64,000 nucleotides of DNA from Fulvivirga ligni (GTDB lineage: Bacteria; Bacteroidota; Bacteroidia; Cytophagales; Cyclobacteriaceae), in assembly GCF_021389935.1 (NCBI RefSeq), contig NZ_CP089979.1, positions 1,655,001 through 1,719,000 of the forward strand, given 5' to 3'. Under the pieces are notes generated by a model. It had not been told where the DNA came from. It did no database searches and worked only from the letters and a program-made list of their open reading frames with translations. Shown here one piece after another: positions 1 through 64,000 of this stretch (positions are counted from its first letter, which is position 1; every line of letters begins with the position of its first letter). Both the position numbers and the translations under genes were made by a program.

Positions 1-677
1 ACTGACCCGCTACCTGCAGTTTTGCTGTTTACTTTTTTAGGATTTCCTTTATAATGAACACTTCCGCTTCCGCTAATCCTGGCATCTATAGACTCCTCGG
101 CGTAAACTTCGCAGCTTCCTGATCCTGAAATACTTACGCTGTAATCTTTGGCTTTAAAGTCACTGGCCATAACATCTCCTGATCCACTCACTGAAGCTTC
201 TACAGAATTGGCTTCACCTTCCAGTTTCACTTTACCTGATCCTGAAATAGAAATATCTACATTGTCAGAGCTGGTTTGGATCTGAACTTTACCAGATCCA
301 CTTACTGACACTCTTAAATCATCAGTTTTGAATTTATTCTGACCGTATATTTTACCTGAGCTGGAAACGCTGAGTCCTTCTATGGAAGGCATTGTAATAT
401 AAACTGTTAAGTCATCATCGCTAGACCAGTTAAACCATCCACTACCTTCTTTTTTAATTACTAGCTTGCTGCCTCTTACTTCTGTTTCTACCTCTTTCAG
501 TACATCATTAGAGCCTTCTAAAACTACCTTATATCCATTGCCTTGAGTAACATAAACTTTACCTGCAGTGCTTAGGTTAACAGACTTAAAATCAGATACT
601 GATCTCTCTTCTTTCTTTTGAGCTAAAGTGGCAGTAAAGCATGCTACCACGAGCATTAAGGTTGATATAGTTTTCAT
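1..677 (-). CDS. head-GIN domain (DUF2807) secreted protein, C-terminus cut by window edge
   Basis: I translated this open frame by hand from the ATG complementary to 675-677. It starts with a signal peptide (MKTISTLMLVVACFTATLAQ) and runs without a stop to base 1, so about 225 residues are visible and the C-terminus lies outside. From about residue 90 it carries repeated SGSGxV-type units alternating with short beta-strand segments, the hallmark of the DUF2807 head-GIN (putative autotransporter adhesin) family, which forms a right-handed beta structure. Such proteins are exported in Bacteroidota, and their function is mostly unknown. It is transcribed away from the EamA gene, with 126 bp between the starts. 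The family call is solid; the role is not known. Confidence 0.85.
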   Translation of the reverse strand, partial: MKTISTLMLVVACFTATLAQKKEERSVSDFKSVNLSTAGKVYVTQGNGYKVVLEGSNDVLKEVETEVRGSKLVIKKEGSGWFNWSSDDDLTVYITMPSIEGLSVSSSGKIYGQNKFKTDDLRVSVSGSGKVQIQTSSDNVDISISGSGKVKLEGEANSVEASVSGSGDVMASDFKAKDYSVSISGSGSCEVYAEESIDARISGSGSVHYKGNPKKVNSKTAGSGS

Positions 678-803
678 ATTTTGAGTTGTTGTTTATTATT
701 AAAGACTAGCACGGTGAAAAAAGGTTGCATCATCGCCTATAAAAAGAGTCTTTTACCTAATATTTTCTCAAAAAGTCGCTTTCTTTGTGCCTTTTGAGCG
801 GAT

Positions 804-1700
804 ATGAGTGGAATAATACTTTGTGTTTTAATGAATGTGGGCATTTTCACCTGCTTTAAGATGTATGCCAGGTTTAAGGTGAATACCTTTCATGCTATTA
901 CCATTAACTATTTGGTTTGTGTGGTTACAGGACTAATCTCTGCAGGCGATGGTAGTTTGGATTTTATTACCAAAACTAATGAGACCTGGTGGTGGATGGC
1001 TCTTTTTCTTGGGTTTGTATTCATCGGTACTTTTTACCTGATGGCCAAAACCACGGAAGTTTATAGCATGACCGTGTCAAGCATAGCTTCTAAAATGTCT
1101 TTGATTATACCGGTGCTGAGCAGCATTTTCATTATAGGTGTTCAGGCTAAGACCTACACTTCATTGAATATTATAGGTATGGTGCTGGCACTGCCGGCCA
1201 TATTTCTCAGTTCTTATAAAAAAGGAGGAGATAAAAAGGCGTTCAAATTTAGCTGGGAGCTCATGCTGCCATTACTGGTTTTTGTGTTGGGTGGACTTAT
1301 AGATTCGTCCATTAATTATAGTAATCATTTTCTGCTCAAAGCTGATGAAAAGGCAGATTTTTCAATCATGATTTTCCTCTTTGCAGGAACCACAGGAAGT
1401 ATTTTAATGCTATTGGAACGAGAGCCGCTAAAGCTTAAAAGCGTCATTGCAGGATTAGCTTTGGGGATCATTAACTTCTTTTCTATCTATTTCTTATTGG
1501 TCGGTCTTTCCTCTTTTAACAATGATGGGGCATTTGTATATCCACTGATTAATGTGGGCATCATTGTGATAAGCTCTTTGGTCTCCATCATCTTTTTCAG
1601 AGAGAGGTTATCTGTTAAAAATCAAATTGGAATTGCTTTGGCCGTTTTGGCGATATTCCTAATTTCATACCAGGAGATATTATCTTATGGAGCAGGTTGA
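804..1700 (+). CDS. EamA/DMT-superfamily membrane transporter
   Basis: The 298-residue protein consists almost entirely of about ten hydrophobic segments in two related halves, the usual design and size of the drug/metabolite transporter (EamA) superfamily. The N-terminal segment MSGIILCVLMNVGIFTCFKM is the first helix. The substrate cannot be told from sequence; relatives export amino acids, metabolites or drugs. The gene overlaps the downstream YigZ-family gene by 14 bp, so the two are probably co-transcribed and translationally coupled. The start is the ATG at 804. Confidence 0.8.
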   Translation: MSGIILCVLMNVGIFTCFKMYARFKVNTFHAITINYLVCVVTGLISAGDGSLDFITKTNETWWWMALFLGFVFIGTFYLMAKTTEVYSMTVSSIASKMSLIIPVLSSIFIIGVQAKTYTSLNIIGMVLALPAIFLSSYKKGGDKKAFKFSWELMLPLLVFVLGGLIDSSINYSNHFLLKADEKADFSIMIFLFAGTTGSILMLLEREPLKLKSVIAGLALGIINFFSIYFLLVGLSSFNNDGAFVYPLINVGIIVISSLVSIIFFRERLSVKNQIGIALAVLAIFLISYQEILSYGAG

Positions 1701-2304
1701 TCATTTTTTTACCGTAGAAGGAGTTTCTGAGGGACTTTATAAGGAGAAGGGCAGTAAGTTCATTGCTTATGCCTACCCTGTAAAGAATGAGGAGGAAGTG
1801 AAGGAAACGCTCCTGGAACTAAAGAAGCAGTACTATGATGCCAGGCACCATTGCTATGCCTATATGCTAGGTGCCGAAAGAAAAGACTACAGGGCCAATG
1901 ATGATGGTGAGCCCAATCATTCTGCCGGCGATCCTATACTCGGGCAGATCAACTCTAAAAACCTTACCAATGTGCTGGTAGTGGTTGTGCGATATTTTGG
2001 TGGTACCAAGCTGGGAGTCAGTGGTTTAATTAATGCTTACAAAGTATCTGCTGAAGAAGCACTGAGCACAGCTAAAGTCATTAAAATAGATGTAACCAAG
2101 TCTATTCACCTGGAATACACCTATGAAGATACCAATGACGTGATGAAGCTGGTATCTGACTTTAATATTGATATTACAGATCAGAAGTTTGAAGCCGCAT
2201 GCGCTATGAAAGGAGAAGTGAACATTAACCTTGTTCACCAACTCCAGGAAAAGGTGCAGCTTCTGCAAGATCTAAGCAAAAACGTAAAGCTTACTATAGA
2301 TTAA
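1687..2304 (+). CDS. YigZ/IMPACT family protein
   Basis: This 205-residue protein matches the bacterial YigZ branch of the IMPACT family. An N-terminal UPF0029 domain (about residues 15-125) contains the conserved KGSKF, ARHHCYAY, DDGEPNHSAGDPIL and VVVVRYFGGTKLG blocks, and it is followed by a C-terminal DUF1949-like ferredoxin-fold domain (about 135-205). Eukaryotic IMPACT regulates Gcn2; the bacterial role is unclear, possibly nucleic-acid or ribosome related. The start overlaps the EamA gene by 14 bp. The stop TAA at 2302-2304 interlocks with the stop of the convergent exonuclease gene. Confidence 0.88.
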   Translation: MEQVDHFFTVEGVSEGLYKEKGSKFIAYAYPVKNEEEVKETLLELKKQYYDARHHCYAYMLGAERKDYRANDDGEPNHSAGDPILGQINSKNLTNVLVVVVRYFGGTKLGVSGLINAYKVSAEEALSTAKVIKIDVTKSIHLEYTYEDTNDVMKLVSDFNIDITDQKFEAACAMKGEVNINLVHQLQEKVQLLQDLSKNVKLTID

Positions 2305-2945
2305 ATGTAGCCTTTCTTTTCCAGCTCATTATACATTTCTATGCAAACCCACGCGTCTGTAGCCGCATAAAACAATTGTTTTTCTGATAGTATTTCACTT
2401 TCCCAGTTAGAGATTTGGGCACTTTTAGAAACCCTAAAACCAAGAATAATAGCTACTAGCTTTCTTAAGCCATTGCTTTCAATACCAATCTGTTTTACTG
2501 TTTTATTTAACTCTAAAAAGCCAGCGGGTTCGAAATGGGTGAGTTTTTGCAAGTCTTTAATGTCATCTCTAAGGGCAATGCCGATTTTAAGAATAGCCTC
2601 ATTAGATAAGAAACTGATAATTTCAGAAGTTAATCCTGTAATATTCACTCTAATAAGAAATACCTCTTTATCAGTAGCTATCTGAATTAAAGATACATCA
2701 TTAAATTCCCCCTTTTTAAAAGCGGGTTTTGTCTCCGTATCAAAGCCAACGGTTTTACATTTATTGATTTTGGTAAAAGCCTTTTTTACACCTTCTTCGG
2801 TGGTAATAACATGAATCTTCCCCTCGTATCGTTTTAAGTCGAGTTGGTTAATCTCCTCACTACCTATTGTTTCAGGATAGGTAGATTTAATTTTCTTCTT
2901 TCTCGGACTTGTCGATCTTTCTGATTTTGATATTGGCATACGCAA
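2301..2945 (-). CDS. DEDDy 3'-5' exonuclease (WRN/RNase D-like)
   Basis: This 214-residue protein is a single exonuclease domain. Exo I is FDTE (D69, E71), Exo II is in IGIALRDDIKDL (D127/D128), and Exo III is YAATD (Y193, D197), so the DEDDy metal-binding set is complete. It resembles the 3'-5' exonuclease domain of Werner helicase and RNase D without an HRDC domain. Targets are unknown; DNA or RNA end trimming is expected. The basic N-terminus overlaps the end of nhaC by 59 bp (53 bp if Met3 is the start), which suggests coupling to nhaC. The stop shares the 4-bp TTAA with the convergent YigZ gene. Confidence 0.85.
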   Translation of the reverse strand: MRMPISKSERSTSPRKKKIKSTYPETIGSEEINQLDLKRYEGKIHVITTEEGVKKAFTKINKCKTVGFDTETKPAFKKGEFNDVSLIQIATDKEVFLIRVNITGLTSEIISFLSNEAILKIGIALRDDIKDLQKLTHFEPAGFLELNKTVKQIGIESNGLRKLVAIILGFRVSKSAQISNWESEILSEKQLFYAATDAWVCIEMYNELEKKGYI

Positions 2946-4344
2946 ATAATATTGTCATAAATGGACTTATAAGGTTGAAAAAACAGTAGGGTATGTATGT
3001 TAGAGGGTCTACCCCGAGCGTACTTGACTGATAGGCACCGCAAGTGTTCCATGGAATCAGCACCGAGGTAACTGTTCCTGAGTCTTCTAAAGTACGGCTT
3101 AGATTTTCTGGAGCTAAACCACGCTTTTTGTACTCGCTACTAAACATTCTGCCCGGTACCACTATGGCTATATACTGGTCAGATGCGGTTAAGTTAAAAG
3201 TGATACAGGTTCCGGCAGTGGCTGCTACCAATGATCCAGTAGAATGAGCTAGTTTGATAATTGATTCTGCTATTTTTTTAAGCATACCATTTCCTTCCAT
3301 TACACCGCCGAAAATCATAGCGCAGATGATGAGCCATACGGTTGGTAAAATGCCTGCCATACCGCTTGAGGATAATAATTCATCCACCATTGCATTATCA
3401 GTAGATATGTTAATTTTCGTAAACATGGCCTTCATTATGCCCTTATAGGCCGCCTCAAATGTGAATGAGTCAGCTTCTGCCACCATTTGGATTACATTAG
3501 GCTGAAATATCAGTGCAAAAACACAGGCTAATAATGTTCCTACAAGCAAAGCAGGTAAAGCGGGTACCTTCTTAACAATTAAGAAAATAACGGCTGCAGG
3601 TACTATGAAAAGCCAAAGGTTAATGTCGAATTTGCTTGCGATAGCGTTTTGAACTTCGGCTACTGAGTTTATTGCCGAGTTACTATCTATACTAAAACCC
3701 CATATGAAAAATATGATAAGCGTTATCACCATTGTGGGGCCAGTGGTGAATAGCATGTATCTGATGTGAGTAAACAGATCAGTACCTGCCATTGCTGGGG
3801 CTAAATTGGTAGTGTCAGAAAGGGGAGACATTTTATCTCCAAAATAAGCACCTGAAATTACAGCTCCTGCTATTATTCCAGAACCAAGGCCTAAAGCCTG
3901 ACCTATGCCCATTAATGCAATACCGATAGTAGCCGTCGTAGACCATGAGCTACCCGTGGCTATTGATACCACTGCGCTCACGATACAAGCAGCAAAAAGA
4001 AATATAGTAGGGTTTAATATGTCTAATCCGTAATAGATCATGGCGGGAACTACACCACTAAGCAGCCAGCTTCCAGCTAAAGCACCGATCATAAGTAATA
4101 TAAGAATAGCGCTCATTGCAGAACTAATACTCTTTACAATACCATCTGAGACTTCATCCCATCGGTAGTTGAGTTTAATCGATAACACAGCACCTAGAGC
4201 AGCAGCAAAGATCAAAGCCATTTGATTCGGTCCGAAAGAAGCATCTCCTTCAAAAAAAGCTACGTTGGCAGCTAACAGGATTACAAGAAAGATAATGGGT
4301 ACTAAAGAAAGTAAAAGTGAAGGCTCCTTGTGCTCTTTGTTCAT
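2887..4344 (-). CDS. nhaC: NhaC-family Na+/H+ antiporter
   Basis: This 485-residue inner-membrane protein has about eleven to twelve hydrophobic segments. The family-type block GSSWSTTATIGIALMGIGQA lies near residues 140-160 and GDKMSPLSDTTNLAP about 30 residues further on. The family exchanges sodium for protons and supports alkaline or saline growth, which would fit a marine bacterium. The length is typical of NhaC. The 3' end overlaps the exonuclease start, so the two are likely one transcript. Substrate specificity within the family (for example malate/lactate-coupled relatives) cannot be settled from sequence alone. Confidence 0.87.
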   Translation of the reverse strand: MNKEHKEPSLLLSLVPIIFLVILLAANVAFFEGDASFGPNQMALIFAAALGAVLSIKLNYRWDEVSDGIVKSISSAMSAILILLMIGALAGSWLLSGVVPAMIYYGLDILNPTIFLFAACIVSAVVSIATGSSWSTTATIGIALMGIGQALGLGSGIIAGAVISGAYFGDKMSPLSDTTNLAPAMAGTDLFTHIRYMLFTTGPTMVITLIIFFIWGFSIDSNSAINSVAEVQNAIASKFDINLWLFIVPAAVIFLIVKKVPALPALLVGTLLACVFALIFQPNVIQMVAEADSFTFEAAYKGIMKAMFTKINISTDNAMVDELLSSSGMAGILPTVWLIICAMIFGGVMEGNGMLKKIAESIIKLAHSTGSLVAATAGTCITFNLTASDQYIAIVVPGRMFSSEYKKRGLAPENLSRTLEDSGTVTSVLIPWNTCGAYQSSTLGVDPLTYIPYCFFNLISPFMTILFAYANIKIRKIDKSEKEEN

Positions 4345-4384
4345 GTGTTAGGGGTTAGATTGTCGAATATAAAAAAAGATTTTG

Positions 4385-5512
4385 TTAAACCATCATATCG
4401 GCCAGATTCTCACCTATTTCTGTGCCAATGGCTACTCCCATGCCTCCCAGTCGGAAGCCAGCATAAACATTTTCGCTGTGCTTTAGCATGACAGGCTCCT
4501 TATGATCACCAAAGGCCATGATGCCAGACCAGTAGTAATCAATGTCATAAGAAGTGTCGGGAAGTAGGTCAGTTTTTAATGTTTCCTCAAGTTTAGTAGT
4601 TATTTTATCGTTGACGCCAAATTCAGTGGTACTCTCCGCTTCTTTGTCGAAGTTTCGGGCTCCACCCAATATCAATCTGTTGCCGAAGTTTCTAAAGTAA
4701 TAATAGCCCTGATCCATGTGAAAAACACCTTTTAACTTAAGCGTATCAATTGGCTTTGTGATCAAAACCAGGCCTCGGCCAGGAGAAAGGTCAGATTGAG
4801 GTAGTAATTTTTTTGTGAAAGCATTGGTGCATATAGCTATTTTTTTGGCTTTAAAAGCTGTGGTGTCATACACCTTATCTTTCACGGAAACGGTAACAGC
4901 ATTACCATCATCCTCAAAACCTGTTACTTCAGCCCCGGTGATTATGCTTATGCCTTTGCTTGTAGCATATTTAATAAGGGACTTCATCATTTTCCCGGTG
5001 TCTATCTGCCCTTCAAATGGTGAGTAGATCACAGATTTTATGCTATCAGCATTAAAACCGAATTTGTTAATGAGCTTATTATCAATCAAAAAGGGTAATC
5101 CCGAAAATATTGGAGATAACAAGCGATTAACAGCTTCTATATCATTTAGGTAGGGCAGTTCTTCTTCTCTGATGAGTTCGTATCCACCATGGTTTTGATA
5201 GTCAATGGCATCATCACTGAGGCGAGCTCTAAGTTTTAAAAGACCATTATACCTTTGGGAAGCTAGCTGGTAAGTGCGCTCGGGGCCTATGGTTTTGATA
5301 TCTTGAAGTAGTTCGGTAAGGCTACCAAAACATGCAAATCCGGCATTTTTGGTACTTGCTCCAGAAGGTAAAATGCCTCTTTCTAAAACGGCTATGGAAG
5401 CGGCAGGGTCTTTTTCTTTTATTGATATGGCGGTGGAGAGGCCCACGATTCCGCTACCAATAATTAAATAGTCATAACTTATAAATGACTCTTTTTCCCA
5501 AACACTTAACAT
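4385..5512 (-). CDS. FAD-dependent oxidoreductase, DAO family
   Basis: This 375-residue soluble flavoenzyme has the Rossmann FAD signature GSGIVG at residues 19-24, followed by STKNAGFACFG and, near the C-terminus, YWSGIMAFGDHKEPVM and AGFRLGGMGVAIGTEIGE, as in the D-amino-acid oxidase/glycine oxidase fold. The family oxidises amines, amino acids or 2-hydroxy acids, and the substrate cannot be named here. It lies 40 bp upstream of nhaC on the same strand, so co-transcription is possible. The start is uncertain: the first fifteen residues precede the FAD strand and could be shortened. Confidence 0.8.
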   Translation of the reverse strand: MLSVWEKESFISYDYLIIGSGIVGLSTAISIKEKDPAASIAVLERGILPSGASTKNAGFACFGSLTELLQDIKTIGPERTYQLASQRYNGLLKLRARLSDDAIDYQNHGGYELIREEELPYLNDIEAVNRLLSPIFSGLPFLIDNKLINKFGFNADSIKSVIYSPFEGQIDTGKMMKSLIKYATSKGISIITGAEVTGFEDDGNAVTVSVKDKVYDTTAFKAKKIAICTNAFTKKLLPQSDLSPGRGLVLITKPIDTLKLKGVFHMDQGYYYFRNFGNRLILGGARNFDKEAESTTEFGVNDKITTKLEETLKTDLLPDTSYDIDYYWSGIMAFGDHKEPVMLKHSENVYAGFRLGGMGVAIGTEIGENLADMMV

Positions 5513-5596
5513 AACCTGTTTACTTTTAGCGCCTTCAAAGATATGGAGTTGAGCTTTATATTAATTATATTTTCCCTTTAAATCAGAAATAGCGCT

Positions 5597-6106
5597 ATGA
5601 ATATTAAGAATATTGTTAAAAAAGCAGAATCTTCTGGATTTTACTTATGGATTTTGAACCAGGGATTAAACAAAATGATCCCTTTTAACAAGCCGCACGG
5701 TTTTAAAGTGGTCAAGATCAATGAAAAAAGCATTCAGACGGAGCTGCCTTTTAAGAGAAGAAACTTTAATCACATAAGAGGATTGCATGCTTGTGCACTG
5801 GCTACGCTTTCTGAATTTACCACTGGTTTTTTAATGGTGTCTCGCTTAGATCCCAATAAGTTTAGGATCATACTCAAAACTTTAGAGATGGATTATCACT
5901 ATCAGGGAAAAATGAAAGTGTCAGCTACTTTCGAAATAACCGATGAGTGGCTGGAGAAGAATATCTATGGGCCTTTGAAAGATAATGACTCTACAGTAGT
6001 GATATGCGAAGTGAAGATATTTGACGAGAAGCAGAATCATATTTCTACCGGAAAGGTACATTGGCAGGTGAAATCATGGGAGAAGGTGAAGACCAAAGTG
6101 GCCTGA
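5597..6106 (+). CDS. DUF4442 hotdog-fold protein (thioesterase-like)
   Basis: This 169-residue protein resembles the DUF4442 family of hotdog-fold proteins related to PaaI/YiiD thioesterases. It has an N-terminal helix, the segment HIRGLHACALATLSEFTTGF where the central hotdog helix is expected, and alternating beta-strands to the end. Acyl-CoA thioesterase activity is a family-level expectation only; the catalytic acidic residue cannot be pinned down with confidence. It starts 84 bp from the divergent oxidoreductase gene and precedes the Mpo1-like gene by 40 bp. Confidence 0.7.
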   Translation: MNIKNIVKKAESSGFYLWILNQGLNKMIPFNKPHGFKVVKINEKSIQTELPFKRRNFNHIRGLHACALATLSEFTTGFLMVSRLDPNKFRIILKTLEMDYHYQGKMKVSATFEITDEWLEKNIYGPLKDNDSTVVICEVKIFDEKQNHISTGKVHWQVKSWEKVKTKVA

Positions 6107-6146
6107 TTTAACTCGTTATTTTGTAAATTACTGTAAAAAAAAAACC

Positions 6147-6626
6147 ATGCGAAAAATAAACAAACTACTGCTGGAGTATGGTGAAAGTCATCAAAACCCA
6201 ACGAATAAACAGGTGCACTGGATTTGTGTGCCGCTGATCTTTTTTAGTATTGTGGCTCTGGTGTGGTCCATCCCTTCGGACTCACTCAGAGATTTTCTGG
6301 GTAGCAATAATCCTTATGTAAACTGGGCTGGCTTTATACTGGCGCTTGTTTTCATTTATTATATTACGCTATCAATACCTTTAGCTGTGGGAATGCTGGG
6401 ATTTTCCATATTATGCTTGATAGTTTCTAACGCTCTGGATCAATATATATCCTTTCCTTTATGGGGTATAGCGCTTATTATTTTTATCATTGCATGGGTC
6501 GGCCAGTTTTTTGGTCATAAGGTAGAAGGGAAGAAGCCTTCCTTTTTTAAAGATGTTCAGTTCCTTATGATCGGACCAGCCTGGCTGATGCATTTTATTT
6601 TTAAGCGTTTAGGAATTAGTTATTAG
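6147..6626 (+). CDS. Mpo1-like (DUF962/YGL010w) membrane protein
   Basis: This 159-residue protein has four hydrophobic segments. Its N-terminal block LLEYGESHQNPTNKQVHWICVPL and the later GHKVEGKKPSFFKDVQFLMIGPAWL match the DUF962 family. The yeast member Mpo1 is an Fe(II)-dependent dioxygenase that alpha-oxidises 2-hydroxy fatty acids, and the conserved histidines (in SHQNP, VHWIC and GHKVEG) are present here. A lipid-related role is thus plausible but not proven. The gene ends 8 bp before the TTG-started cupin gene. Confidence 0.78.
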   Translation: MRKINKLLLEYGESHQNPTNKQVHWICVPLIFFSIVALVWSIPSDSLRDFLGSNNPYVNWAGFILALVFIYYITLSIPLAVGMLGFSILCLIVSNALDQYISFPLWGIALIIFIIAWVGQFFGHKVEGKKPSFFKDVQFLMIGPAWLMHFIFKRLGISY

Positions 6627-6634
6627 AGGGATTT

Positions 6635-7021
6635 TTGGAAGCACAGATTATTCAGTTAAAAACTTCTGTTAGCAAAGGGGGAGAACTTTCGGTGATAGAT
6701 GAAGAACAAATACCTTTTCAGGTGAAAAGATCATATTGGATTTATAACCTGAAGGAAGAAGCGAAAAGGGGCGGCCATGCACATATAAATTCAGATCGTG
6801 TTTTGGTATGCCTACAAGGAGAGGCTGAAATAGTGCTAACTAATAAGGACAATAAAAAGGCTCGTTTTATACTAAATAACCCTGGTGAAGCCCTTTATTT
6901 TCCATGTCAGCACTGGATAGATATGACTTGTAAACAAGGAAGTATTCTTATGGCGCTTACTTCATGCGCTTTTAAAGATGATTTGCTGGAAACTGATCTG
7001 GATAATTTTCTAGCTTCGTGA
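6635..7021 (+). CDS. WxcM/FdtA-like cupin (sugar 3,4-ketoisomerase family)
   Basis: This 128-residue cupin starts with TTG, preceded by AGAGGG at 6625-6630, a fair ribosome-binding site that supports this start. It carries the family motif RGGHAH and the strand CLQGEAEIVL, then NPGEALYFPCQHWIDM, as in the WxcM-like/FdtA/QdtA dTDP-4-keto-6-deoxyhexose 3,4-ketoisomerases. These supply unusual deoxysugars for surface glycans. No rmlAB or aminotransferase genes lie nearby, so the substrate would come from elsewhere, or the protein serves another role. Its stop overlaps the next gene's GTG start as GTGA, indicating translational coupling. Confidence 0.72.
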   Translation: MEAQIIQLKTSVSKGGELSVIDEEQIPFQVKRSYWIYNLKEEAKRGGHAHINSDRVLVCLQGEAEIVLTNKDNKKARFILNNPGEALYFPCQHWIDMTCKQGSILMALTSCAFKDDLLETDLDNFLAS

Positions 7022-7941
7022 AATTAAAACCTTCTCAGCGGTTTGAGGTAGAGAAGTATCCATTTTCTATTAACCTTAAGGCTGAGTTTCTGTATAATTA
7101 TCAATCGTATCTATCTAATTATCAACGTGATAATCTCTTTAGGTTCTCTTTAATTGAGGAAGATACTTACCTGGTTTATATTTACTTTTGCTTATGTGAT
7201 AACCAAGCTCAAAACGCTCGCTTCTCTGGTGTAGGTGGGTTTGAAGGTGCTGAGGTGAATAGTGAAAATATATCCTTGCTACTGGGTTCTTTATCTGATT
7301 GGGGTAAAGCTAATGGTATAACTGCCTTCACTATTAAAATGGCTCCCGAATTTTATCTGAAAGATAGTGTTTGTTTGAAAGATGTTGGGAGCCTGGAGCT
7401 GCTTTATTCAGAATACAATCAGCACATAGAAATATCCTCTGAGCCCTACATTAATCTACTGAAAAGGAATGAGCGAAAGCGTCTCAGAAAATGCCAACGT
7501 GCTGGCTATCAATTTAAAAAGCTTACTGTAGAATTCTTGCAGCAAGCTTATGAGGTGGTGAAAACTAATCGGGAACTCAAAGGATATCCTGTTACCGTCA
7601 CTTATGATCAGTTACTGCTGATGTTTCACAACTTCCCTGATCAATATTTACTATTTGGTGTTTTTGATGAAGCCAGGTTAATTGCCGTAGCGGTGAGTAT
7701 AAGAGTATCTGAAAATGTTCTTTATAACTTCTATCACGGTGATGATTTTGAGTACCGAAGAGATAGTCCGGTGGTTATGGTAATCAATGGAGTCTATGAG
7801 TATTGTCAGGAAAATAAGATCCAGTACCTGGATCTGGGCATTTCTTCAGTGCAAGGAGTGTTAAATGAAGGTTTGAGTCAGTTTAAAGAAAACTGCGGAG
7901 CTCTGCTTTCTCGCAAAGAAATCTTAATCATGAAAGTGTAG
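7018..7941 (+). CDS. FemAB/GNAT-like acyltransferase of polysaccharide locus
   Basis: This 307-residue protein starts with GTG inside a GTGA overlap with the cupin gene. Its C-terminal half (about 140-300) has the layout of the FemAB-like GNAT fold: RNERKRLRKCQRAGY, a VVKTNRELKGYP helix, FGVFDEARLIAVAVSIRV strands, YNFYHGDDFEYR and YLDLGISS. Related proteins in capsule loci acylate sugars or sit with glycosyltransferases. Coupling to the FdtA-like cupin suggests both act on the same sugar, for example N- or O-acylation, but that is inference. Its 3' end overlaps the convergent GT4 gene by 14 bp. Confidence 0.6.
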   Translation: MKLKPSQRFEVEKYPFSINLKAEFLYNYQSYLSNYQRDNLFRFSLIEEDTYLVYIYFCLCDNQAQNARFSGVGGFEGAEVNSENISLLLGSLSDWGKANGITAFTIKMAPEFYLKDSVCLKDVGSLELLYSEYNQHIEISSEPYINLLKRNERKRLRKCQRAGYQFKKLTVEFLQQAYEVVKTNRELKGYPVTVTYDQLLLMFHNFPDQYLLFGVFDEARLIAVAVSIRVSENVLYNFYHGDDFEYRRDSPVVMVINGVYEYCQENKIQYLDLGISSVQGVLNEGLSQFKENCGALLSRKEILIMKV

Positions 7942-9115
7942 CTGATTGATAGATTTGCATAATCCGAGGCACCAGCGCTTCACTAGAATAGAAATTGGAA
8001 AAATGAGCTTTAATCTCATCGGCTTTGAATTGATCTTTATGCTGAATGAACCATTTTATTTCATTAGCAATAGCTTCAGCAGATAAGTCTTTAACCAACC
8101 TTCCAGTGCCTGGATTTATGATATCTAATGGTCCCCCAAAAGGTGCTGCAATACTTGGGATGCCTGCTGCCATTGCCTCTATATAACTCACCCCGAAAGA
8201 CTCTAACTTACTAGTAAGTATATGACAATCAGATGTCTGCATTAACTCCAAGACCTCTTTTTTTGATAATTCCCCCATCCAGATAATGGGGTTTTTGCTT
8301 CCAATTGATTCACTGAGTTCCTGCATGGCTGCTAAGTCCGGTCCTGAACCAGCTATTTTCAGTTGACAGTTAGGTTGATCAACCAGAGCCCATGCTCTGA
8401 TCAATTCTTCTATCCCCTTTTTTTTAGCTATGGAGTTGGCGTAGCAAAAAGTGGTTTTAGATTCCTTTGTAAAAAGGGTGTCGGTAGGTGTATTTATGAA
8501 ATTGGGAACTACTTCGATATTACAACCAGGAACGCTTGCGTCAATTTGCTCCTTTAGATAGTTGCTTACTACTAAAAGTTTCGAAGCATCGCGCATAGAC
8601 TCTGCTATTTCTGGTAACATTTTTCCAGAAGCATCCAGATGATATTTCTGAGGAAAAGGAGCCATGTGCTCTGTCAGAATATATGGAATTTTAAATTTTT
8701 TTGATAGCTCACGAGCAATCACACCTGCTGGGTAATTAATATGGGCATGAATGACATCCACTTTGCCAGAATGAATCTGAAACTGACTCAGGTTGAATAT
8801 GTTAGCCTCAATTTTCTTTTTAATGTTACCACCTTTAATACGCTGATGAAATGAAAAGGCAGGAGTGAAATACTCTTTTACATTCGGGAGTAAAGCGCTT
8901 TCATCAGGGCTTGAGCTTTTTAATAGTTTCCTAAAACTGCTAATTGGTTTTTTAACATACAGCAGGTAATCTTCATCGTTCTGTCCCCATAAGCTAATGG
9001 CAAATTTACTGTCTGGGTAGTGCTTGGCTAAACTTAAAGTCTGCACTTTGATGAATATGCCATTAAGCCAGTTGCTCTCTGAAGGATACCATGATGGAAT
9101 TACAAATACATTCAT
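7928..9115 (-). CDS. GT4-family glycosyltransferase
   Basis: This 395-residue protein has a two-domain GT-B layout. The N-terminal acceptor domain begins NVFVIPSWYPSESNWLNGIF. The C-terminal nucleotide-sugar domain contains FCYANSIAKKKGIEELIRAW, IWMGELSKKEVLELM and the EX7E-type segment ESFGVSYIEAMAAGIPSIA near residue 315. GT4 enzymes transfer sugars from NDP donors with retention during surface-glycan assembly at the cytoplasmic membrane. It abuts the flippase gene with no intergenic base and follows it in the same transcript. Donor and acceptor are unknown. Confidence 0.85.
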   Translation of the reverse strand: MNVFVIPSWYPSESNWLNGIFIKVQTLSLAKHYPDSKFAISLWGQNDEDYLLYVKKPISSFRKLLKSSSPDESALLPNVKEYFTPAFSFHQRIKGGNIKKKIEANIFNLSQFQIHSGKVDVIHAHINYPAGVIARELSKKFKIPYILTEHMAPFPQKYHLDASGKMLPEIAESMRDASKLLVVSNYLKEQIDASVPGCNIEVVPNFINTPTDTLFTKESKTTFCYANSIAKKKGIEELIRAWALVDQPNCQLKIAGSGPDLAAMQELSESIGSKNPIIWMGELSKKEVLELMQTSDCHILTSKLESFGVSYIEAMAAGIPSIAAPFGGPLDIINPGTGRLVKDLSAEAIANEIKWFIQHKDQFKADEIKAHFSNFYSSEALVPRIMQIYQSATLS

Positions 9116-10393
9116 TTAGGCGGACTTTTGAACATGGGTGCGCTCCCATTTTTTTGCTTCTTTCAATAAAAAATAATTATACAATAAAATGTTTAATATC
9201 TCCCCGATAGTTAATAGATAAATGCCGGTTGTTAGATCGTAATAGCTGATGCCAAAATATAGTAAAGAAGTTCTGGTCACCAGTAAGAGGCTGCCGAAAA
9301 TAAGACCATAATACTGTTTGTTCAAGGCCGCCATGGCCCCGCTGGTAGGTGTGCTCATAAACATAAAAAAGAGCATGGGGCTAATGATGGATGTAATTTC
9401 CCCTGCTGTTTTCCACTCATTTCCAAAGAGGATATTAAATATAAAGGGGCCTAAGAATAAGCAAATTGTGAATACGGGAAAACCTATCAAAGCCAGAAGT
9501 TTCCAGCAGTTTTTTATTTCCTGTATTATAGGTTGGTTTTTGCTGGTGAGCTCGCCCACTTTCTTATAAAAAATATTGGCAATGCTTACGCCAATTACAG
9601 CTTCTGGTACACTTAGAATTTTATAGGCCAAAGAAAACTGTCCCGTTGCGGCTTGTGATGCTAGAATGGAAATAATAAAAATCGGAACCTGACTGCTTAC
9701 CCTCTCCACCAGGCCGCTGGGTAATGAATACATGGGGAAGTACTTATATTTTTTAGCAATGGCCTTGGCTTTTAATTGAAAAAGAGACTGCCATGCAAAG
9801 CGGGTTTTTGCAAGGGAAATGAAGAATATTGGGGCCTGTGAACTGATTCCGGCAAGCACTAATGGATTTAAGAACCTCCATTGAAGAAATGAATAAGCTA
9901 TGGCTGTGGCTTGAAATGAAAGCCTTTCAGTCACTTTTAATATTGCAATGAGCTTAAATTGACTTTTTTTAATGAAAAACCAGTGTGCCATTTGATGATA
10001 AGTCCCTAAAAATACAGCGATAATAATAGCCCAGTAAATGGAGGTGGATAGCTTTAAATCAAAGTATTGTGGGATGTTAAATAGGTTAAGGATGCAAAGG
10101 AGAACACAGAAGGTTAGAGTAAGTGCTAGTATCAGCCTGATCAGTTGATTCAGTTCTTTTCTGCCCTTTGTAAGAACAATGGCTTTGTTATAATGCAAGC
10201 TTGAAATGGAAATGAGTATTATAAAAATGCTTTGATATACGGAGAACTCTCCAAATTCAACATCGGTATATAGTCTGGTAATGATAGGGTAGCCGGCAAG
10301 GGTAATGAGCATGCCAATTACGTTTCCGATAGTTAGCACCCCGGCATCTTTAAAGTAGCTTTGAATAAATGGAATATTTAAAAAGCGCTTCAA
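9116..10393 (-). CDS. Wzx-like polysaccharide flippase
   Basis: This 425-residue membrane protein has about twelve to fourteen hydrophobic segments. Its N-terminal GVLTIGNVIGMLITLAGYPI and later SLPSGLVERVSSQVPIFIISIL are typical of the oligosaccharide flippase (MOP/Wzx) family. It would move lipid-linked repeat units across the inner membrane. It overlaps the upstream FemAB-like gene by 4 bp and abuts the GT4 gene downstream, forming a three-gene minus-strand unit. No Wzy polymerase or Wzz is visible in the window, so the locus is incomplete for a Wzy-dependent pathway unless those genes lie elsewhere. Confidence 0.83.
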   Translation of the reverse strand: MKRFLNIPFIQSYFKDAGVLTIGNVIGMLITLAGYPIITRLYTDVEFGEFSVYQSIFIILISISSLHYNKAIVLTKGRKELNQLIRLILALTLTFCVLLCILNLFNIPQYFDLKLSTSIYWAIIIAVFLGTYHQMAHWFFIKKSQFKLIAILKVTERLSFQATAIAYSFLQWRFLNPLVLAGISSQAPIFFISLAKTRFAWQSLFQLKAKAIAKKYKYFPMYSLPSGLVERVSSQVPIFIISILASQAATGQFSLAYKILSVPEAVIGVSIANIFYKKVGELTSKNQPIIQEIKNCWKLLALIGFPVFTICLFLGPFIFNILFGNEWKTAGEITSIISPMLFFMFMSTPTSGAMAALNKQYYGLIFGSLLLVTRTSLLYFGISYYDLTTGIYLLTIGEILNILLYNYFLLKEAKKWERTHVQKSA

Positions 10394-11322
10394 AGACCGA
10401 TTCGTTTAGTGAATTTTCTTACTGCCAGCAGGCATTTAAACAAGGCTGATTCGTGCCTGTAGATAGAATATTTCTCTTCTTCGGCTCCAAAACTTTTGAA
10501 ATAATCAGCTATACTATTTATGTGCGACCCCTTAAAATCTAGGGTCAGCTCTGTGTTGGCATAAGTCCGAATTACATGGTCCATAATTAAGCTTTTGGCT
10601 TGCATCCTTTTGCCATCATTATTGGTGGCGCTTAAAAAACATATTAACCTTTTATTATGCTTAATTAAAAAGGTCTGACTAAGTGCCACTCCATCTTTAT
10701 TCGCTGCTATCAAGAATCCGTTTTTATTTTTGATACACTGTTCGATCAAACGTTTTATCGTTAGAAAAGTCTCCTCACTCACTCCTCCCAATATTTTGGG
10801 AGCTATTTCTTTTCTATATGCTACAATAAATCCTTCAATATCAGTATTTTGTGTGATTTCTGGATTATGTTTCAGGCCTTGTTTTAATCGCTGCTTTCTG
10901 TCTTTTCTGTAGCCATCAGCCAGTATCGAATAGTCCTTATTTAGAGGAAGTATATAATTTGAAGCTTCTGTAACAGGGAAGCTTAATTGAAGATCTTTTT
11001 TGAAAGGGTATTCAACCGAGGCAAAATGCTTATTGAGATAGCTAAATACTTCATCTATAATCTCTTTATTGTAGTGTCCATAAATACCAAGTCGCTGAGC
11101 CAGGATAGGCGAAGGGTGAAGATCAAGGCCATATCGCTTAATGCTCAGGAGTGGCATTATCATTTCATACTGATTCTCCTTTTCTATCACCAGTGCTTCC
11201 CATGCATGATGGGTTATATTTAGAAACCATGAACACACATATACATCTTCGCAGCTATGTTGCAAAAGGCAAGCATCCCACTTTTTTTTATCTATTTGTG
11301 TATGTTTAAGGTGTTTTAACAA
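10390..11322 (-). CDS. FemAB/GNAT-family acyltransferase
   Basis: This 310-residue protein has a FemAB-type two-lobe GNAT layout: an N-terminal IDKKKWDACLLQHSCEDVYVCSWFLN block, the YRKDRKQRLKQGLK segment and the C-terminal LTLDFKGSHINSIADYFKSFGA segment. Relatives in exopolysaccharide loci add acyl or aminoacyl groups. The annotated start is a TTG only 12 bp from the start of the divergent GT2 gene. The frame stays open further upstream, so the exact start is unsure, but the sequence from MLKHLK aligns with the usual beginning of this family. It overlaps the flippase gene by 4 bp. Confidence 0.65.
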   Translation of the reverse strand: MLKHLKHTQIDKKKWDACLLQHSCEDVYVCSWFLNITHHAWEALVIEKENQYEMIMPLLSIKRYGLDLHPSPILAQRLGIYGHYNKEIIDEVFSYLNKHFASVEYPFKKDLQLSFPVTEASNYILPLNKDYSILADGYRKDRKQRLKQGLKHNPEITQNTDIEGFIVAYRKEIAPKILGGVSEETFLTIKRLIEQCIKNKNGFLIAANKDGVALSQTFLIKHNKRLICFLSATNNDGKRMQAKSLIMDHVIRTYANTELTLDFKGSHINSIADYFKSFGAEEEKYSIYRHESALFKCLLAVRKFTKRIGL

Positions 11323-11334
11323 TGCTTTTAGTTT

Positions 11335-12192
11335 ATGTCTTCAGGTCCTCTGGTGTCAATTATATGTCTTTGCTATAATCATGCTCGGTTTGTGGAGGAG
11401 GCCGTGCAATCTGTTATTCAGCAAACATATAAAAATATCGAAATTATTATGGTAGATGACGCCAGTACTGATAATAGTAAAGACGTGATCAATGGAATTG
11501 TTAAAGCATATCCGCAAATAAAATTCTTACCTCTTGAAAAGAATATCGGTAATTGTGCGGCTTTTAATTTAGGGTTTAGTCACGCATTTGGTGATTTTAT
11601 CATAGATATGGCCACTGATGATGTACTCCTTCCGGAAAGGGTGGAGAAGGGTGTGAGTTCCCTAAGGGCAGCAGGAAGTGAATTCGGATTAGATTTCACA
11701 AACGCTGAAATAATAAATGAGTCAGGAAATTTGATGAGCTACCACTATCCGATGGATGGGGAAGGGAAAAGTAAAGTGACAGTTCCTTCCGGGGATGTCT
11801 TCGCTAATTTGTTGGGGCGCTATTTTATTTGCCCTCCTACTATGATGTACACCCGGCAGCTGGTAGAATTTTTAGGCGGTTACGATGAGACGTTAACTTA
11901 CGAGGATTTTGACCTTTGGATTCGATCATCTAGAAAGTATAAATACGCTTACACTGATGAAGTGCTGGTGAAAAGAAGGGTGGTGAAAGGCTCGAAAAGC
12001 TATTTGCAGTTCAAAATTGGTAGTCCCGACCTAAGAACTACATATAAAGTGATGCAGAAGGCGAAGGCATTGCTGCAAACTGAAGAAGAGAATGTCATTT
12101 TTAGAAAGAGAGTCTTTTATGAAATTAAAGTTGCTGTAAGGTACCTTAACTTTTCACTAGCCCGGGATTATTATAAGATGCTTAGAGTTTAG
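11335..12192 (+). CDS. GT2-family glycosyltransferase
   Basis: This 285-residue GT-A fold protein has an N-terminal VSIICLCYNHARFVEEAVQSV and nucleotide-sugar motifs MVDDASTDNS (about 38-47) and MATDDVLLPERV (DxD-like, about residues 88-99). It resembles inverting GT2 enzymes that extend surface glycans from NDP sugars. There is no membrane segment. It is divergent from the FemAB-like gene with only 12 bp between start codons, so its promoter probably lies inside that gene. Its TAG stop interlocks with the rsgA stop. Donor and acceptor are unknown. Confidence 0.85.
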   Translation: MSSGPLVSIICLCYNHARFVEEAVQSVIQQTYKNIEIIMVDDASTDNSKDVINGIVKAYPQIKFLPLEKNIGNCAAFNLGFSHAFGDFIIDMATDDVLLPERVEKGVSSLRAAGSEFGLDFTNAEIINESGNLMSYHYPMDGEGKSKVTVPSGDVFANLLGRYFICPPTMMYTRQLVEFLGGYDETLTYEDFDLWIRSSRKYKYAYTDEVLVKRRVVKGSKSYLQFKIGSPDLRTTYKVMQKAKALLQTEEENVIFRKRVFYEIKVAVRYLNFSLARDYYKMLRV

Positions 12193-13106
12193 CGTCTGTT
12201 GTCATCGCCTTCAAGTATGCTGAGGTAGCTGATGTATCTGCTTTCTGAAATCTCACCGTCTTCAACTGCTGCAAGAACAGCACATTTAGGCTCATGGGTG
12301 TGTGTGCAATTATAAAATTTACACTCAGTTTGTAAATCCCTCATTTCTGGAAAATAATCTGAAAGCTCCTCTTTTTCTATATCAATAATACCCAGCTCTT
12401 TGATGCCCGGAGTATCGATTACAAAGGTGTCTTTTTCAATTTCAAACATCTCAGCAAAAGTAGTAGTATGCACTCCTTTCTTTGCGAAGTCAGAGATGGC
12501 GCCTGTTTTTTGGTCGATATGAGGAGCTATTTTATTGAGTAAGGTTGATTTACCTACGCCACTGTGCCCTGAAAGAAGGCTTTTCTTCCCTCTTAAAGCA
12601 TTCAGAACAGCATCCAGATTTTCATTGTTTAGTGCTGATACCTTTAAGCATTGTATGCCAATAGTCTCGTAAATGTCAATGATTCCATCAAGCAAGTCCT
12701 GATCTTCTTCGCTTACCAGATCCACCTTATTAAAAATGATAATCTGAGGTATTCTAAAAGATTCTGCCGATACTAAAAATCTGTCTATGAAACCTAAGGA
12801 AGTTTTTGGGTAGGCCAGGGTAACAATGAGAACGGCCTGATCAAGATTGGCCGCTAGTATATGTCCGTGGCTTTTTTGCTTTACAGACTTTCTAATGATA
12901 TAATTCTCTCTCGGTAAAATCTCTGTGATCACTCCTTCTGTATCATTTTCGAGAGTAATATCAACTTGATCGCCCACAGCTATTGGGTTGGTAGTTTTAA
13001 AGCCTTTTAATCTGAGCTTGCCTCTGGTGCGGCACTGATAAGTTTTCGAGTCTTCAGCAAGCACATCATACCAGGAGCCAGTCGATTTTAATACTTCACC
13101 CTTCAT
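12189..13106 (-). CDS. rsgA: Ribosome small-subunit GTPase RsgA
   Basis: This 305-residue protein has the RsgA design: an N-terminal OB fold (1-70), a circularly permuted GTPase with IFNKVDLV (G4) before SGHSGVGKSTLLN (G1) and VIDTPGIKELG (G3), and a C-terminal zinc motif, CKFYNCTHTHEPKC. RsgA acts late in 30S maturation, releasing assembly factors on GTP hydrolysis. The length is normal. The start overlaps the end of the waaA frame by 11 bp, so both are probably in one transcript. The stop interlocks with the convergent GT2 gene. Confidence 0.93.
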   Translation of the reverse strand: MKGEVLKSTGSWYDVLAEDSKTYQCRTRGKLRLKGFKTTNPIAVGDQVDITLENDTEGVITEILPRENYIIRKSVKQKSHGHILAANLDQAVLIVTLAYPKTSLGFIDRFLVSAESFRIPQIIIFNKVDLVSEEDQDLLDGIIDIYETIGIQCLKVSALNNENLDAVLNALRGKKSLLSGHSGVGKSTLLNKIAPHIDQKTGAISDFAKKGVHTTTFAEMFEIEKDTFVIDTPGIKELGIIDIEKEELSDYFPEMRDLQTECKFYNCTHTHEPKCAVLAAVEDGEISESRYISYLSILEGDDNRR

Positions 13107-14344
13107 TTTTTAGCGTTTTGCAGTATTGAATTATTTTTTCCGTGGCTCCCACATGGTCTTTCACGTAATCTTCATTTACCTGGCTGGCAATGATATAAGT
13201 CTTTGGCTCCATAAACTGGTAAAACTGAGATCTTAATTCGTCGTAATTATCTACTGCAACAGCTCCTCCTAAATTCACTAGATCTACGGCCTCTTTAAAT
13301 TTTGTATAATTCTTGTTTCCGAAAAATATGGGTAAGCCAAAGGTGGCTGCTTCCAGAATGTTATGTAAGCCCTGCCCAAAAGCACCGCCAATATAAGCAA
13401 AATCGCCGTATCCATATAAGCTGGAGAGCATCCCAACATTATCAATAATTATGACCTGACGGTCTGAAAGGTCTGTAGAGTCATTAATCTGTGAATAGCG
13501 AATAACTTTTTTGGCCACCTCATTCTCTATCCTATTTATGAATTTATTCTCGATCTCATGAGGAGCAATGATAAATTTTATGCTCGAATCATTTATCAGA
13601 GGAAGTAAAACTTCAAAATCTTCAGGCCAGCAGCTACCTACTACGAAAAGCTTTTCAATCCCTTTAAAACTATCAATATGCGGTATGTCTTTTTTCTGCT
13701 TTACTATACTTACTACCCTGTCAAACCTGGTGTCGCCGGAAACAGTGACATTGTTAATTGAAATGCTATCAAGAAGTTTTTTGGAATTTAAATCCTGAAC
13801 AAAAAAATGAGAGACATGGCTCAGAATTTGTCTCTGAAATGATCCATAACCCTTAAAATAGATCTGATCAGCTCTGAATATAGAGGATACTGACAACATT
13901 GGGATATTTCGCTGATTCAGCTCTTTCAGATAATAGTGCCAGAATTCATACTTTACAAATATAGCGAGCTCAGGATTGGTTATATCTAGAAACTTTTTAG
14001 CGTTATAAGCCGAATCAATGGGTAAGTAATAGATATAGTCTGCCTGGTCATAATTTTTTTCTCACCTCATAGCCCGAGGGGGAGAAGAAGGTGAGCAAAA
14101 TTTCATACTGAGGAAATTGCTTTTTAAAGGATTCAATGATGGGGCGTCCTTGTTCAAATTCACCTAAAGAGGCACAATGAAACCATGCCAGCGGTCCTTT
14201 CTTTTGCTTTAGGTCCTGCTCTAATCGAGGTAATAAGTTTTTGCGTCCTCGTATAAATAGCCTGGCTTTATGATTAAAAAGCGAGGCAAAACGAATAAAG
14301 ATGCTGTAAAAAACTATAAATAACCTGTAGCTGAGCTTACCCAT
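13096..14344 (-). pseudogene. waaA: waaA/kdtA Kdo transferase, interrupted by a one-base homopolymer frameshift
   Basis: Two open frames together encode a 3-deoxy-D-manno-octulosonic acid transferase of normal length (about 415 residues). The N-terminal part (14344-14048) contains the GPLAWFHCASLGEFEQGRPII block; the C-terminal part (13899-13096) contains the FIGGAFGQGLHNILEAATFGLPI-type GT30 block. Between them, seven A on the minus strand (T7 at 14054-14060) shift the frame. With six A, the frame reads VRKNYDQADYIYYLPIDSAY and continues as FVKYEFWHYYL straight into the second part, so no other defect is seen. Kdo transfer to lipid A is usually important, so a sequencing error or phase variation is more likely than real loss. 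It overlaps rsgA by 11 bp. Confidence 0.88.
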
Positions 14345-14350
14345 AGCGCA

Positions 14351-14386
14351 AAATTAAAAAAGCCCACCGCAATGCAGTGGGCTTTT
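14351..14386 (-). terminator. Rho-independent terminator of the perR-ahpC unit
   Basis: The arms AAAAGCCCAC (14358-14367) and GTGGGCTTTT (14377-14386) form a 10-bp stem with a 9-nt loop. On the minus strand this is followed by a T-rich tail, placed just after the ahpC stop. Confidence 0.85.
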
Positions 14387-14406
14387 CTGAAATATTCTAC
14401 TATTAA

Positions 14407-15036
14407 TTAGTTAGAAGCAAGGTAGCTAGATACACCATCTCTGGTAGCTTGCATAGCTTCTTTTCCTTCTTCCCAGTTAGCAGGGCAAACTTCACCGTGC
14501 TCTTGTACGTGATGCCATGCATCAACAATTCTTAACATTTCGTCAATGTTTCTTCCTAGAGGAAGGTCATTGATGGTTTCATGTCTTACTACACCTTCTT
14601 TGTCAATGAAGAAAGTACCTCTGAATGCTACAGGAGCACCTTCGAATACTAAATCACCTTCTTCAGTGTAGCTCCAGTCACCTGCTAATACACCATAGTT
14701 GTTAGCTACTGTCTTAGAAGAATCAGCTACTAATGGATAAGTAACACCTTCGATTCCACCGTTATCTTTAGCAGTTAATAACCATGCTAGGTGAGTTTCT
14801 TCAGTATCGCAAGAGCATCCTACAACTTGAACACCTCTTTTCTCAAACTCAGCTAATTTAGCTTGGAAAGCGTGGATTTCAGTAGGGCAAACAAAAGTGA
14901 AATCTTTTGGGTAGAAGAAGAAAATAACTTCTTTTTTACCGATGTAATCAGCTAAAGTGAAAGATTCTACGATTTCTTCACCGTTAATTACAGCGGGAGC
15001 ATTAAATACAGGAGCTTTTTTTCCTACTAATGACAT
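14407..15036 (-). CDS. ahpC: Alkyl hydroperoxide reductase C (2-Cys peroxiredoxin)
   Basis: This 209-residue peroxiredoxin has the peroxidatic cysteine in FYPKDFTFVCPTE (C50) and the resolving cysteine in HGEVCPANW (C184). It is a typical 2-Cys enzyme that reduces hydrogen peroxide and organic peroxides in the cytoplasm. No ahpF lies beside it, so its reductant is supplied from elsewhere (AhpF or thioredoxin). It lies 29 bp downstream of the perR-like gene and ahead of a clear terminator, forming a two-gene peroxide-response operon, likely derepressed by peroxide. Confidence 0.93.
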   Translation of the reverse strand: MSLVGKKAPVFNAPAVINGEEIVESFTLADYIGKKEVIFFFYPKDFTFVCPTEIHAFQAKLAEFEKRGVQVVGCSCDTEETHLAWLLTAKDNGGIEGVTYPLVADSSKTVANNYGVLAGDWSYTEEGDLVFEGAPVAFRGTFFIDKEGVVRHETINDLPLGRNIDEMLRIVDAWHHVQEHGEVCPANWEEGKEAMQATRDGVSSYLASN

Positions 15037-15065
15037 AATGTTTGTTTGTTTATTTTATTCTAAAA

Positions 15066-15509
15066 TTATTTTATGTTCACGTCCTTTTCAGGATCTATCT
15101 TGTCTCCGTTAATCTGGAGAGTGATATTTTTTATTTTCAGATTGCTAACCTTCTTCTTTTTGAAAAAATTAATGATTACATCATTCAGCTCTTCGTCATA
15201 GTAATCAATAATCTCTGAAGTATTGGCGCAATAGATATGTCCATGGTTATCTAACTTTGGATCATACCTCATCTGACCTTCATGAGTAGATACCTTAGCA
15301 ATAAGACCCTTCTCTACAAATGTTTCAGCAGTCTTATAAACAGTGCCCAAAGATATACTGGGGCATGACTGTTTCACATAGTCATAGATCTGCTCCACAC
15401 TAGGATGAGAATTCATCACGTGTACAGCTTCCAGTATCACAGTTCTTTGGTGGGTCACCTTAAGACCTGAATCACTGATTTTGGTCTGTATGTCCTCGTA
15501 TCTATTCAT
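15066..15509 (-). CDS. perR: Fur-family regulator, PerR-like
   Basis: This 147-residue protein has an N-terminal winged helix (recognition segment SLGTVYKTAETFVEKG, about 53-68) and a C-terminal metal-binding dimerisation domain. Candidate regulatory ligands are H35, D83 or D87, H89 and H91 in DPKLDNHGHIYC. The CxxC structural-zinc pairs of many Fur/PerR proteins are absent; only C94 is in the expected area. The position directly before ahpC, and a PerR-box-like site 15 bp before its start, argue for PerR (metal-catalysed peroxide sensing) over Fur. Autoregulation is inferred from that site. Confidence 0.82.
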   Translation of the reverse strand: MNRYEDIQTKISDSGLKVTHQRTVILEAVHVMNSHPSVEQIYDYVKQSCPSISLGTVYKTAETFVEKGLIAKVSTHEGQMRYDPKLDNHGHIYCANTSEIIDYYDEELNDVIINFFKKKKVSNLKIKNITLQINGDKIDPEKDVNIK

Positions 15510-15523
15510 AATTAATTCCTAAA

Positions 15524-15538
15524 TGATAATTATTCTTA
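15524..15538. promoter_or_regulatory. Candidate PerR box upstream of perR-ahpC
   Basis: TGATAATTATTCTTA matches the Bacillus-type PerR box TTATAATNATTATAA at 11 of 14 defined positions and lies 15 bp upstream of the perR-like start. The surrounding sequence is AT-rich, so a chance match is possible, but the location is what autoregulation predicts. Confidence 0.5.
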
Positions 15539-15708
15539 TCTAGGAAATTGTATTGCAAAGCTAGGGAATGGAATATCAAAACGCAACCGACACCTATATT
15601 TTTTTGGTTACCATGTTTACAGATCAGATATCAAGGACATAAACAGCAGATTATTAGTAGGATTAGTCTAATCTTATTAAATTATATTACTAACCATATT
15701 TAAGAAAA

Positions 15709-16749
15709 ATGTCTAAGAAGATTTATCTAGTATTAATTGTTAGTCTATTTAGCACCTCAACCATATTCGCTCAGGATAATATCGGTGAATTCCTGGAAGC
15801 AGGTGTAGAAGACGCAAACACGTTGGTTGAAGGTTATGTATCTCCATTTATGAAGGGCTTTGGTACTGGCCTGGGTAGTGGCTGGCTAAACACAGCAGAG
15901 GCTCATAAAAAGTTTGGGTTTGATTTAACAGTAACAGTAAATGCTGCTTACGTTCCAGACAAGGATCTATTTTATCAACCAAATTTGATTAATGGAGGTT
16001 ATGCTCCAGGTTCACCGACGCAGTCACCAACTATTTTTGGTTCTGATGCTGATTCGGATATACCTACTTATGAGTATTCTTACGAAGAAGATGGGGAAAC
16101 TTATACTGGTACATTCGACGCTCCTGAAGGCTTGAACATTAAAGATGCTATTGGTATGCAAGCCGTACCTGTGCCAATGGCTCAGCTTGGAATTGGCCTT
16201 TTTAAGAAAACAGATCTCAAAATAAGGTGGACTCCTGAAGTAGATGTTGAGGATGGATCATTTAAGCTTATTGGATTTGGTGTAATGCATGATGTAAAGC
16301 AGCATATACCAGGAATGAAGAGATTGCCTTTTGATCTATCTGTATTTGTAGGCTATACCAGTCTTAGCTTTGATATGCCTATTGATGAGCAATATAGCGG
16401 TAATGGTGGTGGCGTTAACATGCCTAATGGTCTAGGTCAGTTTGATGTTAATACATGGACAGGGCAGGCTATCATCTCAAAGAAATTTTCAGTACTTACA
16501 GTCTATGGCGGTCTTGGATTTAACAGTGTTAAATCAGAGCTAGCTTTAAAAGGTGATTATGAGGTTTATGATGACTCTGGCTCTATCTCAGTGTCTGGTA
16601 CTGATCCTATCGGGCTTTCTTTCAAAACCGGTGGACCAAAACTTAATGCAGGATTTAGACTAAAATTAGCGATTGTAACCTTACACGCTGACTATACAGT
16701 TCAAAAATATGACGTGTTATCAGTGGGATTCGGTTTCTCAGTGAGATAA
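15709..16749 (+). CDS. Exported DUF6588-like protein, probable outer-membrane beta-barrel
   Basis: This 346-residue protein has a clear signal peptide (MSKKIYLVLIVSLFSTSTIFAQ). The mature part is rich in glycine and alternating strand segments and ends in an aromatic-rich strand, VLSVGFGFSVR, like outer-membrane barrels. The motif FMKGFGTGLGSGWLNTAEAHKKFGFDLTV near residue 45 resembles the DUF6588 family of Bacteroidota. No function is known. It is a single gene followed by a strong terminator and is expected in the outer membrane. Confidence 0.7.
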   Translation: MSKKIYLVLIVSLFSTSTIFAQDNIGEFLEAGVEDANTLVEGYVSPFMKGFGTGLGSGWLNTAEAHKKFGFDLTVTVNAAYVPDKDLFYQPNLINGGYAPGSPTQSPTIFGSDADSDIPTYEYSYEEDGETYTGTFDAPEGLNIKDAIGMQAVPVPMAQLGIGLFKKTDLKIRWTPEVDVEDGSFKLIGFGVMHDVKQHIPGMKRLPFDLSVFVGYTSLSFDMPIDEQYSGNGGGVNMPNGLGQFDVNTWTGQAIISKKFSVLTVYGGLGFNSVKSELALKGDYEVYDDSGSISVSGTDPIGLSFKTGGPKLNAGFRLKLAIVTLHADYTVQKYDVLSVGFGFSVR

Positions 16750-16766
16750 AAATATTACGTGAAAGT

Positions 16767-16803
16767 AAAAGGGGCTATCTCTGTGAAGAGTAGCCCCTTT
16801 TTA
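16767..16803 (+). terminator. Strong, probably bidirectional terminator
   Basis: The perfect 11-bp inverted repeat AAAAGGGGCTA (16767-16777) / TAGCCCCTTTT (16791-16801) has a 13-nt loop. It lies between the convergent DUF6588-like and enoyl-CoA hydratase genes and has A/T runs on both sides. Confidence 0.88.
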
Positions 16804-16805
16804 AT

Positions 16806-17579
16806 TTATTCTCCTTTATAATTCGGCTTTCTCTTTTCTATGAAAGCCTGCATTCCTTCTGTCTGATCTTCACTTGCAAAAGCGAGATAGAAGTTTTTTC
16901 TTTCAAAATGAAGACCTTCTTCTAAATGAGTTTCAAAGGCTCGGTTAACTGCTTCCTTCGCCAGCTGAGCTGCCACCGGAGACATACTGGCAATGCTTGA
17001 GGCTACAGACACGGCTTCATGCATGTACATTTCTACCGGAACCACTTTATTAACTAATCCAAAGGAAAGCGCTTCATCAGCAGATATGAATTTGCCCGTA
17101 AGTACCATTTCCATGGCTCTGGCTTTGCCAATAGCTCGGGTTAATCTTTGAGTTCCACCGGCTCCAGGCATAACACCAATCTTTATTTCAGGCTGGCCAA
17201 ACTGAGCCGTTTCAGATGCAATGATCATATCGCATGTCATGGCTAACTCACAGCCGCCGCCAAGGGCAAAACCAGAGACAGCAGCTATTAGCGGCTTCTT
17301 TGTTTTTTTGATTTGATCCCAGGTACTAAACTGATCTATTTTAAGCATATCAATGGCTGATTTATTAGCCATTTGCTTAATGTCAGCTCCAGCGGCAAAA
17401 GCTCTTTCATTTCCTGTGAGAATGATCACTCTCACATCGTTATTATTATCAAGCTCAGCTAAAGTTTGCTTTAGCTCAGTCATTAATTCAAGATTGAGAG
17501 CATTTAGCTCATTAGGTCGGTTTAATTCTATTAAAGCAATATATTTTGCGTATTGCTCGGTCAGTTTTATGTATTTCAT
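16806..17579 (-). CDS. Enoyl-CoA hydratase/isomerase (crotonase)
   Basis: This 257-residue crotonase-fold protein has oxyanion-hole segments AAGADIKQM (about 62-70) and FALGGGCELAMTCD. The catalytic glutamates are E111 (in GGGCEL) and E131 (in FGQPEIKIG), as in true enoyl-CoA hydratases. It would hydrate trans-2-enoyl-CoA in fatty-acid or amino-acid degradation. It stands alone, with no thiolase or dehydrogenase beside it. Thirty bases before its start is a strong leader hairpin that could attenuate it. Confidence 0.87.
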   Translation of the reverse strand: MKYIKLTEQYAKYIALIELNRPNELNALNLELMTELKQTLAELDNNNDVRVIILTGNERAFAAGADIKQMANKSAIDMLKIDQFSTWDQIKKTKKPLIAAVSGFALGGGCELAMTCDMIIASETAQFGQPEIKIGVMPGAGGTQRLTRAIGKARAMEMVLTGKFISADEALSFGLVNKVVPVEMYMHEAVSVASSIASMSPVAAQLAKEAVNRAFETHLEEGLHFERKNFYLAFASEDQTEGMQAFIEKRKPNYKGE

Positions 17580-17608
17580 AGCATGAGGGTTTATGCTAAG
17601 AAAATGAA

Positions 17609-17634
17609 AAGCCGCCTTTTTTCAAAGACGGCTT
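17609..17634 (-). other. Strong GAAA-tetraloop hairpin in the leader of the crotonase gene
   Basis: Read on the minus strand, AAGCCGTCTTT-GAAA-AAAGGCGGCTT forms an 11-bp stem (one G-U wobble) closed by a GNRA-type tetraloop and followed by TTCATTTTC. It lies 30 nt upstream of the enoyl-CoA hydratase start. It could be an attenuator or the terminator of a small RNA transcribed from the 17640-17800 interval. The 234-bp gap holds no gene that I can see; a second small stem, CCGTT/AACGG, sits at 17678-17696. Confidence 0.55.
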
Positions 17635-17733
17635 CAACTAACCATACTAAACAGGTGAGTAAAAAAAGTGCTATGTACCGTTTAATATGGCAACGGGGGG
17701 ATAAGTAACCTTTTAATGAACCATTTGTTGGTT

Positions 17734-17741
17734 TATATTTG
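17734..17741 (+). promoter_or_regulatory. Possible Bacteroidota -7 element before LMW-PTP
   Basis: TATATTTG fits the Bacteroidota -7 consensus TAnnTTTG and lies about 75 bp upstream of the phosphatase gene. No good -33 TTTG is seen at the usual 19-21-bp spacing, so this is weak. Confidence 0.25.
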
Positions 17742-17813
17742 AGAAAGTTAGATAATAGTGGTCAGCAATGAATCCAGGGCTGTTTTTTGAATAGAAAAAA
17801 ATAAATCTTACAT

Positions 17814-18305
17814 ATGGTAAACGTACTTTTTGTTTGTCTCGGAAATATATGCAGATCTCCTTTGGCTGAGGGAGTTTTTCTGAAAGAGATTAGGAATAGA
17901 GGGGTTGAGGGCGAATTTAACGTTGATTCCTGTGGTACAAGTAAATATCATATAGGTGAACAGCCTGACTCACGTACTGTGGCTAATGCCAGAGAAAATG
18001 GTGTTCATCTGGATCATAAGGCACGTCAGTTTTCAAAGGCAGATTTTCGTGAATTCGATTATATAATGGTTATGGATAAGGCCAATCTGGAAGTGATAGA
18101 AAGACACGACCAGAATAATAACTACTCGGAAAAATTTCACCTTATGCGTGACTTTGATCCGAAATTTAAAGGAGAGGATGTACCCGATCCTTATTTTGGT
18201 GGCGAATCAGGCTTTCAACATGTTTATGATATAGTGAAAAGGTCCGTAGATAATTTTCTAGACTTTCTCATTAAAGAGCATAAAATTCAGATTAAGGAGC
18301 AATAA
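17814..18305 (+). CDS. Low-molecular-weight protein tyrosine phosphatase
   Basis: This 163-residue protein has the P-loop CX5R motif CLGNICRS (C8, R14) at the N-terminus and the general-acid aspartate in VPDPYFGG (D125). Both are diagnostic of LMW-PTPs. Bacterial members act on tyrosine kinases of polysaccharide export (Wzc type) or on other phosphoproteins; no Wzc kinase is in this window. It could serve the polysaccharide locus at 6.6-12 kb at a distance, which is only a guess. The 3' end overlaps the convergent aspartokinase gene by 14 bp. Confidence 0.92.
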   Translation: MVNVLFVCLGNICRSPLAEGVFLKEIRNRGVEGEFNVDSCGTSKYHIGEQPDSRTVANARENGVHLDHKARQFSKADFREFDYIMVMDKANLEVIERHDQNNNYSEKFHLMRDFDPKFKGEDVPDPYFGGESGFQHVYDIVKRSVDNFLDFLIKEHKIQIKEQ

Positions 18306-19542
18306 GAGCTCTATAATTATTTCTACTAATCTGCTCTAAAAGTATTTTCTTATCCTTTCTATACTCTTGCAGCGTGCTAGGCTTATAGTTTTTCAGGGTA
18401 ATTAATTGTAAGCCGCTATTATATCTAATATCAAAGTGATCCTTTAGAGATACCATTAGCTTCTGAATCTTCTTCATATCATTATCAATTACTATTGAAA
18501 ATGATATAGCGGAATTCTGCATAATATTAATCTTAATGTCATTTTCAGAAACAGTTTTGAAAATGAGACTAAGGTTATCTTCATTGATGAAAGTGAAGTC
18601 TACTACCTTAAAAGAAAGAAGACACTGATCATTCTTTATAATTATGGTAGGAGGTAGGTCTGTCCTGAGCTTGCAGTCATGAATAATGGTGCCGGGTTCA
18701 TCAGGGTGATCAAAGCTTCTTACATAAAGAGGAATGCCCTTATTCGCCAGAGGCTTAATGGTTTTAGGGTGAATGACAGTGGCTCCATAGTAAGTCATTT
18801 CAGCAGCCTCCTGATATGGCAGTTCATCAAATAGTATGGTGTCGGCTACTTTTTTAGGGTCTCCGTTTAGTATGCCTGGCACATCTTTCCATACGGTAAC
18901 TGATTCAGCAGAAAGGCAAGAAGCAAAAATGGCAGCGGTGAAATCAGAACCTTCTCTACCCAAGGTGGTAGTTAAGCCGTTATCAGCTCTACCAATAAAT
19001 CCTTGTGTCACCAAAATTTGATCTTTGGCAAGCTCTTTTACATCATGCTTAATTAATTCTTCCGTTACCTTCCAGTCTACATGGCCTTCTCTAAAACTAT
19101 TACTGGTTCTTATATATTCTCTGGCATCTAACCATAGAGAGGAGGTTCCCTTCAGATTGAGGTAATTAGTGATTATCGTGGACGAAATTAACTCTCCTAC
19201 AGATACTGTCTGATCGTAAAGTTGATCAAAAGGCATCTCCTTATTTAATGTTGTGCGGAGCTCGCTTATTTGATCTATAAGTAGGTTGAAAATATTATGA
19301 TCAGAAGGAAAAAGCTCCCTGCAGATATCCATATGATATTCTAGTAGAGATTTTAAATTCTCATCCTGAGCTTCTTGTTTCGCCTTGTTAAATAATAAGC
19401 TTTCAAGGTTATTGGTAGTTTTTCCCATGGCAGATACCACCACCACTAATTTTTCAGTGGCATTATTAGCAATAATCTGACACATATTTTTAATAGCATC
19501 TGCATTTTTGATCGAGGCTCCACCAAACTTAAATACTTTCAT
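18292..19542 (-). CDS. lysC: Aspartate kinase
   Basis: This 416-residue protein begins with MKVFKFGGASIKNADAIKNM, the substrate/ATP-binding KFGG motif of aspartokinases. It has TTLGREGSDFTAAIFA (about 191-206) in the kinase domain and a C-terminal ACT regulatory region (about 310-390). It phosphorylates aspartate as the first step to lysine, threonine, methionine and diaminopimelate. No homoserine dehydrogenase is fused, so it is monofunctional. Feedback control by lysine or threonine through ACT is a family-level expectation. It is divergent from fbp, with 87 bp between starts. Confidence 0.9.
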   Translation of the reverse strand: MKVFKFGGASIKNADAIKNMCQIIANNATEKLVVVVSAMGKTTNNLESLLFNKAKQEAQDENLKSLLEYHMDICRELFPSDHNIFNLLIDQISELRTTLNKEMPFDQLYDQTVSVGELISSTIITNYLNLKGTSSLWLDAREYIRTSNSFREGHVDWKVTEELIKHDVKELAKDQILVTQGFIGRADNGLTTTLGREGSDFTAAIFASCLSAESVTVWKDVPGILNGDPKKVADTILFDELPYQEAAEMTYYGATVIHPKTIKPLANKGIPLYVRSFDHPDEPGTIIHDCKLRTDLPPTIIIKNDQCLLSFKVVDFTFINEDNLSLIFKTVSENDIKINIMQNSAISFSIVIDNDMKKIQKLMVSLKDHFDIRYNSGLQLITLKNYKPSTLQEYRKDKKILLEQISRNNYRALIAP

Positions 19543-19629
19543 AGGGAAAATTGGACAGTAATTTTTAAGTGTTTAATTTCGGTACCAAGTTGCAGTTAAA
19601 ATTTCAAAAACTAAAGACTTTACGGATTT

Positions 19630-20619
19630 ATGGAAGATTCCAGGATTGCCTTGCCCATCGGTACCACGCTGGATAGATTTATCAAAAAAAAACAGGACGA
19701 GTTTCAATTTGCTACAGGAGAACTTTCGCAGTTGCTGAGGGATATAGCACTAGCAGGAAAGGTAGTAAATAGAGAGATTAACAAAGCCGGACTTATAAAT
19801 ATCATCGGCCCCATCGGAGCACAAAATGTGCAGGGAGAAGATCAGCAGAAACTGGATGTATTAGCTAATATCAGGTTTATCAGAGCACTTACTAAAGGTG
19901 GCGAAGCCTGTGCTATTGTATCTGAAGAGGATGAAGAGATCACTGATCTGGAGAATGATGGTAAATATGTGATAGCCATAGATCCATTGGACGGTTCTTC
20001 TAATATTGATGTGAATGTTTCAGTAGGAACCATATTTTCAATATACAGAAGATTTACACCGGTAGGCACACCTATTACTAAGGAAGATGTATTGCAAAAA
20101 GGAGCGGAGCAAGTAGCGGCTGGTTATTTGTTATATGGCTCTTCTACCATGTTAGTGTATACCACAGGTCATGGTGTAAACGGGTTCACCTATGAACCTT
20201 CTTTAGGAGAGTACTTTCTGTCCCACCCGGATATGACTATACCAGAAGATGGTAAAGTTTATTCTGTAAATGAAGGTGGTTACAAGAGCTTTCCAAAGGA
20301 AGCTAAAGACTACATAGAATATTGCAAGGATAGCAAGTTTACAGCTCGTTATATCGGTTCGTTGGTAGCTGATTTTCATCGAAATATTTTGAAGGGAGGC
20401 ATATACATGTATCCTCCAACGTCTTCTTCACCATCAGGTAAATTAAGACTTCTTTATGAGTGTAATGCTCTGGCATTTATAGTTGAGCAAGCAGGGGGAG
20501 TAGCCTCAGATGGTAAAAGAAGAATTTTAGAAATAGAGCCTGATGAATTACATCAAAGAGTGCCACTATATATCGGCTCAAAAGCTATGGTAGAGAAGGC
20601 TATTTCTTATTATTCTTAA
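19630..20619 (+). CDS. fbp: Class I fructose-1,6-bisphosphatase
   Basis: This 329-residue protein has the class I FBPase metal site: EEDEE near 95-100, and [24 protein letters not shown], with a C-terminal [19 protein letters not shown] block. It hydrolyses fructose-1,6-bisphosphate in gluconeogenesis in the cytoplasm. The length is close to the E. coli enzyme. The stop TAA interlocks with that of the convergent 103-residue hypothetical gene. Confidence 0.95.
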
Positions 20620-20927
20620 GAGGAGTATTTGAGCCTTGTTGCTGCTTTCTCCATTTCTCTATTTAAAATGAGATCTGTAATGGATTCAGCCAGGAGTTCA
20701 GGCTTTTCCATGGCAAGCGTAGATTTTAATTTATTCTCATCTATATCTATTCGATAAAGCGAATTAAGAAGACGGTTTAAATCTGTATTGAGAAGAGAAT
20801 TAATTACCGGAATCAACTTAGCTTTTAATTCATCAAAGCTGTTAGTTGATTCCGGTATAATATTTTGTTCTAAAGAAAGGTCTTTGACTACCAGTTCTAT
20901 GGTGCAAGTCAATTGACGATCTGTCAT
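20616..20927 (-). CDS. Conserved-looking hypothetical protein, 103 aa
   Basis: This 103-residue, predicted mostly helical soluble protein is not recognised. It has no signal peptide, cysteine or membrane segment. Its start overlaps the DUF5606 stop by one base, which suggests translational coupling and a joint role with that protein. The stop interlocks with fbp. No function is assigned. Confidence 0.65.
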
Positions 20928-21370
20928 TAATCTTCTTTTGATTCCTCTTTCTTAGATTTTTCTTTTTTATCCTGCTCTTTTAAAACATCAGGAGCATTAG
21001 CTCTCAAGGCATTGTACCAGTTGATCACTTTCTTTATGTCAGAAACATAAACTCTTTGGTCATCATAGTTAGGTATAATGTGTTTGATAAAAGCCTTCAA
21101 TTCATCAGGCTCAGATGTACTGGTTACACCCAAATCATCATCAAATTCATTAAATATTTTTTTGAATACATCCCCTAAAGGAATAGAACCTTCCTGGTCA
21201 GTAGTATAGATTGAAATATCGCTCAATACAGATATTCTCTGCGTAGCGCTGGCAACTAATTTTTGCTTTTTATCATCTAATGACTCTAAAATTACTCCCG
21301 TACGGGTAGGCTTTACAATTTTAAAAAGTCCTCCTTTTCCTGAAACTGATGCTATATCACTATATTCCAT
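20927..21370 (-). CDS. DUF5606 domain protein
   Basis: This 147-residue protein begins YSDIASVSGKGGLFKIVKPT, with the SGKxGLF(K)xV block that starts DUF5606 proteins of Bacteroidota. A helical middle follows, then YVSDIKKVINWYNAL, and it ends in a lysine/glutamate-rich tail (from about residue 132) that looks disordered. The early strands are reminiscent of a small SH3-like barrel. No activity is known. It is coupled to the following 103-residue gene and lies 53 bp downstream of engB. Confidence 0.8.
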   Translation of the reverse strand: MEYSDIASVSGKGGLFKIVKPTRTGVILESLDDKKQKLVASATQRISVLSDISIYTTDQEGSIPLGDVFKKIFNEFDDDLGVTSTSEPDELKAFIKHIIPNYDDQRVYVSDIKKVINWYNALRANAPDVLKEQDKKEKSKKEESKED

Positions 21371-21423
21371 ATACTTCTTAAGGTTGTGTTTTTAATTAGG
21401 GCGCAAAATTAGTCAATATTTTA

Positions 21424-22023
21424 CTATTTACTAGTCGAAATCAATTCTTCTAAATAGCTTAATATTTCTTCTTTACCCTCTACTTTAAATGAGGATGATA
21501 CGAAGATAGGGGGTAGTGTCTCCCAGAACTTTTTCAAAAATCTCTTATACTTAGCCACAGAAGATTGTGTCTTGTTTTTGGATTGCTTATCAGACTTCGT
21601 GAAGATTAAAGCAAAGGGAATTCCTTCTTCGCCTAGCCAGTTGATAAAATCCACATCAATGGGTTGTGGATCTAACCGTGAATCAATCAAAACAAATAGT
21701 GAGACCAAAGTTTCTCTTTCCTTCAGGTAGTCATGTATCATGGCTCCCCATTTCTCCTTCTCTGTTTTAGCTACCTTGGCCCATCCATATCCTGGTAAAT
21801 CCACAAGATACCATTCATCATTAATAAGAAAATGATTGATAAGTTGCGTTTTTCCCGGTTTCCCAGACACTTTGGCAAGTTTGCCATGGCCAGTGAGCAT
21901 ATTGATAAGCGAAGATTTACCTACGTTAGATCGGCCAATAAATGCGAATTCAGGTAAGCCTGTTGTAGGGCACTGTTTGTGGTCGCTGCTACTCGTTATA
22001 AAACTCGCTTTTTTGATTTTCAT
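21424..22023 (-). CDS. engB: Ribosome biogenesis GTPase YsxC/EngB
   Basis: This 199-residue small GTPase has G1 GRSNVGKSSLIN (about 30-41), G3 LVDLPGYGWAKV and G4 FTKSDK. These match YihA/YsxC/EngB, which is needed for 50S subunit assembly. The length is typical. It is the first gene of a likely engB-DUF5606-hypothetical transcript. The 164-bp upstream gap is AT-rich with T-tracts and shows no other feature. Confidence 0.93.
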   Translation of the reverse strand: MKIKKASFITSSSDHKQCPTTGLPEFAFIGRSNVGKSSLINMLTGHGKLAKVSGKPGKTQLINHFLINDEWYLVDLPGYGWAKVAKTEKEKWGAMIHDYLKERETLVSLFVLIDSRLDPQPIDVDFINWLGEEGIPFALIFTKSDKQSKNKTQSSVAKYKRFLKKFWETLPPIFVSSSFKVEGKEEILSYLEELISTSK

Positions 22024-22187
22024 TTTATTGAAACTATTGATTATATTTAGTTTTTAAAGGCCTATTTAGATTTTTTATGTTAAAGTAATACTTGAATTAA
22101 TAATTATCTCTATTTTTATAGGCTTATATAGAAGATGTTACACCCAGGTGACTTAAGCTAATTTTTTTTAAACTTATTTTTTTTAAA

Positions 22188-24383
22188 TTGGGCAGCAAAT
22201 ATCATTACAAAATGTATAAAGGGCTTAAATTTTTATTTTTTTCTGTATTCTTTTTTAGTTTAAATTATATAGGATTTGCGCAGGAGGTTTCTCAAGAAAA
22301 CAAAGATCTGGCTAATACATATGTAGAAACGGCAAAGGAAATCTTGACCGCTACGCAAGCATTAGATCAGGCTCGTGAAATGTACGTTCTCGCAGCGGAG
22401 ACAGACCCTACAAATATTCAAGCTAATTACAGCGCTGGAGATGCTTACTTACGCACAGTAGGTAAAGAGAAGGCGGTAAACTATTTCCTTCAGGTTTTAA
22501 ACTTAGATCCAGAATATCGCTTTGATATCATGTATTATATAGGTCGTAGCTATCAGTATGGGATGGAGTTTGATAAAGCTCTTGAATATTATGGCAGATA
22601 TCGAAGTAAGTTAGTTTCCAGAGATGGATACAGAGGAAGAGATAAAACTCCCCTAAATGAGGTGGAACGAAGAATTTATGAATGTGAAAATGCACTTGAA
22701 TTTGTAGCGAACCCTTCGCATTTCTCCATTGTAAACGTAGGAACAGCTATTAATTCAGAGTTTGAGGACTATGCCCCGGTACTCAATGAGGATGAAACTA
22801 TGCTGGTATTTACTTCAAGAAGAAGGGAAGGTAACTTAAACCAGAACGTGGCTCCGGATAACAAACCGTATGAAGATATTTTTATTTCTCGTAAAGTAGA
22901 CGGAAAATGGGAGTATGCTCAAAACATTGGTGAAGTAATTAACACAGAATATCATGGATCTGATCTGGCGCTTTCTGCGGATGGTTCCAGATTGTTTATA
23001 TACAAAGATGATAACAACGGAGATATTTATGTTTCCGAAAGAAATGATGATGAGACTTGGAGCTATCCGGAACCTTTAAGTGAGAATATTAACTCTGAAG
23101 GATTTAAGGAAAATGCAGTGTCAATGAGTCCCGATCAATCAATATTGTTCTTTGCGAGCGATAGGCCAGGAGGAATGGGAGGAATTGATATTTATTATAG
23201 TATCAAGAACAAAGCTGGTGAGTGGACTCGTTCAAAAAACATTGGATCTGTTATTAATACAGAATATGATGATGATGGTCCATTTATCGACTATGATGGA
23301 AAGACACTCTATTTTAGTAGTCAAGGTAGGAAGGGTATGGGAGGCTATGACATCTTCAGGACAGTATATGACAGTGCTGCACAACAATGGAGTGAACCTG
23401 AAAACCTGGGTTTCCCTATCAACACGCCCGATGATGATATCTACTTTGTAAGTACCAAAGACGGGAAAAGAGGATACTATGCCTCTGTTCGTGAAGACGG
23501 CCAAGGATATACTGATATTTATATGGTGACAGTTCCTGATGGTGATGAGAACCTGAGAAACTTAACCACCAAGAGAGATAATACTGAAGAGGAGCCAGAA
23601 CCTGAAAATCCTGATAGGATCGCTAAAGTAGATGTGGAAGAAAATCCTGTTGAAAACACAAATTTAGTTGAAGAAGAACCGGTTGAAGAGGAGCCTGTAG
23701 AGGAAGAACCTATTGAAGAGCCGGAGCCAGTTCAGGAAAAGCCAGTTGTATTACAGCCTGTAACAGTTACAGTAAAAGTAGTGGATTCCAATGGTGAGCC
23801 TTTAGATGCCAAAGTGAGTATGAAGAGCGCTTCTAACGGTCAGGTGGCTGGTAAGCGAAGAGTTAGTCAGGGTGTTTATGAGTTTAATGTTACAAGCTCT
23901 GATCCTGTTACCTATAATCTTTCGGTTGAAAATGAAGGTTATGTTTTCGAAACTCAGGAGATAGGAATTAGACCAGCTACAGGAGATCCTCAATCTATGG
24001 CAAAAACCATAACCATGCGTAAGCTTCAATTGGGAACAAGGGGAGTTCTAAGAAATATTTATTTCAACTTCGATAAGGCTACATTCTTGCAAGAATCTTA
24101 TAATGAGTTGAATAAGCTGGAAACTATGATGACGCAGAATCCTGGTATGCAGATTGAAATTTCTGGTCATACTGATAATATAGGATCTAAAACGTATAAC
24201 AAATTCTTGTCTCAGAAAAGAGCAAATGCAGTAAAAGACTTCTTAGTGAAGAAGGGAGTAGATGCTCGAAGAATTTCGGCTGTAGGATATGGAGAAGAGA
24301 GACCTCTAGCTAGTAATGATGATGAAAAAGAAGGTAGAGAGCTCAATAGAAGGGTAGAATTTAGAGTTACTGGAGGAAAGTAA
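22188..24383 (+). CDS. OmpA-family protein with TPR, PD40 propeller and regulatory-like domain (PorE-like)
   Basis: The frame opens at a TTG, but the ATG at 22212 is the better start because it leads directly into the signal peptide MYKGLKFLFFSVFFFSLNYIGFAQ; the product is then 723 residues. In order there are TPR-type helices (about 30-150), repeated PD40 beta-propeller strands (NTEYHGSDLALSADGSRL, NAVSMSPDQSILFFAS and similar, about 180-430), a Pro/Glu-rich linker (about 455-510), a carboxypeptidase-regulatory-like beta-sandwich (about 515-600) and a C-terminal OmpA peptidoglycan-binding domain with SGHTDNIGS and NRRVEF. This is the architecture of PorE, the peptidoglycan-anchored type IX secretion component, and porT lies nearby. 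Bacteroidota carry several paralogues, so exact identity is unsure. Confidence 0.82.
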   Translation: MGSKYHYKMYKGLKFLFFSVFFFSLNYIGFAQEVSQENKDLANTYVETAKEILTATQALDQAREMYVLAAETDPTNIQANYSAGDAYLRTVGKEKAVNYFLQVLNLDPEYRFDIMYYIGRSYQYGMEFDKALEYYGRYRSKLVSRDGYRGRDKTPLNEVERRIYECENALEFVANPSHFSIVNVGTAINSEFEDYAPVLNEDETMLVFTSRRREGNLNQNVAPDNKPYEDIFISRKVDGKWEYAQNIGEVINTEYHGSDLALSADGSRLFIYKDDNNGDIYVSERNDDETWSYPEPLSENINSEGFKENAVSMSPDQSILFFASDRPGGMGGIDIYYSIKNKAGEWTRSKNIGSVINTEYDDDGPFIDYDGKTLYFSSQGRKGMGGYDIFRTVYDSAAQQWSEPENLGFPINTPDDDIYFVSTKDGKRGYYASVREDGQGYTDIYMVTVPDGDENLRNLTTKRDNTEEEPEPENPDRIAKVDVEENPVENTNLVEEEPVEEEPVEEEPIEEPEPVQEKPVVLQPVTVTVKVVDSNGEPLDAKVSMKSASNGQVAGKRRVSQGVYEFNVTSSDPVTYNLSVENEGYVFETQEIGIRPATGDPQSMAKTITMRKLQLGTRGVLRNIYFNFDKATFLQESYNELNKLETMMTQNPGMQIEISGHTDNIGSKTYNKFLSQKRANAVKDFLVKKGVDARRISAVGYGEERPLASNDDEKEGRELNRRVEFRVTGGK

Positions 24384-24404
24384 CTAAGTAAAATAATCAT
24401 AATG

Positions 24405-24434
24405 AAGGGAGCTATTTTTAGCTCCCTTTTTTAT
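24405..24434 (+). terminator. Rho-independent terminator after the OmpA-family gene
   Basis: The arms AAGGGAGCTA (24405-24414) and TAGCTCCCTT (24419-24428) form a 10-bp stem with a TTTT loop followed by TTTTTA. Confidence 0.9.
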
Positions 24435-24494
24435 TATACAGGATTTAATGGGATATTTGCAGCCCAAAGTTTTATTTAATATTAAAGTAAGTTC

Positions 24495-25220
24495 ATGTCT
24501 TCAGTTTTACCTTACAAGGAGCAATCAAGTGGAAAGAAGGAGCAGGTTGCTAACATGTTCAATAACATTAGCAAGAAATATGATTTCCTAAATCATTTTC
24601 TCAGCATGGGTATTGATATTGTGTGGAGAAAGAAAGCTATTAAAATGCTTAAATCTCATCAGCCTAAACAGATTTTGGATATTGCTACAGGTACTGCAGA
24701 TTTTGCCATCGAGTCATTAAAGCTCAATCCAGATGCTGTTATCGGAGTAGATATATCCGAAGGTATGCTTGAGGTAGGTAGGAAAAAACTAAAGGAAAGA
24801 AAACTGGATCATAAGATAGAGCTAAGATTAGGTGACTCTGAAAAGCTTTTGTTTGATGACAATAAGTTCGATGCTGTAATCGTTTCTTTTGGTGTAAGGA
24901 ATTTTGAAAACCTGGAAAAAGGTCTTAGCGACATGTTCAGGGTTTTAAAGCCTGGAGGTAAAGTAGTAATCCTTGAGTTTTCAAGGCCGGCTAAATTTCC
25001 GTTCAAGAATATTTACAATTTTTATTTTAAAGCAATTTTGCCTAAAATAGGTAAAGTAATTTCTAAGGACAGAGCCGCTTATACTTATTTGCCAGAGTCA
25101 GTACAGGCTTTTCCTGATGGACAGAATTTTCTTAAAGTTTTAAATAAAGTAGGGTTCAAAAATACTAAATGCAGACCTTTAACCTTTGGCGTAAGCTCTA
25201 TATACATAGGGGAAAAATAA
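24495..25220 (+). CDS. menG: Demethylmenaquinone methyltransferase (MenG/UbiE)
   Basis: This 241-residue SAM-dependent methyltransferase has the UbiE/MenG signature VANMFNNISKKYDFLNHFLSMG at the N-terminus, SAM motif ILDIATGTADFAIESL, VSFGVRNFENLEKGL and a C-terminal LTFGVSSIYIG. It performs the last step of menaquinone synthesis, methylating demethylmenaquinone at the inner membrane. Menaquinone is the usual quinone of Bacteroidota, hence menG rather than ubiE. Its last 52 bp overlap the porT frame, so the two are one transcript. Confidence 0.93.
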   Translation: MSSVLPYKEQSSGKKEQVANMFNNISKKYDFLNHFLSMGIDIVWRKKAIKMLKSHQPKQILDIATGTADFAIESLKLNPDAVIGVDISEGMLEVGRKKLKERKLDHKIELRLGDSEKLLFDDNKFDAVIVSFGVRNFENLEKGLSDMFRVLKPGGKVVILEFSRPAKFPFKNIYNFYFKAILPKIGKVISKDRAAYTYLPESVQAFPDGQNFLKVLNKVGFKNTKCRPLTFGVSSIYIGEK

Positions 25221-25906
25221 TCCTTTCGATTTTATTTCTGATTATTGCCACCAATTTGTCTTTTGGACAAAGACGGGTAGGTATGAATAACCCTAATTAC
25301 GATGATAAATTATTAAGCTATGGCTTTTTAATTGGTATTCACACCTCAGCATATCAGCTTAAATATTCAGATACTTTTGTAACTGATTCATTAGATAATC
25401 TTTACTCAATAGATCCAAAATGGTCTGCCGGTTTTTCTCTCGGGTTTATTGTTAACCTCCGAGCTACTGATTTTCTAGATATCAGAGCACTACCTACGGT
25501 TGCTTTTTATGAGCATTCTTTAGAATATCAGGCCTTTGACGAAGCTCCATTTGTTGAAACGGTAGAAACCACGGTCGTTGAGTTGCCAATATTGTTGAAG
25601 TATAAGTCTGAGCGTAGGGGTAATACGCGGATGTATTTCGTAGGAGGCGTTAAGCCAGGTTATGAGGCAGCGGGTAAAAATGATGTGGAGGCAGTTGGGG
25701 ATGATAACCTTAGTATAAAAGAATTTAACCTGTCATTGGACGTAGGGTTTGGTCTGGATATTTATTATCCGTTATTTAAATTTTCACCTGAGATACGATT
25801 TTCACGAGGCATGACCAATATGCTTGGACCAGCTGGAAATCAATTGAGTGCAGGTATCGATAAAATCAATACAAATACAATAACCTTGTATTTATTATTC
25901 CAATAA
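25169..25906 (+). CDS. porT: PorT, type IX secretion outer-membrane protein
   Basis: This 245-residue exported protein has a basic n-region followed by a hydrophobic segment ending LIIATNLSFGQ. The mature part is a small beta-barrel with the PorT-type conserved stretches YGFLIGIHTS, FSLGFIVNLR, ELPILLKYKS and FSPEIRFSRGMTNML. PorT is a core outer-membrane component of the type IX secretion system that exports CTD-tagged proteins and supports gliding. Linkage to menG is, as I recall, recurrent in Bacteroidota and supports orthology. The start at 25169 overlaps menG by 52 bp; a shorter start would damage the signal peptide. Confidence 0.85.
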   Translation: MQTFNLWRKLYIHRGKIILSILFLIIATNLSFGQRRVGMNNPNYDDKLLSYGFLIGIHTSAYQLKYSDTFVTDSLDNLYSIDPKWSAGFSLGFIVNLRATDFLDIRALPTVAFYEHSLEYQAFDEAPFVETVETTVVELPILLKYKSERRGNTRMYFVGGVKPGYEAAGKNDVEAVGDDNLSIKEFNLSLDVGFGLDIYYPLFKFSPEIRFSRGMTNMLGPAGNQLSAGIDKINTNTITLYLLFQ

Positions 25907-25911
25907 AAACC

Positions 25912-26670
25912 ATGAGTAAAAGAAAGGCTTTAATCACAGGAGCTACTTCCGGTATAGGTTTAGCTACAGCTAAAACTTTGGCTGAAAATAACTTTGATAT
26001 CATCATTTGTGGTAGAAGACTGGAGAGACTTAAGAGCCTTCAGGATGAACTATCTTCGCTTTGTGAAGTGAAGATACTCTCATTTGATGTAAGTAGGTCT
26101 AATGAAGTTAAAAAGGCCATAAACTCATTGCCTGATGATTGGAAAGTAATTGATGTTCTGGTGAATAATGCCGGAAATGCACATGGATTATCACCTATTC
26201 AAGATGGAAGCATTGAAGATTGGGATGCCATGATCGATATCAATGTCAAAGGACTTTTGTATATGACCAAGGAGGTTATTCCTGGTATGGTAGAAAGAGA
26301 ACGAGGTCACGTGGTAAATATAGGCTCCATAGCAGGTAAAGAAGTGTATGCTAATGGTAATGTCTATTGTGCTTCTAAACACGCTGTAGATGCTATCAAC
26401 AAAGGTATGTTGCTGGATTTAAATGCCTACAACATCAAAGTCACTTCTATCAACCCGGGCTTGGTAGAAACTGAGTTTTCCAAGGTTCGCTTTAAAGGAG
26501 ATGAAGAAAGAGCAAATAACGTTTATAAGGGGTTTGATCCCTTGGTAGCTCAAGATATAGCTGATACAATATTATTTGTTGTAACAAGGCCCGCACACGT
26601 AAATATTAGTGATCTCACCATATTCCCGACTGCACAGGCCAGTGCCACTACAGTGAATAAATCAAAATAA
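25912..26670 (+). CDS. Short-chain dehydrogenase/reductase (YdfG-like)
   Basis: This 252-residue classical SDR has the NAD(P) motif TGATSGIG (9-16), NNAG (85-88), catalytic S139, Y152 and K156 (YCASK), and NPGLVETEF. A basic residue after the second strand (GRRLERL) favours NADPH. It resembles the YdfG group that oxidises or reduces hydroxy acids such as 3-hydroxypropionate and serine; the substrate is uncertain. It begins 5 bp after porT, so it is probably in that transcript. The 3' end overlaps the convergent hydrolase by 9 bp. Confidence 0.9.
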   Translation: MSKRKALITGATSGIGLATAKTLAENNFDIIICGRRLERLKSLQDELSSLCEVKILSFDVSRSNEVKKAINSLPDDWKVIDVLVNNAGNAHGLSPIQDGSIEDWDAMIDINVKGLLYMTKEVIPGMVERERGHVVNIGSIAGKEVYANGNVYCASKHAVDAINKGMLLDLNAYNIKVTSINPGLVETEFSKVRFKGDEERANNVYKGFDPLVAQDIADTILFVVTRPAHVNISDLTIFPTAQASATTVNKSK

Positions 26671-27303
26671 GGATCCTAACGTTTCCTGATCAATATCGTG
26701 CTCACCATCGAAGGTGAGTACTTTGGGTGATATTCCTAGCTTTTGGGAGATCGCTCGCATCTCCTCTAATCTCTCTTCTGAAATAAACTGATCTGAAAGG
26801 CCATATACATAATGTATCTCTTTCTGTTGAAGAACCTCAGAGGCTTTCTCAAAATCCATGTCAGGTGGAAATACTCCTGCCCATAGTATGATTTTATCAA
26901 ATGGTACTTGATTATCAACTACCCATCGACTGACGGTAGCAGCACCTTGAGAAAAACCGATAACCGATATCTTAAATGAAGTATTACCAATCTGCTCTTT
27001 AGTAGTACTGTATATCTCATTTAGATAGTTGATGTAATTATCAATGTCATTGAGCCTATCTTCTTTCGTCATCCAGGTAGCACCAACCCGACCTGAGAAA
27101 CCTTGTAAATAAAATTTTGATAACCCTTCCGGGGCTATTAGGCAGGTGTAAGGGTTTTCTAGGATTTGAAATTTTCTTATAAAATACTTGGCTTGTTGAC
27201 CATAGCCATGCAAAAGAAAAATTATTTGTTTGGTTTCAGAGTTTAGCTCTCCTTGTTGAAAATAGCGAGCGGAAAATCCAAATTTGATCCTTTTCTGTTC
27301 CAT
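26662..27303 (-). CDS. Alpha/beta hydrolase, carboxylesterase/phospholipase type
   Basis: This 213-residue cytoplasmic serine hydrolase has HGYG at 32-35 (oxyanion region), nucleophile S118 in GFSQG, and likely D171 and H202 completing the triad (GLSDQF, DGEHDI). The fold and length match the YpfH/carboxylesterase 2-phospholipase family. The natural ester is unknown. No signal peptide is present. It is a monocistronic minus-strand gene behind a terminator. Confidence 0.85.
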   Translation of the reverse strand: MEQKRIKFGFSARYFQQGELNSETKQIIFLLHGYGQQAKYFIRKFQILENPYTCLIAPEGLSKFYLQGFSGRVGATWMTKEDRLNDIDNYINYLNEIYSTTKEQIGNTSFKISVIGFSQGAATVSRWVVDNQVPFDKIILWAGVFPPDMDFEKASEVLQQKEIHYVYGLSDQFISEERLEEMRAISQKLGISPKVLTFDGEHDIDQETLGSLF

Positions 27304-27311
27304 TTTGGGAA

Positions 27312-27344
27312 TAAAAAAGCAGGTCTCTTATGGGAGACCTGCTT
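27312..27344 (-). terminator. Terminator ending the long sensory/exporter gene row
   Basis: The perfect arms AAGCAGGTCTC (27317-27327) and GAGACCTGCTT (27334-27344) have a 6-nt loop. Read on the minus strand they end in a T6 tail. It follows the 143-residue secreted protein gene and is the first terminator after the whole 41.4-27.4 kb minus-strand row. Confidence 0.9.
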
Positions 27345-27365
27345 CATTTTATGTCTATATGAATA

Positions 27366-27797
27366 CTAGCGTTTAAATCCTAAGGCACTTCCACCGCAGA
27401 ATTGTGTGCTATTATCAAATGTATATTGAATGTAATAAATACCTGTAGTATTACATGGATAAGCTATAGCTGAAATATATTGTCCATTCACTTTGCTAGT
27501 TGCTACCTGATTTCTGTTGCTATCATATAGAGATACAACAATACCATCAGTGCTAGATCCAGTTGCGCAAACGTTGATCATATACTGTGTTCCTTTAGTG
27601 AATACGTAAGAGTACTCTACTTTAGTTTTAGCTCCACCCTGACCATCTATTTTATAACTTTTAAGAAAGTTAAAGCCAGAGGCTAATTTAGGTATACAGG
27701 CGTCTGTATATTGCTCAGGATTGCACTGTCCATTGGCGTGGCCAGAGAATAAAAAGAACAACCCCACAACAAATATTGAATAAATAGCCTTTTTCAT
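27366..27797 (-). CDS. Small secreted cysteine-containing protein, unknown
   Basis: This 143-residue protein has a signal peptide (MKKAIYSIFVVGLFFLFSGHANGQ) cleaved before CNPEQY. The mature part (about 119 residues) is strand-rich with five cysteines and motifs KTKVEYSYVFTKGTQYMINVCAT and YPCNTTGIYYIQYTFDNSTQFCGG. This suggests a compact beta-sandwich, possibly a pre-peptidase-C-like or carbohydrate-binding fold (weak guess). It is the last gene before the terminator and 18 bp after a lipoprotein gene. It is not recognised, and could be the substrate or sensor ligand-binding partner of the upstream module. Confidence 0.7.
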   Translation of the reverse strand: MKKAIYSIFVVGLFFLFSGHANGQCNPEQYTDACIPKLASGFNFLKSYKIDGQGGAKTKVEYSYVFTKGTQYMINVCATGSSTDGIVVSLYDSNRNQVATSKVNGQYISAIAYPCNTTGIYYIQYTFDNSTQFCGGSALGFKR

Positions 27798-27815
27798 ATT
27801 ATAAATGTTTTCCTC

Positions 27816-28739
27816 TTAACTAATTATTTTTTTTCTGATTGATGTAATGATGCTTCTAATGTTCTCTACATTTTCATCAGTTATTTTGATTTCGCTAGTG
27901 CTATTATCTTTAATAACCATTACACCATCAACAATTTCGAAGGTAGATTCCTGGTAAGTCTTAATGATCTCTACTGACTCATATTCCTTCTGTAACTTCT
28001 CCATGTCATTCAAAAGTGATGCCATATTTGGATCGCTCTCTTTATAAAAGGATAAAAGTTGCACTACGTTGTCTAAAATGATCTTTTGCTCACCTATGGT
28101 TTCTTTTAAATCCTTGTTAGAAGGATTCTTTTTTGATACTTCGCAAGTAATGTGCATAGCTTCAAGCCATCCTCCTGTAAGCGATAAAACGCTGAGGTTA
28201 GCCCTCTTTTGCTCTTGCAAATACTTGTTTATGTTATTGAAGTTTTGAGTTGTGATTAGTAAAAGTGAATCAAGGTTTTTACTATTAGTAGCCAATCTAC
28301 CAATAGTTTCTATATCAAAAAACTGTCCGATGCTTAGGTTATCCGCAAGTTCTTTGATGGATGACATGTATTCTATACCATCCTGGTTTTGCTCATAAAT
28401 GTTAGTGTATCCTAAGTCAGTACCGTAAATACCTAAATTTAAAGCTTTTCGATAGTTGCTGTTATATTTAGAAATATTATCTGGTGAGTTGAGAAGAGCA
28501 CGATCATATTTGGTTCCAGATTCTTTTAGAAGTACCGAGATCTCTAATGGAGATGGTATCTGCTGGATAATGCTGCTAATAACTTCTTCAGATATGGCAG
28601 GTCCTTCTACCTCCGCAGAGTCAAGGCCTTCTAAAAAAGCGGCTTCATCAGGCTTTTTGCTTGAATTACAAGCAACAATAAAAATCAGAATAAGCCCTAG
28701 TGGTAATATCCTCATAAATAAAAAATTAAGTGATAACAA
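27816..28739 (-). CDS. Helical lipoprotein of the sensory/exporter locus, unknown
   Basis: The frame has 307 residues, but Met9 (at 28715) is the likely start: it gives MRILPLGLILIFIVAC, a lipoprotein signal with lipobox IVAC and lipidated Cys. The mature part is about 280 residues, nearly all helical and rich in S/N/K/E, and ends in a basic segment, IITSIRKKIIS. No family is recognised. It lies between the TerB-ABC exporter gene (51 bp) and the secreted protein gene (18 bp), so a periplasmic adaptor or sensor role with the exporter is possible. Confidence 0.72.
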   Translation of the reverse strand: MLSLNFLFMRILPLGLILIFIVACNSSKKPDEAAFLEGLDSAEVEGPAISEEVISSIIQQIPSPLEISVLLKESGTKYDRALLNSPDNISKYNSNYRKALNLGIYGTDLGYTNIYEQNQDGIEYMSSIKELADNLSIGQFFDIETIGRLATNSKNLDSLLLITTQNFNNINKYLQEQKRANLSVLSLTGGWLEAMHITCEVSKKNPSNKDLKETIGEQKIILDNVVQLLSFYKESDPNMASLLNDMEKLQKEYESVEIIKTYQESTFEIVDGVMVIKDNSTSEIKITDENVENIRSIITSIRKKIIS

Positions 28740-28790
28740 AATTATAAATTCATAGTTCTATTGCAAATAAAAATTCGGTTTAAGCCAACC

Positions 28791-31700
28791 TTAACTTGCC
28801 TTTTTGAATGAAAAATTGATTTTGCCAAACGCACTCAGACCCTTTCTCAAAACTTCAAAATAAAGCGTAATGTAAAGAATCAATGTCATCAACCAAATTA
28901 CTATAGTGTTAAACCAGAAAGTATCTATCTCAACACCAAAGAAATATTTGGTCGGTGCAAAAAAATGTGTTCTATAATCAATAATATTTTCTGGCTGATC
29001 AGGTTCATTATATACTGGGTTTATCCTTTGAAGTAACTCCCCATTATGTTCCATAATCCTTTCTTTCACATTCACGTTCGTCACTAAATCTGCCAGACTT
29101 TCATTAAAGTATTTGTTTTTAAACTCATTAAGGTCATAATCTTCTTGCTGCTGAAGATTAAACATTAACTTCTCTCTCTGAGCTACAATCTTATTATAAA
29201 TGTCTTGATAATGAGCCTTATAATTCGTGAAATAGTTAGTCAGAGTCTGGCTAACCTCTTCAGTATACCCCTCTCGGGTTAACTGTTTGTTTAAATCTAG
29301 CTTTTCGATCCCTTCTCTGTAGGAATCTTTTGCTATCTCATTACGCATAACAACGAAGTCCTTATCTACAATTTGTAAGATGGAATCATTGTCAGACTTA
29401 TATTTGTCATTAATATAGTTCTGATACTCTTTTAACTCCTCTACTAAATAAGCCGCTTTAAAATCTGCTTGTGATTCAAATTTCTCATATTCATAATAAG
29501 GCTCTTCGTATGGGTTACTCTTAAATTGATTAACAGCTAAAGCCTCATATGCCCATCTTGAGGCCATCATATCAGCTACTAAAGGTACTTTGCCTTTAGT
29601 GCTAATTACATTATTCAGTTTATCAAAGCTGAATAATAGCCCGCTTAAAATCATTTGAGGAATGAGTAAAAGCGGAATCATTACATAAACTGTCACAGCC
29701 GAATTGAACGCGCTTGAGATGTTCAATCCGATTACGTTAGCTAAGCATGAGCATGTAAATAGCACAAACCAGAATGAGAAAGTCATTGCTCTGATTTCAA
29801 GAATCAGATCGCCTACTATTACGAAGGTTAAGGTTTGGATAGCTGAAAAAGCAAACAGTATGATAACCTTTGACATTAAATAACTATTCCAGCTAAGATT
29901 AAGGAAGGATTCCCGTTTAAGTATCTTTCTGTCTCTTATTATTTCTTCGGCACTCACGGTTAATCCCATGAAAAGAGCAACAACTATGCTCATGAGCATA
30001 AAGGCTGGGATGTTTTCGTTAAATCTGAAGATATATTCATCACCGTCAGGTGAGCTTTTATAACGTATGATAAAAGCTAATATAATCGCTAGGAGTGGAG
30101 CTTCTAATAAGTTGATTAACAAGTATTGCTTGTTACTTAACTTGCTTAAAAGATCTCTCTTTGTAAAGATAGCAGCCTGTTTAATCTTATTAGGGATGTT
30201 TAGAGAGTGTGGAGGCTCTTCTTTGACATCTTCTACTTTGCTAATAGAGAAGTTTTCCTGATAGCTGTCATTCCATTGCTTAGGATTTACTTTTCTCTTA
30301 TTGGTGAGCTGGCCATATTCATCAACAACTTTGGCCTCTATAATATTGAATATTTGCTCGGGATTTACATTTCCGCAGACCTCACATTGTCCCCTTTGGC
30401 TATCTACCTGATTTGTTGCTTTTTTAAAGTAGCTAACCGCCTCAACCGGATTACCGTAGAAAACAGGGTATCCACCAGTATCCATGATATACATTTTGTC
30501 AAACATCTTGTAGATGTCTGACGATGGCTGGTGAATAACTACGAATATTAACTTTCCTTTTAATGAAAGCTCCTTTAGAAGATCTATTACGTTTTCAGAG
30601 TCTCTGGAACTTAAACCAGAAGTTGGCTCATCTACAAATAAAATGGCTGGTTCTCTGATCAACTCAAGAGCAATGTTGAGTCTCTTTCTCTGTCCTCCAC
30701 TTATGGTCTTATCCAGAACGCTACCTACCTTCAAATCTTTTCTTTGGTCCAGACCAAGGCTTTCAAGCACATCTATAACACGCTTTTTAAGCTCTTCTTC
30801 AGTGTAGTCAGCGAAACATAATTTGGCGTTATAGTACAGGTTTTCATAAACCGTCAATTCCTCAATCAATAGATCATCTTGAGAAACATATCCAATAACA
30901 CCATGGATTTGATCCTTATTCTCAAATATATCATAGCCGTTGATCTCTATGCTACCAACGGTTGGTTTTTCTATACCGGCTAATACGTTGAGAAGTGTAG
31001 TTTTACCCGCACCACTGGCACCCATAATGCCTATGAGTTTTCCAGGTCCTTCCGCTATTTGTACATCTCTTAAACCGAGACCACCATTTGGAAATCTAAA
31101 TTCTTTAATGTGGGCGTTGAATGATAGTTTGGTAGTATTGAATTCTTCATTAAAAAGACCTATTAAATCACTGTAATATAGAGCTGAGCCCTGTGGTGTT
31201 TTAATGGTACTACCATGAGAGTAAAGATAAACCCGGTTCTTTTGCATGATAAATCCATTAAGAACAAGGTCATCTTTACCTATATATTTTGTGAAATACA
31301 TGTCCACACTGTTAACCCTTAGGAAAATCAGATCGCCATGAATTTCTGTTTTAATGTGCTTGTATTCTTTTTCCCCATCAATGTCCTCCTTATTGGCAAT
31401 AAGAACATCACTGTAGTTGATATTCTCGATGTTTTCTTGAAGAACAAATGCTTCTATGAGCTTGTACTCATCTTTAACGATGTTAAATACAGTACTAATT
31501 GTATCAATAATCTCCATTCTCTGAGGAGTGAAATTTTTATCAGCTCCTACGAGTTCTAAGATTTTAATTAGTACAACAACTTTCTGCTTTTGAGTAAGTG
31601 TCTTATTAATTTTTTTACACAAGCCAAGAGTCTTCACTGAGTCACGAACAGAAGTAAGCTTCTTTTTCTTGACTGGCTCTTCTTCACTTTGAGGCTCCTC

Positions 31701-31874
31701 AGAATATCCTGAGAATTTATCATATAGCTCAAGATATTCTTTTACAGAATCCTGATCTAGCTCTTGTTTAAAAAAACTAATAACAAAAAGCCTCTCCTTT
31801 TCCGTAACACCTCCATCTTGCTTGGTTATAATGGCGAATAACTGGGTAAGAGCTTTAAGTATTTCCTCACTCAT
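28791..31874 (-). CDS. TerB-like/ABCG-type ABC transporter fusion, 1027 aa
   Basis: The protein has an N-terminal TerB-like helical region (about 1-150; KQDGGVTEKER and VGADKNFTPQRM repeats), a strand-rich domain (about 165-260), and an ABC ATPase with Walker A GASGAGKT (285-292), signature ISGGQ (391-395) and Walker B ILFVDE (411-416). A linker with CEVCG (about 492-496) leads to an ABCG/ABC-2-type permease with about five helices (580-780), a long coiled-coil-rich soluble loop (about 790-960) and a final helix near 985-1010. Two copies would form a complete exporter. It follows siaC by 56 bp and precedes a lipoprotein gene. The substrate is unknown; the TerB and CxxC parts suggest a regulated or metal-linked role. 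Confidence 0.85.
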   Translation of the reverse strand: MSEEILKALTQLFAIITKQDGGVTEKERLFVISFFKQELDQDSVKEYLELYDKFSGYSEEPQSEEEPVKKKKLTSVRDSVKTLGLCKKINKTLTQKQKVVVLIKILELVGADKNFTPQRMEIIDTISTVFNIVKDEYKLIEAFVLQENIENINYSDVLIANKEDIDGEKEYKHIKTEIHGDLIFLRVNSVDMYFTKYIGKDDLVLNGFIMQKNRVYLYSHGSTIKTPQGSALYYSDLIGLFNEEFNTTKLSFNAHIKEFRFPNGGLGLRDVQIAEGPGKLIGIMGASGAGKTTLLNVLAGIEKPTVGSIEINGYDIFENKDQIHGVIGYVSQDDLLIEELTVYENLYYNAKLCFADYTEEELKKRVIDVLESLGLDQRKDLKVGSVLDKTISGGQRKRLNIALELIREPAILFVDEPTSGLSSRDSENVIDLLKELSLKGKLIFVVIHQPSSDIYKMFDKMYIMDTGGYPVFYGNPVEAVSYFKKATNQVDSQRGQCEVCGNVNPEQIFNIIEAKVVDEYGQLTNKRKVNPKQWNDSYQENFSISKVEDVKEEPPHSLNIPNKIKQAAIFTKRDLLSKLSNKQYLLINLLEAPLLAIILAFIIRYKSSPDGDEYIFRFNENIPAFMLMSIVVALFMGLTVSAEEIIRDRKILKRESFLNLSWNSYLMSKVIILFAFSAIQTLTFVIVGDLILEIRAMTFSFWFVLFTCSCLANVIGLNISSAFNSAVTVYVMIPLLLIPQMILSGLLFSFDKLNNVISTKGKVPLVADMMASRWAYEALAVNQFKSNPYEEPYYEYEKFESQADFKAAYLVEELKEYQNYINDKYKSDNDSILQIVDKDFVVMRNEIAKDSYREGIEKLDLNKQLTREGYTEEVSQTLTNYFTNYKAHYQDIYNKIVAQREKLMFNLQQQEDYDLNEFKNKYFNESLADLVTNVNVKERIMEHNGELLQRINPVYNEPDQPENIIDYRTHFFAPTKYFFGVEIDTFWFNTIVIWLMTLILYITLYFEVLRKGLSAFGKINFSFKKAS

Positions 31875-31930
31875 AAGTACGTCCTCCTACAGGGAGAATT
31901 TAGCAATAGTTTAAAAAATAGAATAAAATA

Positions 31931-32293
31931 TTAGTAAGTTTTGAACTCGAATGGTATCTCTACCAACTCAGAGAACTCCTCACCAGCCTCTTCCATATCT
32001 TCATCATCTTCATGGAAGTACCAAATAATGTTTACGCCATCAATATCTTCCAATGCAGACAATACATCTAATATAAGTTTAGATGAAGCTGTATTGAAGT
32101 ATTCTAGTTTAAACATGAAATCGGTAGAAGGGTTAGGAGCTTTAGAGTACTCTTCTATCCAATCTAAAACAGGTTGATAGAATTCTGCAGAATCTTCAGG
32201 AAGTGATCTTCCAGAGATTTCATAAATACCATTTCCTTTATCTAATATTATTTTTGGGGTATCTTCAGTTCCTTCTAAATTAAGTATATCCAT
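31931..32293 (-). CDS. siaC: SiaC-family regulatory phosphoprotein (DUF1987)
   Basis: This 120-residue protein matches DUF1987: FxLEYFNTASSK at 61-72 and the acidic C-terminal WYFHEDDEDMEEAG. In Pseudomonas, SiaC is phosphorylated by SiaB and dephosphorylated by SiaA, and its unphosphorylated form activates the diguanylate cyclase SiaD; from memory the phosphosite is Thr68. Here the NTAS threonine also falls at residue 68. It is next to a SiaB kinase gene (38 bp), so the switch appears complete, but no SiaD is seen. The effector target must therefore be something else, possibly the adjacent ABC exporter. Confidence 0.85.
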   Translation of the reverse strand: MDILNLEGTEDTPKIILDKGNGIYEISGRSLPEDSAEFYQPVLDWIEEYSKAPNPSTDFMFKLEYFNTASSKLILDVLSALEDIDGVNIIWYFHEDDEDMEEAGEEFSELVEIPFEFKTY

Positions 32294-32331
32294 TGTTTGA
32301 ATGTTTTTAAAAAATAGTTGTTGTCAATTAT

Positions 32332-32862
32332 TTAAGCTCTTGAAATGCATGATTTCAGGCAGAAGAATGAGTTTCCATCTTCCATTTCCAGGAAGTCAAA
32401 CCCTAATTTCTGACCAGATTTACGCGCCATGTCAACAAAGCCTAAACCAGCACCACCTTTATCTGAAATTTCAGTATTTCTGATGATGTCCTTGTATAAT
32501 GCTTTCAAACCATCCTTATCTAAATCATTGATTTCTTTAAGTCTGGATTTAAGGCCTTCTACATTTTCCTTTCTAATAGGGTTTCCAGATATGATGATGT
32601 ACTCATCCTGGTGTTTACCTATCATGAATATTGCAGAATGATTGTTAGTTACCTCATCAGCATGTTTAACAATATTCTGAAGACACTCTACCATCACATT
32701 AAACACTTTCCTTTTAATGCTTGATTCTTCTCCCGATGAATCCATATTACGCTCTGCCATAGCCAGCACGGACTTGGTTATTTCCTGAGTAAATTCACCT
32801 TCATAAACCAAGATAAGATTGTGATCTTGCATGGTTTGGTGTAAGTCGAAAATATACTTCAT
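32332..32862 (-). CDS. siaB: SiaB-family protein kinase
   Basis: This 176-residue protein carries a GHKL-type ATP-binding fold, with the N-box-like VMVECLQNIVKHAD (about 56-69) and the glycine segment DKGGAGLGFVDMARKSG (about 133-149). It fits the SiaB family (DUF6272), related to anti-sigma serine kinases such as SpoIIAB. It would phosphorylate SiaC, encoded 38 bp downstream. It lies 105 bp after the SpoIIE phosphatase gene, a gap containing a small hairpin. Confidence 0.83.
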   Translation of the reverse strand: MKYIFDLHQTMQDHNLILVYEGEFTQEITKSVLAMAERNMDSSGEESSIKRKVFNVMVECLQNIVKHADEVTNNHSAIFMIGKHQDEYIIISGNPIRKENVEGLKSRLKEINDLDKDGLKALYKDIIRNTEISDKGGAGLGFVDMARKSGQKLGFDFLEMEDGNSFFCLKSCISRA

Positions 32863-32921
32863 AAGTTGTTCTATGTTTATTCTTATTGCCGATTTTTTTT
32901 AAAATTCCTTATTTATCAATC

Positions 32922-32941
32922 GGAGGCGCATTAAGACCTCC
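32922..32941 (-). other. Small hairpin between the SpoIIE phosphatase and siaB genes
   Basis: GGAGG (32922-32926) and CCTCC (32937-32941) flank a 10-nt loop. No T-run follows on the minus strand, so this is not a convincing terminator. It may only shape read-through into siaB or RNA stability. Confidence 0.3.
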
Positions 32942-32967
32942 AAAATACTACATTTAATCAATAATCT

Positions 32968-35900
32968 CTAAAATTTTATTCCTATTAATAAAACGTCATC
33001 TGTTTGCTTCTCATCACCTCTCCATTCTTCCCACTCTTTATCGATGATTTTGTAAGCGTCTTTCATCGATTTTTCATGGATTTCTGTAATAATGGTTCTG
33101 GTTCGTTTAGGGCCATATTTTCTATTGTCCGGTCCTCCGAATTGATCAGGGAATCCATCAGAACAGAAGTAGAAGGAATCTCCCTCATTTAATGCAATCT
33201 TATGACTGGTGAAATTGGTTTGGTTCTTATAGATACCTCCACCTATAGCGAACTTATTACCTTTGATTTCAATCATTTCACCATTTTGCATTACATATAA
33301 TGGTCTGTGAGCTCCTGCGTATTCAACGGTACGCTTTTCAACGTTGATCTTACAAAGAGCTATATCCATACCATCTTTAGTCTTCGAATCATCTTGATCT
33401 TGTCTTAAAGTGGTAGTAACACCTTCATCCAGCTGATCTAAGATTATACCAGGATCAGATATTTTTCTACTTCTTACAATATCATTTAGTAGGAAGTATC
33501 CTATTAAAGATAATAACGCTCCTGGTACACCATGTCCTGTACAATCTACAGCAGCCATATAAATGTCATTTCCTACCTGCACATACCAAGGGAAGTCACC
33601 ACTAACTACATCCTTCGGTTTATACAAAATGAAAGAGTCAGGTAATATCTTGTTAATGACAGAGTTATTAGGAAGAATAGCATTTTGGATACGCTTGGCG
33701 TAGTTAATACTATCCGCAATCTTTTTATTCTTATTCTGAATTTCTAACTCAATGATTTTACGCTCAGTAATATCGTGAGATACTACTAGAACTGATTCAA
33801 TATGCTGTGATTCATCATATTCCGGGATAGCATTCACCTGCATTACACGGTCTCCCATTTCAGAAGGGAAGTCCATTTCAGTAGCTACCTTGTCATTAGA
33901 TGAATTTACCTCTTCTACTATTCTTAACCATTGTTCTAAAACTTTTCCGTTAAGGTCCGTTTCGCTCACATTATGATTAATGTATTCGTTAGGTTTGTTT
34001 CCAGTATATTCTTCAATGATTGGGTTGATATAAGAGATAGTATCAGATTCTAATCTGGCAATTAAGTCAGGTGAATTTTCTGATAAGGCCTGCATCTTAC
34101 TTCTCATTCTTTGCTCCTGCTCAGCCCTTCTTCTTTCAGTAATATCCGTAGAGTTAACTATTAAGCCGTGGATGGCTGGATTCGACATGAAGTTAGTACC
34201 TGTAGATTCTAACCAGATGTAATTACCTTCTTTAGTTTTGTACTCATACTGAATGGTTACTTGCTCTTCTGGGTTTGCCTTCAGCTGGGTAAACATATTC
34301 TTAAATGCTTCCACTGCTTCAGGATGTACCTTGTCAACATCAGTTACACCCATCATTTCCTTCTGAGAGTATCCTAAAATAGGCTCTACAGATGGACTGA
34401 TATATCTGATGGTCTCATCTTCTTCATAGATAGTGATTACCTCAGAAGCGTTTTCAAGAAGAAGCTGCATTCTCTTCTGCGTTCTGTTCACCTCTTCAAT
34501 TTGCTCTTCTAGTTTGTTGTTAGAGTTTTGAAGCTCTTCCTGAGTGGCCTGCATTTCTTCAGCATTCTGTCTTAAGATCTCCTGCTTTTCTTGAAGTTCA
34601 GCACTCATGGTTTGAGATTCCTGTAATAGCTTACGTGTTCTCTCGTTAACTTTAATGTTGAATACTGTTCTTGCCAGAATTAAACTCAGCTCCTCTACGA
34701 ACTTTACTTTGCCCTGATCAAACTTCCCAAATCCTGCAAATTCTAGTACACCATACACCTTTTCGTCAGTTATCAATGGCACTATTAATAAGCAAGTAGG
34801 CCTTTGATCTCCTAAAATTCCGGATGTGATTGTTACATAATCTACTGGAATTTCGGTTCTTAATATAGTGTCTTTTTCAGCTGCAGCCTGACCGATTAAT
34901 CCTTCTGCAAATTTAAACTTGGACTGTAAGTGTTTTTTTCTGTTATAAGCAAAGCTTGACTTCATTTCAAGAGCAGGTGCACCTTCATCATCATTGATTA
35001 CATAGAAGGCTCCTTGAACAGCTCCGATTTTATTGATGATATATTTAATAGTTTCATCACCCAGAGTCTCAAGATTATCATGAGCTCTTAAGATCTCGCC
35101 AATTTCTGCTACCCCTGTTACAATCCAGTTGCGTTGCTTATCTCTCTTTTCAGCTTCAATTAGGTTATCCCTCATGTTTACAAGAGATATACCCAAATCA
35201 TCGTCATCACTGATAGGCTTAAAGTTAGCATCGAAGTTTCCTTCACCAATTTGCTGAGCAAAACGCGCAGTGCCTTTAAGCGTCTTAACCAAATAATTAA
35301 GGCTAACTGCCATTGTACCTAGCTCGTCATTTGATTGTTTTTCTACTTGTTCTGGTAAAATACCATTTCCTACAAGTTCCAATGTTTTCTTAAGCGAGTT
35401 TAATGGCTTAGTTAAGTATTTTGAGAATATTAATGAGATTAATGTTGCCAGAATAGCTACTATTAACCCTGAAGCTAAAAGTTTGTATAAAAGACTATCA
35501 ATCTCATCAAAGATTTCATTGCTGTCGATTTTAGCAACCAGACCCCATTTTACATTTGGGATAGCTCTCCAAGCCGCTACAGTTTCCACACCTCTGTAGT
35601 CATCTGTGTAGCCGGCTCCATCCATTCCTCTTACAGATTGCTGCACAGCCACGGAAAATTCAGCTTCTTTTCTACTAACAAATGAACTGTCAGAGCTATT
35701 TCTAGGATGATTTAAGAAGTTTATATTTTTAGTGGTAGTATCAATTCTTGCAAGGATGATTTCACCAGTTTTACCTAAACCTGTAGTGTCATTTATAGAC
35801 TTATAGATAGGATCCATTCTTATTTTTATGAAAAGAAGAGACTTCTTTTCTGATGGATGTGTTATTGGTGCTCCTGCATAAATAAAATCAGACTCACCGT

Positions 35901-36567
35901 CGTTATCTATATTACTAAAGTAGATATCATTAACTGCGTTATCTAGTATACTAGTAGATGAGAAGTTATTTGAGGCATCTACACTGGCATCTGTGGAGAA
36001 TAAAATCTTTCCGGTAGTTCGTGTAATGTAAATGTCAGCGTAGTTGTTAATCTTTTTAAGATTTTGTAGCCATTCACTTACCTCTTCATTGGATATAGTT
36101 GAGGCTGGAGCGCTCATTTCTTCCATTCCACCGAAGCCCATGTCAGCCATTGATTCATCAGGTGCAGAACTCATCATATCCATCCCGGAATCCATCATGT
36201 CCATTCCAGAATCCATCATATCCATACCGCCTTCCTCGGAGGTAGTTTCTTCAGTGGCATCACCCATGTCTGGTAAAACCATCATATCCATGCCCATGCC
36301 GCCGGCTGGTGCATCATCTATGTTAACCCCTTCTTTTAGGATTTTAGAGTTTTGTAGCAGCTTTAGATTAGCAATTACATGGTCAAAGTTAGATTCTAAT
36401 TTTTCCGCCTTACTGTCAGCGATTACACTAAGGTTTTCAATATAATTATCGCGAATAGTGTCTTTGGTAAGCTTATAGGACAGAAAGCTGATGGCAAGTA
36501 CAGTGAGTATTACTACTGCAATTACCAGAGCTGTGATTTTTTTACTTATAGTCAGTTTATTAAACAT
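32968..36567 (-). CDS. SiaA-like sensor phosphatase: dCache-HAMP-GAF-PAS-PAS-SpoIIE, with Met-rich insert
   Basis: The 1199-residue membrane protein has TM1 at 10-32, a periplasmic Cache-like domain (about 35-360) and TM2 at 362-383. HAMP-like segments follow (about 384-475), then GAF (about 480-640), a coiled coil (645-700), PAS (about 705-815), PAS (about 825-940) and a PPM/SpoIIE phosphatase (about 955-1199) with G990-D991, D1008 in DCTGHG, SDG at 1136-1138 and D1190-D1191. All metal-binding acids are present. Residues 91-151 form an unusual insert with 18 methionines (MDMMDSG repeats). By analogy with SiaA it should dephosphorylate SiaC in response to a periplasmic signal. It overlaps no gene; the GAF gene ends 11 bp upstream. 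Confidence 0.87.
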   Translation of the reverse strand: MFNKLTISKKITALVIAVVILTVLAISFLSYKLTKDTIRDNYIENLSVIADSKAEKLESNFDHVIANLKLLQNSKILKEGVNIDDAPAGGMGMDMMVLPDMGDATEETTSEEGGMDMMDSGMDMMDSGMDMMSSAPDESMADMGFGGMEEMSAPASTISNEEVSEWLQNLKKINNYADIYITRTTGKILFSTDASVDASNNFSSTSILDNAVNDIYFSNIDNDGESDFIYAGAPITHPSEKKSLLFIKIRMDPIYKSINDTTGLGKTGEIILARIDTTTKNINFLNHPRNSSDSSFVSRKEAEFSVAVQQSVRGMDGAGYTDDYRGVETVAAWRAIPNVKWGLVAKIDSNEIFDEIDSLLYKLLASGLIVAILATLISLIFSKYLTKPLNSLKKTLELVGNGILPEQVEKQSNDELGTMAVSLNYLVKTLKGTARFAQQIGEGNFDANFKPISDDDDLGISLVNMRDNLIEAEKRDKQRNWIVTGVAEIGEILRAHDNLETLGDETIKYIINKIGAVQGAFYVINDDEGAPALEMKSSFAYNRKKHLQSKFKFAEGLIGQAAAEKDTILRTEIPVDYVTITSGILGDQRPTCLLIVPLITDEKVYGVLEFAGFGKFDQGKVKFVEELSLILARTVFNIKVNERTRKLLQESQTMSAELQEKQEILRQNAEEMQATQEELQNSNNKLEEQIEEVNRTQKRMQLLLENASEVITIYEEDETIRYISPSVEPILGYSQKEMMGVTDVDKVHPEAVEAFKNMFTQLKANPEEQVTIQYEYKTKEGNYIWLESTGTNFMSNPAIHGLIVNSTDITERRRAEQEQRMRSKMQALSENSPDLIARLESDTISYINPIIEEYTGNKPNEYINHNVSETDLNGKVLEQWLRIVEEVNSSNDKVATEMDFPSEMGDRVMQVNAIPEYDESQHIESVLVVSHDITERKIIELEIQNKNKKIADSINYAKRIQNAILPNNSVINKILPDSFILYKPKDVVSGDFPWYVQVGNDIYMAAVDCTGHGVPGALLSLIGYFLLNDIVRSRKISDPGIILDQLDEGVTTTLRQDQDDSKTKDGMDIALCKINVEKRTVEYAGAHRPLYVMQNGEMIEIKGNKFAIGGGIYKNQTNFTSHKIALNEGDSFYFCSDGFPDQFGGPDNRKYGPKRTRTIITEIHEKSMKDAYKIIDKEWEEWRGDEKQTDDVLLIGIKF
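36172..36231 (-). repeat. 21-bp tandem repeat encoding MDMMDSG units
   Basis: Nearly identical 21-nt units start at 36172, 36193 and 36114+99 (about 36214), for example CATCATATCCATCCCGGAATC followed by CATCATGTCCATTCCAGAATC. They are in frame and code for the MDMMDSG repeats of the sensor phosphatase. Slippage here would change repeat number by seven residues without breaking the frame. Confidence 0.8.
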
Positions 36568-36578
36568 AAATATATTTT

Positions 36579-37439
36579 TTATGCCTCGTTATTTCCTTTT
36601 GATTTATCTGATGCTGGCTTTTTAAGCTGGTAGGTCATTTTGGATTCTTTCTCCAATACTTCCAGTGCCTGCGTAAATTGTCTGAATGCGTCGTTAACCA
36701 TTCTTTCTTCAGTTTTGCCTAGTGAGGTAAATGAAGCTATCTCCACTACGCTATGAAGCTCATCTTTGTAAATGATTGGAACAATTAATAAATGAGTAGG
36801 AGTAGAGGCACCTAACCCAGACACAATTTTTATATAACCATCAGGAATATCGTCTATTAAAATCGTTTTCTTTTCAAGAGCAGTTTGACCAACCAAACCT
36901 TCGCCAAATTCAAATTGAAGGGTTTGAGATTCTGCGAGTGCTAAAGCGTAAGAAGCTTTTAGAGAGAGTATCCTTTTGTCTTCTCTTTCTTCGGCCTTAT
37001 AAAATGCTCCTAGCCCAGCTTCCATTTGCTTACAAACTTCATGTAGAAGATTTTTAGCTAGTTTACTTTCTTCAGTTTCCTTGGCAAGTAAGGTTTTTAT
37101 AGCATTTAAGTCTAATGAGTGCTCATCATCACCATTTTCATCAGTGCTGGCACCATTGGCAGATTGCGAATTCTTCTTTTTTTCTACATAGATCACCTCT
37201 TGTGTAGAATTTGATAAAGCAATAACTAAACTCCCAAGGCCAAGCAATAAGGTGATGCCTGCCACTATGTATAATTTAAAAAATACGGGTTGTGCAGCTG
37301 GTAGTTGAGATATATTGATTACCCCACTTTGATAGATGAGGTCATCTTGTAATTGAAAAAGAACATAAGCCGTAAAAAGCATGCCGGCTACATAAAGGCT
37401 AATCAGAGCAATGTTCAATTTTCTGAATTTTAACTCCAT
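36579..37439 (-). CDS. Membrane-anchored GAF-domain protein
   Basis: This 286-residue protein has two helices (about 10-30 and 54-76) joined by a short periplasmic loop, an acidic linker (88-110) and one GAF domain (about 120-265) with FGEGLVGQTALEKKTIL and SGLGASTPTHLLIVPI. The GAF is clearly paralogous to those in the 804- and 1199-residue neighbours. No output domain follows, so it may act as a receptor subunit or adaptor. Its start overlaps the cheB stop as TAATG, indicating translational coupling, and it lies 11 bp before the sensor phosphatase gene. Confidence 0.8.
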   Translation of the reverse strand: MELKFRKLNIALISLYVAGMLFTAYVLFQLQDDLIYQSGVINISQLPAAQPVFFKLYIVAGITLLLGLGSLVIALSNSTQEVIYVEKKKNSQSANGASTDENGDDEHSLDLNAIKTLLAKETEESKLAKNLLHEVCKQMEAGLGAFYKAEEREDKRILSLKASYALALAESQTLQFEFGEGLVGQTALEKKTILIDDIPDGYIKIVSGLGASTPTHLLIVPIIYKDELHSVVEIASFTSLGKTEERMVNDAFRQFTQALEVLEKESKMTYQLKKPASDKSKGNNEA

Positions 37440-38032
37440 TATTTATAATGTTTATTTAACTCTGAAAAAAAATTAACGATATCGTCTGTTTTAAGTACAT
37501 GATCTATTGTTGTTACATTCATAGCGGCAGTAGGCATAGTATCTATCATACATTCTGATGGCTCCTGCACTATGGTGAGACCGCCTTTTTCTTTGATATA
37601 TTTCATGCCCAGAGCACCATCTTTATTAGCCCCTGAAAGGAGAATGCCGATGAGTTTGTTTCTATATACATATGCCGCTGTGCCGAGTGTTATATCTATG
37701 GCTGGTCTCGAATTATTTATCATCTCTTCAGTAGATAGGCTAAAGTAATTACCTAACTCTATGGATAGATGGTAGTTAGCTGGTGCAAGGTAAACCTTTC
37801 CACGCTTTATATTTTCCTTATCAAAGGGTTCTGTTACCTCCATGATGCTCTTGATAGAAAGTGCTTCCACAAATCCATTCCTAACATGCTTGAGCCTATG
37901 TAAGCACATGATTATTGGTAGAGGAAAATCTGCCGGGAGCTGTGATAAAATCTTCACAATACCCTGAAAGCTTCCTGCAGAACCACCTATCACTACGGCC
38001 TTATACCTATTATTTAAATCAAAGCGACTCAT
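37439..38032 (-). CDS. CheB-type methylesterase without receiver domain
   Basis: This 197-residue protein is only the CheB catalytic domain: nucleophile S18 in VIGGSAGS, H45 in CLHRLKHV and D138 in LLSGANKDGALGM complete the triad. The N-terminal response-regulator domain of classical CheB is missing, so it would not be controlled by CheA phosphorylation. It would remove methyl groups (or deamidate) from Glu/Gln residues of a receptor. It is 16 bp downstream of cheR and coupled by TAATG to the GAF gene. No MCP gene is in the window, so the substrate is not a standard one. Confidence 0.88.
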   Translation of the reverse strand: MSRFDLNNRYKAVVIGGSAGSFQGIVKILSQLPADFPLPIIMCLHRLKHVRNGFVEALSIKSIMEVTEPFDKENIKRGKVYLAPANYHLSIELGNYFSLSTEEMINNSRPAIDITLGTAAYVYRNKLIGILLSGANKDGALGMKYIKEKGGLTIVQEPSECMIDTMPTAAMNVTTIDHVLKTDDIVNFFSELNKHYK

Positions 38033-38048
38033 CCCCAGTATACCCTGC

Positions 38049-38867
38049 TTAATCTTTAATTTTCTTATATACCTTCTCTTCGTTGTTTACCACTATGAAT
38101 TTATTAGCTATATCACACCAGATCAATGATTCTTTGGAACCAATAGCCAAATAACCGTATTTAAATAAGCTTTCGTGGAATTTGCGAAGAACATCATTCT
38201 GCAATGTCTGATTAAAATAGATCATCACATTTCTGCAGAGTATAAGGTCAAACTTGTTGAAAACATCTCCATTTACAAGGTCATGCTTTCTAAAAGATAC
38301 ATTTTCTACCAGGCTTTGGTCCATCACTGCCCTGCCTCCTACTTCCTTAAAGTAATCTTTAAGCGTGCTGTTACCTTGATATCTAATGTAGTTTTTTTCG
38401 TTTAACTCCATGTTCTTGATATTGTACTCTCCGGCTTTCGCTCTTTCCAATATCGTGGTGTCCAAATCGGTGGCTATGATAGATACCTGATCATGGATGC
38501 CCATTTCTTTAAGCAATATGGCCATAGAAAACACCTCTTCGCCAGAGGAGCATCCCGCATGCCATATTCTGATTTTCTGATGGTTTAAGAGAATAGCAGG
38601 TATAATATCATCTCTAAGGACTCTCCAGAAAGGAGGATCTCTGAACATCTCGGTAACATTTACCGTGATTTCATTAAGAAAATCATCTAAGAATTGTGGC
38701 TCATTCAGCTTTTTTATCAGTATGTCTACTGTGATATTTTGAAGCTCCAGTATTCTAAGTATTCTCCTCTTGAATGAAGACATAGCATAGTTAGTGAAGT
38801 CATAGTTGTATCTGGTTTTCACTAACTCTGTGATCTTCTTTAAATCTGCAATATCAATTTCCTTCAT
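38049..38867 (-). CDS. CheR-type protein-glutamate O-methyltransferase
   Basis: This 272-residue protein has the CheR layout: an N-terminal helical domain (RRILRILELQNI), TVNVTEMFRD (68-77), SAM motif IWHAGCSSGEE (101-111) and CRNVMIYF (211-218). It uses SAM to methylate glutamate side chains on receptors. No TPR extension is present. Paired with a CheB catalytic domain and flanked by HAMP-GAF-PAS proteins instead of an MCP, it likely methylates one of those neighbours. Confidence 0.9.
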   Translation of the reverse strand: MKEIDIADLKKITELVKTRYNYDFTNYAMSSFKRRILRILELQNITVDILIKKLNEPQFLDDFLNEITVNVTEMFRDPPFWRVLRDDIIPAILLNHQKIRIWHAGCSSGEEVFSMAILLKEMGIHDQVSIIATDLDTTILERAKAGEYNIKNMELNEKNYIRYQGNSTLKDYFKEVGGRAVMDQSLVENVSFRKHDLVNGDVFNKFDLILCRNVMIYFNQTLQNDVLRKFHESLFKYGYLAIGSKESLIWCDIANKFIVVNNEEKVYKKIKD

Positions 38868-38947
38868 TATCTATTGTGCCAACTGTTCTTATAAATTAAA
38901 GAACTTATTAAAAAATCTTGTACAAGTACTTTAGTTGTCTTTAGTAC

Positions 38948-41362
38948 TTAAAACCAAATAATGTGAATATGATGATTGCTTTGATCAGCGTAGATATTCA
39001 CTTGTTTAGTTGCATGGTTAGTCTTAAAGCTCACTTCTTTTGTCACGAATGTATTCCATTCAGTTTGGGTTAATACGGTTTTGTCTATTAAGGTATCTGT
39101 CTCTTTATGAATTAATTCACTTTTTTCTACTTCTAAAAAATTAAGGGCATTTGCGTTAATGTACGATATTTTTTCTTCGTTATCTATAATAATAATATTA
39201 GCTATTTCTTCAAAGGCTTTTAGTGAGGTTTCTGCAGTTTGTAATTTCTTATCGAGCTGCTCCTGAGTAATTTGTAACTCTTCAAGGTGCTGTCTAAGCA
39301 TTGCTTCTACTTCATCTATGTTGCCTTCTCCTTCGCCAACAAGATCATTTTTAACATCTGTAATATCTTTAGAAGTACCGAACGTACCCATACAGTTACC
39401 TGCTTTGTCAAAGAAAGGAAGTTTTGTGGTGAGAACCCACTGGTCAGTGCCGTTGGCCACTAACTCATGAACAAGGTTATTTACAAAACCTTGACCACTT
39501 TTAATGATTTCTTGTTCTTCGTTGAAAAACTTACTTGCCGCTTCATGCGCATGGAAGTCAAAATCTGACTTGCCAATCATTTCATCTACGCTGAAAGGGA
39601 AGAGCTTTTCCATGGATTTACTTATTCTAATAAACTTGCTTTCCAGGTCTTTAAAGTAGATATAGTCAGGAAGACTATTCATTAATGCGTCCAAGAGTGC
39701 TTTCTCCTTAATGAGATCTTCCTGCATCTTGTTGTTATCATTCATCTGCCTCTGTAGCTGCTCTTGAGTGGCTTGCAGCTCTTCCATATTTTGTCTCATC
39801 TCCTCTTCCTGGCCTTGCATTTGCTCGGCTAGCTCTTGAGATTCTTCTAAGAGGTGTTTGGTACGTTGGTTGTTTTTAACGCCGGCTATGGTGCTGGCTA
39901 TACTCTCTCCCAGCTTTTCTACAAACTCTATTTCATATTGCTTGTACTCGGTGAAGGAGGCCAATTCAATGACTCCATAGATCTCATTATTGATTTTCAA
40001 TGGTACCAATAATAGCGACTTTGGATTGGCGTTGCCTAGGCCGGAAGTTATGCTAACATATTCATCTGGCACTTCCAGTAAATAAATGGTTTCTTTTTCC
40101 TGGTAAGTTTGACCAACCAATCCTTCACCTATTCTGTAGGACTTGGTGTCATATTTTTTGCTGTCAAAAGCAAAAAGCGAAACAAGCTCTAACTTTATAT
40201 TCTGAGAGTCTTCTTCATCTATAATGTAGATGCCACCTTGGTTAGAGTGAGTGTATTTTACGAGGTTAGATATAATTATATCACCAAGTTTGGAAACACT
40301 GTCATCAGTAGATCTTAAGATGTCTACGAATTTGGCAAGCCCTTCTGTAGTCCATTTTCTTTCCTGATCAGCTATTTCAACCTTTTTCATTTGCTCTCTC
40401 ATCAGTAAAAGAGCTTTTTCAAGGCTTTCGTCTCCTACGTTTTCTTCACTGATGCTTTCTAGCTGAGCGTTTAACTGACCCTCTTCTATGCTTTTAACAA
40501 AGCTTGTTGCACTTTTTAGGTTCGTTACAATCTTATTAACGGCATTAGTTATTTTAATTATCTCCAGAGGAGCCTGGTCAATAGACGTGATATCAAGTTT
40601 GCCGTTACTTACATCTTCTGTAGACTTACTGAGTTTATCTAAAGGTTCTACTACCTGTTTTTTAATGAAAGTGTAAACGAAAATAATTGCTGCCGTAAAT
40701 AGCAGTAGGAACACAAATAAGATGAAAGTGAGATAAGAATGATCTTCTTTTTTAGCCTCTATCTGTTTGGTGCTTAAAGCATGACTGAGCTTGTTTATTT
40801 TTAAAATATCTTCCTGAATGTGGTTGTTTGCTCTTATTACTTTGGCATTATTCAAAACTAAAACCTTTTGTGAGGTTTCTGTGGTGTATGTGTTGAGCGA
40901 ATCATTTAAAGGAACCTGACGAGTTTCTTCTACTAGTGAATCGATTTTTAAAGGCTCATAAAGCAGGTCCTCTATGTGAAGTGATGTGCTTTGCCATAAC
41001 GCATAAATTTCACTTTCAAGCTCCTCGCTGCTAAATTCACTGAGGTTAGTGCTGTCAGTAACAATGGAAATCTCAGAATCAGGATTGTTTCCTATTTTAT
41101 TAACAATGCCATTGATCTCCGATCTGGTTGATTCTAATCTAAGTTTAGCAGCTTCACCATTTATATAAGCACTGCTTTCTCTTTGAAATTCCTCTGTGAG
41201 AGTTTGCAGTTTTCTAAGCGCATTAATCCTCTCCGTATCTTCTAATAGATTCTTTTGGTAGTGATCTATTAAAAAAAAGTTAGTGAGTGCCAATAGAAAA
41301 AAAGCAAAGCATAGAAAAAGTATTTGCTTGCCTATTGATAAATTTTTCAGATCAAGGTTCAT
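38948..41362 (-). CDS. HAMP-GAF-PAS-PAS membrane sensor lacking an output domain
   Basis: The 804-residue protein has TM1 (about 13-33), a helical periplasmic domain (34-208), TM2 (about 210-232), HAMP (about 233-285), a HAMP-like segment leading to GAF (about 345-495), a coiled coil (500-550), PAS (about 553-670, YIYFKDLESKFIRISKSM), a second coiled coil (682-715) and a final PAS (about 712-800). No histidine kinase, MCP, GGDEF or phosphatase domain follows. Its GAF and coiled coils are close paralogues of those in the 1199-residue sensor phosphatase. As first gene of the row with cheR 80 bp downstream, it is a candidate CheB/CheR substrate and receptor, which is inference. Confidence 0.85.
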   Translation of the reverse strand: MNLDLKNLSIGKQILFLCFAFFLLALTNFFLIDHYQKNLLEDTERINALRKLQTLTEEFQRESSAYINGEAAKLRLESTRSEINGIVNKIGNNPDSEISIVTDSTNLSEFSSEELESEIYALWQSTSLHIEDLLYEPLKIDSLVEETRQVPLNDSLNTYTTETSQKVLVLNNAKVIRANNHIQEDILKINKLSHALSTKQIEAKKEDHSYLTFILFVFLLLFTAAIIFVYTFIKKQVVEPLDKLSKSTEDVSNGKLDITSIDQAPLEIIKITNAVNKIVTNLKSATSFVKSIEEGQLNAQLESISEENVGDESLEKALLLMREQMKKVEIADQERKWTTEGLAKFVDILRSTDDSVSKLGDIIISNLVKYTHSNQGGIYIIDEEDSQNIKLELVSLFAFDSKKYDTKSYRIGEGLVGQTYQEKETIYLLEVPDEYVSITSGLGNANPKSLLLVPLKINNEIYGVIELASFTEYKQYEIEFVEKLGESIASTIAGVKNNQRTKHLLEESQELAEQMQGQEEEMRQNMEELQATQEQLQRQMNDNNKMQEDLIKEKALLDALMNSLPDYIYFKDLESKFIRISKSMEKLFPFSVDEMIGKSDFDFHAHEAASKFFNEEQEIIKSGQGFVNNLVHELVANGTDQWVLTTKLPFFDKAGNCMGTFGTSKDITDVKNDLVGEGEGNIDEVEAMLRQHLEELQITQEQLDKKLQTAETSLKAFEEIANIIIIDNEEKISYINANALNFLEVEKSELIHKETDTLIDKTVLTQTEWNTFVTKEVSFKTNHATKQVNIYADQSNHHIHIIWF

Positions 41363-41427
41363 TTAAAAAAATGTCTTTAGGAAACACCTAATTTACAATT
41401 ACAACTAAAGAAAGAAAATAAAAAACT

Positions 41428-41910
41428 TTACAATGAATGTTTGTTAAAGCAAAAAGGTAATAGGACTTTGGTTGATTTTGTGATAACCCACTGATTATAA
41501 CTACTTTGTATTATTACATTTATATTAGATTCTTGCCTTGTTTCAGTCTCTAATAATACCTGTCTGCAGCCCCCACAGGGTGTTACAGGTACAAACTCTG
41601 ATTCACCTTTTCTTTTAGCGGTAACAGCCACTTTTTTTATTTTCTTACCAGCATAATTTGCACCTATAAAAAATAGAGCCACACGTTCAGCACATAAGCC
41701 CGCTGGGAAAGATGAGTTTTCCTGATTAGACCCGGTGACTACTTCACCATTTTCCAATAATACTGCAGCTCCCACCTGAAAATTTGAATACGGTGAATAT
41801 GACGTATCACAGGCCTGCTCTGCTTTCTTTATAAGATCCTTAACTTCCTCTTCAAGTTCGGAAAAAGAATATGTTGAATATTCTGTGTTTCCAATTAATT
41901 CTTCTGCCAT
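41428..41910 (-). CDS. cdd: Cytidine deaminase
   Basis: This 160-residue protein has the zinc/proton-shuttle motif CAERVALF (Cys-Ala-Glu) and PCGGCRQVL, the homotetrameric cytidine deaminase signature. It deaminates cytidine and deoxycytidine in pyrimidine salvage in the cytoplasm. The N-terminal 25 residues before IKKAEQACDTSYSPYSNFQVGAA are longer than in minimal enzymes. It lies 65 bp upstream of the sensory row on the same strand; co-transcription is possible but functionally unrelated. Confidence 0.92.
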   Translation of the reverse strand: MAEELIGNTEYSTYSFSELEEEVKDLIKKAEQACDTSYSPYSNFQVGAAVLLENGEVVTGSNQENSSFPAGLCAERVALFFIGANYAGKKIKKVAVTAKRKGESEFVPVTPCGGCRQVLLETETRQESNINVIIQSSYNQWVITKSTKVLLPFCFNKHSL

Positions 41911-42029
41911 AATTCGTCTTCTAGTAGTGCAATATACTATCTCATGGCAACTAGAAAAATTTTATTGGTAAGAATTCTAAAAGCATTTTTGAATTGGTTT
42001 ACTTTGGATCACCTCAAAAATAGACGAAT

Positions 42030-43361
42030 ATGAAGCGAATTTTAATTTTAGGTGCGGGTAGATCCTGTACCTCTTTGATCGATTATCTGTTAGAAATTTC
42101 TCAGGAAAATCAGTGGATAATTAGAGTAGGAGATTATTCTGAGGAGCTGGCTCATGAGAAATGCCACGGATATGAAAATGGACAAGCTTTTCAATTTGAT
42201 ATAAATAATGCCGAACAGAGAGAGCGAGAAATAAGTGCAGCTGACATTGTGGTCTCTATGCTTCCTGCTAAGTTTCATCCGGTAGTGGCAAAAGTTTGTC
42301 TGGCCAACAGCAAGCATATGGTAACAGCCTCTTACGTTTCTGATGAGATGAAGGCTTTAGATGCTGAGGCTAAAGAAAAAGGACTAATTTTCTTGAATGA
42401 ATGTGGTCTGGATCCTGGTATAGATCATATGTCTGCCATGAGAGTGATAGATAAAATAAGAGAGGCTGGACATAGATTGACGGCATTTGAATCTTTCACA
42501 GGGGGCTTATTAGCACCAGGTACTGATGAAGGAAATCCTTGGGAGTATAAGTTTACCTGGAATCCCAGGAATGTTATATTGGCCGGTCAGGGAGTAGTGA
42601 AGTTTATTCAAGAAGGCACTTACAAATACATTCCTTATCAAAAACTCTTTAGAAGAACAGAACAGGTGCATATACCCGGTTATGGTTACTTTGAAGGTTA
42701 TGCCAACCGTGATTCTCTGAAATATCTGGATGTTTACGGTCTTAGGGGAATCAATACTATATACAGAGGAACTTTTAGACGCCCTGGGTTTTGTAGAACC
42801 TGGGATATTTTTGTGCAGCTAGGAGCTACAGATGATACTTATGAAATGGAAGGCGTGAAGGATATGTCTCACAGGGCTTTCATAAACTCATTTCTGTACT
42901 ATAACCCTAATGATTCGGTGGAGTTGAAACTGGCACATTATCTTCAGTTGGAACTGGATGGCCCTGAGATGAACCGATTAAAATGGTTGGGAATATTTGA
43001 TAACACACCTGTAGGTTTAGATGCAGGAACTCCGGCTCAAATACTAGAACATATTCTTAAGAAAAAATGGACTCTGAACAAGGAGGATAAGGATATGATA
43101 GTGATGTGGCACAAGTTCGAATTTTTAGAAGGTGAGCAAAAAAAGGAAATTCACAGCACCTTTGTAGCCATTGGGGATGATGATGTGCACACTTCCATGT
43201 CAAAGACTGTGGGTTTACCCATTGCGATAGCTACCAAGCTGATTTTACAAGGAAAGATAAATAAACCCGGTGTGAAGATTCCGATAGAAAAAGAGATTTA
43301 TAATCCTATTCTTGATGAATTGGAGTCTCTTGGTTTTGAAATGTCTGAGAAGGAGGTTTAA
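42030..43361 (+). CDS. Saccharopine dehydrogenase-family protein
   Basis: This 443-residue protein has an N-terminal Rossmann motif, ILILGAGRSCTSLIDYL. The saccharopine-reductase-type blocks FLNECGLDPGIDHMSAM and ESFTGGLLAP follow, with a C-terminal domain including AHYLQLELDGPEMNRLKWLG. It matches the eukaryotic LYS9/saccharopine reductase-like group. In bacteria these proteins may act in lysine or carboxynorspermidine metabolism, and the actual substrate is uncertain. The stop interlocks with that of the convergent HEAT gene. Confidence 0.82.
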   Translation: MKRILILGAGRSCTSLIDYLLEISQENQWIIRVGDYSEELAHEKCHGYENGQAFQFDINNAEQREREISAADIVVSMLPAKFHPVVAKVCLANSKHMVTASYVSDEMKALDAEAKEKGLIFLNECGLDPGIDHMSAMRVIDKIREAGHRLTAFESFTGGLLAPGTDEGNPWEYKFTWNPRNVILAGQGVVKFIQEGTYKYIPYQKLFRRTEQVHIPGYGYFEGYANRDSLKYLDVYGLRGINTIYRGTFRRPGFCRTWDIFVQLGATDDTYEMEGVKDMSHRAFINSFLYYNPNDSVELKLAHYLQLELDGPEMNRLKWLGIFDNTPVGLDAGTPAQILEHILKKKWTLNKEDKDMIVMWHKFEFLEGEQKKEIHSTFVAIGDDDVHTSMSKTVGLPIAIATKLILQGKINKPGVKIPIEKEIYNPILDELESLGFEMSEKEV

Positions 43362-43873
43362 TATTTACTTATTTGGAGTAATACTTTCTTAGCTCGACTT
43401 TTAAAGCCGGCAGAGCCATATGGAAGCTGATCTTCTATAAGAATTTGAAGTTCGTTTTTAAGGTCAGGTTCCTTTTTGCAGATTTTGGCTAAAATGGTCA
43501 TAGAGAATGCCTTTACAGCTATAGGCTCATCTTTAGATGCTAAAAGCCCAAAGCATATATCTGCGGCTTCACCTAATAAATGGTCGGGTATTTCTATATT
43601 TTGAAGTACTCGTACCGTATTTCTTTTTACCGCTACGTGAATATTATTTCTGAGATTTAGAATAAGCTCATCTAAATGATTATTTAAAAGCTCTGGATGT
43701 TTTTCTGCACAGTGGCTAACTACCCAGGCCGCTCTTTGAGTCACTCTATATTCTTTGCCCAAAAAAAGGCTCATGAGTTGATTAAACTTTTTCGAGTCAC
43801 CTCCAATATAGTCAGCTATGCGGATGGTATTTTCTTTAGAGTGCTCTTTTAATAATTCGATTTTTAATTCCAT
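43358..43873 (-). CDS. HEAT/ARM-repeat-like protein
   Basis: This 171-residue all-helical protein has repeated pairs such as VTQRAAWVVSHCAEKHPELL, VAVKRNTVRVLQNIEIPDHL and IAVKAFSMTILAKICKKEPDL, which look like HEAT repeats of about 35-40 residues. No enzyme motif is present, so a protein-binding scaffold is likely. Its start is immediately adjacent to the divergent DUF456 frame. The stop TAA interlocks with the saccharopine dehydrogenase-family gene. Confidence 0.72.
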   Translation of the reverse strand: MELKIELLKEHSKENTIRIADYIGGDSKKFNQLMSLFLGKEYRVTQRAAWVVSHCAEKHPELLNNHLDELILNLRNNIHVAVKRNTVRVLQNIEIPDHLLGEAADICFGLLASKDEPIAVKAFSMTILAKICKKEPDLKNELQILIEDQLPYGSAGFKSRAKKVLLQISKY

Positions 43874-43927
43874 GTGAAGGAATTTGAATGGATATTTATA
43901 AGAGGTTTCATTTCTGAAATAAATATA

Positions 43928-44404
43928 ATGGATTTAATTATTCTTATAGCCGCTGCCATCCTTTTGATAGGAGGTGTGGTAGGCTCCTTCCTTCCTGTAT
44001 TACCCGGCCCACCCCTGGCCTTTTTAGGGTTACTTATTATGCAACTTACTGATGAGTATAAATTCTCAGGTAATTTCATTTGGACCTGGTTAGCTATAAC
44101 TGCGGTGGTTACCGTACTAGATTATGTGATACCAGCGTATGGCACAAAGCGGTTTGGTGGGAGTAAATATGGAGCCTGGGGTTCTATGATTGGGCTGGTG
44201 GCAGGAATTTTTCTTCTGCCAATCATCGGAATTATTGTAGGGCCTATGCTTGGTGCTTTTGTGGGGGAATTAATAGCTGGGAAAACATCATCCCAATCTT
44301 TAAGGGCTGCCTGGGGATCTTTTCTAGGTTTTTTAGCGGGTACTTTTTTAAAGTTAACGGTCTGTTTTATAATGATTTACTATTATCTGGATCAAATTTT
44401 TTAA
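43928..44404 (+). CDS. DUF456 membrane protein
   Basis: The frame opens at a GTG at 43874, but the ATG at 43928 is the better start, as the first helix follows directly (MDLIILIAAAILLIGGVVGS); the product is then 158 residues. It has LPVLPGPPLAFLGLL, YGTKRFGGSKYGAWGSMIGLVAG and a glycine-rich hydrophobic C-terminal half, matching DUF456 of Bacteroidota. About four helices are predicted. The function is unknown. Confidence 0.8.
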   Translation: MDLIILIAAAILLIGGVVGSFLPVLPGPPLAFLGLLIMQLTDEYKFSGNFIWTWLAITAVVTVLDYVIPAYGTKRFGGSKYGAWGSMIGLVAGIFLLPIIGIIVGPMLGAFVGELIAGKTSSQSLRAAWGSFLGFLAGTFLKLTVCFIMIYYYLDQIF

Positions 44405-44489
44405 TTTTTTTTTGAGTAAGAGCGCAAGTTTTGAAATGAGGTTGGCATCTAATAAGAAAACAAAAGATGTTAAACTAAATTTTATAAAG

Positions 44490-44954
44490 ATGAAAAACTC
44501 AAAATTTAAAGTAATGCTAGTGGCCTTGTTTATGGTGGGAAGTAGTTTAGCAGTATTTGCTCAAGATGGTGATCCGAGGCCTGAAAGACACGAGAGAGGT
44601 AAGAAAGAATGGTCAAAGAAAGGGAATCATCAGAGGGGAGGATTCATTCCAAATCTTACAGAAGAACAAAAGACAAAGATGAAGGATTTACGTATGGCTT
44701 TTCAAAAGGAAACCATGCCTATGAAAAATGATCTTAATGAAAAGCGCGCTAAGTTAAGAACATTAACTACGGTAGATTCTCCGGACATGAAAAAGGTTAA
44801 CAAGCTCATAGAAGATATGGGTGAGGTGGAAGTGAAACTTCATAAAGCTAAAGTGGCGCACCAGCAGGAGGTTAGAAAGCAGCTTACTGAGGAGCAACGT
44901 ATAGCTTTTGATAGTCATTCAGGTAAGCGCGGAAGACACCACGGGAGAAAGTAA
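44490..44954 (+). CDS. Spy/CpxP-like periplasmic protein with LTxxQ motifs
   Basis: A longer frame opens at a TTG at 44412, but the ATG at 44490 gives a clean signal peptide (MKNSKFKVMLVALFMVGSSLAVFAQ) and a 154-residue product. The mature part has two LTEEQ motifs (LTEEQKTKMK and LTEEQRIAF), is strongly basic and helical, and ends in a His/Arg/Gly-rich tail (HSGKRGRHHGRK). This resembles Spy/CpxP, periplasmic chaperones or stress sensors, with a possible metal-binding tail. It lies 7 bp before an ECF sigma gene, so it is probably part of that stress operon. Confidence 0.75.
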   Translation: MKNSKFKVMLVALFMVGSSLAVFAQDGDPRPERHERGKKEWSKKGNHQRGGFIPNLTEEQKTKMKDLRMAFQKETMPMKNDLNEKRAKLRTLTTVDSPDMKKVNKLIEDMGEVEVKLHKAKVAHQQEVRKQLTEEQRIAFDSHSGKRGRHHGRK

Positions 44955-44961
44955 TTAGTAT

Positions 44962-45561
44962 TTGAAAGCAATAGATCAGATAGATAAGCATGAGGCAGAT
45001 GAGGAGACGGTTCGTCTCCTCCAATCTGGCAATGAGGCGGCTTTTCGGCAGTTGGTTGAGGCTTATCAGAACAAAGTGTATAACCTTTGTTTGGGTTTTC
45101 TGAAAAACGAGACTGATGCAGAAGATGTGGCTCAGGAAGTCTTTGTGGAGGTCTATAGATCTATTCATCAATTTAACAACGACTCAGGTTTGGGTACCTG
45201 GATTTATCGCATATCCGTAAACAAATCCTTAGAGTTTCTTCGCAAGAGTAAAAGAAAAAAGCGGTTTAGCTGGCTAACGTCTATTTTTGGCAATGAAGAG
45301 GTCTTGGAAAGTCAAACGGCTGATTTTGAGCATCCTGGAGTTTCACTAGAAAATAAGGAAAGATCCAAAATTTTGATGGAACACATAGATAGGTTGCCCA
45401 AAAACCAGAAAGTGGCATTCACCCTGCATAAGTTAGAGGATTTGAGCTATAAAGAAGTAAGTGACATTATGCAGGTAAGTATTTCTTCTGTGGAGTCTCT
45501 TATGTTTAGGGCGAAGAAGAATTTGAAAAATACGCTTAAAGATTATTATAAAGAATTGTAG
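44962..45561 (+). CDS. ECF-type RNA polymerase sigma factor
   Basis: This 199-residue protein has sigma region 2 (FRQLVEAYQNKVYNLCLGFLKNETDAEDVAQEVFVEVYRSI), then LGTWIYRISVNKSLEFLRK, and region 4 (LPKNQKVAFTLHKLEDLSYKEVSDIMQVSISSVESLMFRAKKNL). No in-frame ATG is available; TTG at 44962 appears to be the start, 7 bp after the Spy-like gene. It should direct RNA polymerase to stress promoters and be held by the membrane protein encoded next. Confidence 0.9.
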   Translation: MKAIDQIDKHEADEETVRLLQSGNEAAFRQLVEAYQNKVYNLCLGFLKNETDAEDVAQEVFVEVYRSIHQFNNDSGLGTWIYRISVNKSLEFLRKSKRKKRFSWLTSIFGNEEVLESQTADFEHPGVSLENKERSKILMEHIDRLPKNQKVAFTLHKLEDLSYKEVSDIMQVSISSVESLMFRAKKNLKNTLKDYYKEL

Positions 45562-45566
45562 CTGAT

Positions 45567-45890
45567 ATGGAAAAGACAAGAATTGAAAAAGAGGTAGATA
45601 GTACAATGTCCAGTATGGATAACCTGGAACGGGCCACTGTAAAACCTTTTTTCTATACGAGGCTACAAGCCAGAATGAATAAGGAAAGGGAATATGTAAC
45701 TAGTGCGGGATGGAAGTGGTCTATGGCAGCGGTGATTCTGCTATTGGTAATGAATGCCTTTACACTTCTGCAAGTAGATTCTACTGATTCGGCAGAGGGG
45801 AATAGTGATGAGGTGGAATTGCTTTCGCAGGAATATTCTGTGAGTACTTTTGATATTTATGAAGAGGACATAATGATTGAAAATGAATAG
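45567..45890 (+). CDS. Probable membrane-bound anti-sigma factor
   Basis: This 107-residue protein has a cytoplasmic N-terminus (about 1-47), one transmembrane helix (about 48-68, WKWSMAAVILLLVMNAFTLLQV) and an acidic periplasmic tail ending EEDIMIENE. No classical zinc anti-sigma motif is visible. The role is inferred from topology and its place 5 bp after the ECF sigma gene. It overlaps the following Spy/CpxP-like gene by 8 bp, so production of the three is coupled. Confidence 0.65.
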   Translation: MEKTRIEKEVDSTMSSMDNLERATVKPFFYTRLQARMNKEREYVTSAGWKWSMAAVILLLVMNAFTLLQVDSTDSAEGNSDEVELLSQEYSVSTFDIYEEDIMIENE

Positions 45891-46359
45891 AAATAGATTA
45901 TTAATTATACTGGTAGCCATATTGGTGGTGATGAATGCAGGATTGCTTTCATTCCTATGGCTGAATAAACCAGATTATAAACGCACCAGAGGAGATAGGG
46001 AGCGCCAGAAGCGGGTGGAGAATTATTTTAGTAAGAAATTAGACTTGTCAGAAGAACAAGAACGACTGTTTGAACAGCAAAGGAAAAAGCATTTTCGTGA
46101 AACCAGAGCTTTAATGAAAGATATTCAGGCAGACAGGGAAGAGATGATAACCATGCTTCAAAATGGTGCTGATTCATTGGCTATAGAACAGGTTTTGGCG
46201 CGGATAAATGAAAAAAATAATGATGTAGAACGCTTAAACTTCTGGCATTTAAGAAACTTAAGAGAAATATGTGATGATAATCAACAAAAGCGTTTTGATA
46301 AGATTATGCACAGAATAGGAGAGCCTCGACCCAATCAGAGAGTCAGGTCGAGACCTTAA
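45883..46359 (+). CDS. Membrane-anchored Spy/CpxP/ZraP-like protein
   Basis: The frame opens at a TTG at 45877, but the ATG at 45883 is the better start, giving 158 residues. An N-terminal anchor (about 6-28) is followed by a charged helical domain with KKLDLSEEQERLFEQQRKKHFRETRALMKDIQADREEM and FWHLRNLREICDDNQQKRFDKIM, as in the heavy-metal resistance/CpxP-Spy superfamily. It is likely periplasmic and tethered. It is coupled to the anti-sigma gene and may sense or buffer envelope stress for the sigma factor. Confidence 0.75.
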   Translation: MNRNRLLIILVAILVVMNAGLLSFLWLNKPDYKRTRGDRERQKRVENYFSKKLDLSEEQERLFEQQRKKHFRETRALMKDIQADREEMITMLQNGADSLAIEQVLARINEKNNDVERLNFWHLRNLREICDDNQQKRFDKIMHRIGEPRPNQRVRSRP

Positions 46360-46363
46360 TGCT

Positions 46364-46825
46364 TTATTGATTTTCGTAGCCGTGGTCTACTTGAAGGTTG
46401 GGCCCCTCCGCTGCTTCAACGGCTAACTGATCGCATCTTTCATTTTCAGGTATACCAGCATGGCCTTTTACCCACTTGAAAGTGACCTTGTATTTGTTGT
46501 ATAAGGGGATAAACTGCTGCCACAAATCAGGGTTTGCTTTATTTTTAAACCCTTTTTTCTGCCAGCCCCATATCCAGCCTTTTTCCACAGCATCTACCAC
46601 ATATTTTGAATCAGAATATATAGTTACAGGCGTTCCTTCCCTTTTTAATGCTTCCAGCCCTTTTATTACGGCCAAAAGCTCCATTCTATTGTTGGTGGTT
46701 TTTCTAAAACCTTCTGCCAGTTCCTTGCGGTAGGGTTTTCCGTTTACTTTAGCTAAAAGTACCGTGCCATAGCCACCTGGACCAGGATTGCCTCTGGAAG
46801 ATCCGTCTGTATATATAGTGATCAT
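46364..46825 (-). CDS. rnhA: Ribonuclease HI
   Basis: This 153-residue protein has all RNase HI residues: D7 in IYTDGSSRGNPGPGGYG, E49 in NRMELLA, D72 in YSDSKYVV, H122 in VKGHAG and D132 in NERCDQLA. It degrades RNA in RNA-DNA hybrids. The length is normal. It overlaps the marC start region by one base, so the two are co-transcribed. Confidence 0.95.
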   Translation of the reverse strand: MITIYTDGSSRGNPGPGGYGTVLLAKVNGKPYRKELAEGFRKTTNNRMELLAVIKGLEALKREGTPVTIYSDSKYVVDAVEKGWIWGWQKKGFKNKANPDLWQQFIPLYNKYKVTFKWVKGHAGIPENERCDQLAVEAAEGPNLQVDHGYENQ

Positions 46826-47394
46826 TAAATAAGTATATGGTCTTTAAATATTTTAACAGCTATAGCCAAAAGAATGATTCCGAAAACCCTTCTTAAGATG
46901 CTAAAGCCTGATTTACCCAGCTTTTTCTCCAGCCAGGAAGTCGATTTTAAGACAACATAGACAAATATAAGATTAAAGACTATCCCGGTTAAAATATTAG
47001 GGGTTTCATATACAGCCCTTAATGATAAAATAGTGGTGAGCGTTCCTGCTCCTGCTATCAGAGGGAATGCTAAAGGTACTATAGAACCAGCCGCCCCACC
47101 TTCAGAATCATCTCTAAACAAGGTGATACCTAATATCATTTCCATAGCCAGAATAAACATGATAATAGCCCCAGCTACGGCAAATGAACCAACGTCTAAT
47201 CCAAAAAGCTTTAGAATAGACTGCCCTAAAAATAAAAACGCGATCATTAAAATACCGGAAATTAGCGTGGCTTTACCAGAATGGATGTCACCTTCTTTCT
47301 TCCGAAGATTGATAACGATAGGTATTGAACCCAAAATATCTATTACTGAGAATAGAATAAGAGTTACTGAAAAAATATCCTTGAAATTAAACAT
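46825..47394 (-). CDS. MarC-family membrane protein
   Basis: This 189-residue protein has six hydrophobic segments and the MarC/NAAT blocks VIDILGSIPIVI near the N-terminus and SIVPLAFPLIAGAGTLTT in the middle. The family was once linked to multiple antibiotic resistance, but that link is not well supported; transport of small molecules is possible. Its stop overlaps the rnhA start by one base. Confidence 0.87.
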   Translation of the reverse strand: MFNFKDIFSVTLILFSVIDILGSIPIVINLRKKEGDIHSGKATLISGILMIAFLFLGQSILKLFGLDVGSFAVAGAIIMFILAMEMILGITLFRDDSEGGAAGSIVPLAFPLIAGAGTLTTILSLRAVYETPNILTGIVFNLIFVYVVLKSTSWLEKKLGKSGFSILRRVFGIILLAIAVKIFKDHILI

Positions 47395-47477
47395 GGTGCA
47401 AAATTAGTAGAATAAATCCCGCACCAAGTCAGTTCAAAAATTAATTTTTAAAGAAGTTTTCAACACCTAGCTAACTT

Positions 47478-49151
47478 TTAATTACCCATTATATTGAGGG
47501 TAGCTATATAGAAATTCTTATCTACTTTAATTTCGGCGTTTTCTGGAATGTTGGTAGTAGGCGTCCAATGTGTTTCGGCTTCTACCCAGGTTTCTTTGCC
47601 GTTTACATAGAGTTTTACAGGCATGTTAAAATCTTCAACCGTATTACTCCATTTGCAAAGAAGGGTATTACCCATTAATCGGTATTGTAAAATAGGTATT
47701 TCAACCGTTCTTAGGTACTGATCGAAAAAGGGTTTTAAGTCTTTTCCTAGTTGCTCACTCAGGTAGTTTTCTATCTCTTCGGTGGTAACTGTAGCATGAT
47801 AGTACTTTTCATTCATTCCTCTTAGGGCGCTTCTCCACTTGTTGTCATCATTGAAAAGTTGCCTTAAAGTGTGAAGCATGTTAGCTCCTTTATAATACAT
47901 ATCACCTGATCCACTGTAATTTACATCGTAGTATCCGATGATTGGTCGGTCGTTTAAAATGGACGATCTTGTGCCTAGCACATACTCGTTTGCCGCTTCT
48001 TTGCTATAAAAATATTCTAAGAAAAGTGTTTCAGAATAGGCTGTGAACGACTCATGGATCCACATGTCGGCTATATCTTTGTAGGTGATATTATTAGCAA
48101 ACCATTCATGACCTGATTCATGGATGATGATGAAGTCAAATTTCATTCCCCATCCACTTAAGCTTAGATCTCGGCCTCTGTATCCGTTGGAATAGCCGTT
48201 TCCATAAGTTACTGAGCTTTGGTGTTCCATACCTAGATAGGGCACTTCTACAAGCTTATAGCTATCTTCATAAAATGGATAGGGACCAAACCAATATTCA
48301 AAGGCCTCTAGCATTCTGGTAGCATCTTTAAATTGCTCCTTAGCCTTGCTCAGGTTATCTCTCAATACATAATAGTTACAATCTAATTCGCCTTTTTCGC
48401 CATTATATTGCTCGCTGAAATTAACGTAATCACCAATATTAATATTTACACCGTAGTTGTTAATAGGATTAGTCACTTGCCAATGGTAAGCCTTGGTTTT
48501 TTCAAACTTGTTCTCCTTTACTTCAATCAATCTACCGTTAGAAACTTCGACCAAATCTTCTGGAACTGTAACTATAATGTCCATGCCATTATCTGGCTCG
48601 TCATACATGTGATCTTTGCAAGGCCAAAACATGCTGGCTCCTTCACCCTGACAAGAGGTAGCAATAAAATCTTTGCCATTGGCGTCTTTAGACCATGTTA
48701 GGCCACCATCCCAAGGAGGATTTTTCGCTACTCTGGGCTTTCCGCCATAATAAATGGTAATTTCTTCTGTTTTTCCCTCTTTTTGCTTCTTGTCTAATGT
48801 GATGAAATAGGCATTTCCATCCCTTTTAAATTCTAGCTCTTTTCCTTTCTGCGTCACCTTTTTTATGTCCATTGGTGGTTGCAAGTCTATTTGCATTACC
48901 TGACCAGCCTTTAAAACCTCATAAGTGATGGTGTTAGAACCATCAATAGATTGATTCTCAGGTTGTACCAGTGCCTCAAGCCTGTAGTGTTTTAGGTCCC
49001 ACCAGGCTCGTTCAGGTGTAATGGAGCCTCTCAGACTATCCTGATGATTAAAGACAGGTGTTTCTCCTGATTTAATAACTTGTGCGGAAACAAGGCTTGT
49101 GGTAAATAGAAAGTAAATAGTGTATAGCAGATATTTCATAATTCGTATCAT
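47478..49151 (-). CDS. Exported M1-family zinc metallopeptidase
   Basis: The frame has 557 residues; Met5 (at 49139) gives the better signal peptide (MKYLLYTIYFLFTTSLVSAQ). An N-terminal beta-sandwich (about 45-245) precedes the catalytic domain with exopeptidase motif GMEHQ (307-311) and zinc site H344-E345-xx-H348 with E367 exactly 18 residues on. The M1 ARM-like C-terminal domain is absent, so this is a short, LTA4H-core-type enzyme. It probably trims peptides in the periplasm or at the cell surface. No type IX sorting domain is visible. Confidence 0.9.
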   Translation of the reverse strand: MIRIMKYLLYTIYFLFTTSLVSAQVIKSGETPVFNHQDSLRGSITPERAWWDLKHYRLEALVQPENQSIDGSNTITYEVLKAGQVMQIDLQPPMDIKKVTQKGKELEFKRDGNAYFITLDKKQKEGKTEEITIYYGGKPRVAKNPPWDGGLTWSKDANGKDFIATSCQGEGASMFWPCKDHMYDEPDNGMDIIVTVPEDLVEVSNGRLIEVKENKFEKTKAYHWQVTNPINNYGVNINIGDYVNFSEQYNGEKGELDCNYYVLRDNLSKAKEQFKDATRMLEAFEYWFGPYPFYEDSYKLVEVPYLGMEHQSSVTYGNGYSNGYRGRDLSLSGWGMKFDFIIIHESGHEWFANNITYKDIADMWIHESFTAYSETLFLEYFYSKEAANEYVLGTRSSILNDRPIIGYYDVNYSGSGDMYYKGANMLHTLRQLFNDDNKWRSALRGMNEKYYHATVTTEEIENYLSEQLGKDLKPFFDQYLRTVEIPILQYRLMGNTLLCKWSNTVEDFNMPVKLYVNGKETWVEAETHWTPTTNIPENAEIKVDKNFYIATLNIMGN

Positions 49152-49274
49152 CTTAAGAATAGCGAATATATGAAAGTTTGATTACTAAACGGGGGAAAGT
49201 TCTTTTAACGGGATGAGGTAAATATTAATGGGCGAAAAAGTGAGTTTCTCAATAACCCAAAACACCTCTCTTAT

Positions 49275-49306
49275 AAAAAAGTAAGGAAGGCCTAATGACC
49301 TTCCCT
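49275..49306 (-). terminator. Rho-independent terminator of the pncB-pncA unit
   Basis: GGAAGG (49285-49290) and CCTTCC (49299-49304) form the stem. On the minus strand a T6 run follows at 49280-49275, just after the pncA stop. Confidence 0.75.
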
Positions 49307-49312
49307 TTGATA

Positions 49313-49930
49313 TTATAAAAAGCTATCTATCTTCTGGCTATTGACTACAATGCCTCTTCGCTTTTCAAATTCTTCTAAGGCATTAGCATAAGCTTTGTGA
49401 TCTAAAGGTTGAGATAAATCCTGGATGAGGTAGCTTCTAAAGCCTTCTTCAATAGCATCTTTAGCAGTGAAAAACACGCAAATGTCACCTGCTAGCCCGC
49501 AGAAAAAGGCATCAGTAACGCCGTGCTCCTTTAGATAGCCGGTTAGTCCGGTGCTCTTTCTTCTTCCATTATCAAAAAAGCCGCTGTAGCTATCTATTTC
49601 TGTGTCCATCCCTTTCCTGAAAATGGCGGCTACTTTATTCATATTAAGGTCCGGATGAAATTCAGCTCCTTTGGTTCCTTGTACGCAATGGTCTGGCCAA
49701 AGCACCTGATCAAGCATTTTGAGCTTTATTTTTTCATAAGGTTGCTTACCCTCATGGTTAGAGGCAAAACTCTTATGGTTTGCAGGATGCCAGTCCTGAG
49801 TGGCCAGAACAAGGTCAAATTTACTTTGTAATTCATTTATGCCTGGAATAATTCTATCTCCGAACTCTACTTCTAACGCCCCTCCAGGGGTAAAATCATT
49901 TTGTACGTCTACTATAATTAATGCTTTCAT
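49313..49930 (-). CDS. pncA: Nicotinamidase/pyrazinamidase
   Basis: This 205-residue protein has the isochorismatase-like fold of PncA: IVDVQNDFTPGGALEV with catalytic Asp8, the metal-binding region ATQDWHPANHKSFASNH, and the nucleophile cysteine in FFCGLAGDICVFFTAKDA. It converts nicotinamide to nicotinate, which the enzyme encoded 8 bp upstream (pncB) then uses. The pair forms a Preiss-Handler NAD salvage operon ending in a terminator. Confidence 0.93.
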   Translation of the reverse strand: MKALIIVDVQNDFTPGGALEVEFGDRIIPGINELQSKFDLVLATQDWHPANHKSFASNHEGKQPYEKIKLKMLDQVLWPDHCVQGTKGAEFHPDLNMNKVAAIFRKGMDTEIDSYSGFFDNGRRKSTGLTGYLKEHGVTDAFFCGLAGDICVFFTAKDAIEEGFRSYLIQDLSQPLDHKAYANALEEFEKRRGIVVNSQKIDSFL

Positions 49931-49938
49931 TGCTTTGT

Positions 49939-51348
49939 CTACACTTTATACTTTTGCCTTAATTCGTCCCTCAAGCTTTTAAGCTCACTACTTATACCTA
50001 TTTTGTAAGTATGTGGGTATTCGAATCTTTTGTATTCAACTGGTAAAAGACCCAATTGCTCCTGTGAGTATTTCTTTATTTCCGTGAGGGTAGGAGCTCC
50101 GGAGATGTTCTTGCCATTTTCGAAGACCTTATTTAAGGTTGGTTTTTTCTGTATATTTCCAATATGCATGTTCTTATGGGGCTCATAAGGATGGTGCATT
50201 TGGGTAATGTCAATTTCACCTTCAAGGCCTACGACATCTGCTCCATATAACTGCCCTTCTTCATCATAAAGTCTCCATACCTGCTTTCTATGAGGTAATG
50301 TAGTCTTTGAAATGTTTTCTGATAGCTTAATTCTTGGCTGTCCGTTATGATAGCTTAGTTTGTAAACTCCATCGAAGGCGCCATCAGGTTGGCCTGTAAC
50401 CAGGTTAGTGCCTACGCCATATATGTCAATGGGTGCCTCCTGGTGCATTAAACTCTTTATTACAAACTCATCCAGCTGATTGCTGGCAGCAATTTTCACA
50501 TCATGAAAGCCCTCGTCATCAAGCATTTTTCGAGCCTTTTTGGCTAGATAAGCCAAGTCACCACTGTCTAATCGAATGGCTTTTAGCTGATGCCCTTTTT
50601 CTTTCATTTCTTTAGCCACCTGAATGGCATTCGGAACACCACTTTTCAGTGTATTGTAAGTGTCTACCAATAAGATGCAATCATCAGGCCTTCCATCCGC
50701 AAAATCTCTGAAAGCACTTATTTCATCTTCATAGCTTTGGATGAAAGAGTGAGCCATGGTGCCTGAAACAGGTATGCCATATTCCTTGGCTGCTGATACG
50801 TTGCTGGTGGAATCAAAACCGCCAACCATAGTGGCTCTTGAAGCAGAAAAACCACCTAAACCATGAGACCTTCTAAGGCCAAAATCACTAAGTATCTTAT
50901 TAGGAGCCACTTGTCTTATACGTGCGGCTTTGGTGGCAATTAATGACTGGAAGTTGAGAATGTTAAGCAGCAAAGTTTCTATGATCTGCGCCTCCAGCAT
51001 GGTAGCCTCTACTCGTAAGATTGGTCTGTTAGGGAATATTACATCTCCTTCGTTTACACTGTAAATGCTTCCATTGAACCTGAAGTCTTTCAATGAATCA
51101 ACATAATCCTTATTAAGACCTTGATCCTTAAGGTATTCCAGGTCTTCTTCAGAGAATTTAATATCTTCCAGTATTTCTAATACATCTTGCAGGCCTGCGA
51201 ATACAGCATACCCACTTCCGTAGGGGAGTTTTCTGAAAAAGTAATCAAAGGTTGCCGATGAATGGGCCGTTCCTTTAAGGTAATATACCTGGCCCATAGT
51301 GAGTTGGTACAGATCAGTATAAGTGGCGGTAAGGTTAGTGAGCTTCAT
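49939..51348 (-). CDS. pncB: Nicotinate phosphoribosyltransferase
   Basis: This 469-residue protein begins LTATYTDLYQLTMGQVYYLKG, a typical NAPRTase start. It has SDFGLRRSHGLGGFSASRATMVGGFDSTSN, AIRLDSGDLAYLAKKAR and GVGTNLVTGQPDGAFDGVYKL, matching the nicotinate phosphoribosyltransferase family (the longer, class-1-like branch). It makes nicotinate mononucleotide from nicotinate and PRPP. It is first in the pncB-pncA unit. Upstream, 181 bp separate it from the divergent ahcY gene, with no riboswitch that I recognise. Confidence 0.93.
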   Translation of the reverse strand: MKLTNLTATYTDLYQLTMGQVYYLKGTAHSSATFDYFFRKLPYGSGYAVFAGLQDVLEILEDIKFSEEDLEYLKDQGLNKDYVDSLKDFRFNGSIYSVNEGDVIFPNRPILRVEATMLEAQIIETLLLNILNFQSLIATKAARIRQVAPNKILSDFGLRRSHGLGGFSASRATMVGGFDSTSNVSAAKEYGIPVSGTMAHSFIQSYEDEISAFRDFADGRPDDCILLVDTYNTLKSGVPNAIQVAKEMKEKGHQLKAIRLDSGDLAYLAKKARKMLDDEGFHDVKIAASNQLDEFVIKSLMHQEAPIDIYGVGTNLVTGQPDGAFDGVYKLSYHNGQPRIKLSENISKTTLPHRKQVWRLYDEEGQLYGADVVGLEGEIDITQMHHPYEPHKNMHIGNIQKKPTLNKVFENGKNISGAPTLTEIKKYSQEQLGLLPVEYKRFEYPHTYKIGISSELKSLRDELRQKYKV

Positions 51349-51529
51349 AGTTGCGCGAAGATAACAAACTAGGTGAGAATCGGTTTAGAATATAGTTGGT
51401 AAACCTCATTTAAGGGCGATATTACTTTTGTCTAAGTCCTTATTAGAATTGTTCTTGTAAAAGCTTTATCGTATCTTAGAGGCTTAAATATCGACTCTTT
51501 TTAACAAACAAATATTATCTAATAGTACC

Positions 51530-52831
51530 ATGATTGAGGAAAAATTAAAGTACAAAGTAAAAGATATTTCTCTTGCTGCCTGGGGGCGAAAAGAAATAGA
51601 ACTTGCAGAGGCAGAAATGCCAGGTTTAATGGCGTTGCGTGAGGAGTATGGAAAAGAGAAGCCTTTAAAAGGCGCTAGAATTGCAGGTTGTTTACACATG
51701 ACTATTCAAACTGCTGTTTTAATTGAAACTCTAGTAGAGTTAGGTGCTGAGGTGACTTGGTCATCTTGTAATATTTTCTCTACACAAGATCATGCTGCCG
51801 CTGCTATAGCTGAAGCAGGTATTCCTGTGTATGCATGGAAAGGAATGAATGATCAAGAATTTGATTGGTGTATAGAGCAGACTTTAGTTTTCCCTGATGG
51901 ACAGCCTCTAAACATGATTCTTGATGATGGTGGAGACCTTACTAATATGGTATTTGATAAATATCCTCAGTATGTAGAAGGTATTAAAGGTCTTTCTGAA
52001 GAGACTACCACAGGAGTTCACAGATTAATAGAAAGAGAAAGAAAAGGAACACTAGTTCTTCCTGCAATCAACGTAAATGACTCAGTTACGAAATCTAAAT
52101 TTGATAACAAATACGGATGTAAAGAATCATTAGTTGATGCTATTAGAAGAGCTACTGACGTTATGATGGCTGGTAAAGTAGCTGTTGTAGGTGGATATGG
52201 TGACGTAGGTAAAGGTTCTGCTGCTTCTTTAAGAGGTGCTGGAGCTAGAGTTATCGTTACTGAAATTGATCCTATCTGTGCTTTACAAGCTGCAATGGAC
52301 GGATTTGAAGTGAAGAAAATGGTAGACGCAGTAAAAGAAGCGGATATCGTGGTTACTGCTACAGGTAACAAAGACATCGTAGCAGGTGAGCACTTCGAAC
52401 TAATGAAAGACAAAACCATCGTTTGTAACATTGGTCACTTCGATAATGAAATTGATGTAGCCTGGTTAAACAAAAACGCTGAGAAGGATGAAATTAAGCC
52501 TCAGGTAGATAAGTATAAATTGAGCAATGGAAATGACATTATTCTATTGGCTGAAGGTAGACTTGTAAACCTTGGTTGTGCTACTGGTCACCCTTCATTT
52601 GTAATGTCTAACTCATTTACAAACCAAACTTTGGCGCAACTTGAGCTTTGGACTAATACTGATCAGTATGAAAACAAAGTTTATACTTTGCCTAAGCACT
52701 TAGATGAGAAAGTAGCCAGCTTACACCTTTCTAAAATTGGTGTAGAGCTAGATGTTCTTTCCACTGAGCAGGCTGAATACATTGGTGTAACAGTGGAAGG
52801 TCCTTATAAGCCAGAAGCTTACAGATACTAA
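51530..52831 (+). CDS. ahcY: Adenosylhomocysteinase
   Basis: This 433-residue enzyme has the S-adenosylhomocysteine hydrolase blocks [39 protein letters not shown] and the NAD-binding [10 protein letters not shown], and ends with the conserved [10 protein letters not shown]. It splits S-adenosylhomocysteine into adenosine and homocysteine, relieving product inhibition of methyltransferases such as MenG and CheR. Its codons are notably A/T-rich and regular, suggesting high expression. It is monocistronic with a strong terminator. Confidence 0.96.
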
Positions 52832-52857
52832 TAGATAAGAGAGTATTGAAAATATGG

Positions 52858-52886
52858 AGCCTCGCAGATTTGCGAGGCTTTTTTTA
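52858..52886 (+). terminator. Rho-independent terminator of ahcY
   Basis: The perfect arms AGCCTCGCA (52858-52866) and TGCGAGGCT (52871-52879) have a 4-nt loop followed by T7. It overlaps the last codons of the convergent PAP2 gene. Confidence 0.93.
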
Positions 52887-53717
52887 TTTAAAAGAATATA
52901 CAAGACCCATTCCGTTATTGGTAGGGGCAAAGCTTAAAGAGCCAATTCTGCTTTCTTTTATCTTAGGGTAGAATTTTAAGACGCTTTCTGCACAAGCTAT
53001 ACCTAAGGCTGAACCAAGCAGAATATCTGAAAACCAATGTTGGCCTTCGTAAATTCTAGATAGGCCTGTAACTACTGGAACAGCATAAAAAACAATTTTC
53101 AGAGCCAGTGGCTTTACCTGATGTGCTAAAATCCAAGCAGATGCTAATGCTAACATGGTATGGCCGGAAGGGAAAGAGTGATATGACGCTCCGCCATCAA
53201 GTGGTTTAAAGGAGTAAGGTCCCTCTCCGCTTCGAGGTCGGGCTCTACCGCTCAATTCTTTTAAGGCCGTCTGAATAAGACCAGAGGTAGTTACAGAAGC
53301 AAAAAGCATCACGCCTGTATCTCTAAGCCAATCATTGTTGCTAATGACTCCGGCACCCCAAACGGTAAGCATAAATGGGTAATTATTTTCAGGTTGGCCA
53401 AGAAAATCTCCTACTTTGGCCATATCATCCAAAGGGCCAGATGGATTATCTCTGAAGAACTCATAGATAGGCTTGTCTGCCGTGCTGGCCAGAGCTGATA
53501 TGGCTATGGCTCCTCCAAATTGAAACCATTGTTTTTTTTGCCAGTGAAATGGCCTGGAGTAGGTTTTTAAAATAGTACGCCCAGTGTTGGATGCATCAAA
53601 GGTTATTCTTTTAAAAAAAGGTTGTTTTACTGTATGCACAGAATCAGAAAACTGAGCATTTACAGTTGTTGAAGTAATGCACACACAAGCGAGGAGGAGA
53701 TAGTATAAATGTTTCAT
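52884..53717 (-). CDS. PAP2-family phosphatase, exported
   Basis: This 277-residue protein has a signal peptide (MKHLYYLLLACVCITSTTVNAQ) and the three PAP2 motifs: K153...R160-P161, PSGH at 183-186, and S220-R221...H227...D231. Several hydrophobic segments surround them. The family removes phosphate from undecaprenyl-pyrophosphate, phosphatidic acid or lipid A. The active site is expected on the periplasmic side, perhaps in the outer membrane as in some Bacteroidota lipid A phosphatases. It lies 34 bp downstream of the MASE1 kinase gene. Confidence 0.9.
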   Translation of the reverse strand: MKHLYYLLLACVCITSTTVNAQFSDSVHTVKQPFFKRITFDASNTGRTILKTYSRPFHWQKKQWFQFGGAIAISALASTADKPIYEFFRDNPSGPLDDMAKVGDFLGQPENNYPFMLTVWGAGVISNNDWLRDTGVMLFASVTTSGLIQTALKELSGRARPRSGEGPYSFKPLDGGASYHSFPSGHTMLALASAWILAHQVKPLALKIVFYAVPVVTGLSRIYEGQHWFSDILLGSALGIACAESVLKFYPKIKESRIGSLSFAPTNNGMGLVYSFK

Positions 53718-53751
53718 ATTAGCCTTCTAAACAGGGGCTGAATATAAATGT

Positions 53752-55509
53752 TTATCCGGTAAGATTGGGAATTTCAAGGTTAACAGTTGTGCCTTCGTTC
53801 TCCAAAGATGAGATGTTTACGTTTCCTCGTAGTTTTTCAATGGTTTCCTTAACAATATAAAGGCCTAATCCCGAACCGGCATTGTCATCAGTGGCTCTAT
53901 AAAACATATCAAAGATTTTCTTCATATGCCTTTTGGGAATGCCTTGCCCGTTGTCATGCACCTGAATTTTTGCAGTAGCCTCATCTATCTCTACATCAAT
54001 TTTAATCATAGGATTATCCTCTCTGCTATATCTGATAGAGTTTGAAATGATGTTGTTGAAAATTACTTTGATTCTTTTCTTATCTGAGATGAAGCTATGT
54101 GTTTGTGAGATATTGATTTCCTTAATCACGTTTTTGTCTACCGCACTGTACTTCAGCTGATCGAATATTTCCGTTATCAAATTGTCGAAATTGATCTGAT
54201 CTCTGCCCACATCAAGTCTGGAATTTCTAGAAAGGTCCAAAATATCCTGAATGAAATTATCCTGCCTTTCTGCGCTGTCAGCTATCATGGAAAGGTACTT
54301 CTGCATCATTTCGATGTCATTCTCTTTTGTGGCCAGGTTTACAATGCCCAAAACTGAGGCAATTGGCGCACGTAGATCGTGAGAAACGCTGTATACAAAA
54401 TTGTCGAGCTCTATATTGGCTTTACGGAGTTTACTGTTGCTTATTTTGATGGTTTCTTCAGATTTTTTCCGCATCCTTATTTCTTCATGTAGCTCTTCCG
54501 TTCTCTCACGCACTTTTTGTTCTAGCTTTTCATTGAAGACCTTTATTTCTTCCTGAGCCACTGCACGTTCTCGCACCGTCGCATAAAGGATTAGGGTAGA
54601 GATGCTTACCACACCAGTAAAGATTTGTAAAATACTGCGTGAGTCATATTCTGTGGTTAGTGAAAATGGTCCTAATTTATTGATGGTGAAATAGATAGCA
54701 ATGAACGAAACGATAAGAATGCCACTCATTGTGGTTTGTAGGTTGAATCGGAAAGCCAGCCAAAGTAAGAATGGCATAACTAAAAATGGAAGTGATTTTT
54801 CAATAGTCTCAGAAAAGTCACTGTACTCCATAGTAAGTAAAATTACTGTGAGCATGCCCACAAAAATGACAGCCTCCAGTGTTCTGGACCATGATATTTC
54901 CAGTTTAAACGGTGCCGTCCAGGAGATGATAAATGGCGTAATGATAAGTACGCTGATCACATTGCTAAGCCACCAGCTTGAGAAATAAGAGGTGAAATCT
55001 TCCAGCTCTAGAAGGTTGTTGGCCCACATGCCTAATGAACCTATTCCAGAGCCAATGATGCACATACACAAGGTGACAAACAGGAAAATGAAAACATGGC
55101 CTGTTTTGTAAAATGGGTTTCTTACCCGAATAAATTTGCTAATTAAATAATATCCGAAAAGGGCTTCGCAGGTATTACCAATCGAGGTAATCACTAATGC
55201 CATAACTACGGAGAACGAAAAGGGGGTGCCCTGAAAAAGAAATACCATAGCATAGGCTATGAGCGATCCGATAGTAATGGCGGGCCAGGTTTTGTGCTTA
55301 AATAAAATAAGCAGAGCCAATGCTAGGCCTGCTGGAGGCCATAAGGCAATGATTTTTGATTCCGAAAAGGATAATAGTAAGCCAAACTGAGCTGAAAGAA
55401 AATAGAATATGGAAACAGCGACTATCTTTAAGTCATCACTGTTTTTAACTCTGGCGAGAATCTTTAAAGTTGAGGCATTCATGTCTGTATTTATTGGCCA
55501 ACCAGACAT
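53752..55509 (-). CDS. MASE1-domain sensor histidine kinase
   Basis: The frame has 585 residues; Met10 (55482) is a more likely start. An eight-to-ten-helix MASE1 sensor region (about 27-312, with ALWPPAGLALALLIL) is followed by a coiled coil (320-365), HisKA with H377 in YSVSHDLRAPIA, and a HATPase domain ending GSGLGLYIVKETIEKLRGNV. No receiver domain is fused and no response regulator is directly adjacent in an operon, so it is an orphan or cross-talks. It precedes the PAP2 gene by 34 bp on the same strand. Confidence 0.9.
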   Translation of the reverse strand: MSGWPINTDMNASTLKILARVKNSDDLKIVAVSIFYFLSAQFGLLLSFSESKIIALWPPAGLALALLILFKHKTWPAITIGSLIAYAMVFLFQGTPFSFSVVMALVITSIGNTCEALFGYYLISKFIRVRNPFYKTGHVFIFLFVTLCMCIIGSGIGSLGMWANNLLELEDFTSYFSSWWLSNVISVLIITPFIISWTAPFKLEISWSRTLEAVIFVGMLTVILLTMEYSDFSETIEKSLPFLVMPFLLWLAFRFNLQTTMSGILIVSFIAIYFTINKLGPFSLTTEYDSRSILQIFTGVVSISTLILYATVRERAVAQEEIKVFNEKLEQKVRERTEELHEEIRMRKKSEETIKISNSKLRKANIELDNFVYSVSHDLRAPIASVLGIVNLATKENDIEMMQKYLSMIADSAERQDNFIQDILDLSRNSRLDVGRDQINFDNLITEIFDQLKYSAVDKNVIKEINISQTHSFISDKKRIKVIFNNIISNSIRYSREDNPMIKIDVEIDEATAKIQVHDNGQGIPKRHMKKIFDMFYRATDDNAGSGLGLYIVKETIEKLRGNVNISSLENEGTTVNLEIPNLTG

Positions 55510-55611
55510 CAGTACAAGTACGTAATATAGTTATAAATTTGGTTTTAACAATACAAAGTATTACAAATCAATGCTTTTGCTGAATTGCTGATATGTAAGA
55601 AAGTGCTACGG

Positions 55612-56928
55612 CTAAAGCTCTATTCTGAAAATTGTTTCATCATTTTCGCGTACGGCCGATAATGTACCATTATGCAGCCTTACTATTTGCTGTGATAATG
55701 CCAGGCCAATACCTGAGCCATTCTTCTTGGTGGTAAAGAAAGGAATAAATATTTGATCCAGTTTATCAGGAGTGATGCCCTTGCCATTGTCTCTAATTTC
55801 TAAGAATGACTCATCTCTTTGGAAGAGATTAATTGTCAGTACTGGTTTTTCCTGATCTTCCATAGCTTCTAAGGCGTTCTTTATCAGGTTAATAAGTACT
55901 TGCTCTAATAATTTGGGGTCCGCAGTGGCGATAAAAGGTGTGGATTCTGAATTGAACTTTAAATCAACTCCGTTTAAGTGGGGTTGGAGTAGTATCAGCA
56001 CATTATTAATCAGACGATCCAACTGTATGTTTTCGAATTTTGGTGTAGGAACCTGAGTTAGGCTTCTATAAGCTTGGGTGAAAGATTGTAATCCAATACT
56101 TCTGTTTCGAATGGCATCTAAGCCTTGTAATATTTTTCCAGTAACCTCTGGTTTGAAGGGTTCTTCTTTGCTGGTAATCTGATAGAGCGTGTCTGATAAT
56201 GAGCTAATCGGCGTAACAGAATTCATGATTTCATGAGTAAGTACCCTTATCAGTTTTTGCCAGGCTTCCATTTCATTGGCATCTAACTCATTCTTAATAT
56301 TTTGAAATGAAATGAGCTTATGATACTTTTCTTTTAAAATGAATTCAGAAGCGTGGATATTTACATGAAGCAGTTTATTATGTATGTTGAGTTTAATAAG
56401 TTGATGCTCTCCAGGCTTCAGCGCTCTTACTGCTTGAAAAAGCTCGTTGCTAATTTGCTGTAAGCCACTCAGATATAATAGCTGTGGTCTATCTAGCAGG
56501 TCTTTGAATGCCTGGTTGATCAGATGTATTTTTTCATTTTTATCATAGCTCAATATGCCAACACTTATATGTTCTACCAGAGCTTCCAGATATAAATGAT
56601 GCATTTCTTTCTCAGAGTTGATCTGCCGAAATTTATTGGTGATCTGATTGTAGGTTCTATGAAGCTCGTTAAATGATTTACTATTTCCAGACTCAGAAAA
56701 GGTGGTGGTAAAATCGTTTTGCAAGAGAGCAGTGAGAAAGGATGTGAAATTTCTATTGGTTTTGTCAATAAAATAAATGAACTCAAACAAAGCAATGGCA
56801 ACAAAAATCACCAAATAAACACTTCTCAAATACTTCTGCTCCAACAGAAGGTAATAAATCAGCAGTGCTAATATGCAGGTGATGATGAGTATTCTTATGA
56901 TTACTTTAAGTCGGAAGTTGCGTGACAT
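55612..56928 (-). CDS. NtrB-like sensor histidine kinase
   Basis: This 438-residue protein has two N-terminal helices (about 8-28 and 36-54), a HAMP-like/linker region, a PAS domain (about 112-210), HisKA with H232 in RVLTHEIMNSVTPIS, and a HATPase domain (about 320-438) with FTTKKNGSGIGLALSQQIV. It is 5 bp downstream of the sigma-54 response-regulator gene, so the two form a cognate pair. The periplasmic part between the helices is very short, so it probably senses at or within the membrane. Confidence 0.9.
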   Translation of the reverse strand: MSRNFRLKVIIRILIITCILALLIYYLLLEQKYLRSVYLVIFVAIALFEFIYFIDKTNRNFTSFLTALLQNDFTTTFSESGNSKSFNELHRTYNQITNKFRQINSEKEMHHLYLEALVEHISVGILSYDKNEKIHLINQAFKDLLDRPQLLYLSGLQQISNELFQAVRALKPGEHQLIKLNIHNKLLHVNIHASEFILKEKYHKLISFQNIKNELDANEMEAWQKLIRVLTHEIMNSVTPISSLSDTLYQITSKEEPFKPEVTGKILQGLDAIRNRSIGLQSFTQAYRSLTQVPTPKFENIQLDRLINNVLILLQPHLNGVDLKFNSESTPFIATADPKLLEQVLINLIKNALEAMEDQEKPVLTINLFQRDESFLEIRDNGKGITPDKLDQIFIPFFTTKKNGSGIGLALSQQIVRLHNGTLSAVRENDETIFRIEL

Positions 56929-56933
56929 AATAC

Positions 56934-58301
56934 TTACTTTATATTGTACTTGTCCATTCTTCTATACATTGATCCTCGGGATAAGCCCAGCTCTTTGGCG
57001 GCATGACTAATGTTTCCTTGATGCTTTTTAATGGCATTATGTATGGCCCAGGCTTCCAGATTTTCAAGGTTGTAGTCATCAAAGGCTTTATCTATTTCCT
57101 GATGAGACAGAAAAGCAAAGTCGGCTTGGGTAAGCTCATTGCCATCACTGAGTATGACAGCTCTTTCTATGGCATGCTGAAGTTCCCGAATATTTCCTGG
57201 CCAGTTGTGGGTCTGAAGTCTCTTTATAACCTCATCTGAAATTGCTAGATCTTTTTTATGATACTTATGTCCGTAGTGATTCAAGAAATGATTTACCAGT
57301 AATGGCAAGTCAGCTACCCGCTCTTTTAATGGTGGAATAGTTACTTCTACTGTATTAATCCTGTAAAGTAAATCTTCTCGGAAGTCACCATTTTTCACCA
57401 TTTCTTTTAGATTACTGTTAGTAGCACAAATCACCCTTACATCTATGTCAATAGCCTGATTAGTACCTAGTTTAGTGACTTTTCGGTTTTGTAGCACGGT
57501 TAGCAGTTTGGCTTGCAGGGAAGGTGACAGGTTGCCAATTTCATCTAAGAAAATAGTGCCGCCAGAGGCTGCTTCGAAGCGTCCGGTACGGTCTTCTTTG
57601 GCATCAGTGAAAGCTCCCTTTTTATGGCCAAAGAGCTCACTTTCAAACAGATTCTCAGATATGGAGCCGAGATCAACACTGATAAAAACCTGGTCAGCTC
57701 GGTTAGAGGCTCTGTGAATAGCCCTGGCAGCCACTTCTTTGCCAGTACCATTTTCACCTAAGATCAGAATATCAGCATCAGTAATGGCAACTTTACTAAT
57801 GATGTTCATAATGCCTTTCATGGCTTGAGATTTCCCAATCATATTAGAAAAGGCAGAGTCTGCCGCCTTTGAAAGAGCTTTGGTTTTAGACTCCAGGCTT
57901 TTGATTTTTTTCTGCTGAGCAGATAGAGAGAGTGCCGTTTGTACTGTGGCTAGTAGTTTTTCATTTTGCCATGGTTTCACTATGAAATCAGTAGCGCCTT
58001 CTTTCATAGCTTCTACCGCTAGATTTACTTCTCCATAGGCCGTCATTAGCAATACCTGAGTCTCAGGAGAGATTTCTTTGATGGTTTTTAACCATTTAAT
58101 ACCTTCTTTTCCAGAGGTTTCTCCTTGTTGAAAGTTCATATCTAAAAGCACAAGATCATAGGTGGCTGATGATATCTCTTCTATAATTAGCTCAGGACTG
58201 TTTAGCGTAGTAATGTCTTTGAAATACTGCTCAAGAAACATTCTAGCTGAAAGCAGAATGAAGTCATCATCATCAATTATCAATATCTTTCCAGTGGCCA
58301 T
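56934..58301 (-). CDS. NtrC-family sigma-54 response regulator
   Basis: This 455-residue protein has a receiver domain (D11, D12, phospho-acceptor D54), and a sigma-54 AAA+ domain with Walker A GENGTGK (182-188), sigma-contacting GAFTDA (229-234) and Walker B FLDEIG (251-256). A C-terminal Fis-type helix-turn-helix follows (NISHAAKELGLSRGSMYRRMDKY). It activates RpoN promoters after phosphorylation by the kinase encoded downstream. The divergent FtsX-like permease operon, with a palindrome and a sigma-54-like site between, is its likely target. Confidence 0.94.
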   Translation of the reverse strand: MATGKILIIDDDDFILLSARMFLEQYFKDITTLNSPELIIEEISSATYDLVLLDMNFQQGETSGKEGIKWLKTIKEISPETQVLLMTAYGEVNLAVEAMKEGATDFIVKPWQNEKLLATVQTALSLSAQQKKIKSLESKTKALSKAADSAFSNMIGKSQAMKGIMNIISKVAITDADILILGENGTGKEVAARAIHRASNRADQVFISVDLGSISENLFESELFGHKKGAFTDAKEDRTGRFEAASGGTIFLDEIGNLSPSLQAKLLTVLQNRKVTKLGTNQAIDIDVRVICATNSNLKEMVKNGDFREDLLYRINTVEVTIPPLKERVADLPLLVNHFLNHYGHKYHKKDLAISDEVIKRLQTHNWPGNIRELQHAIERAVILSDGNELTQADFAFLSHQEIDKAFDDYNLENLEAWAIHNAIKKHQGNISHAAKELGLSRGSMYRRMDKYNIK

Positions 58302-58356
58302 ATACAGAACTTGTTTGCGTAAATCTATTTAATAGGTTTTAAAAAGCCATGACAGC

Positions 58357-58372
58357 TGTCCACTGGTGGGCA
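58357..58372. promoter_or_regulatory. Palindromic candidate enhancer site for the NtrC-like regulator
   Basis: TGTCCACTGGTGGGCA is a 16-bp near-palindrome (6 of 8 positions paired) 55 bp upstream of the regulator gene and about 100 bp upstream of the candidate sigma-54 promoter, the usual distance for an upstream activating sequence. Confidence 0.45.
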
Positions 58373-58458
58373 CTTTAATGTTCTATAGATGAACATCGCT
58401 AAAATTAAGCTAATACTAATTTTAATTTAATTAATTGATTATCAGTGTTTTAAATTAA

Positions 58459-58474
58459 TGGCATTGTATTAGTA
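58459..58474 (+). promoter_or_regulatory. Candidate sigma-54 (-24/-12) promoter for the permease operon
   Basis: TGGCATTGTATTAGTA matches the -24 element (TGGCA) well, with the second element at the correct spacing but imperfect (TTAGT where TTTGC/TTGC is expected). It lies about 30-45 bp before the ATG of the first FtsX-like permease. Confidence 0.4.
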
Positions 58475-58503
58475 AAGGGGGTTTAATAATTATCGGCCAT
58501 TCT

Positions 58504-60906
58504 ATGCTAACCAATTTTATAAAAATAGCTTTCAGAAATTTATTGAGGTTTAAAGGTTATACTTTGATCAACCTGTTGGGCTTGTCCATTGGTCTTACTG
58601 TGGGCATTCTTATTATGCTGTTTGTGGTGAATGAAACCTCTTTTGATAAGTTTCATCAAAAATCAGATAGAATATACAGAACGGTTACGCTCATGGATGA
58701 GTCAGATGATCGAGAAGGTTATGCTGGCATGGGTTGGGGTGTTGGTCATCAGTTAAGAACTCAATTTCCGGAGGTGGAGAGTGTGGTTTATATTAAAGAT
58801 GCATCATTTTTAAACGTGCTAGATCAGGGTAAGCGCTACGAGCAAAGTCTGTATTTCGCTAGTCCTGAGATGTTTGAAATATTCACTTTTAATTTCAAGG
58901 AAGGTGATGCTGCATCTGCTTTAGAAAAGCCAAATACGGTGGTCATCACAAAAGAAATGGAGTCTCGCTACTTTGGTAATTCAGAAGCCATCGGTAAAGT
59001 AATCACTTTTAGCGATTCTTCTGAATATGAAGTAACAGCTGTAATAGAGGACATTCCAGTAAATTCTCACATCCAGTTTGATATGTTGCTGTCTTTCGCT
59101 TCCTATGAAAAGCTTAGTCCAAATTTTACCTACAGTGGGGGCTGGGGTAATTTGAATGTATTCAATTATGTTTTGCTTAAACCGAATGTGAAAGTATCAG
59201 CTTTTCGAAAAAAGGTGGAGGATATTTATAATATCAATGCCGGCGAAATGCTTAAATCTTTTGGAGTAAGCTGGAGGGTAGGCATTGAGCCTTTAGATGA
59301 GATTTATTTAAGTTCTAACATCTCTAATATTTTCGGTCCCAAAGGATCTATGGATCAGGTGTGGTTAGTCTCTGCTATTGCCATTTTCATTATCATTCTC
59401 GCTTGCATCAACTTTGTTAATCTAACCACGGCTCGTTCGGTATACAGAGCCAAAGAAGTGGGGCTTCGTAAAGTGGTTGGTTCCTCTCGTGGTTCTCTGT
59501 TTTGGCAGTTTCTTAGTGAGTCTTTCTTTCTTACATTCATAGCATTTTTATTAGTGATCATCATTTTGGATATGATGCTACCATTCTTTAATCATTTGAT
59601 GGATAGGAACTATGAATTGATGCAATTGCTTTCATTACCAGTGCTTTCTGGAGCTATCTTGTTGGTTTTTGGAATCACTTTTCTCGCTGGTTTCTACCCT
59701 GCGTTCGTTCTTTCTGGCTATCAACCTAATGCTATTTTAAAAGGCAATATGTCTTCTTCTAGAAAAGGGGCTGCTTTGCGTAAATTTTTGGTAGTGTTTC
59801 AGTTTGTCATCTCTTCCGGTTTAGTGCTGGCAACGCTCATAGTGATAGATCAGCTTAATTTTATGAGAGATCAAGAGCTTGGATTTTCTCAAGAGCAAAT
59901 CTTAGTGCTTGACTTAACCAGATTAGATAACACCAGAAATGTGGAGTCCTTTAAAAATACTTTAAAGATGCAGTCTCAAATATCTTCAGTTACTTTCACC
60001 AATGCTTTGCCGGGCCGACCTGGCTGGCAGGGACAGGTAGCCATGCCTGAGGGTTTTCCAAAGGATAAAAGCGTTACTACTGAATATATGGCTGTGGATG
60101 AAGGCTATTTAAATACCCTTCAACTCCAACTAATAGCTGGCAGAGATTTCGATTTAAAAAGTATGGCCGACTTAAAGGATGGTCTGATTATTAACGAAAC
60201 CTCAGTGGCTGAAATGGGGTGGTCTACACCTGAAAATGCTATTGGAAAAAAGATTACTTCTCCCTCAGGCTACCCTGAAGGTACGGTGATAGCCGTAGTA
60301 AAAGATTATCATGGTATGGGCCTTCAAGAAAAAATATGGCCTAAAGTGATGGATTATAATCCAAAAGCTTCATCATACTTAGCTTTAAGGTTGTCTACCC
60401 AGAACCTGAGCGGCTTGGTGCATGATATAGAGTCTTCCTGGGCTGACTATTTCCCAGGTTATGAGTTTGATTATTACTTCATGGATGACGATTTCAACAA
60501 GCAATATGCTCATGAAGAAAGGCTTATAAATGTGCTTACATTATTTACATTCCTTACCATCATTGTGGCTGCAATAGGTCTGCTGGGTTTGGTCTCTTTC
60601 ATGGTGCTTTCCAAAACCAAGGAAATAGGTGTAAGAAAAGTGCTAGGTGCCAACAGCTGGAACATTACCAAGCTAATTTTTAAGGAATTTATAGTTTTAA
60701 TATTAGTGGCCAACTTGCTGGTGGTTCCATTTGTATGGTACTTTGGACAGCAATGGCTGGAGCAGTTTGCTTACCACATGAGCATCAATCTATTGATATT
60801 TCCACTTACCATTATAATCACCATTTTCATGGCTATGCTGGTGGTGGGGTATAAAACCATCAAGGCGTCACTATTGAATCCTGTAGAGACTCTAAGAGCA
60901 GAATAA
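58504..60906 (+). CDS. FtsX/MacB-type ABC transporter permease
   Basis: The 800-residue protein has an N-terminal helix (about 20-42) after NFIKIAFRNLLRFKGYTLINLLGLSIGL, a MacB-type periplasmic core (about 45-245), three helices in an FtsX domain (about 285-410), a second periplasmic domain (about 455-660) and a final FtsX helix block (about 670-790) with TKEIGVRKVLGA. This duplicated form is common in Bacteroidota. Such permeases extract or export lipoproteins, peptides or drugs when paired with an ATPase, which is not encoded here. It is 22 bp from the paralogue that follows. Confidence 0.88.
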   Translation: MLTNFIKIAFRNLLRFKGYTLINLLGLSIGLTVGILIMLFVVNETSFDKFHQKSDRIYRTVTLMDESDDREGYAGMGWGVGHQLRTQFPEVESVVYIKDASFLNVLDQGKRYEQSLYFASPEMFEIFTFNFKEGDAASALEKPNTVVITKEMESRYFGNSEAIGKVITFSDSSEYEVTAVIEDIPVNSHIQFDMLLSFASYEKLSPNFTYSGGWGNLNVFNYVLLKPNVKVSAFRKKVEDIYNINAGEMLKSFGVSWRVGIEPLDEIYLSSNISNIFGPKGSMDQVWLVSAIAIFIIILACINFVNLTTARSVYRAKEVGLRKVVGSSRGSLFWQFLSESFFLTFIAFLLVIIILDMMLPFFNHLMDRNYELMQLLSLPVLSGAILLVFGITFLAGFYPAFVLSGYQPNAILKGNMSSSRKGAALRKFLVVFQFVISSGLVLATLIVIDQLNFMRDQELGFSQEQILVLDLTRLDNTRNVESFKNTLKMQSQISSVTFTNALPGRPGWQGQVAMPEGFPKDKSVTTEYMAVDEGYLNTLQLQLIAGRDFDLKSMADLKDGLIINETSVAEMGWSTPENAIGKKITSPSGYPEGTVIAVVKDYHGMGLQEKIWPKVMDYNPKASSYLALRLSTQNLSGLVHDIESSWADYFPGYEFDYYFMDDDFNKQYAHEERLINVLTLFTFLTIIVAAIGLLGLVSFMVLSKTKEIGVRKVLGANSWNITKLIFKEFIVLILVANLLVVPFVWYFGQQWLEQFAYHMSINLLIFPLTIIITIFMAMLVVGYKTIKASLLNPVETLRAE

Positions 60907-60928
60907 CAACAACTCAAAATACAACGAC

Positions 60929-63331
60929 ATGTTTAAGAATTATATCAAAATTGCCATTCGCAACCTAAGGCGGCATTTATCCTATTCGGTGATCAATATC
61001 ATAGGGTTAACAGTGGGGCTGACAGCAGCATGCCTTTTATTTATGTATGTGGCAGATGAACTATCTTATGATAAAGGTTATAAAAAATCTGATAGGATCG
61101 CCCGTATTGTAGAAACCGAAAAAGGAGCTGAAGGCCAGGAGAAATGGGCGTTTACTAACTATAAGATGGGGCCTGCTCTAGTTGAGGAGTTTCCTAATGT
61201 GGTAAATCAAGTACGCTTAATGCAACCATTTGGTCATTTGGATATTGAATGGAAGGGTGAGCGAATAGCGGAGCGCAGTTGGGTGATGGCTGATAGTACA
61301 TTGTTTGATATTTTAGATTTCGAATTTATTGAAGGAGACCCAAACACAGCGTTGAAAGATCACAACTGTGTGGTGATTAGAGATGAAATTGCCAGGAAAT
61401 ACTTTGGAGATGAGCCAGCTCTTGGAAAGGAATTGCCATTTTATCAGATCGAACCTTTAAAGGTAACAGGAGTTATAAAATCTCAAGATAATGTAACCTA
61501 CAGAGCAGATCTGATACTGTCTTATAATAGTGGCGTTCTAAGTAACCCGTATTTTAAGGCTGCTAAAGAAAGTTGGTATAGGTTTTCTACCACCACATTT
61601 GTTGAACTGGCTTCTCCTGAAGATGTAAATGAAGTTAATCAGCAATTACCCGCTTTTGTGGCTAAACATAGAACTGTAGAAACCCCTTTAGGAGATCCAT
61701 ATTTACAGAGTTATGAAGATATCTATCTAAACTCAGCAGATATTGAGTCAGGTTCTGATGTAAAAGGCAGTTGGTTCTATATTTATTTATTCAGTGCTGT
61801 CGGTATTTTCATTTTACTCATCGCTTGTATCAATTATGTAAATTTAGCAACAGCCAGGTCTACCGAAAGAGCCAGAGAAATAGGAATAAGAAAAGTCTCT
61901 GGAGCCTACAAGAAGCAGTTAATAGGGCAGTTTCTTAGCGAATCGGTTCTGATATCAGCCATTGCTTTCATCTTATCGGTTGGTTTGGTAGATGTGAGCC
62001 TGCCGTTCTTTTCTGTAATTGCGGGCAAGCAGATCATTATGGACGCCGATAACTTTGTGAGTATTATTCAGATGCTTTTTGCTATGGCATTGCTTACTGG
62101 TCTTATTGCTGGATTATACCCTGCTTTCTACCTTGCAAGTTTAAAACCTTCACAAACTTTAAAAGGTGAGATGTCAACCTCAAGAGCAGGTCTGGTATTG
62201 AGAAAGGCTTTAGTGATTTTTCAGTTCACATTATCTATTGTGATGATTATTGCTACCATAGTAATGTATCAGCAGTTGGATTTTGTAAATAACAAAACTT
62301 TAGGGTTTGACAAGGAGCATATACTGGTGATAGACATAAATGCCAGTAATGTTAGGAGAAACTTCAAGGCCATGAAGGAAGAATTTGGTAAGGTTTCTCA
62401 AGTAGAGATGGTAGCTACTTCTTCACGCCTGCCAGGAGATTGGAAGCATATAAATGAAGTAATAGCTAAAAAGTATGGTTCCGAATCTGACTCATTAGAT
62501 AGCTATTTCATGAATTTCGATGAAGATATGATGGCTACTTATGATTTGAAACTGGCTGCAGGCGAGAATTTCAAGGGATCATTAGGAAGTGATTCTACGG
62601 CTATCATGATCAACGAATCTGCAGCTGCCAAGTTATTTGGAGATGATGATCCTGTAGGACGAAAAGTGATTGTTAATGATATCCCGTATGCTTTTAATGT
62701 GGTGGGTGTAATCAAAGATTTTAATTATCAATCACTTCATCAGCCCATAAGACCTTTGTTGATTGGCTATTACCAAAATCCAGTATCCGAAATAGATTAT
62801 TTTTCGCTCAAAATATCACCTAATTCAGATTATAAGGCAGTAGTTGAGGCTGCAAAAGGTATCCATAAGAAGTTTGATGAATATACTTCTATGGAATATC
62901 ATTTCTTAGATGATCAGCTGAACCTTTTTTATAAGGAAGAAATTAAAGCCCAGCAGATTTTTCAAATAGGAGGATTTATAACATTGCTTATAGCATGCAT
63001 GGGGCTCTTTGGTTTGTCATCTTATCTGTTAAGAAAGAAAGTGAAAGAGGTGAGCATAAGAAAAGTTCTCGGAGCCAATGCTTATCAGCTTTTCATTCAA
63101 CTGTCTAAAACTTTTGTGGTGCAAGTGATCTTAGCCACATTAATGGCGGCGCCTCTTGCCTGGTGGCTTATGACTAGCTGGTTAAGTTATTTCACTTATA
63201 AAGTAGATGTTCAGCCAACGGTGTTTGTTATAGCTGGCTCGGTAGGGGTAATAATTACGATTTTCACTACTGGATATCAGACTATTAAGGCTACCAGAGC
63301 CAACCCGGTTACTACTTTAAAATCTGAATAA
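60929..63331 (+). CDS. FtsX/MacB-type ABC transporter permease (tandem paralogue)
   Basis: This is also 800 residues, with the same order of domains: N-terminal helix after NYIKIAIRNLRRHLSYSVINIIGLTVGL, periplasmic core, FtsX (AREIGIRKVSGAYKKQL), second periplasmic domain and C-terminal FtsX (VKEVSIRKVLGANAYQL). It is clearly a duplicate of the preceding gene but diverged, so the two may form a heterodimer. An ATP-binding subunit must come from elsewhere. It ends at a perfect 19-bp hairpin shared with the convergent HPF gene. Confidence 0.88.
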   Translation: MFKNYIKIAIRNLRRHLSYSVINIIGLTVGLTAACLLFMYVADELSYDKGYKKSDRIARIVETEKGAEGQEKWAFTNYKMGPALVEEFPNVVNQVRLMQPFGHLDIEWKGERIAERSWVMADSTLFDILDFEFIEGDPNTALKDHNCVVIRDEIARKYFGDEPALGKELPFYQIEPLKVTGVIKSQDNVTYRADLILSYNSGVLSNPYFKAAKESWYRFSTTTFVELASPEDVNEVNQQLPAFVAKHRTVETPLGDPYLQSYEDIYLNSADIESGSDVKGSWFYIYLFSAVGIFILLIACINYVNLATARSTERAREIGIRKVSGAYKKQLIGQFLSESVLISAIAFILSVGLVDVSLPFFSVIAGKQIIMDADNFVSIIQMLFAMALLTGLIAGLYPAFYLASLKPSQTLKGEMSTSRAGLVLRKALVIFQFTLSIVMIIATIVMYQQLDFVNNKTLGFDKEHILVIDINASNVRRNFKAMKEEFGKVSQVEMVATSSRLPGDWKHINEVIAKKYGSESDSLDSYFMNFDEDMMATYDLKLAAGENFKGSLGSDSTAIMINESAAAKLFGDDDPVGRKVIVNDIPYAFNVVGVIKDFNYQSLHQPIRPLLIGYYQNPVSEIDYFSLKISPNSDYKAVVEAAKGIHKKFDEYTSMEYHFLDDQLNLFYKEEIKAQQIFQIGGFITLLIACMGLFGLSSYLLRKKVKEVSIRKVLGANAYQLFIQLSKTFVVQVILATLMAAPLAWWLMTSWLSYFTYKVDVQPTVFVIAGSVGVIITIFTTGYQTIKATRANPVTTLKSE

Positions 63332-63333
63332 TA

Positions 63334-63373
63334 AATCAAAAGCTCCAGGTGATTTCACCTGGAGCTTTTGATT
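63334..63373. terminator. Perfect 19-bp inverted repeat, bidirectional terminator
   Basis: Positions 63334-63352 and 63355-63373 are exact reverse complements with a 2-nt spacer, beginning AATCAAAAGCTCC. A/T runs at both ends suit termination in either direction between the converging permease and HPF genes. The right arm includes the HPF stop codon. Confidence 0.9.
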
Positions 63374-63674
63374 ACCTCTTTTCGTAAAGTATATCTTTTC
63401 TCTTCTTAATCTGCCTTTTTAGTTTTTCTACTACTTCCATCACAGATTCTCTGAAGCTCTCAGACTGATGGTCAGCGTAAAGCGTGGGGCCCGGTAAGAA
63501 AAGTTTTATCTCAGCAATTTTTGTTTCGTCGTGGTTGTCTTTTACAGACTTGAGATAGACGTCCACTCCAGTGATCTGGCTATCGAGTTTTGTTAAATGC
63601 TTTAAACGATCTTCCACAAAGTCAATAAGCTCCTTATTAGCACTAAACCCAATTGTTTGTATATCAGTTTTCAT
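63372..63674 (-). CDS. hpf: Ribosome-associated inhibitor/hibernation factor (HPF/RaiA short form)
   Basis: This 100-residue protein has the beta-alpha-beta-beta-beta-alpha fold of RaiA/HPF: IQTIGFSANKELIDFVEDRLKHLTKL, then ITGVDVYLKSV, KIAEIKLFLPGPTLYADHQSESFRESVMEVVEKLKRQIKKRKD. It is the short form without the long-HPF dimerisation domain. It binds the 30S subunit in stationary phase or stress to silence ribosomes. It lies 13 bp downstream of a small membrane protein gene. Confidence 0.88.
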   Translation of the reverse strand: MKTDIQTIGFSANKELIDFVEDRLKHLTKLDSQITGVDVYLKSVKDNHDETKIAEIKLFLPGPTLYADHQSESFRESVMEVVEKLKRQIKKRKDILYEKR

Positions 63675-63687
63675 AAATAGTTAGTTA

Positions 63688-63834
63688 TTAGCGTCCTCCA
63701 ATTAGTCTAAGTAATAATATTACTACTGCTGCTACTAACAGCACATGAATGAGCCATCCCAGATCAAAGTAAAAGAATCCGAAAAACCAGCCCAATATCA
63801 AAACGATGATGACTATTAGAAAACAACCTCTCAT
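63688..63834 (-). CDS. 48-residue membrane protein, lmo0937/DUF5670-like
   Basis: I found this short gene by reading the complementary strand: ATG at 63834-63832, stop at 63690-63688, 48 residues. It starts MRGCFLIVIIVLILGWFFGF and ends LLLRLIGGR, with two hydrophobic helices split by FDLGWLIH. This matches the small lmo0937-family membrane proteins (length 47-50 and a similar WxxGFF...HxLLVxAxVxxLxxLI pattern). The function is unknown; relatives are stress-associated. It is 13 bp upstream of the HPF gene on the same strand, hinting at a joint stress operon. Confidence 0.8.
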   Translation of the reverse strand: MRGCFLIVIIVLILGWFFGFFYFDLGWLIHVLLVAAVVILLLRLIGGR

Positions 63835-63934
63835 AATATTTAATAGTTTTTAGGATGAACTGGCGGCTATTTTCATGCCATTAGAATAATCAACTCTATT
63901 TCATAATATGGCCGGTTGGCGCTGTGGAAATTTA

Positions 63935-64000
63935 TTACCGATAACCTCTTTTTTCTACAATTTCAATTACTTTTAAACTATGTATTGCATGGTAAACGGT
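63935..64000 (-). CDS. Possible C-terminal end of a gene entering from beyond the window
   Basis: On the minus strand a frame is open from base 64000 to a TAA at 63937-63935, reading VYHAIHSLKVIEIVEKRGYR at its end. The composition is protein-like, but only 21 residues are visible, so it could be chance. No family can be named. Confidence 0.3.
   Translation of the reverse strand, partial: TVYHAIHSLKVIEIVEKRGYR

What the first reader, a model, noticed from the sequence alone, without database searches (positions are those of the whole stretch)
27366..41362. A ten-gene row joining a SiaABC partner-switch to orphan CheB/CheR, multiple GAF/PAS sensors and a TerB-ABCG exporter
Seen in the sequence: ten minus-strand genes in a row with gaps of 105 bp or less, in the order HAMP-GAF-PAS-PAS, CheR, CheB without receiver, membrane GAF, Cache-HAMP-GAF-PAS-PAS-SpoIIE, SiaB, SiaC, TerB-ABCG, lipoprotein, secreted protein, with the first clear terminator after the last. 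Known: SiaA/SiaB set the phosphorylation of SiaC, which in Pseudomonas controls the cyclase SiaD; CheB/CheR tune receptor methylation. Inferred: a receptor whose gain is set by methylation feeds a phosphatase/kinase switch, and unphosphorylated (or phosphorylated) SiaC controls the ABC exporter or its periplasmic partners. I know of no description of this combination.
Basis: partly seen in the sequence, partly recalled or inferred. Interest (0 to 1): 0.9.

Follow-up and report, generated by a model that had tools for sequence, protein, structure and literature searches.

The report
Receptor-CheBR-SiaABC switch with ABC exporter
A nine-gene row, kept together across many Bacteroidota families, appears to join a family of sensor proteins that have no output domain, and the enzymes that fine-tune chemotaxis receptors, to a protein-phosphorylation switch and a membrane exporter, a signalling layout that I have not found described.

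Summary
In detail: ten tight minus-strand genes end at a terminator; cytidine deaminase lies 65 bp upstream. CheR-CheB-GAF-SpoIIE-SiaB-SiaC-TerB/ABCG-lipoprotein-secreted protein is a real conserved unit: all nine lie around the exporter gene in 53 of 85 usable loci (11 of 14 families), and the order recurs in Bacteroidales. The tenth gene belongs to a dispersed family: membrane sensor-GAF-conserved coil, no output domain. Strong members occur in 67 of 67 genomes whose locus has CheR, CheB, SpoIIE, SiaC and exporter; 32 of these show no MCP. The coil has three E/Q pairs seven residues apart, the register of Tsr's methylation helix. It is complete in 35 of 42 receptors with CheB (CheR/CheB) and in 1 of 9 without (few independent events, other polar positions erode too). 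SiaC's phosphosite T68 is kept in 105 of 106; the exception, G243, has no detectable SiaB, SpoIIE, CheB or receptors yet keeps SiaC-exporter-lipoprotein-secreted protein. Best reading: methyl-tunable receptors steer the SpoIIE phosphatase, and SiaC gates the exporter. Methylation, SiaC-exporter contact and cargo are inferred, not shown.

The parts
38948..41362 (-). HGP: output-less receptor, membrane sensor-GAF-coil-PAS-coil-PAS-like, 804 aa
   Evidence: hit by the receptor profile A1 at 5e-88
39755..39811 (-). first coil of HGP, QEEEMRQNMEELQATQEQL: three E/Q pairs 7 apart, candidate methylation helix
   Evidence: (sequence), coordinates worked out by hand; register compared with Tsr
38049..38867 (-). 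CheR methyltransferase
   Evidence: 8.6e-46; residues 103-111 invariant in 44 of 44
37439..38032 (-). CheB methylesterase without receiver domain
   Evidence: 4e-48; S18, H45, D138 (catalytic triad by recalled CheB motifs) invariant in 43 of 43
36579..37439 (-). membrane-anchored GAF protein, without the coil; poorly conserved outside the GAF domain
32968..36567 (-). SiaA-type SpoIIE/PP2C phosphatase: periplasmic sensor-HAMP-GAF-coil-PAS-PAS-SpoIIE
   Evidence: PP2C part matches SiaA structure 6k4e at 5e-38; Asp/Gly motif residues 91 to 93 of 93
34531..34587 (-). coil of the SpoIIE protein, KQEILRQNAEEMQATQEEL
   Evidence: coordinates worked out by hand
32332..32862 (-). SiaB-family protein kinase (DUF6272)
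   Evidence: 6kko_A, 3.6e-17
31931..32293 (-). SiaC phosphoprotein, phosphosite T68 in YFNTASSK
28791..31874 (-). TerB-like domain + ABCG-type half exporter
27816..28739 (-). LIPO: helical lipoprotein (Cys24 invariant in 42), no known fold matched
27366..27797 (-). SEC: secreted jelly-roll protein resembling PPC/collagen-binding domains
   Evidence: best 2.7e-5, TM 0.44 of query
27316..27345 (-). intrinsic terminator at the end of the row
41428..41910 (-). cytidine deaminase, same strand 65 bp upstream; seen next to the row only in loci of the window's family

Best explanation
The row encodes one signalling-to-export system. Shown by comparison: nine genes are inherited as a unit, and a dispersed family of output-less GAF-coil receptors occurs almost only where the exporter and the unit's coil-bearing SpoIIE protein occur. 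Inferred: the receptors (HGP is one) and the SpoIIE phosphatase associate through their shared GAF-coil module, as chemoreceptors associate with their kinase. CheR and the receiver-less CheB add and remove methyl groups on the coil's E/Q pairs and so set receptor sensitivity. Receptor state sets SpoIIE phosphatase activity against the SiaB kinase and thereby the phosphorylation of SiaC at T68. SiaC, probably unphosphorylated, then binds and gates the TerB-ABCG exporter, which works with the periplasmic lipoprotein and the secreted jelly-roll protein on an unknown cargo.
For: Unit: all nine genes in 53 of 85 usable loci, 11 of 14 families, with flanks that mostly differ outside the window's family; Bacteroidales-type loci keep the order, several with a receptor gene beside CheR. 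SiaC and ABC co-occur: 119 of 241 genomes both, 115 neither, 7 only one. Receptors: strong profile hits in 67 of 67 genomes whose locus has CheR, CheB, SpoIIE, SiaC and ABC (67 of the 100 loci fetched), in 104 of 121 ABC+ and 1 of 120 ABC- genomes. Of 17 exporter-positive genomes picked because they lack strong receptors, 16 also lack a SpoIIE protein matching from GAF-coil to end (exception G140); of five others, G030, G148 and G168 (strong receptors) have it and G019 and G047 (no strong receptors) do not. No MCP in 32 of the 67, and exactly one CheB in 22 of those. Coil: E/Q pairs 7 apart as at Tsr 296/297, 303/304, 310/311; pairs complete in 35 of 42 receptors with CheB (CheR/CheB), 1 of 9 without. 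Phosphosite: T68 in 105 of 106 SiaC; G243 (T68I) has no match for SiaB, SpoIIE, CheB or receptors, yet keeps SiaC-ABC-LIPO-SEC. In G168 the operon is split and both parts carry SiaB-SiaC. Active-site motifs are intact.
Against: No experiment. The coil of the SpoIIE protein is eroded in part of families f15 and f22 and missing in L257 although CheR/CheB are present there, so SpoIIE itself is not always a plausible substrate. In the receptors lacking CheR/CheB other polar coil positions erode even more than the pairs (0.92 to 0.33 against 0.94 to 0.57), so the erosion is not specific to the pairs. The minus group is five Bacteroidales-type loci plus four receptors of one genome, perhaps two independent events; genome-wide absence of CheR/CheB was not tested for the five. 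G140 keeps GAF-SpoIIE-SiaB-SiaC without strong receptors; G030 has receptors without CheB or ABC. The coil also occurs in real MCPs (4 of 7 by regex, a fifth by the pattern). L201 and L211 keep the threonine although no SiaB lies in the locus. Two ABC paralogues of the own genome lie away from SiaC. 32 of 85 usable loci lack at least one of the nine genes.
Confidence: 0.55

Rival explanations
1. The coil is an ordinary signalling helix of Cytophagales sensors, not a methylation site. The receptors feed SpoIIE through it, and CheR/CheB act on MCPs or have another substrate.
For: The coil is also found in real MCPs of the same genomes and between tandem repeats; all polar coil positions erode together; the SpoIIE coil is eroded in families with CheR/CheB; the Tsr small-residue pattern is only partly matched.
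Against: 32 of 67 genomes with the CheR/CheB-containing locus show no MCP, 22 of these with a single CheB; coil erosion goes with absence of CheR/CheB.
Confidence: 0.3
2. Two neighbouring systems: a CheR-CheB-GAF-SpoIIE-SiaB-SiaC switch acting on an effector elsewhere (for example a diguanylate cyclase, as in Pseudomonas), and an independent exporter operon ABC-LIPO-SEC.
For: SiaC-ABC gap is longer than the others in relatives (median 157 bp, 41 of 85 at 150 bp or less); ABC-LIPO pairs without SiaC exist (L089; L254, L262, L265).
Against: SiaC stays beside ABC where CheR, CheB and SpoIIE (and in some also SiaB) are not in the locus (G243, G016, L201, L211); the split operon in G168 keeps SiaB-SiaC on the ABC part; SiaC and ABC co-occur in 119 genomes with 7 discordant.
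Confidence: 0.2
3. Co-inheritance without joint function: gene order kept by chance or by slow genome rearrangement.
For: Flanking genes (cytidine deaminase, esterase, SDR, a dehydrogenase) are also conserved within the window's genus and much of its family.
Against: Outside the family the flanks mostly differ while the nine stay; the same order in Bacteroidales; SiaC and exporter both absent from 17 genomes of the window's own family.
Confidence: 0.03

Closest known systems
SiaABCD of Pseudomonas aeruginosa (PMC7647112, passages read; PMC8457831, search listing only)
   Same: SpoIIE/PP2C phosphatase, SiaB kinase, SiaC with T68; homologous by sequence
   Different: No diguanylate cyclase SiaD in the row; adds CheR, CheB, a GAF-coil receptor and an ABC exporter with two envelope proteins
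MCP-CheA chemosensory pathways, including those with alternative cellular functions and Myxococcus Frz (recalled; PMC2535941 and PMC3447774 seen in a search listing only)
   Same: CheR, CheB, membrane receptors, some with HAMP or a 4HB_MCP_1 sensor, E/Q-pair coil
   Different: No MCP signalling domain in the receptors scanned; no CheA, CheW or CheY found in the row; output through SpoIIE and SiaC (inferred)
Partner-switching modules of the RsbU/RsbW/RsbV kind (recalled)
   Same: PP2C phosphatase, HATPase-like kinase, STAS-like phosphoprotein logic
   Different: SiaB/SiaC families, no sigma factor in the row, receptor side with CheR/CheB
ABCG/White-type half transporters (TIGR00955)
   Same: ATPase then ABC2 membrane domain order, conserved ABC motifs
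   Different: N-terminal TerB-like domain, conserved lipoprotein and secreted partners, SiaC beside it; 273.8 bits against a cut-off of 736

Membership tests
SiaABC partner switch | SiaA-type PP2C phosphatase with its conserved metal-site residues | tested here: met
   6k4e_A 5e-38; Asp/Gly motif residues 91 to 93 of 93
SiaABC partner switch | SiaB-family kinase | tested here: met
   NF038262 184.7 bits, cut-off 85
SiaABC partner switch | SiaC with phosphorylatable T68 | tested here: met
   T68 aligned to Pseudomonas SiaC; T in 105 of 106
SiaABC partner switch | SiaB phosphorylates and SpoIIE dephosphorylates SiaC | not testable with these tools
   needs purified proteins
SiaABCD of Pseudomonas (equivalog) | SiaA, SiaB, SiaC equivalog scores over the NCBIfam cut-offs | tested here: not met
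   214.9 of 700, 85.9 of 225, 83.3 of 150
SiaABCD of Pseudomonas (equivalog) | SiaD diguanylate cyclase in the operon | tested here: not met
   none among the ten proteins scanned; the rest of the genome was not searched for one
MCP-CheA chemosensory system | receptor with MCP signalling domain | tested here: not met
   no PF00015 in HGP or in 10 + 10 receptor proteins scanned; separate MCPs exist in the own genome (5 matches)
MCP-CheA chemosensory system | CheA/CheW in the cluster | tested here: not met
   none among the ten proteins scanned; not searched genome-wide
MCP-CheA chemosensory system | receptor methylation by CheR/CheB | not testable with these tools
   active-site motifs intact, E/Q pairs in register with Tsr; chemistry needs an experiment
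ABCG exporter | Walker A/B, signature, ABC2 membrane domain | tested here: met
   (motif names recalled)

The most novel reading that the evidence does not exclude
Bacteroidota have a second class of methyl-accepting receptors that do not use CheA at all. Output-less membrane receptors carry a GAF domain and a conserved coil that orphan CheR and receiver-less CheB methylate; through this coil they assemble with a coil-bearing PP2C phosphatase, turning a serine/threonine partner switch into a chemosensory-like output that gates a TerB-ABCG exporter.
Probability: 0.4. Interest if true: 0.93.

Novelty: new variant of a known kind. Interest (0 to 1): 0.82.

Why it matters
It would give a function to CheR/CheB pairs in genomes without detectable MCPs, to a large family of receptors without output domains, and to SiaC in bacteria of another phylum than Pseudomonas. 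It would show that adaptation by methylation can be attached to a phosphatase/kinase partner switch instead of a histidine kinase. It also makes testable predictions: which residues are methylated, that G243-like genomes are locked, and that SiaC binds the exporter.

Tried and rejected
Rejected: chance gene order (flanks turn over, nine genes stay). Rejected: 'the tenth gene is part of a fixed ten-gene unit' (HGP lies next to CheR in the genus, L214 included, and in L032; a receptor gene lies at or near that place in several Bacteroidales-type loci; most other loci of the order lack it). Rejected as stated: 'system confined to the order' (my first reading; one search shows it in Bacteroidales, a Flavobacteriia-labelled MAG and Chlorobiota-labelled MAGs). 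Led nowhere: PDB fold search of LIPO (no match at E 0.001 or less); sequence search of SEC in the PDB (best 0.12); paper searches for the combination or the coil string (open-access PMC library only). Considered but not run: gliding-motility markers, a genome-wide diguanylate cyclase search, a genome-wide CheA search.

Rows dropped and limits: four receptors were set aside because CheB status is uncertain (G125 x1, G148 x3), and only the first coil of each protein was used (second copies of L185, L233, L248, L272 dropped). For the 29 order receptors of the plus group only CheB in the genome was known, not CheR. In one search, 15 of 100 loci were set aside because a contig edge cut them; the 85 come from 84 genomes (G016 twice), the script printed 15 families because that duplicate carried no family label, and 14 is right; some of the 100 are exporter paralogue loci, because the best exporter hit was fetched. 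My hand transcription of the CheB list has 168 genomes where the tool counted 167; I could not find the extra one. The 1e-70 receptor threshold was chosen after seeing the bimodal list. The 22 genomes were picked, 17 of them for lacking strong receptors. The 22 motif-selected receptors of A1 were not used for the pair count because selection by the motif would be circular. The 106 SiaC sequences include the window's and some paralogues outside the row. P values ignore shared ancestry.
Full report
Observation. A 12-pair terminator follows the last gene; the other minus-strand terminator-like sites inside the row lie within genes. A cytidine deaminase gene on the same strand lies 65 bp upstream, so the transcript may be longer than described. 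The window lies in a 6.52 Mb single-contig genome. Locus L195, named Fulvivirga lutimaris, has the same length and exporter start as L077 from a genome of the window's genus, so the genus is most likely Fulvivirga (inference).

Conservation. Of the 13 loci of congeners fetched for the window-type SiaC (L071-L083), the ten not cut by contig ends keep the whole row, flanks included (in L082 the exporter is split into two frames). This alone proves little. I therefore fetched the best exporter hit of further genomes of the family and order: 100 loci. With profiles of each gene, 85 loci from 84 genomes were usable and 53 of 85 carry all nine genes CheR-CheB-GAF-SpoIIE-SiaB-SiaC-ABC-LIPO-SEC on one strand, in 11 of 14 families. 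The other 32 lack at least one, in part because the fetched exporter is a paralogue. Outside the window's family the flanking genes mostly differ. Median gaps are 14 to 107 bp except SiaC-ABC (157 bp; 41 of 85 at 150 bp or less), so a second promoter there is possible. Earlier samples had suggested restriction to the order: full-length exporter hits in only 2 of the sampled non-order genomes (395 genomes) and the coil pattern in 0 of 113 (118 genomes of which 5 are in the order). One search corrects that.

Presence and absence. Over 241 genomes of the order, SiaC is found in 124 and the exporter in 121; 119 have both, 115 neither, 7 only one. Seventeen genomes of the window's own family lack both. 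These counts are not independent, because genomes share ancestry.

The receptor family. The coil string shared by HGP and SpoIIE led to a DNA pattern found in 80 of 241 genomes, all exporter-positive; the reversed pattern gave none in the genomes listed. The proteins outside the row are membrane sensors, some with HAMP, CHASE3 or (L243, L272) 4HB_MCP_1, followed by GAF, the coil QEEEMRQNMEELQATQEEM and zero to several PAS domains. No output domain was found in the 20 receptor proteins scanned or in HGP. Some end shortly after the coil; one has five strict copies of it in tandem. A profile of GAF plus coil (A1, 22 sequences) gives a bimodal result over 241 genomes: 105 genomes with a best hit of 1.1e-78 or better, 33 with weak hits (3.6e-53 at best), the rest none at 1e-30. 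Strong hits occur in 104 of 121 exporter-positive and 1 of 120 exporter-negative genomes (G030), and in 67 of 67 genomes whose locus has CheR, CheB, SpoIIE, SiaC and exporter. I then searched 22 picked genomes for the SpoIIE protein. Of 17 exporter-positive genomes picked because they lack strong receptors, 16 have no SpoIIE protein matching from the GAF-coil to the end; G140 has one. Of five others, G030, G148 and G168 (strong receptors) have one, G019 and G047 (no strong receptors) do not. So the receptors track the coil-bearing SpoIIE protein closely, with G140 as exception.

CheR and CheB. 32 of the 67 genomes show no MCP at E 0.001, and 22 of these have exactly one CheB domain, so an MCP is not a likely substrate there. 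Active-site motifs are intact. The coil carries E/Q pairs at positions 3/4, 10/11 and 17/18 of a 19-residue stretch, the spacing of Tsr 296/297, 303/304 and 310/311; Q297 was placed in the K-12 tsr gene, and which Tsr residues are methylated is recalled. Small residues A-T fall where Tsr has A-S, but the other small positions of Tsr are not small here, so this is a resemblance and not a full match. Among 51 receptors counted, all six pair positions are E or Q in 35 of 42 with CheB (13 with CheR and CheB in the locus, 29 with CheB somewhere in the genome) and in 1 of 9 without (Fisher p 8e-5, ignoring ancestry). The nine are five Bacteroidales-type loci (L243, L248, L249, L252, L272; the last has a lone divergent CheR) and four receptors of G030; genome-wide absence is known only for CheB in G030. 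Against a specific methylation reading: other polar positions erode more than the pairs, the SpoIIE coil is eroded in part of f15 and f22 despite CheR/CheB and is missing in L257, and the coil also occurs 444 to 576 residues before the hairpin tip in 4 of 7 real MCPs looked at, one of them in the window's own genome (a fifth, L297, carries the pattern in frame by my reckoning).

SiaC and the exporter. Window SiaC aligns to Pseudomonas SiaC with T68 conserved (T68 as phosphosite from PMC7647112, passages). In 106 SiaC sequences from the fetched loci (window and some paralogues included) T68 is kept in 105. The exception is G243, T68I. That genome (100% complete as listed) has no match for SiaB (the tool warns that its control genomes also rang nowhere, but the same model matches the window SiaB), for SpoIIE at 1e-20, for CheB or for receptors at 1e-30, yet keeps SiaC-ABC-LIPO-SEC. 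L203 has P at the site but its contig ends just before SiaC, so nothing can be said of SiaB there; L201 and L211 keep T without SiaB in the locus. In G168 one place has CheB-GAF-SpoIIE-SiaB-SiaC and another CheR-SiaB-SiaC-ABC-LIPO-SEC, so each part kept its own SiaB-SiaC; the ABC parts of G117, G156 and G206 look the same. These patterns favour SiaC acting on the exporter and G243 being a locked form. They do not show binding.

Envelope partners. LIPO is predicted with confidence (pLDDT 86) as a helical lipoprotein with a small sheet; no PDB match at 0.001. SEC (pLDDT 91) resembles PPC/collagen-binding jelly rolls (best 2.7e-5, TM 0.44 of the query), which suggests binding outside the cell. 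The cargo is unknown.

Literature. Searches for SiaC, SiaB, SiaA with partner switch, for Cytophaga with SpoIIE, CheB, CheR, SiaC with Bacteroidetes, orphan CheB/CheR, the coil string (none), SpoIIE with CheR/CheB/SiaC/DUF names and gliding with CheR listed no paper that from its title, abstract start or term counts describes this combination; some searches showed only the first 20 of 60, 70 and 79. The library holds open-access PMC papers only, and I read passages of two (PMC7647112, PMC9239204).

Verdict. The tenth gene is reinterpreted as one of a large receptor family. Methylation of the coil and SiaC control of the exporter are the best-supported mechanism, unproven. Components are known; the wiring is not, hence 'new variant of a known kind', with a categorically new receptor class as the bold reading.

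Noticed in passing
window 32968-36567 (aa about 92-150): Met-rich low-complexity insert (GGMDMMDSGMDMM...) in the periplasmic sensor part of the SpoIIE protein, not conserved in relatives; spacer or possible metal-binding stretch.
   Followed up: no
L089 and L090 (own genome): Two more TerB-ABCG paralogues (49% and 45% identity); L089 has a LIPO-like gene directly upstream, neither has SiaC nearby.
   Followed up: partly
L159 (G016): Three SiaB genes in a row before SiaC-ABC with two LIPO genes and SEC, no CheR/CheB/SpoIIE; genome with 14 SiaC matches, 31 matches to the SpoIIE protein and no receptor hit at 1e-30.
   Followed up: partly
L106, L299, L300: Receptors with five or more coils: 70-residue spacing in L106 (932 aa), 152-168 in L299 (2160 aa, eight by regex) and 170 in L300 (five by regex).
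   Followed up: partly
L301 (own genome C1:3604500-3613500): An MCP of the window's genome carries the same coil far upstream of its signalling hairpin, with a longer CheB gene (343 aa) downstream.
   Followed up: partly
L088 (own genome C1:1389671-1409171): A second, solitary SiaC (42% identity) without SiaB or SpoIIE found beside it.
   Followed up: no
L082 (G007), 5026-8107: The exporter gene is split into two overlapping frames in this congener; sequencing error or recent break.
   Followed up: no
G030 (L173, L275, L276, L187, L188): Genome with the GAF-SpoIIE pair and receptors but no detectable CheB or exporter; three of its four receptor coils looked at are eroded.
   Followed up: partly
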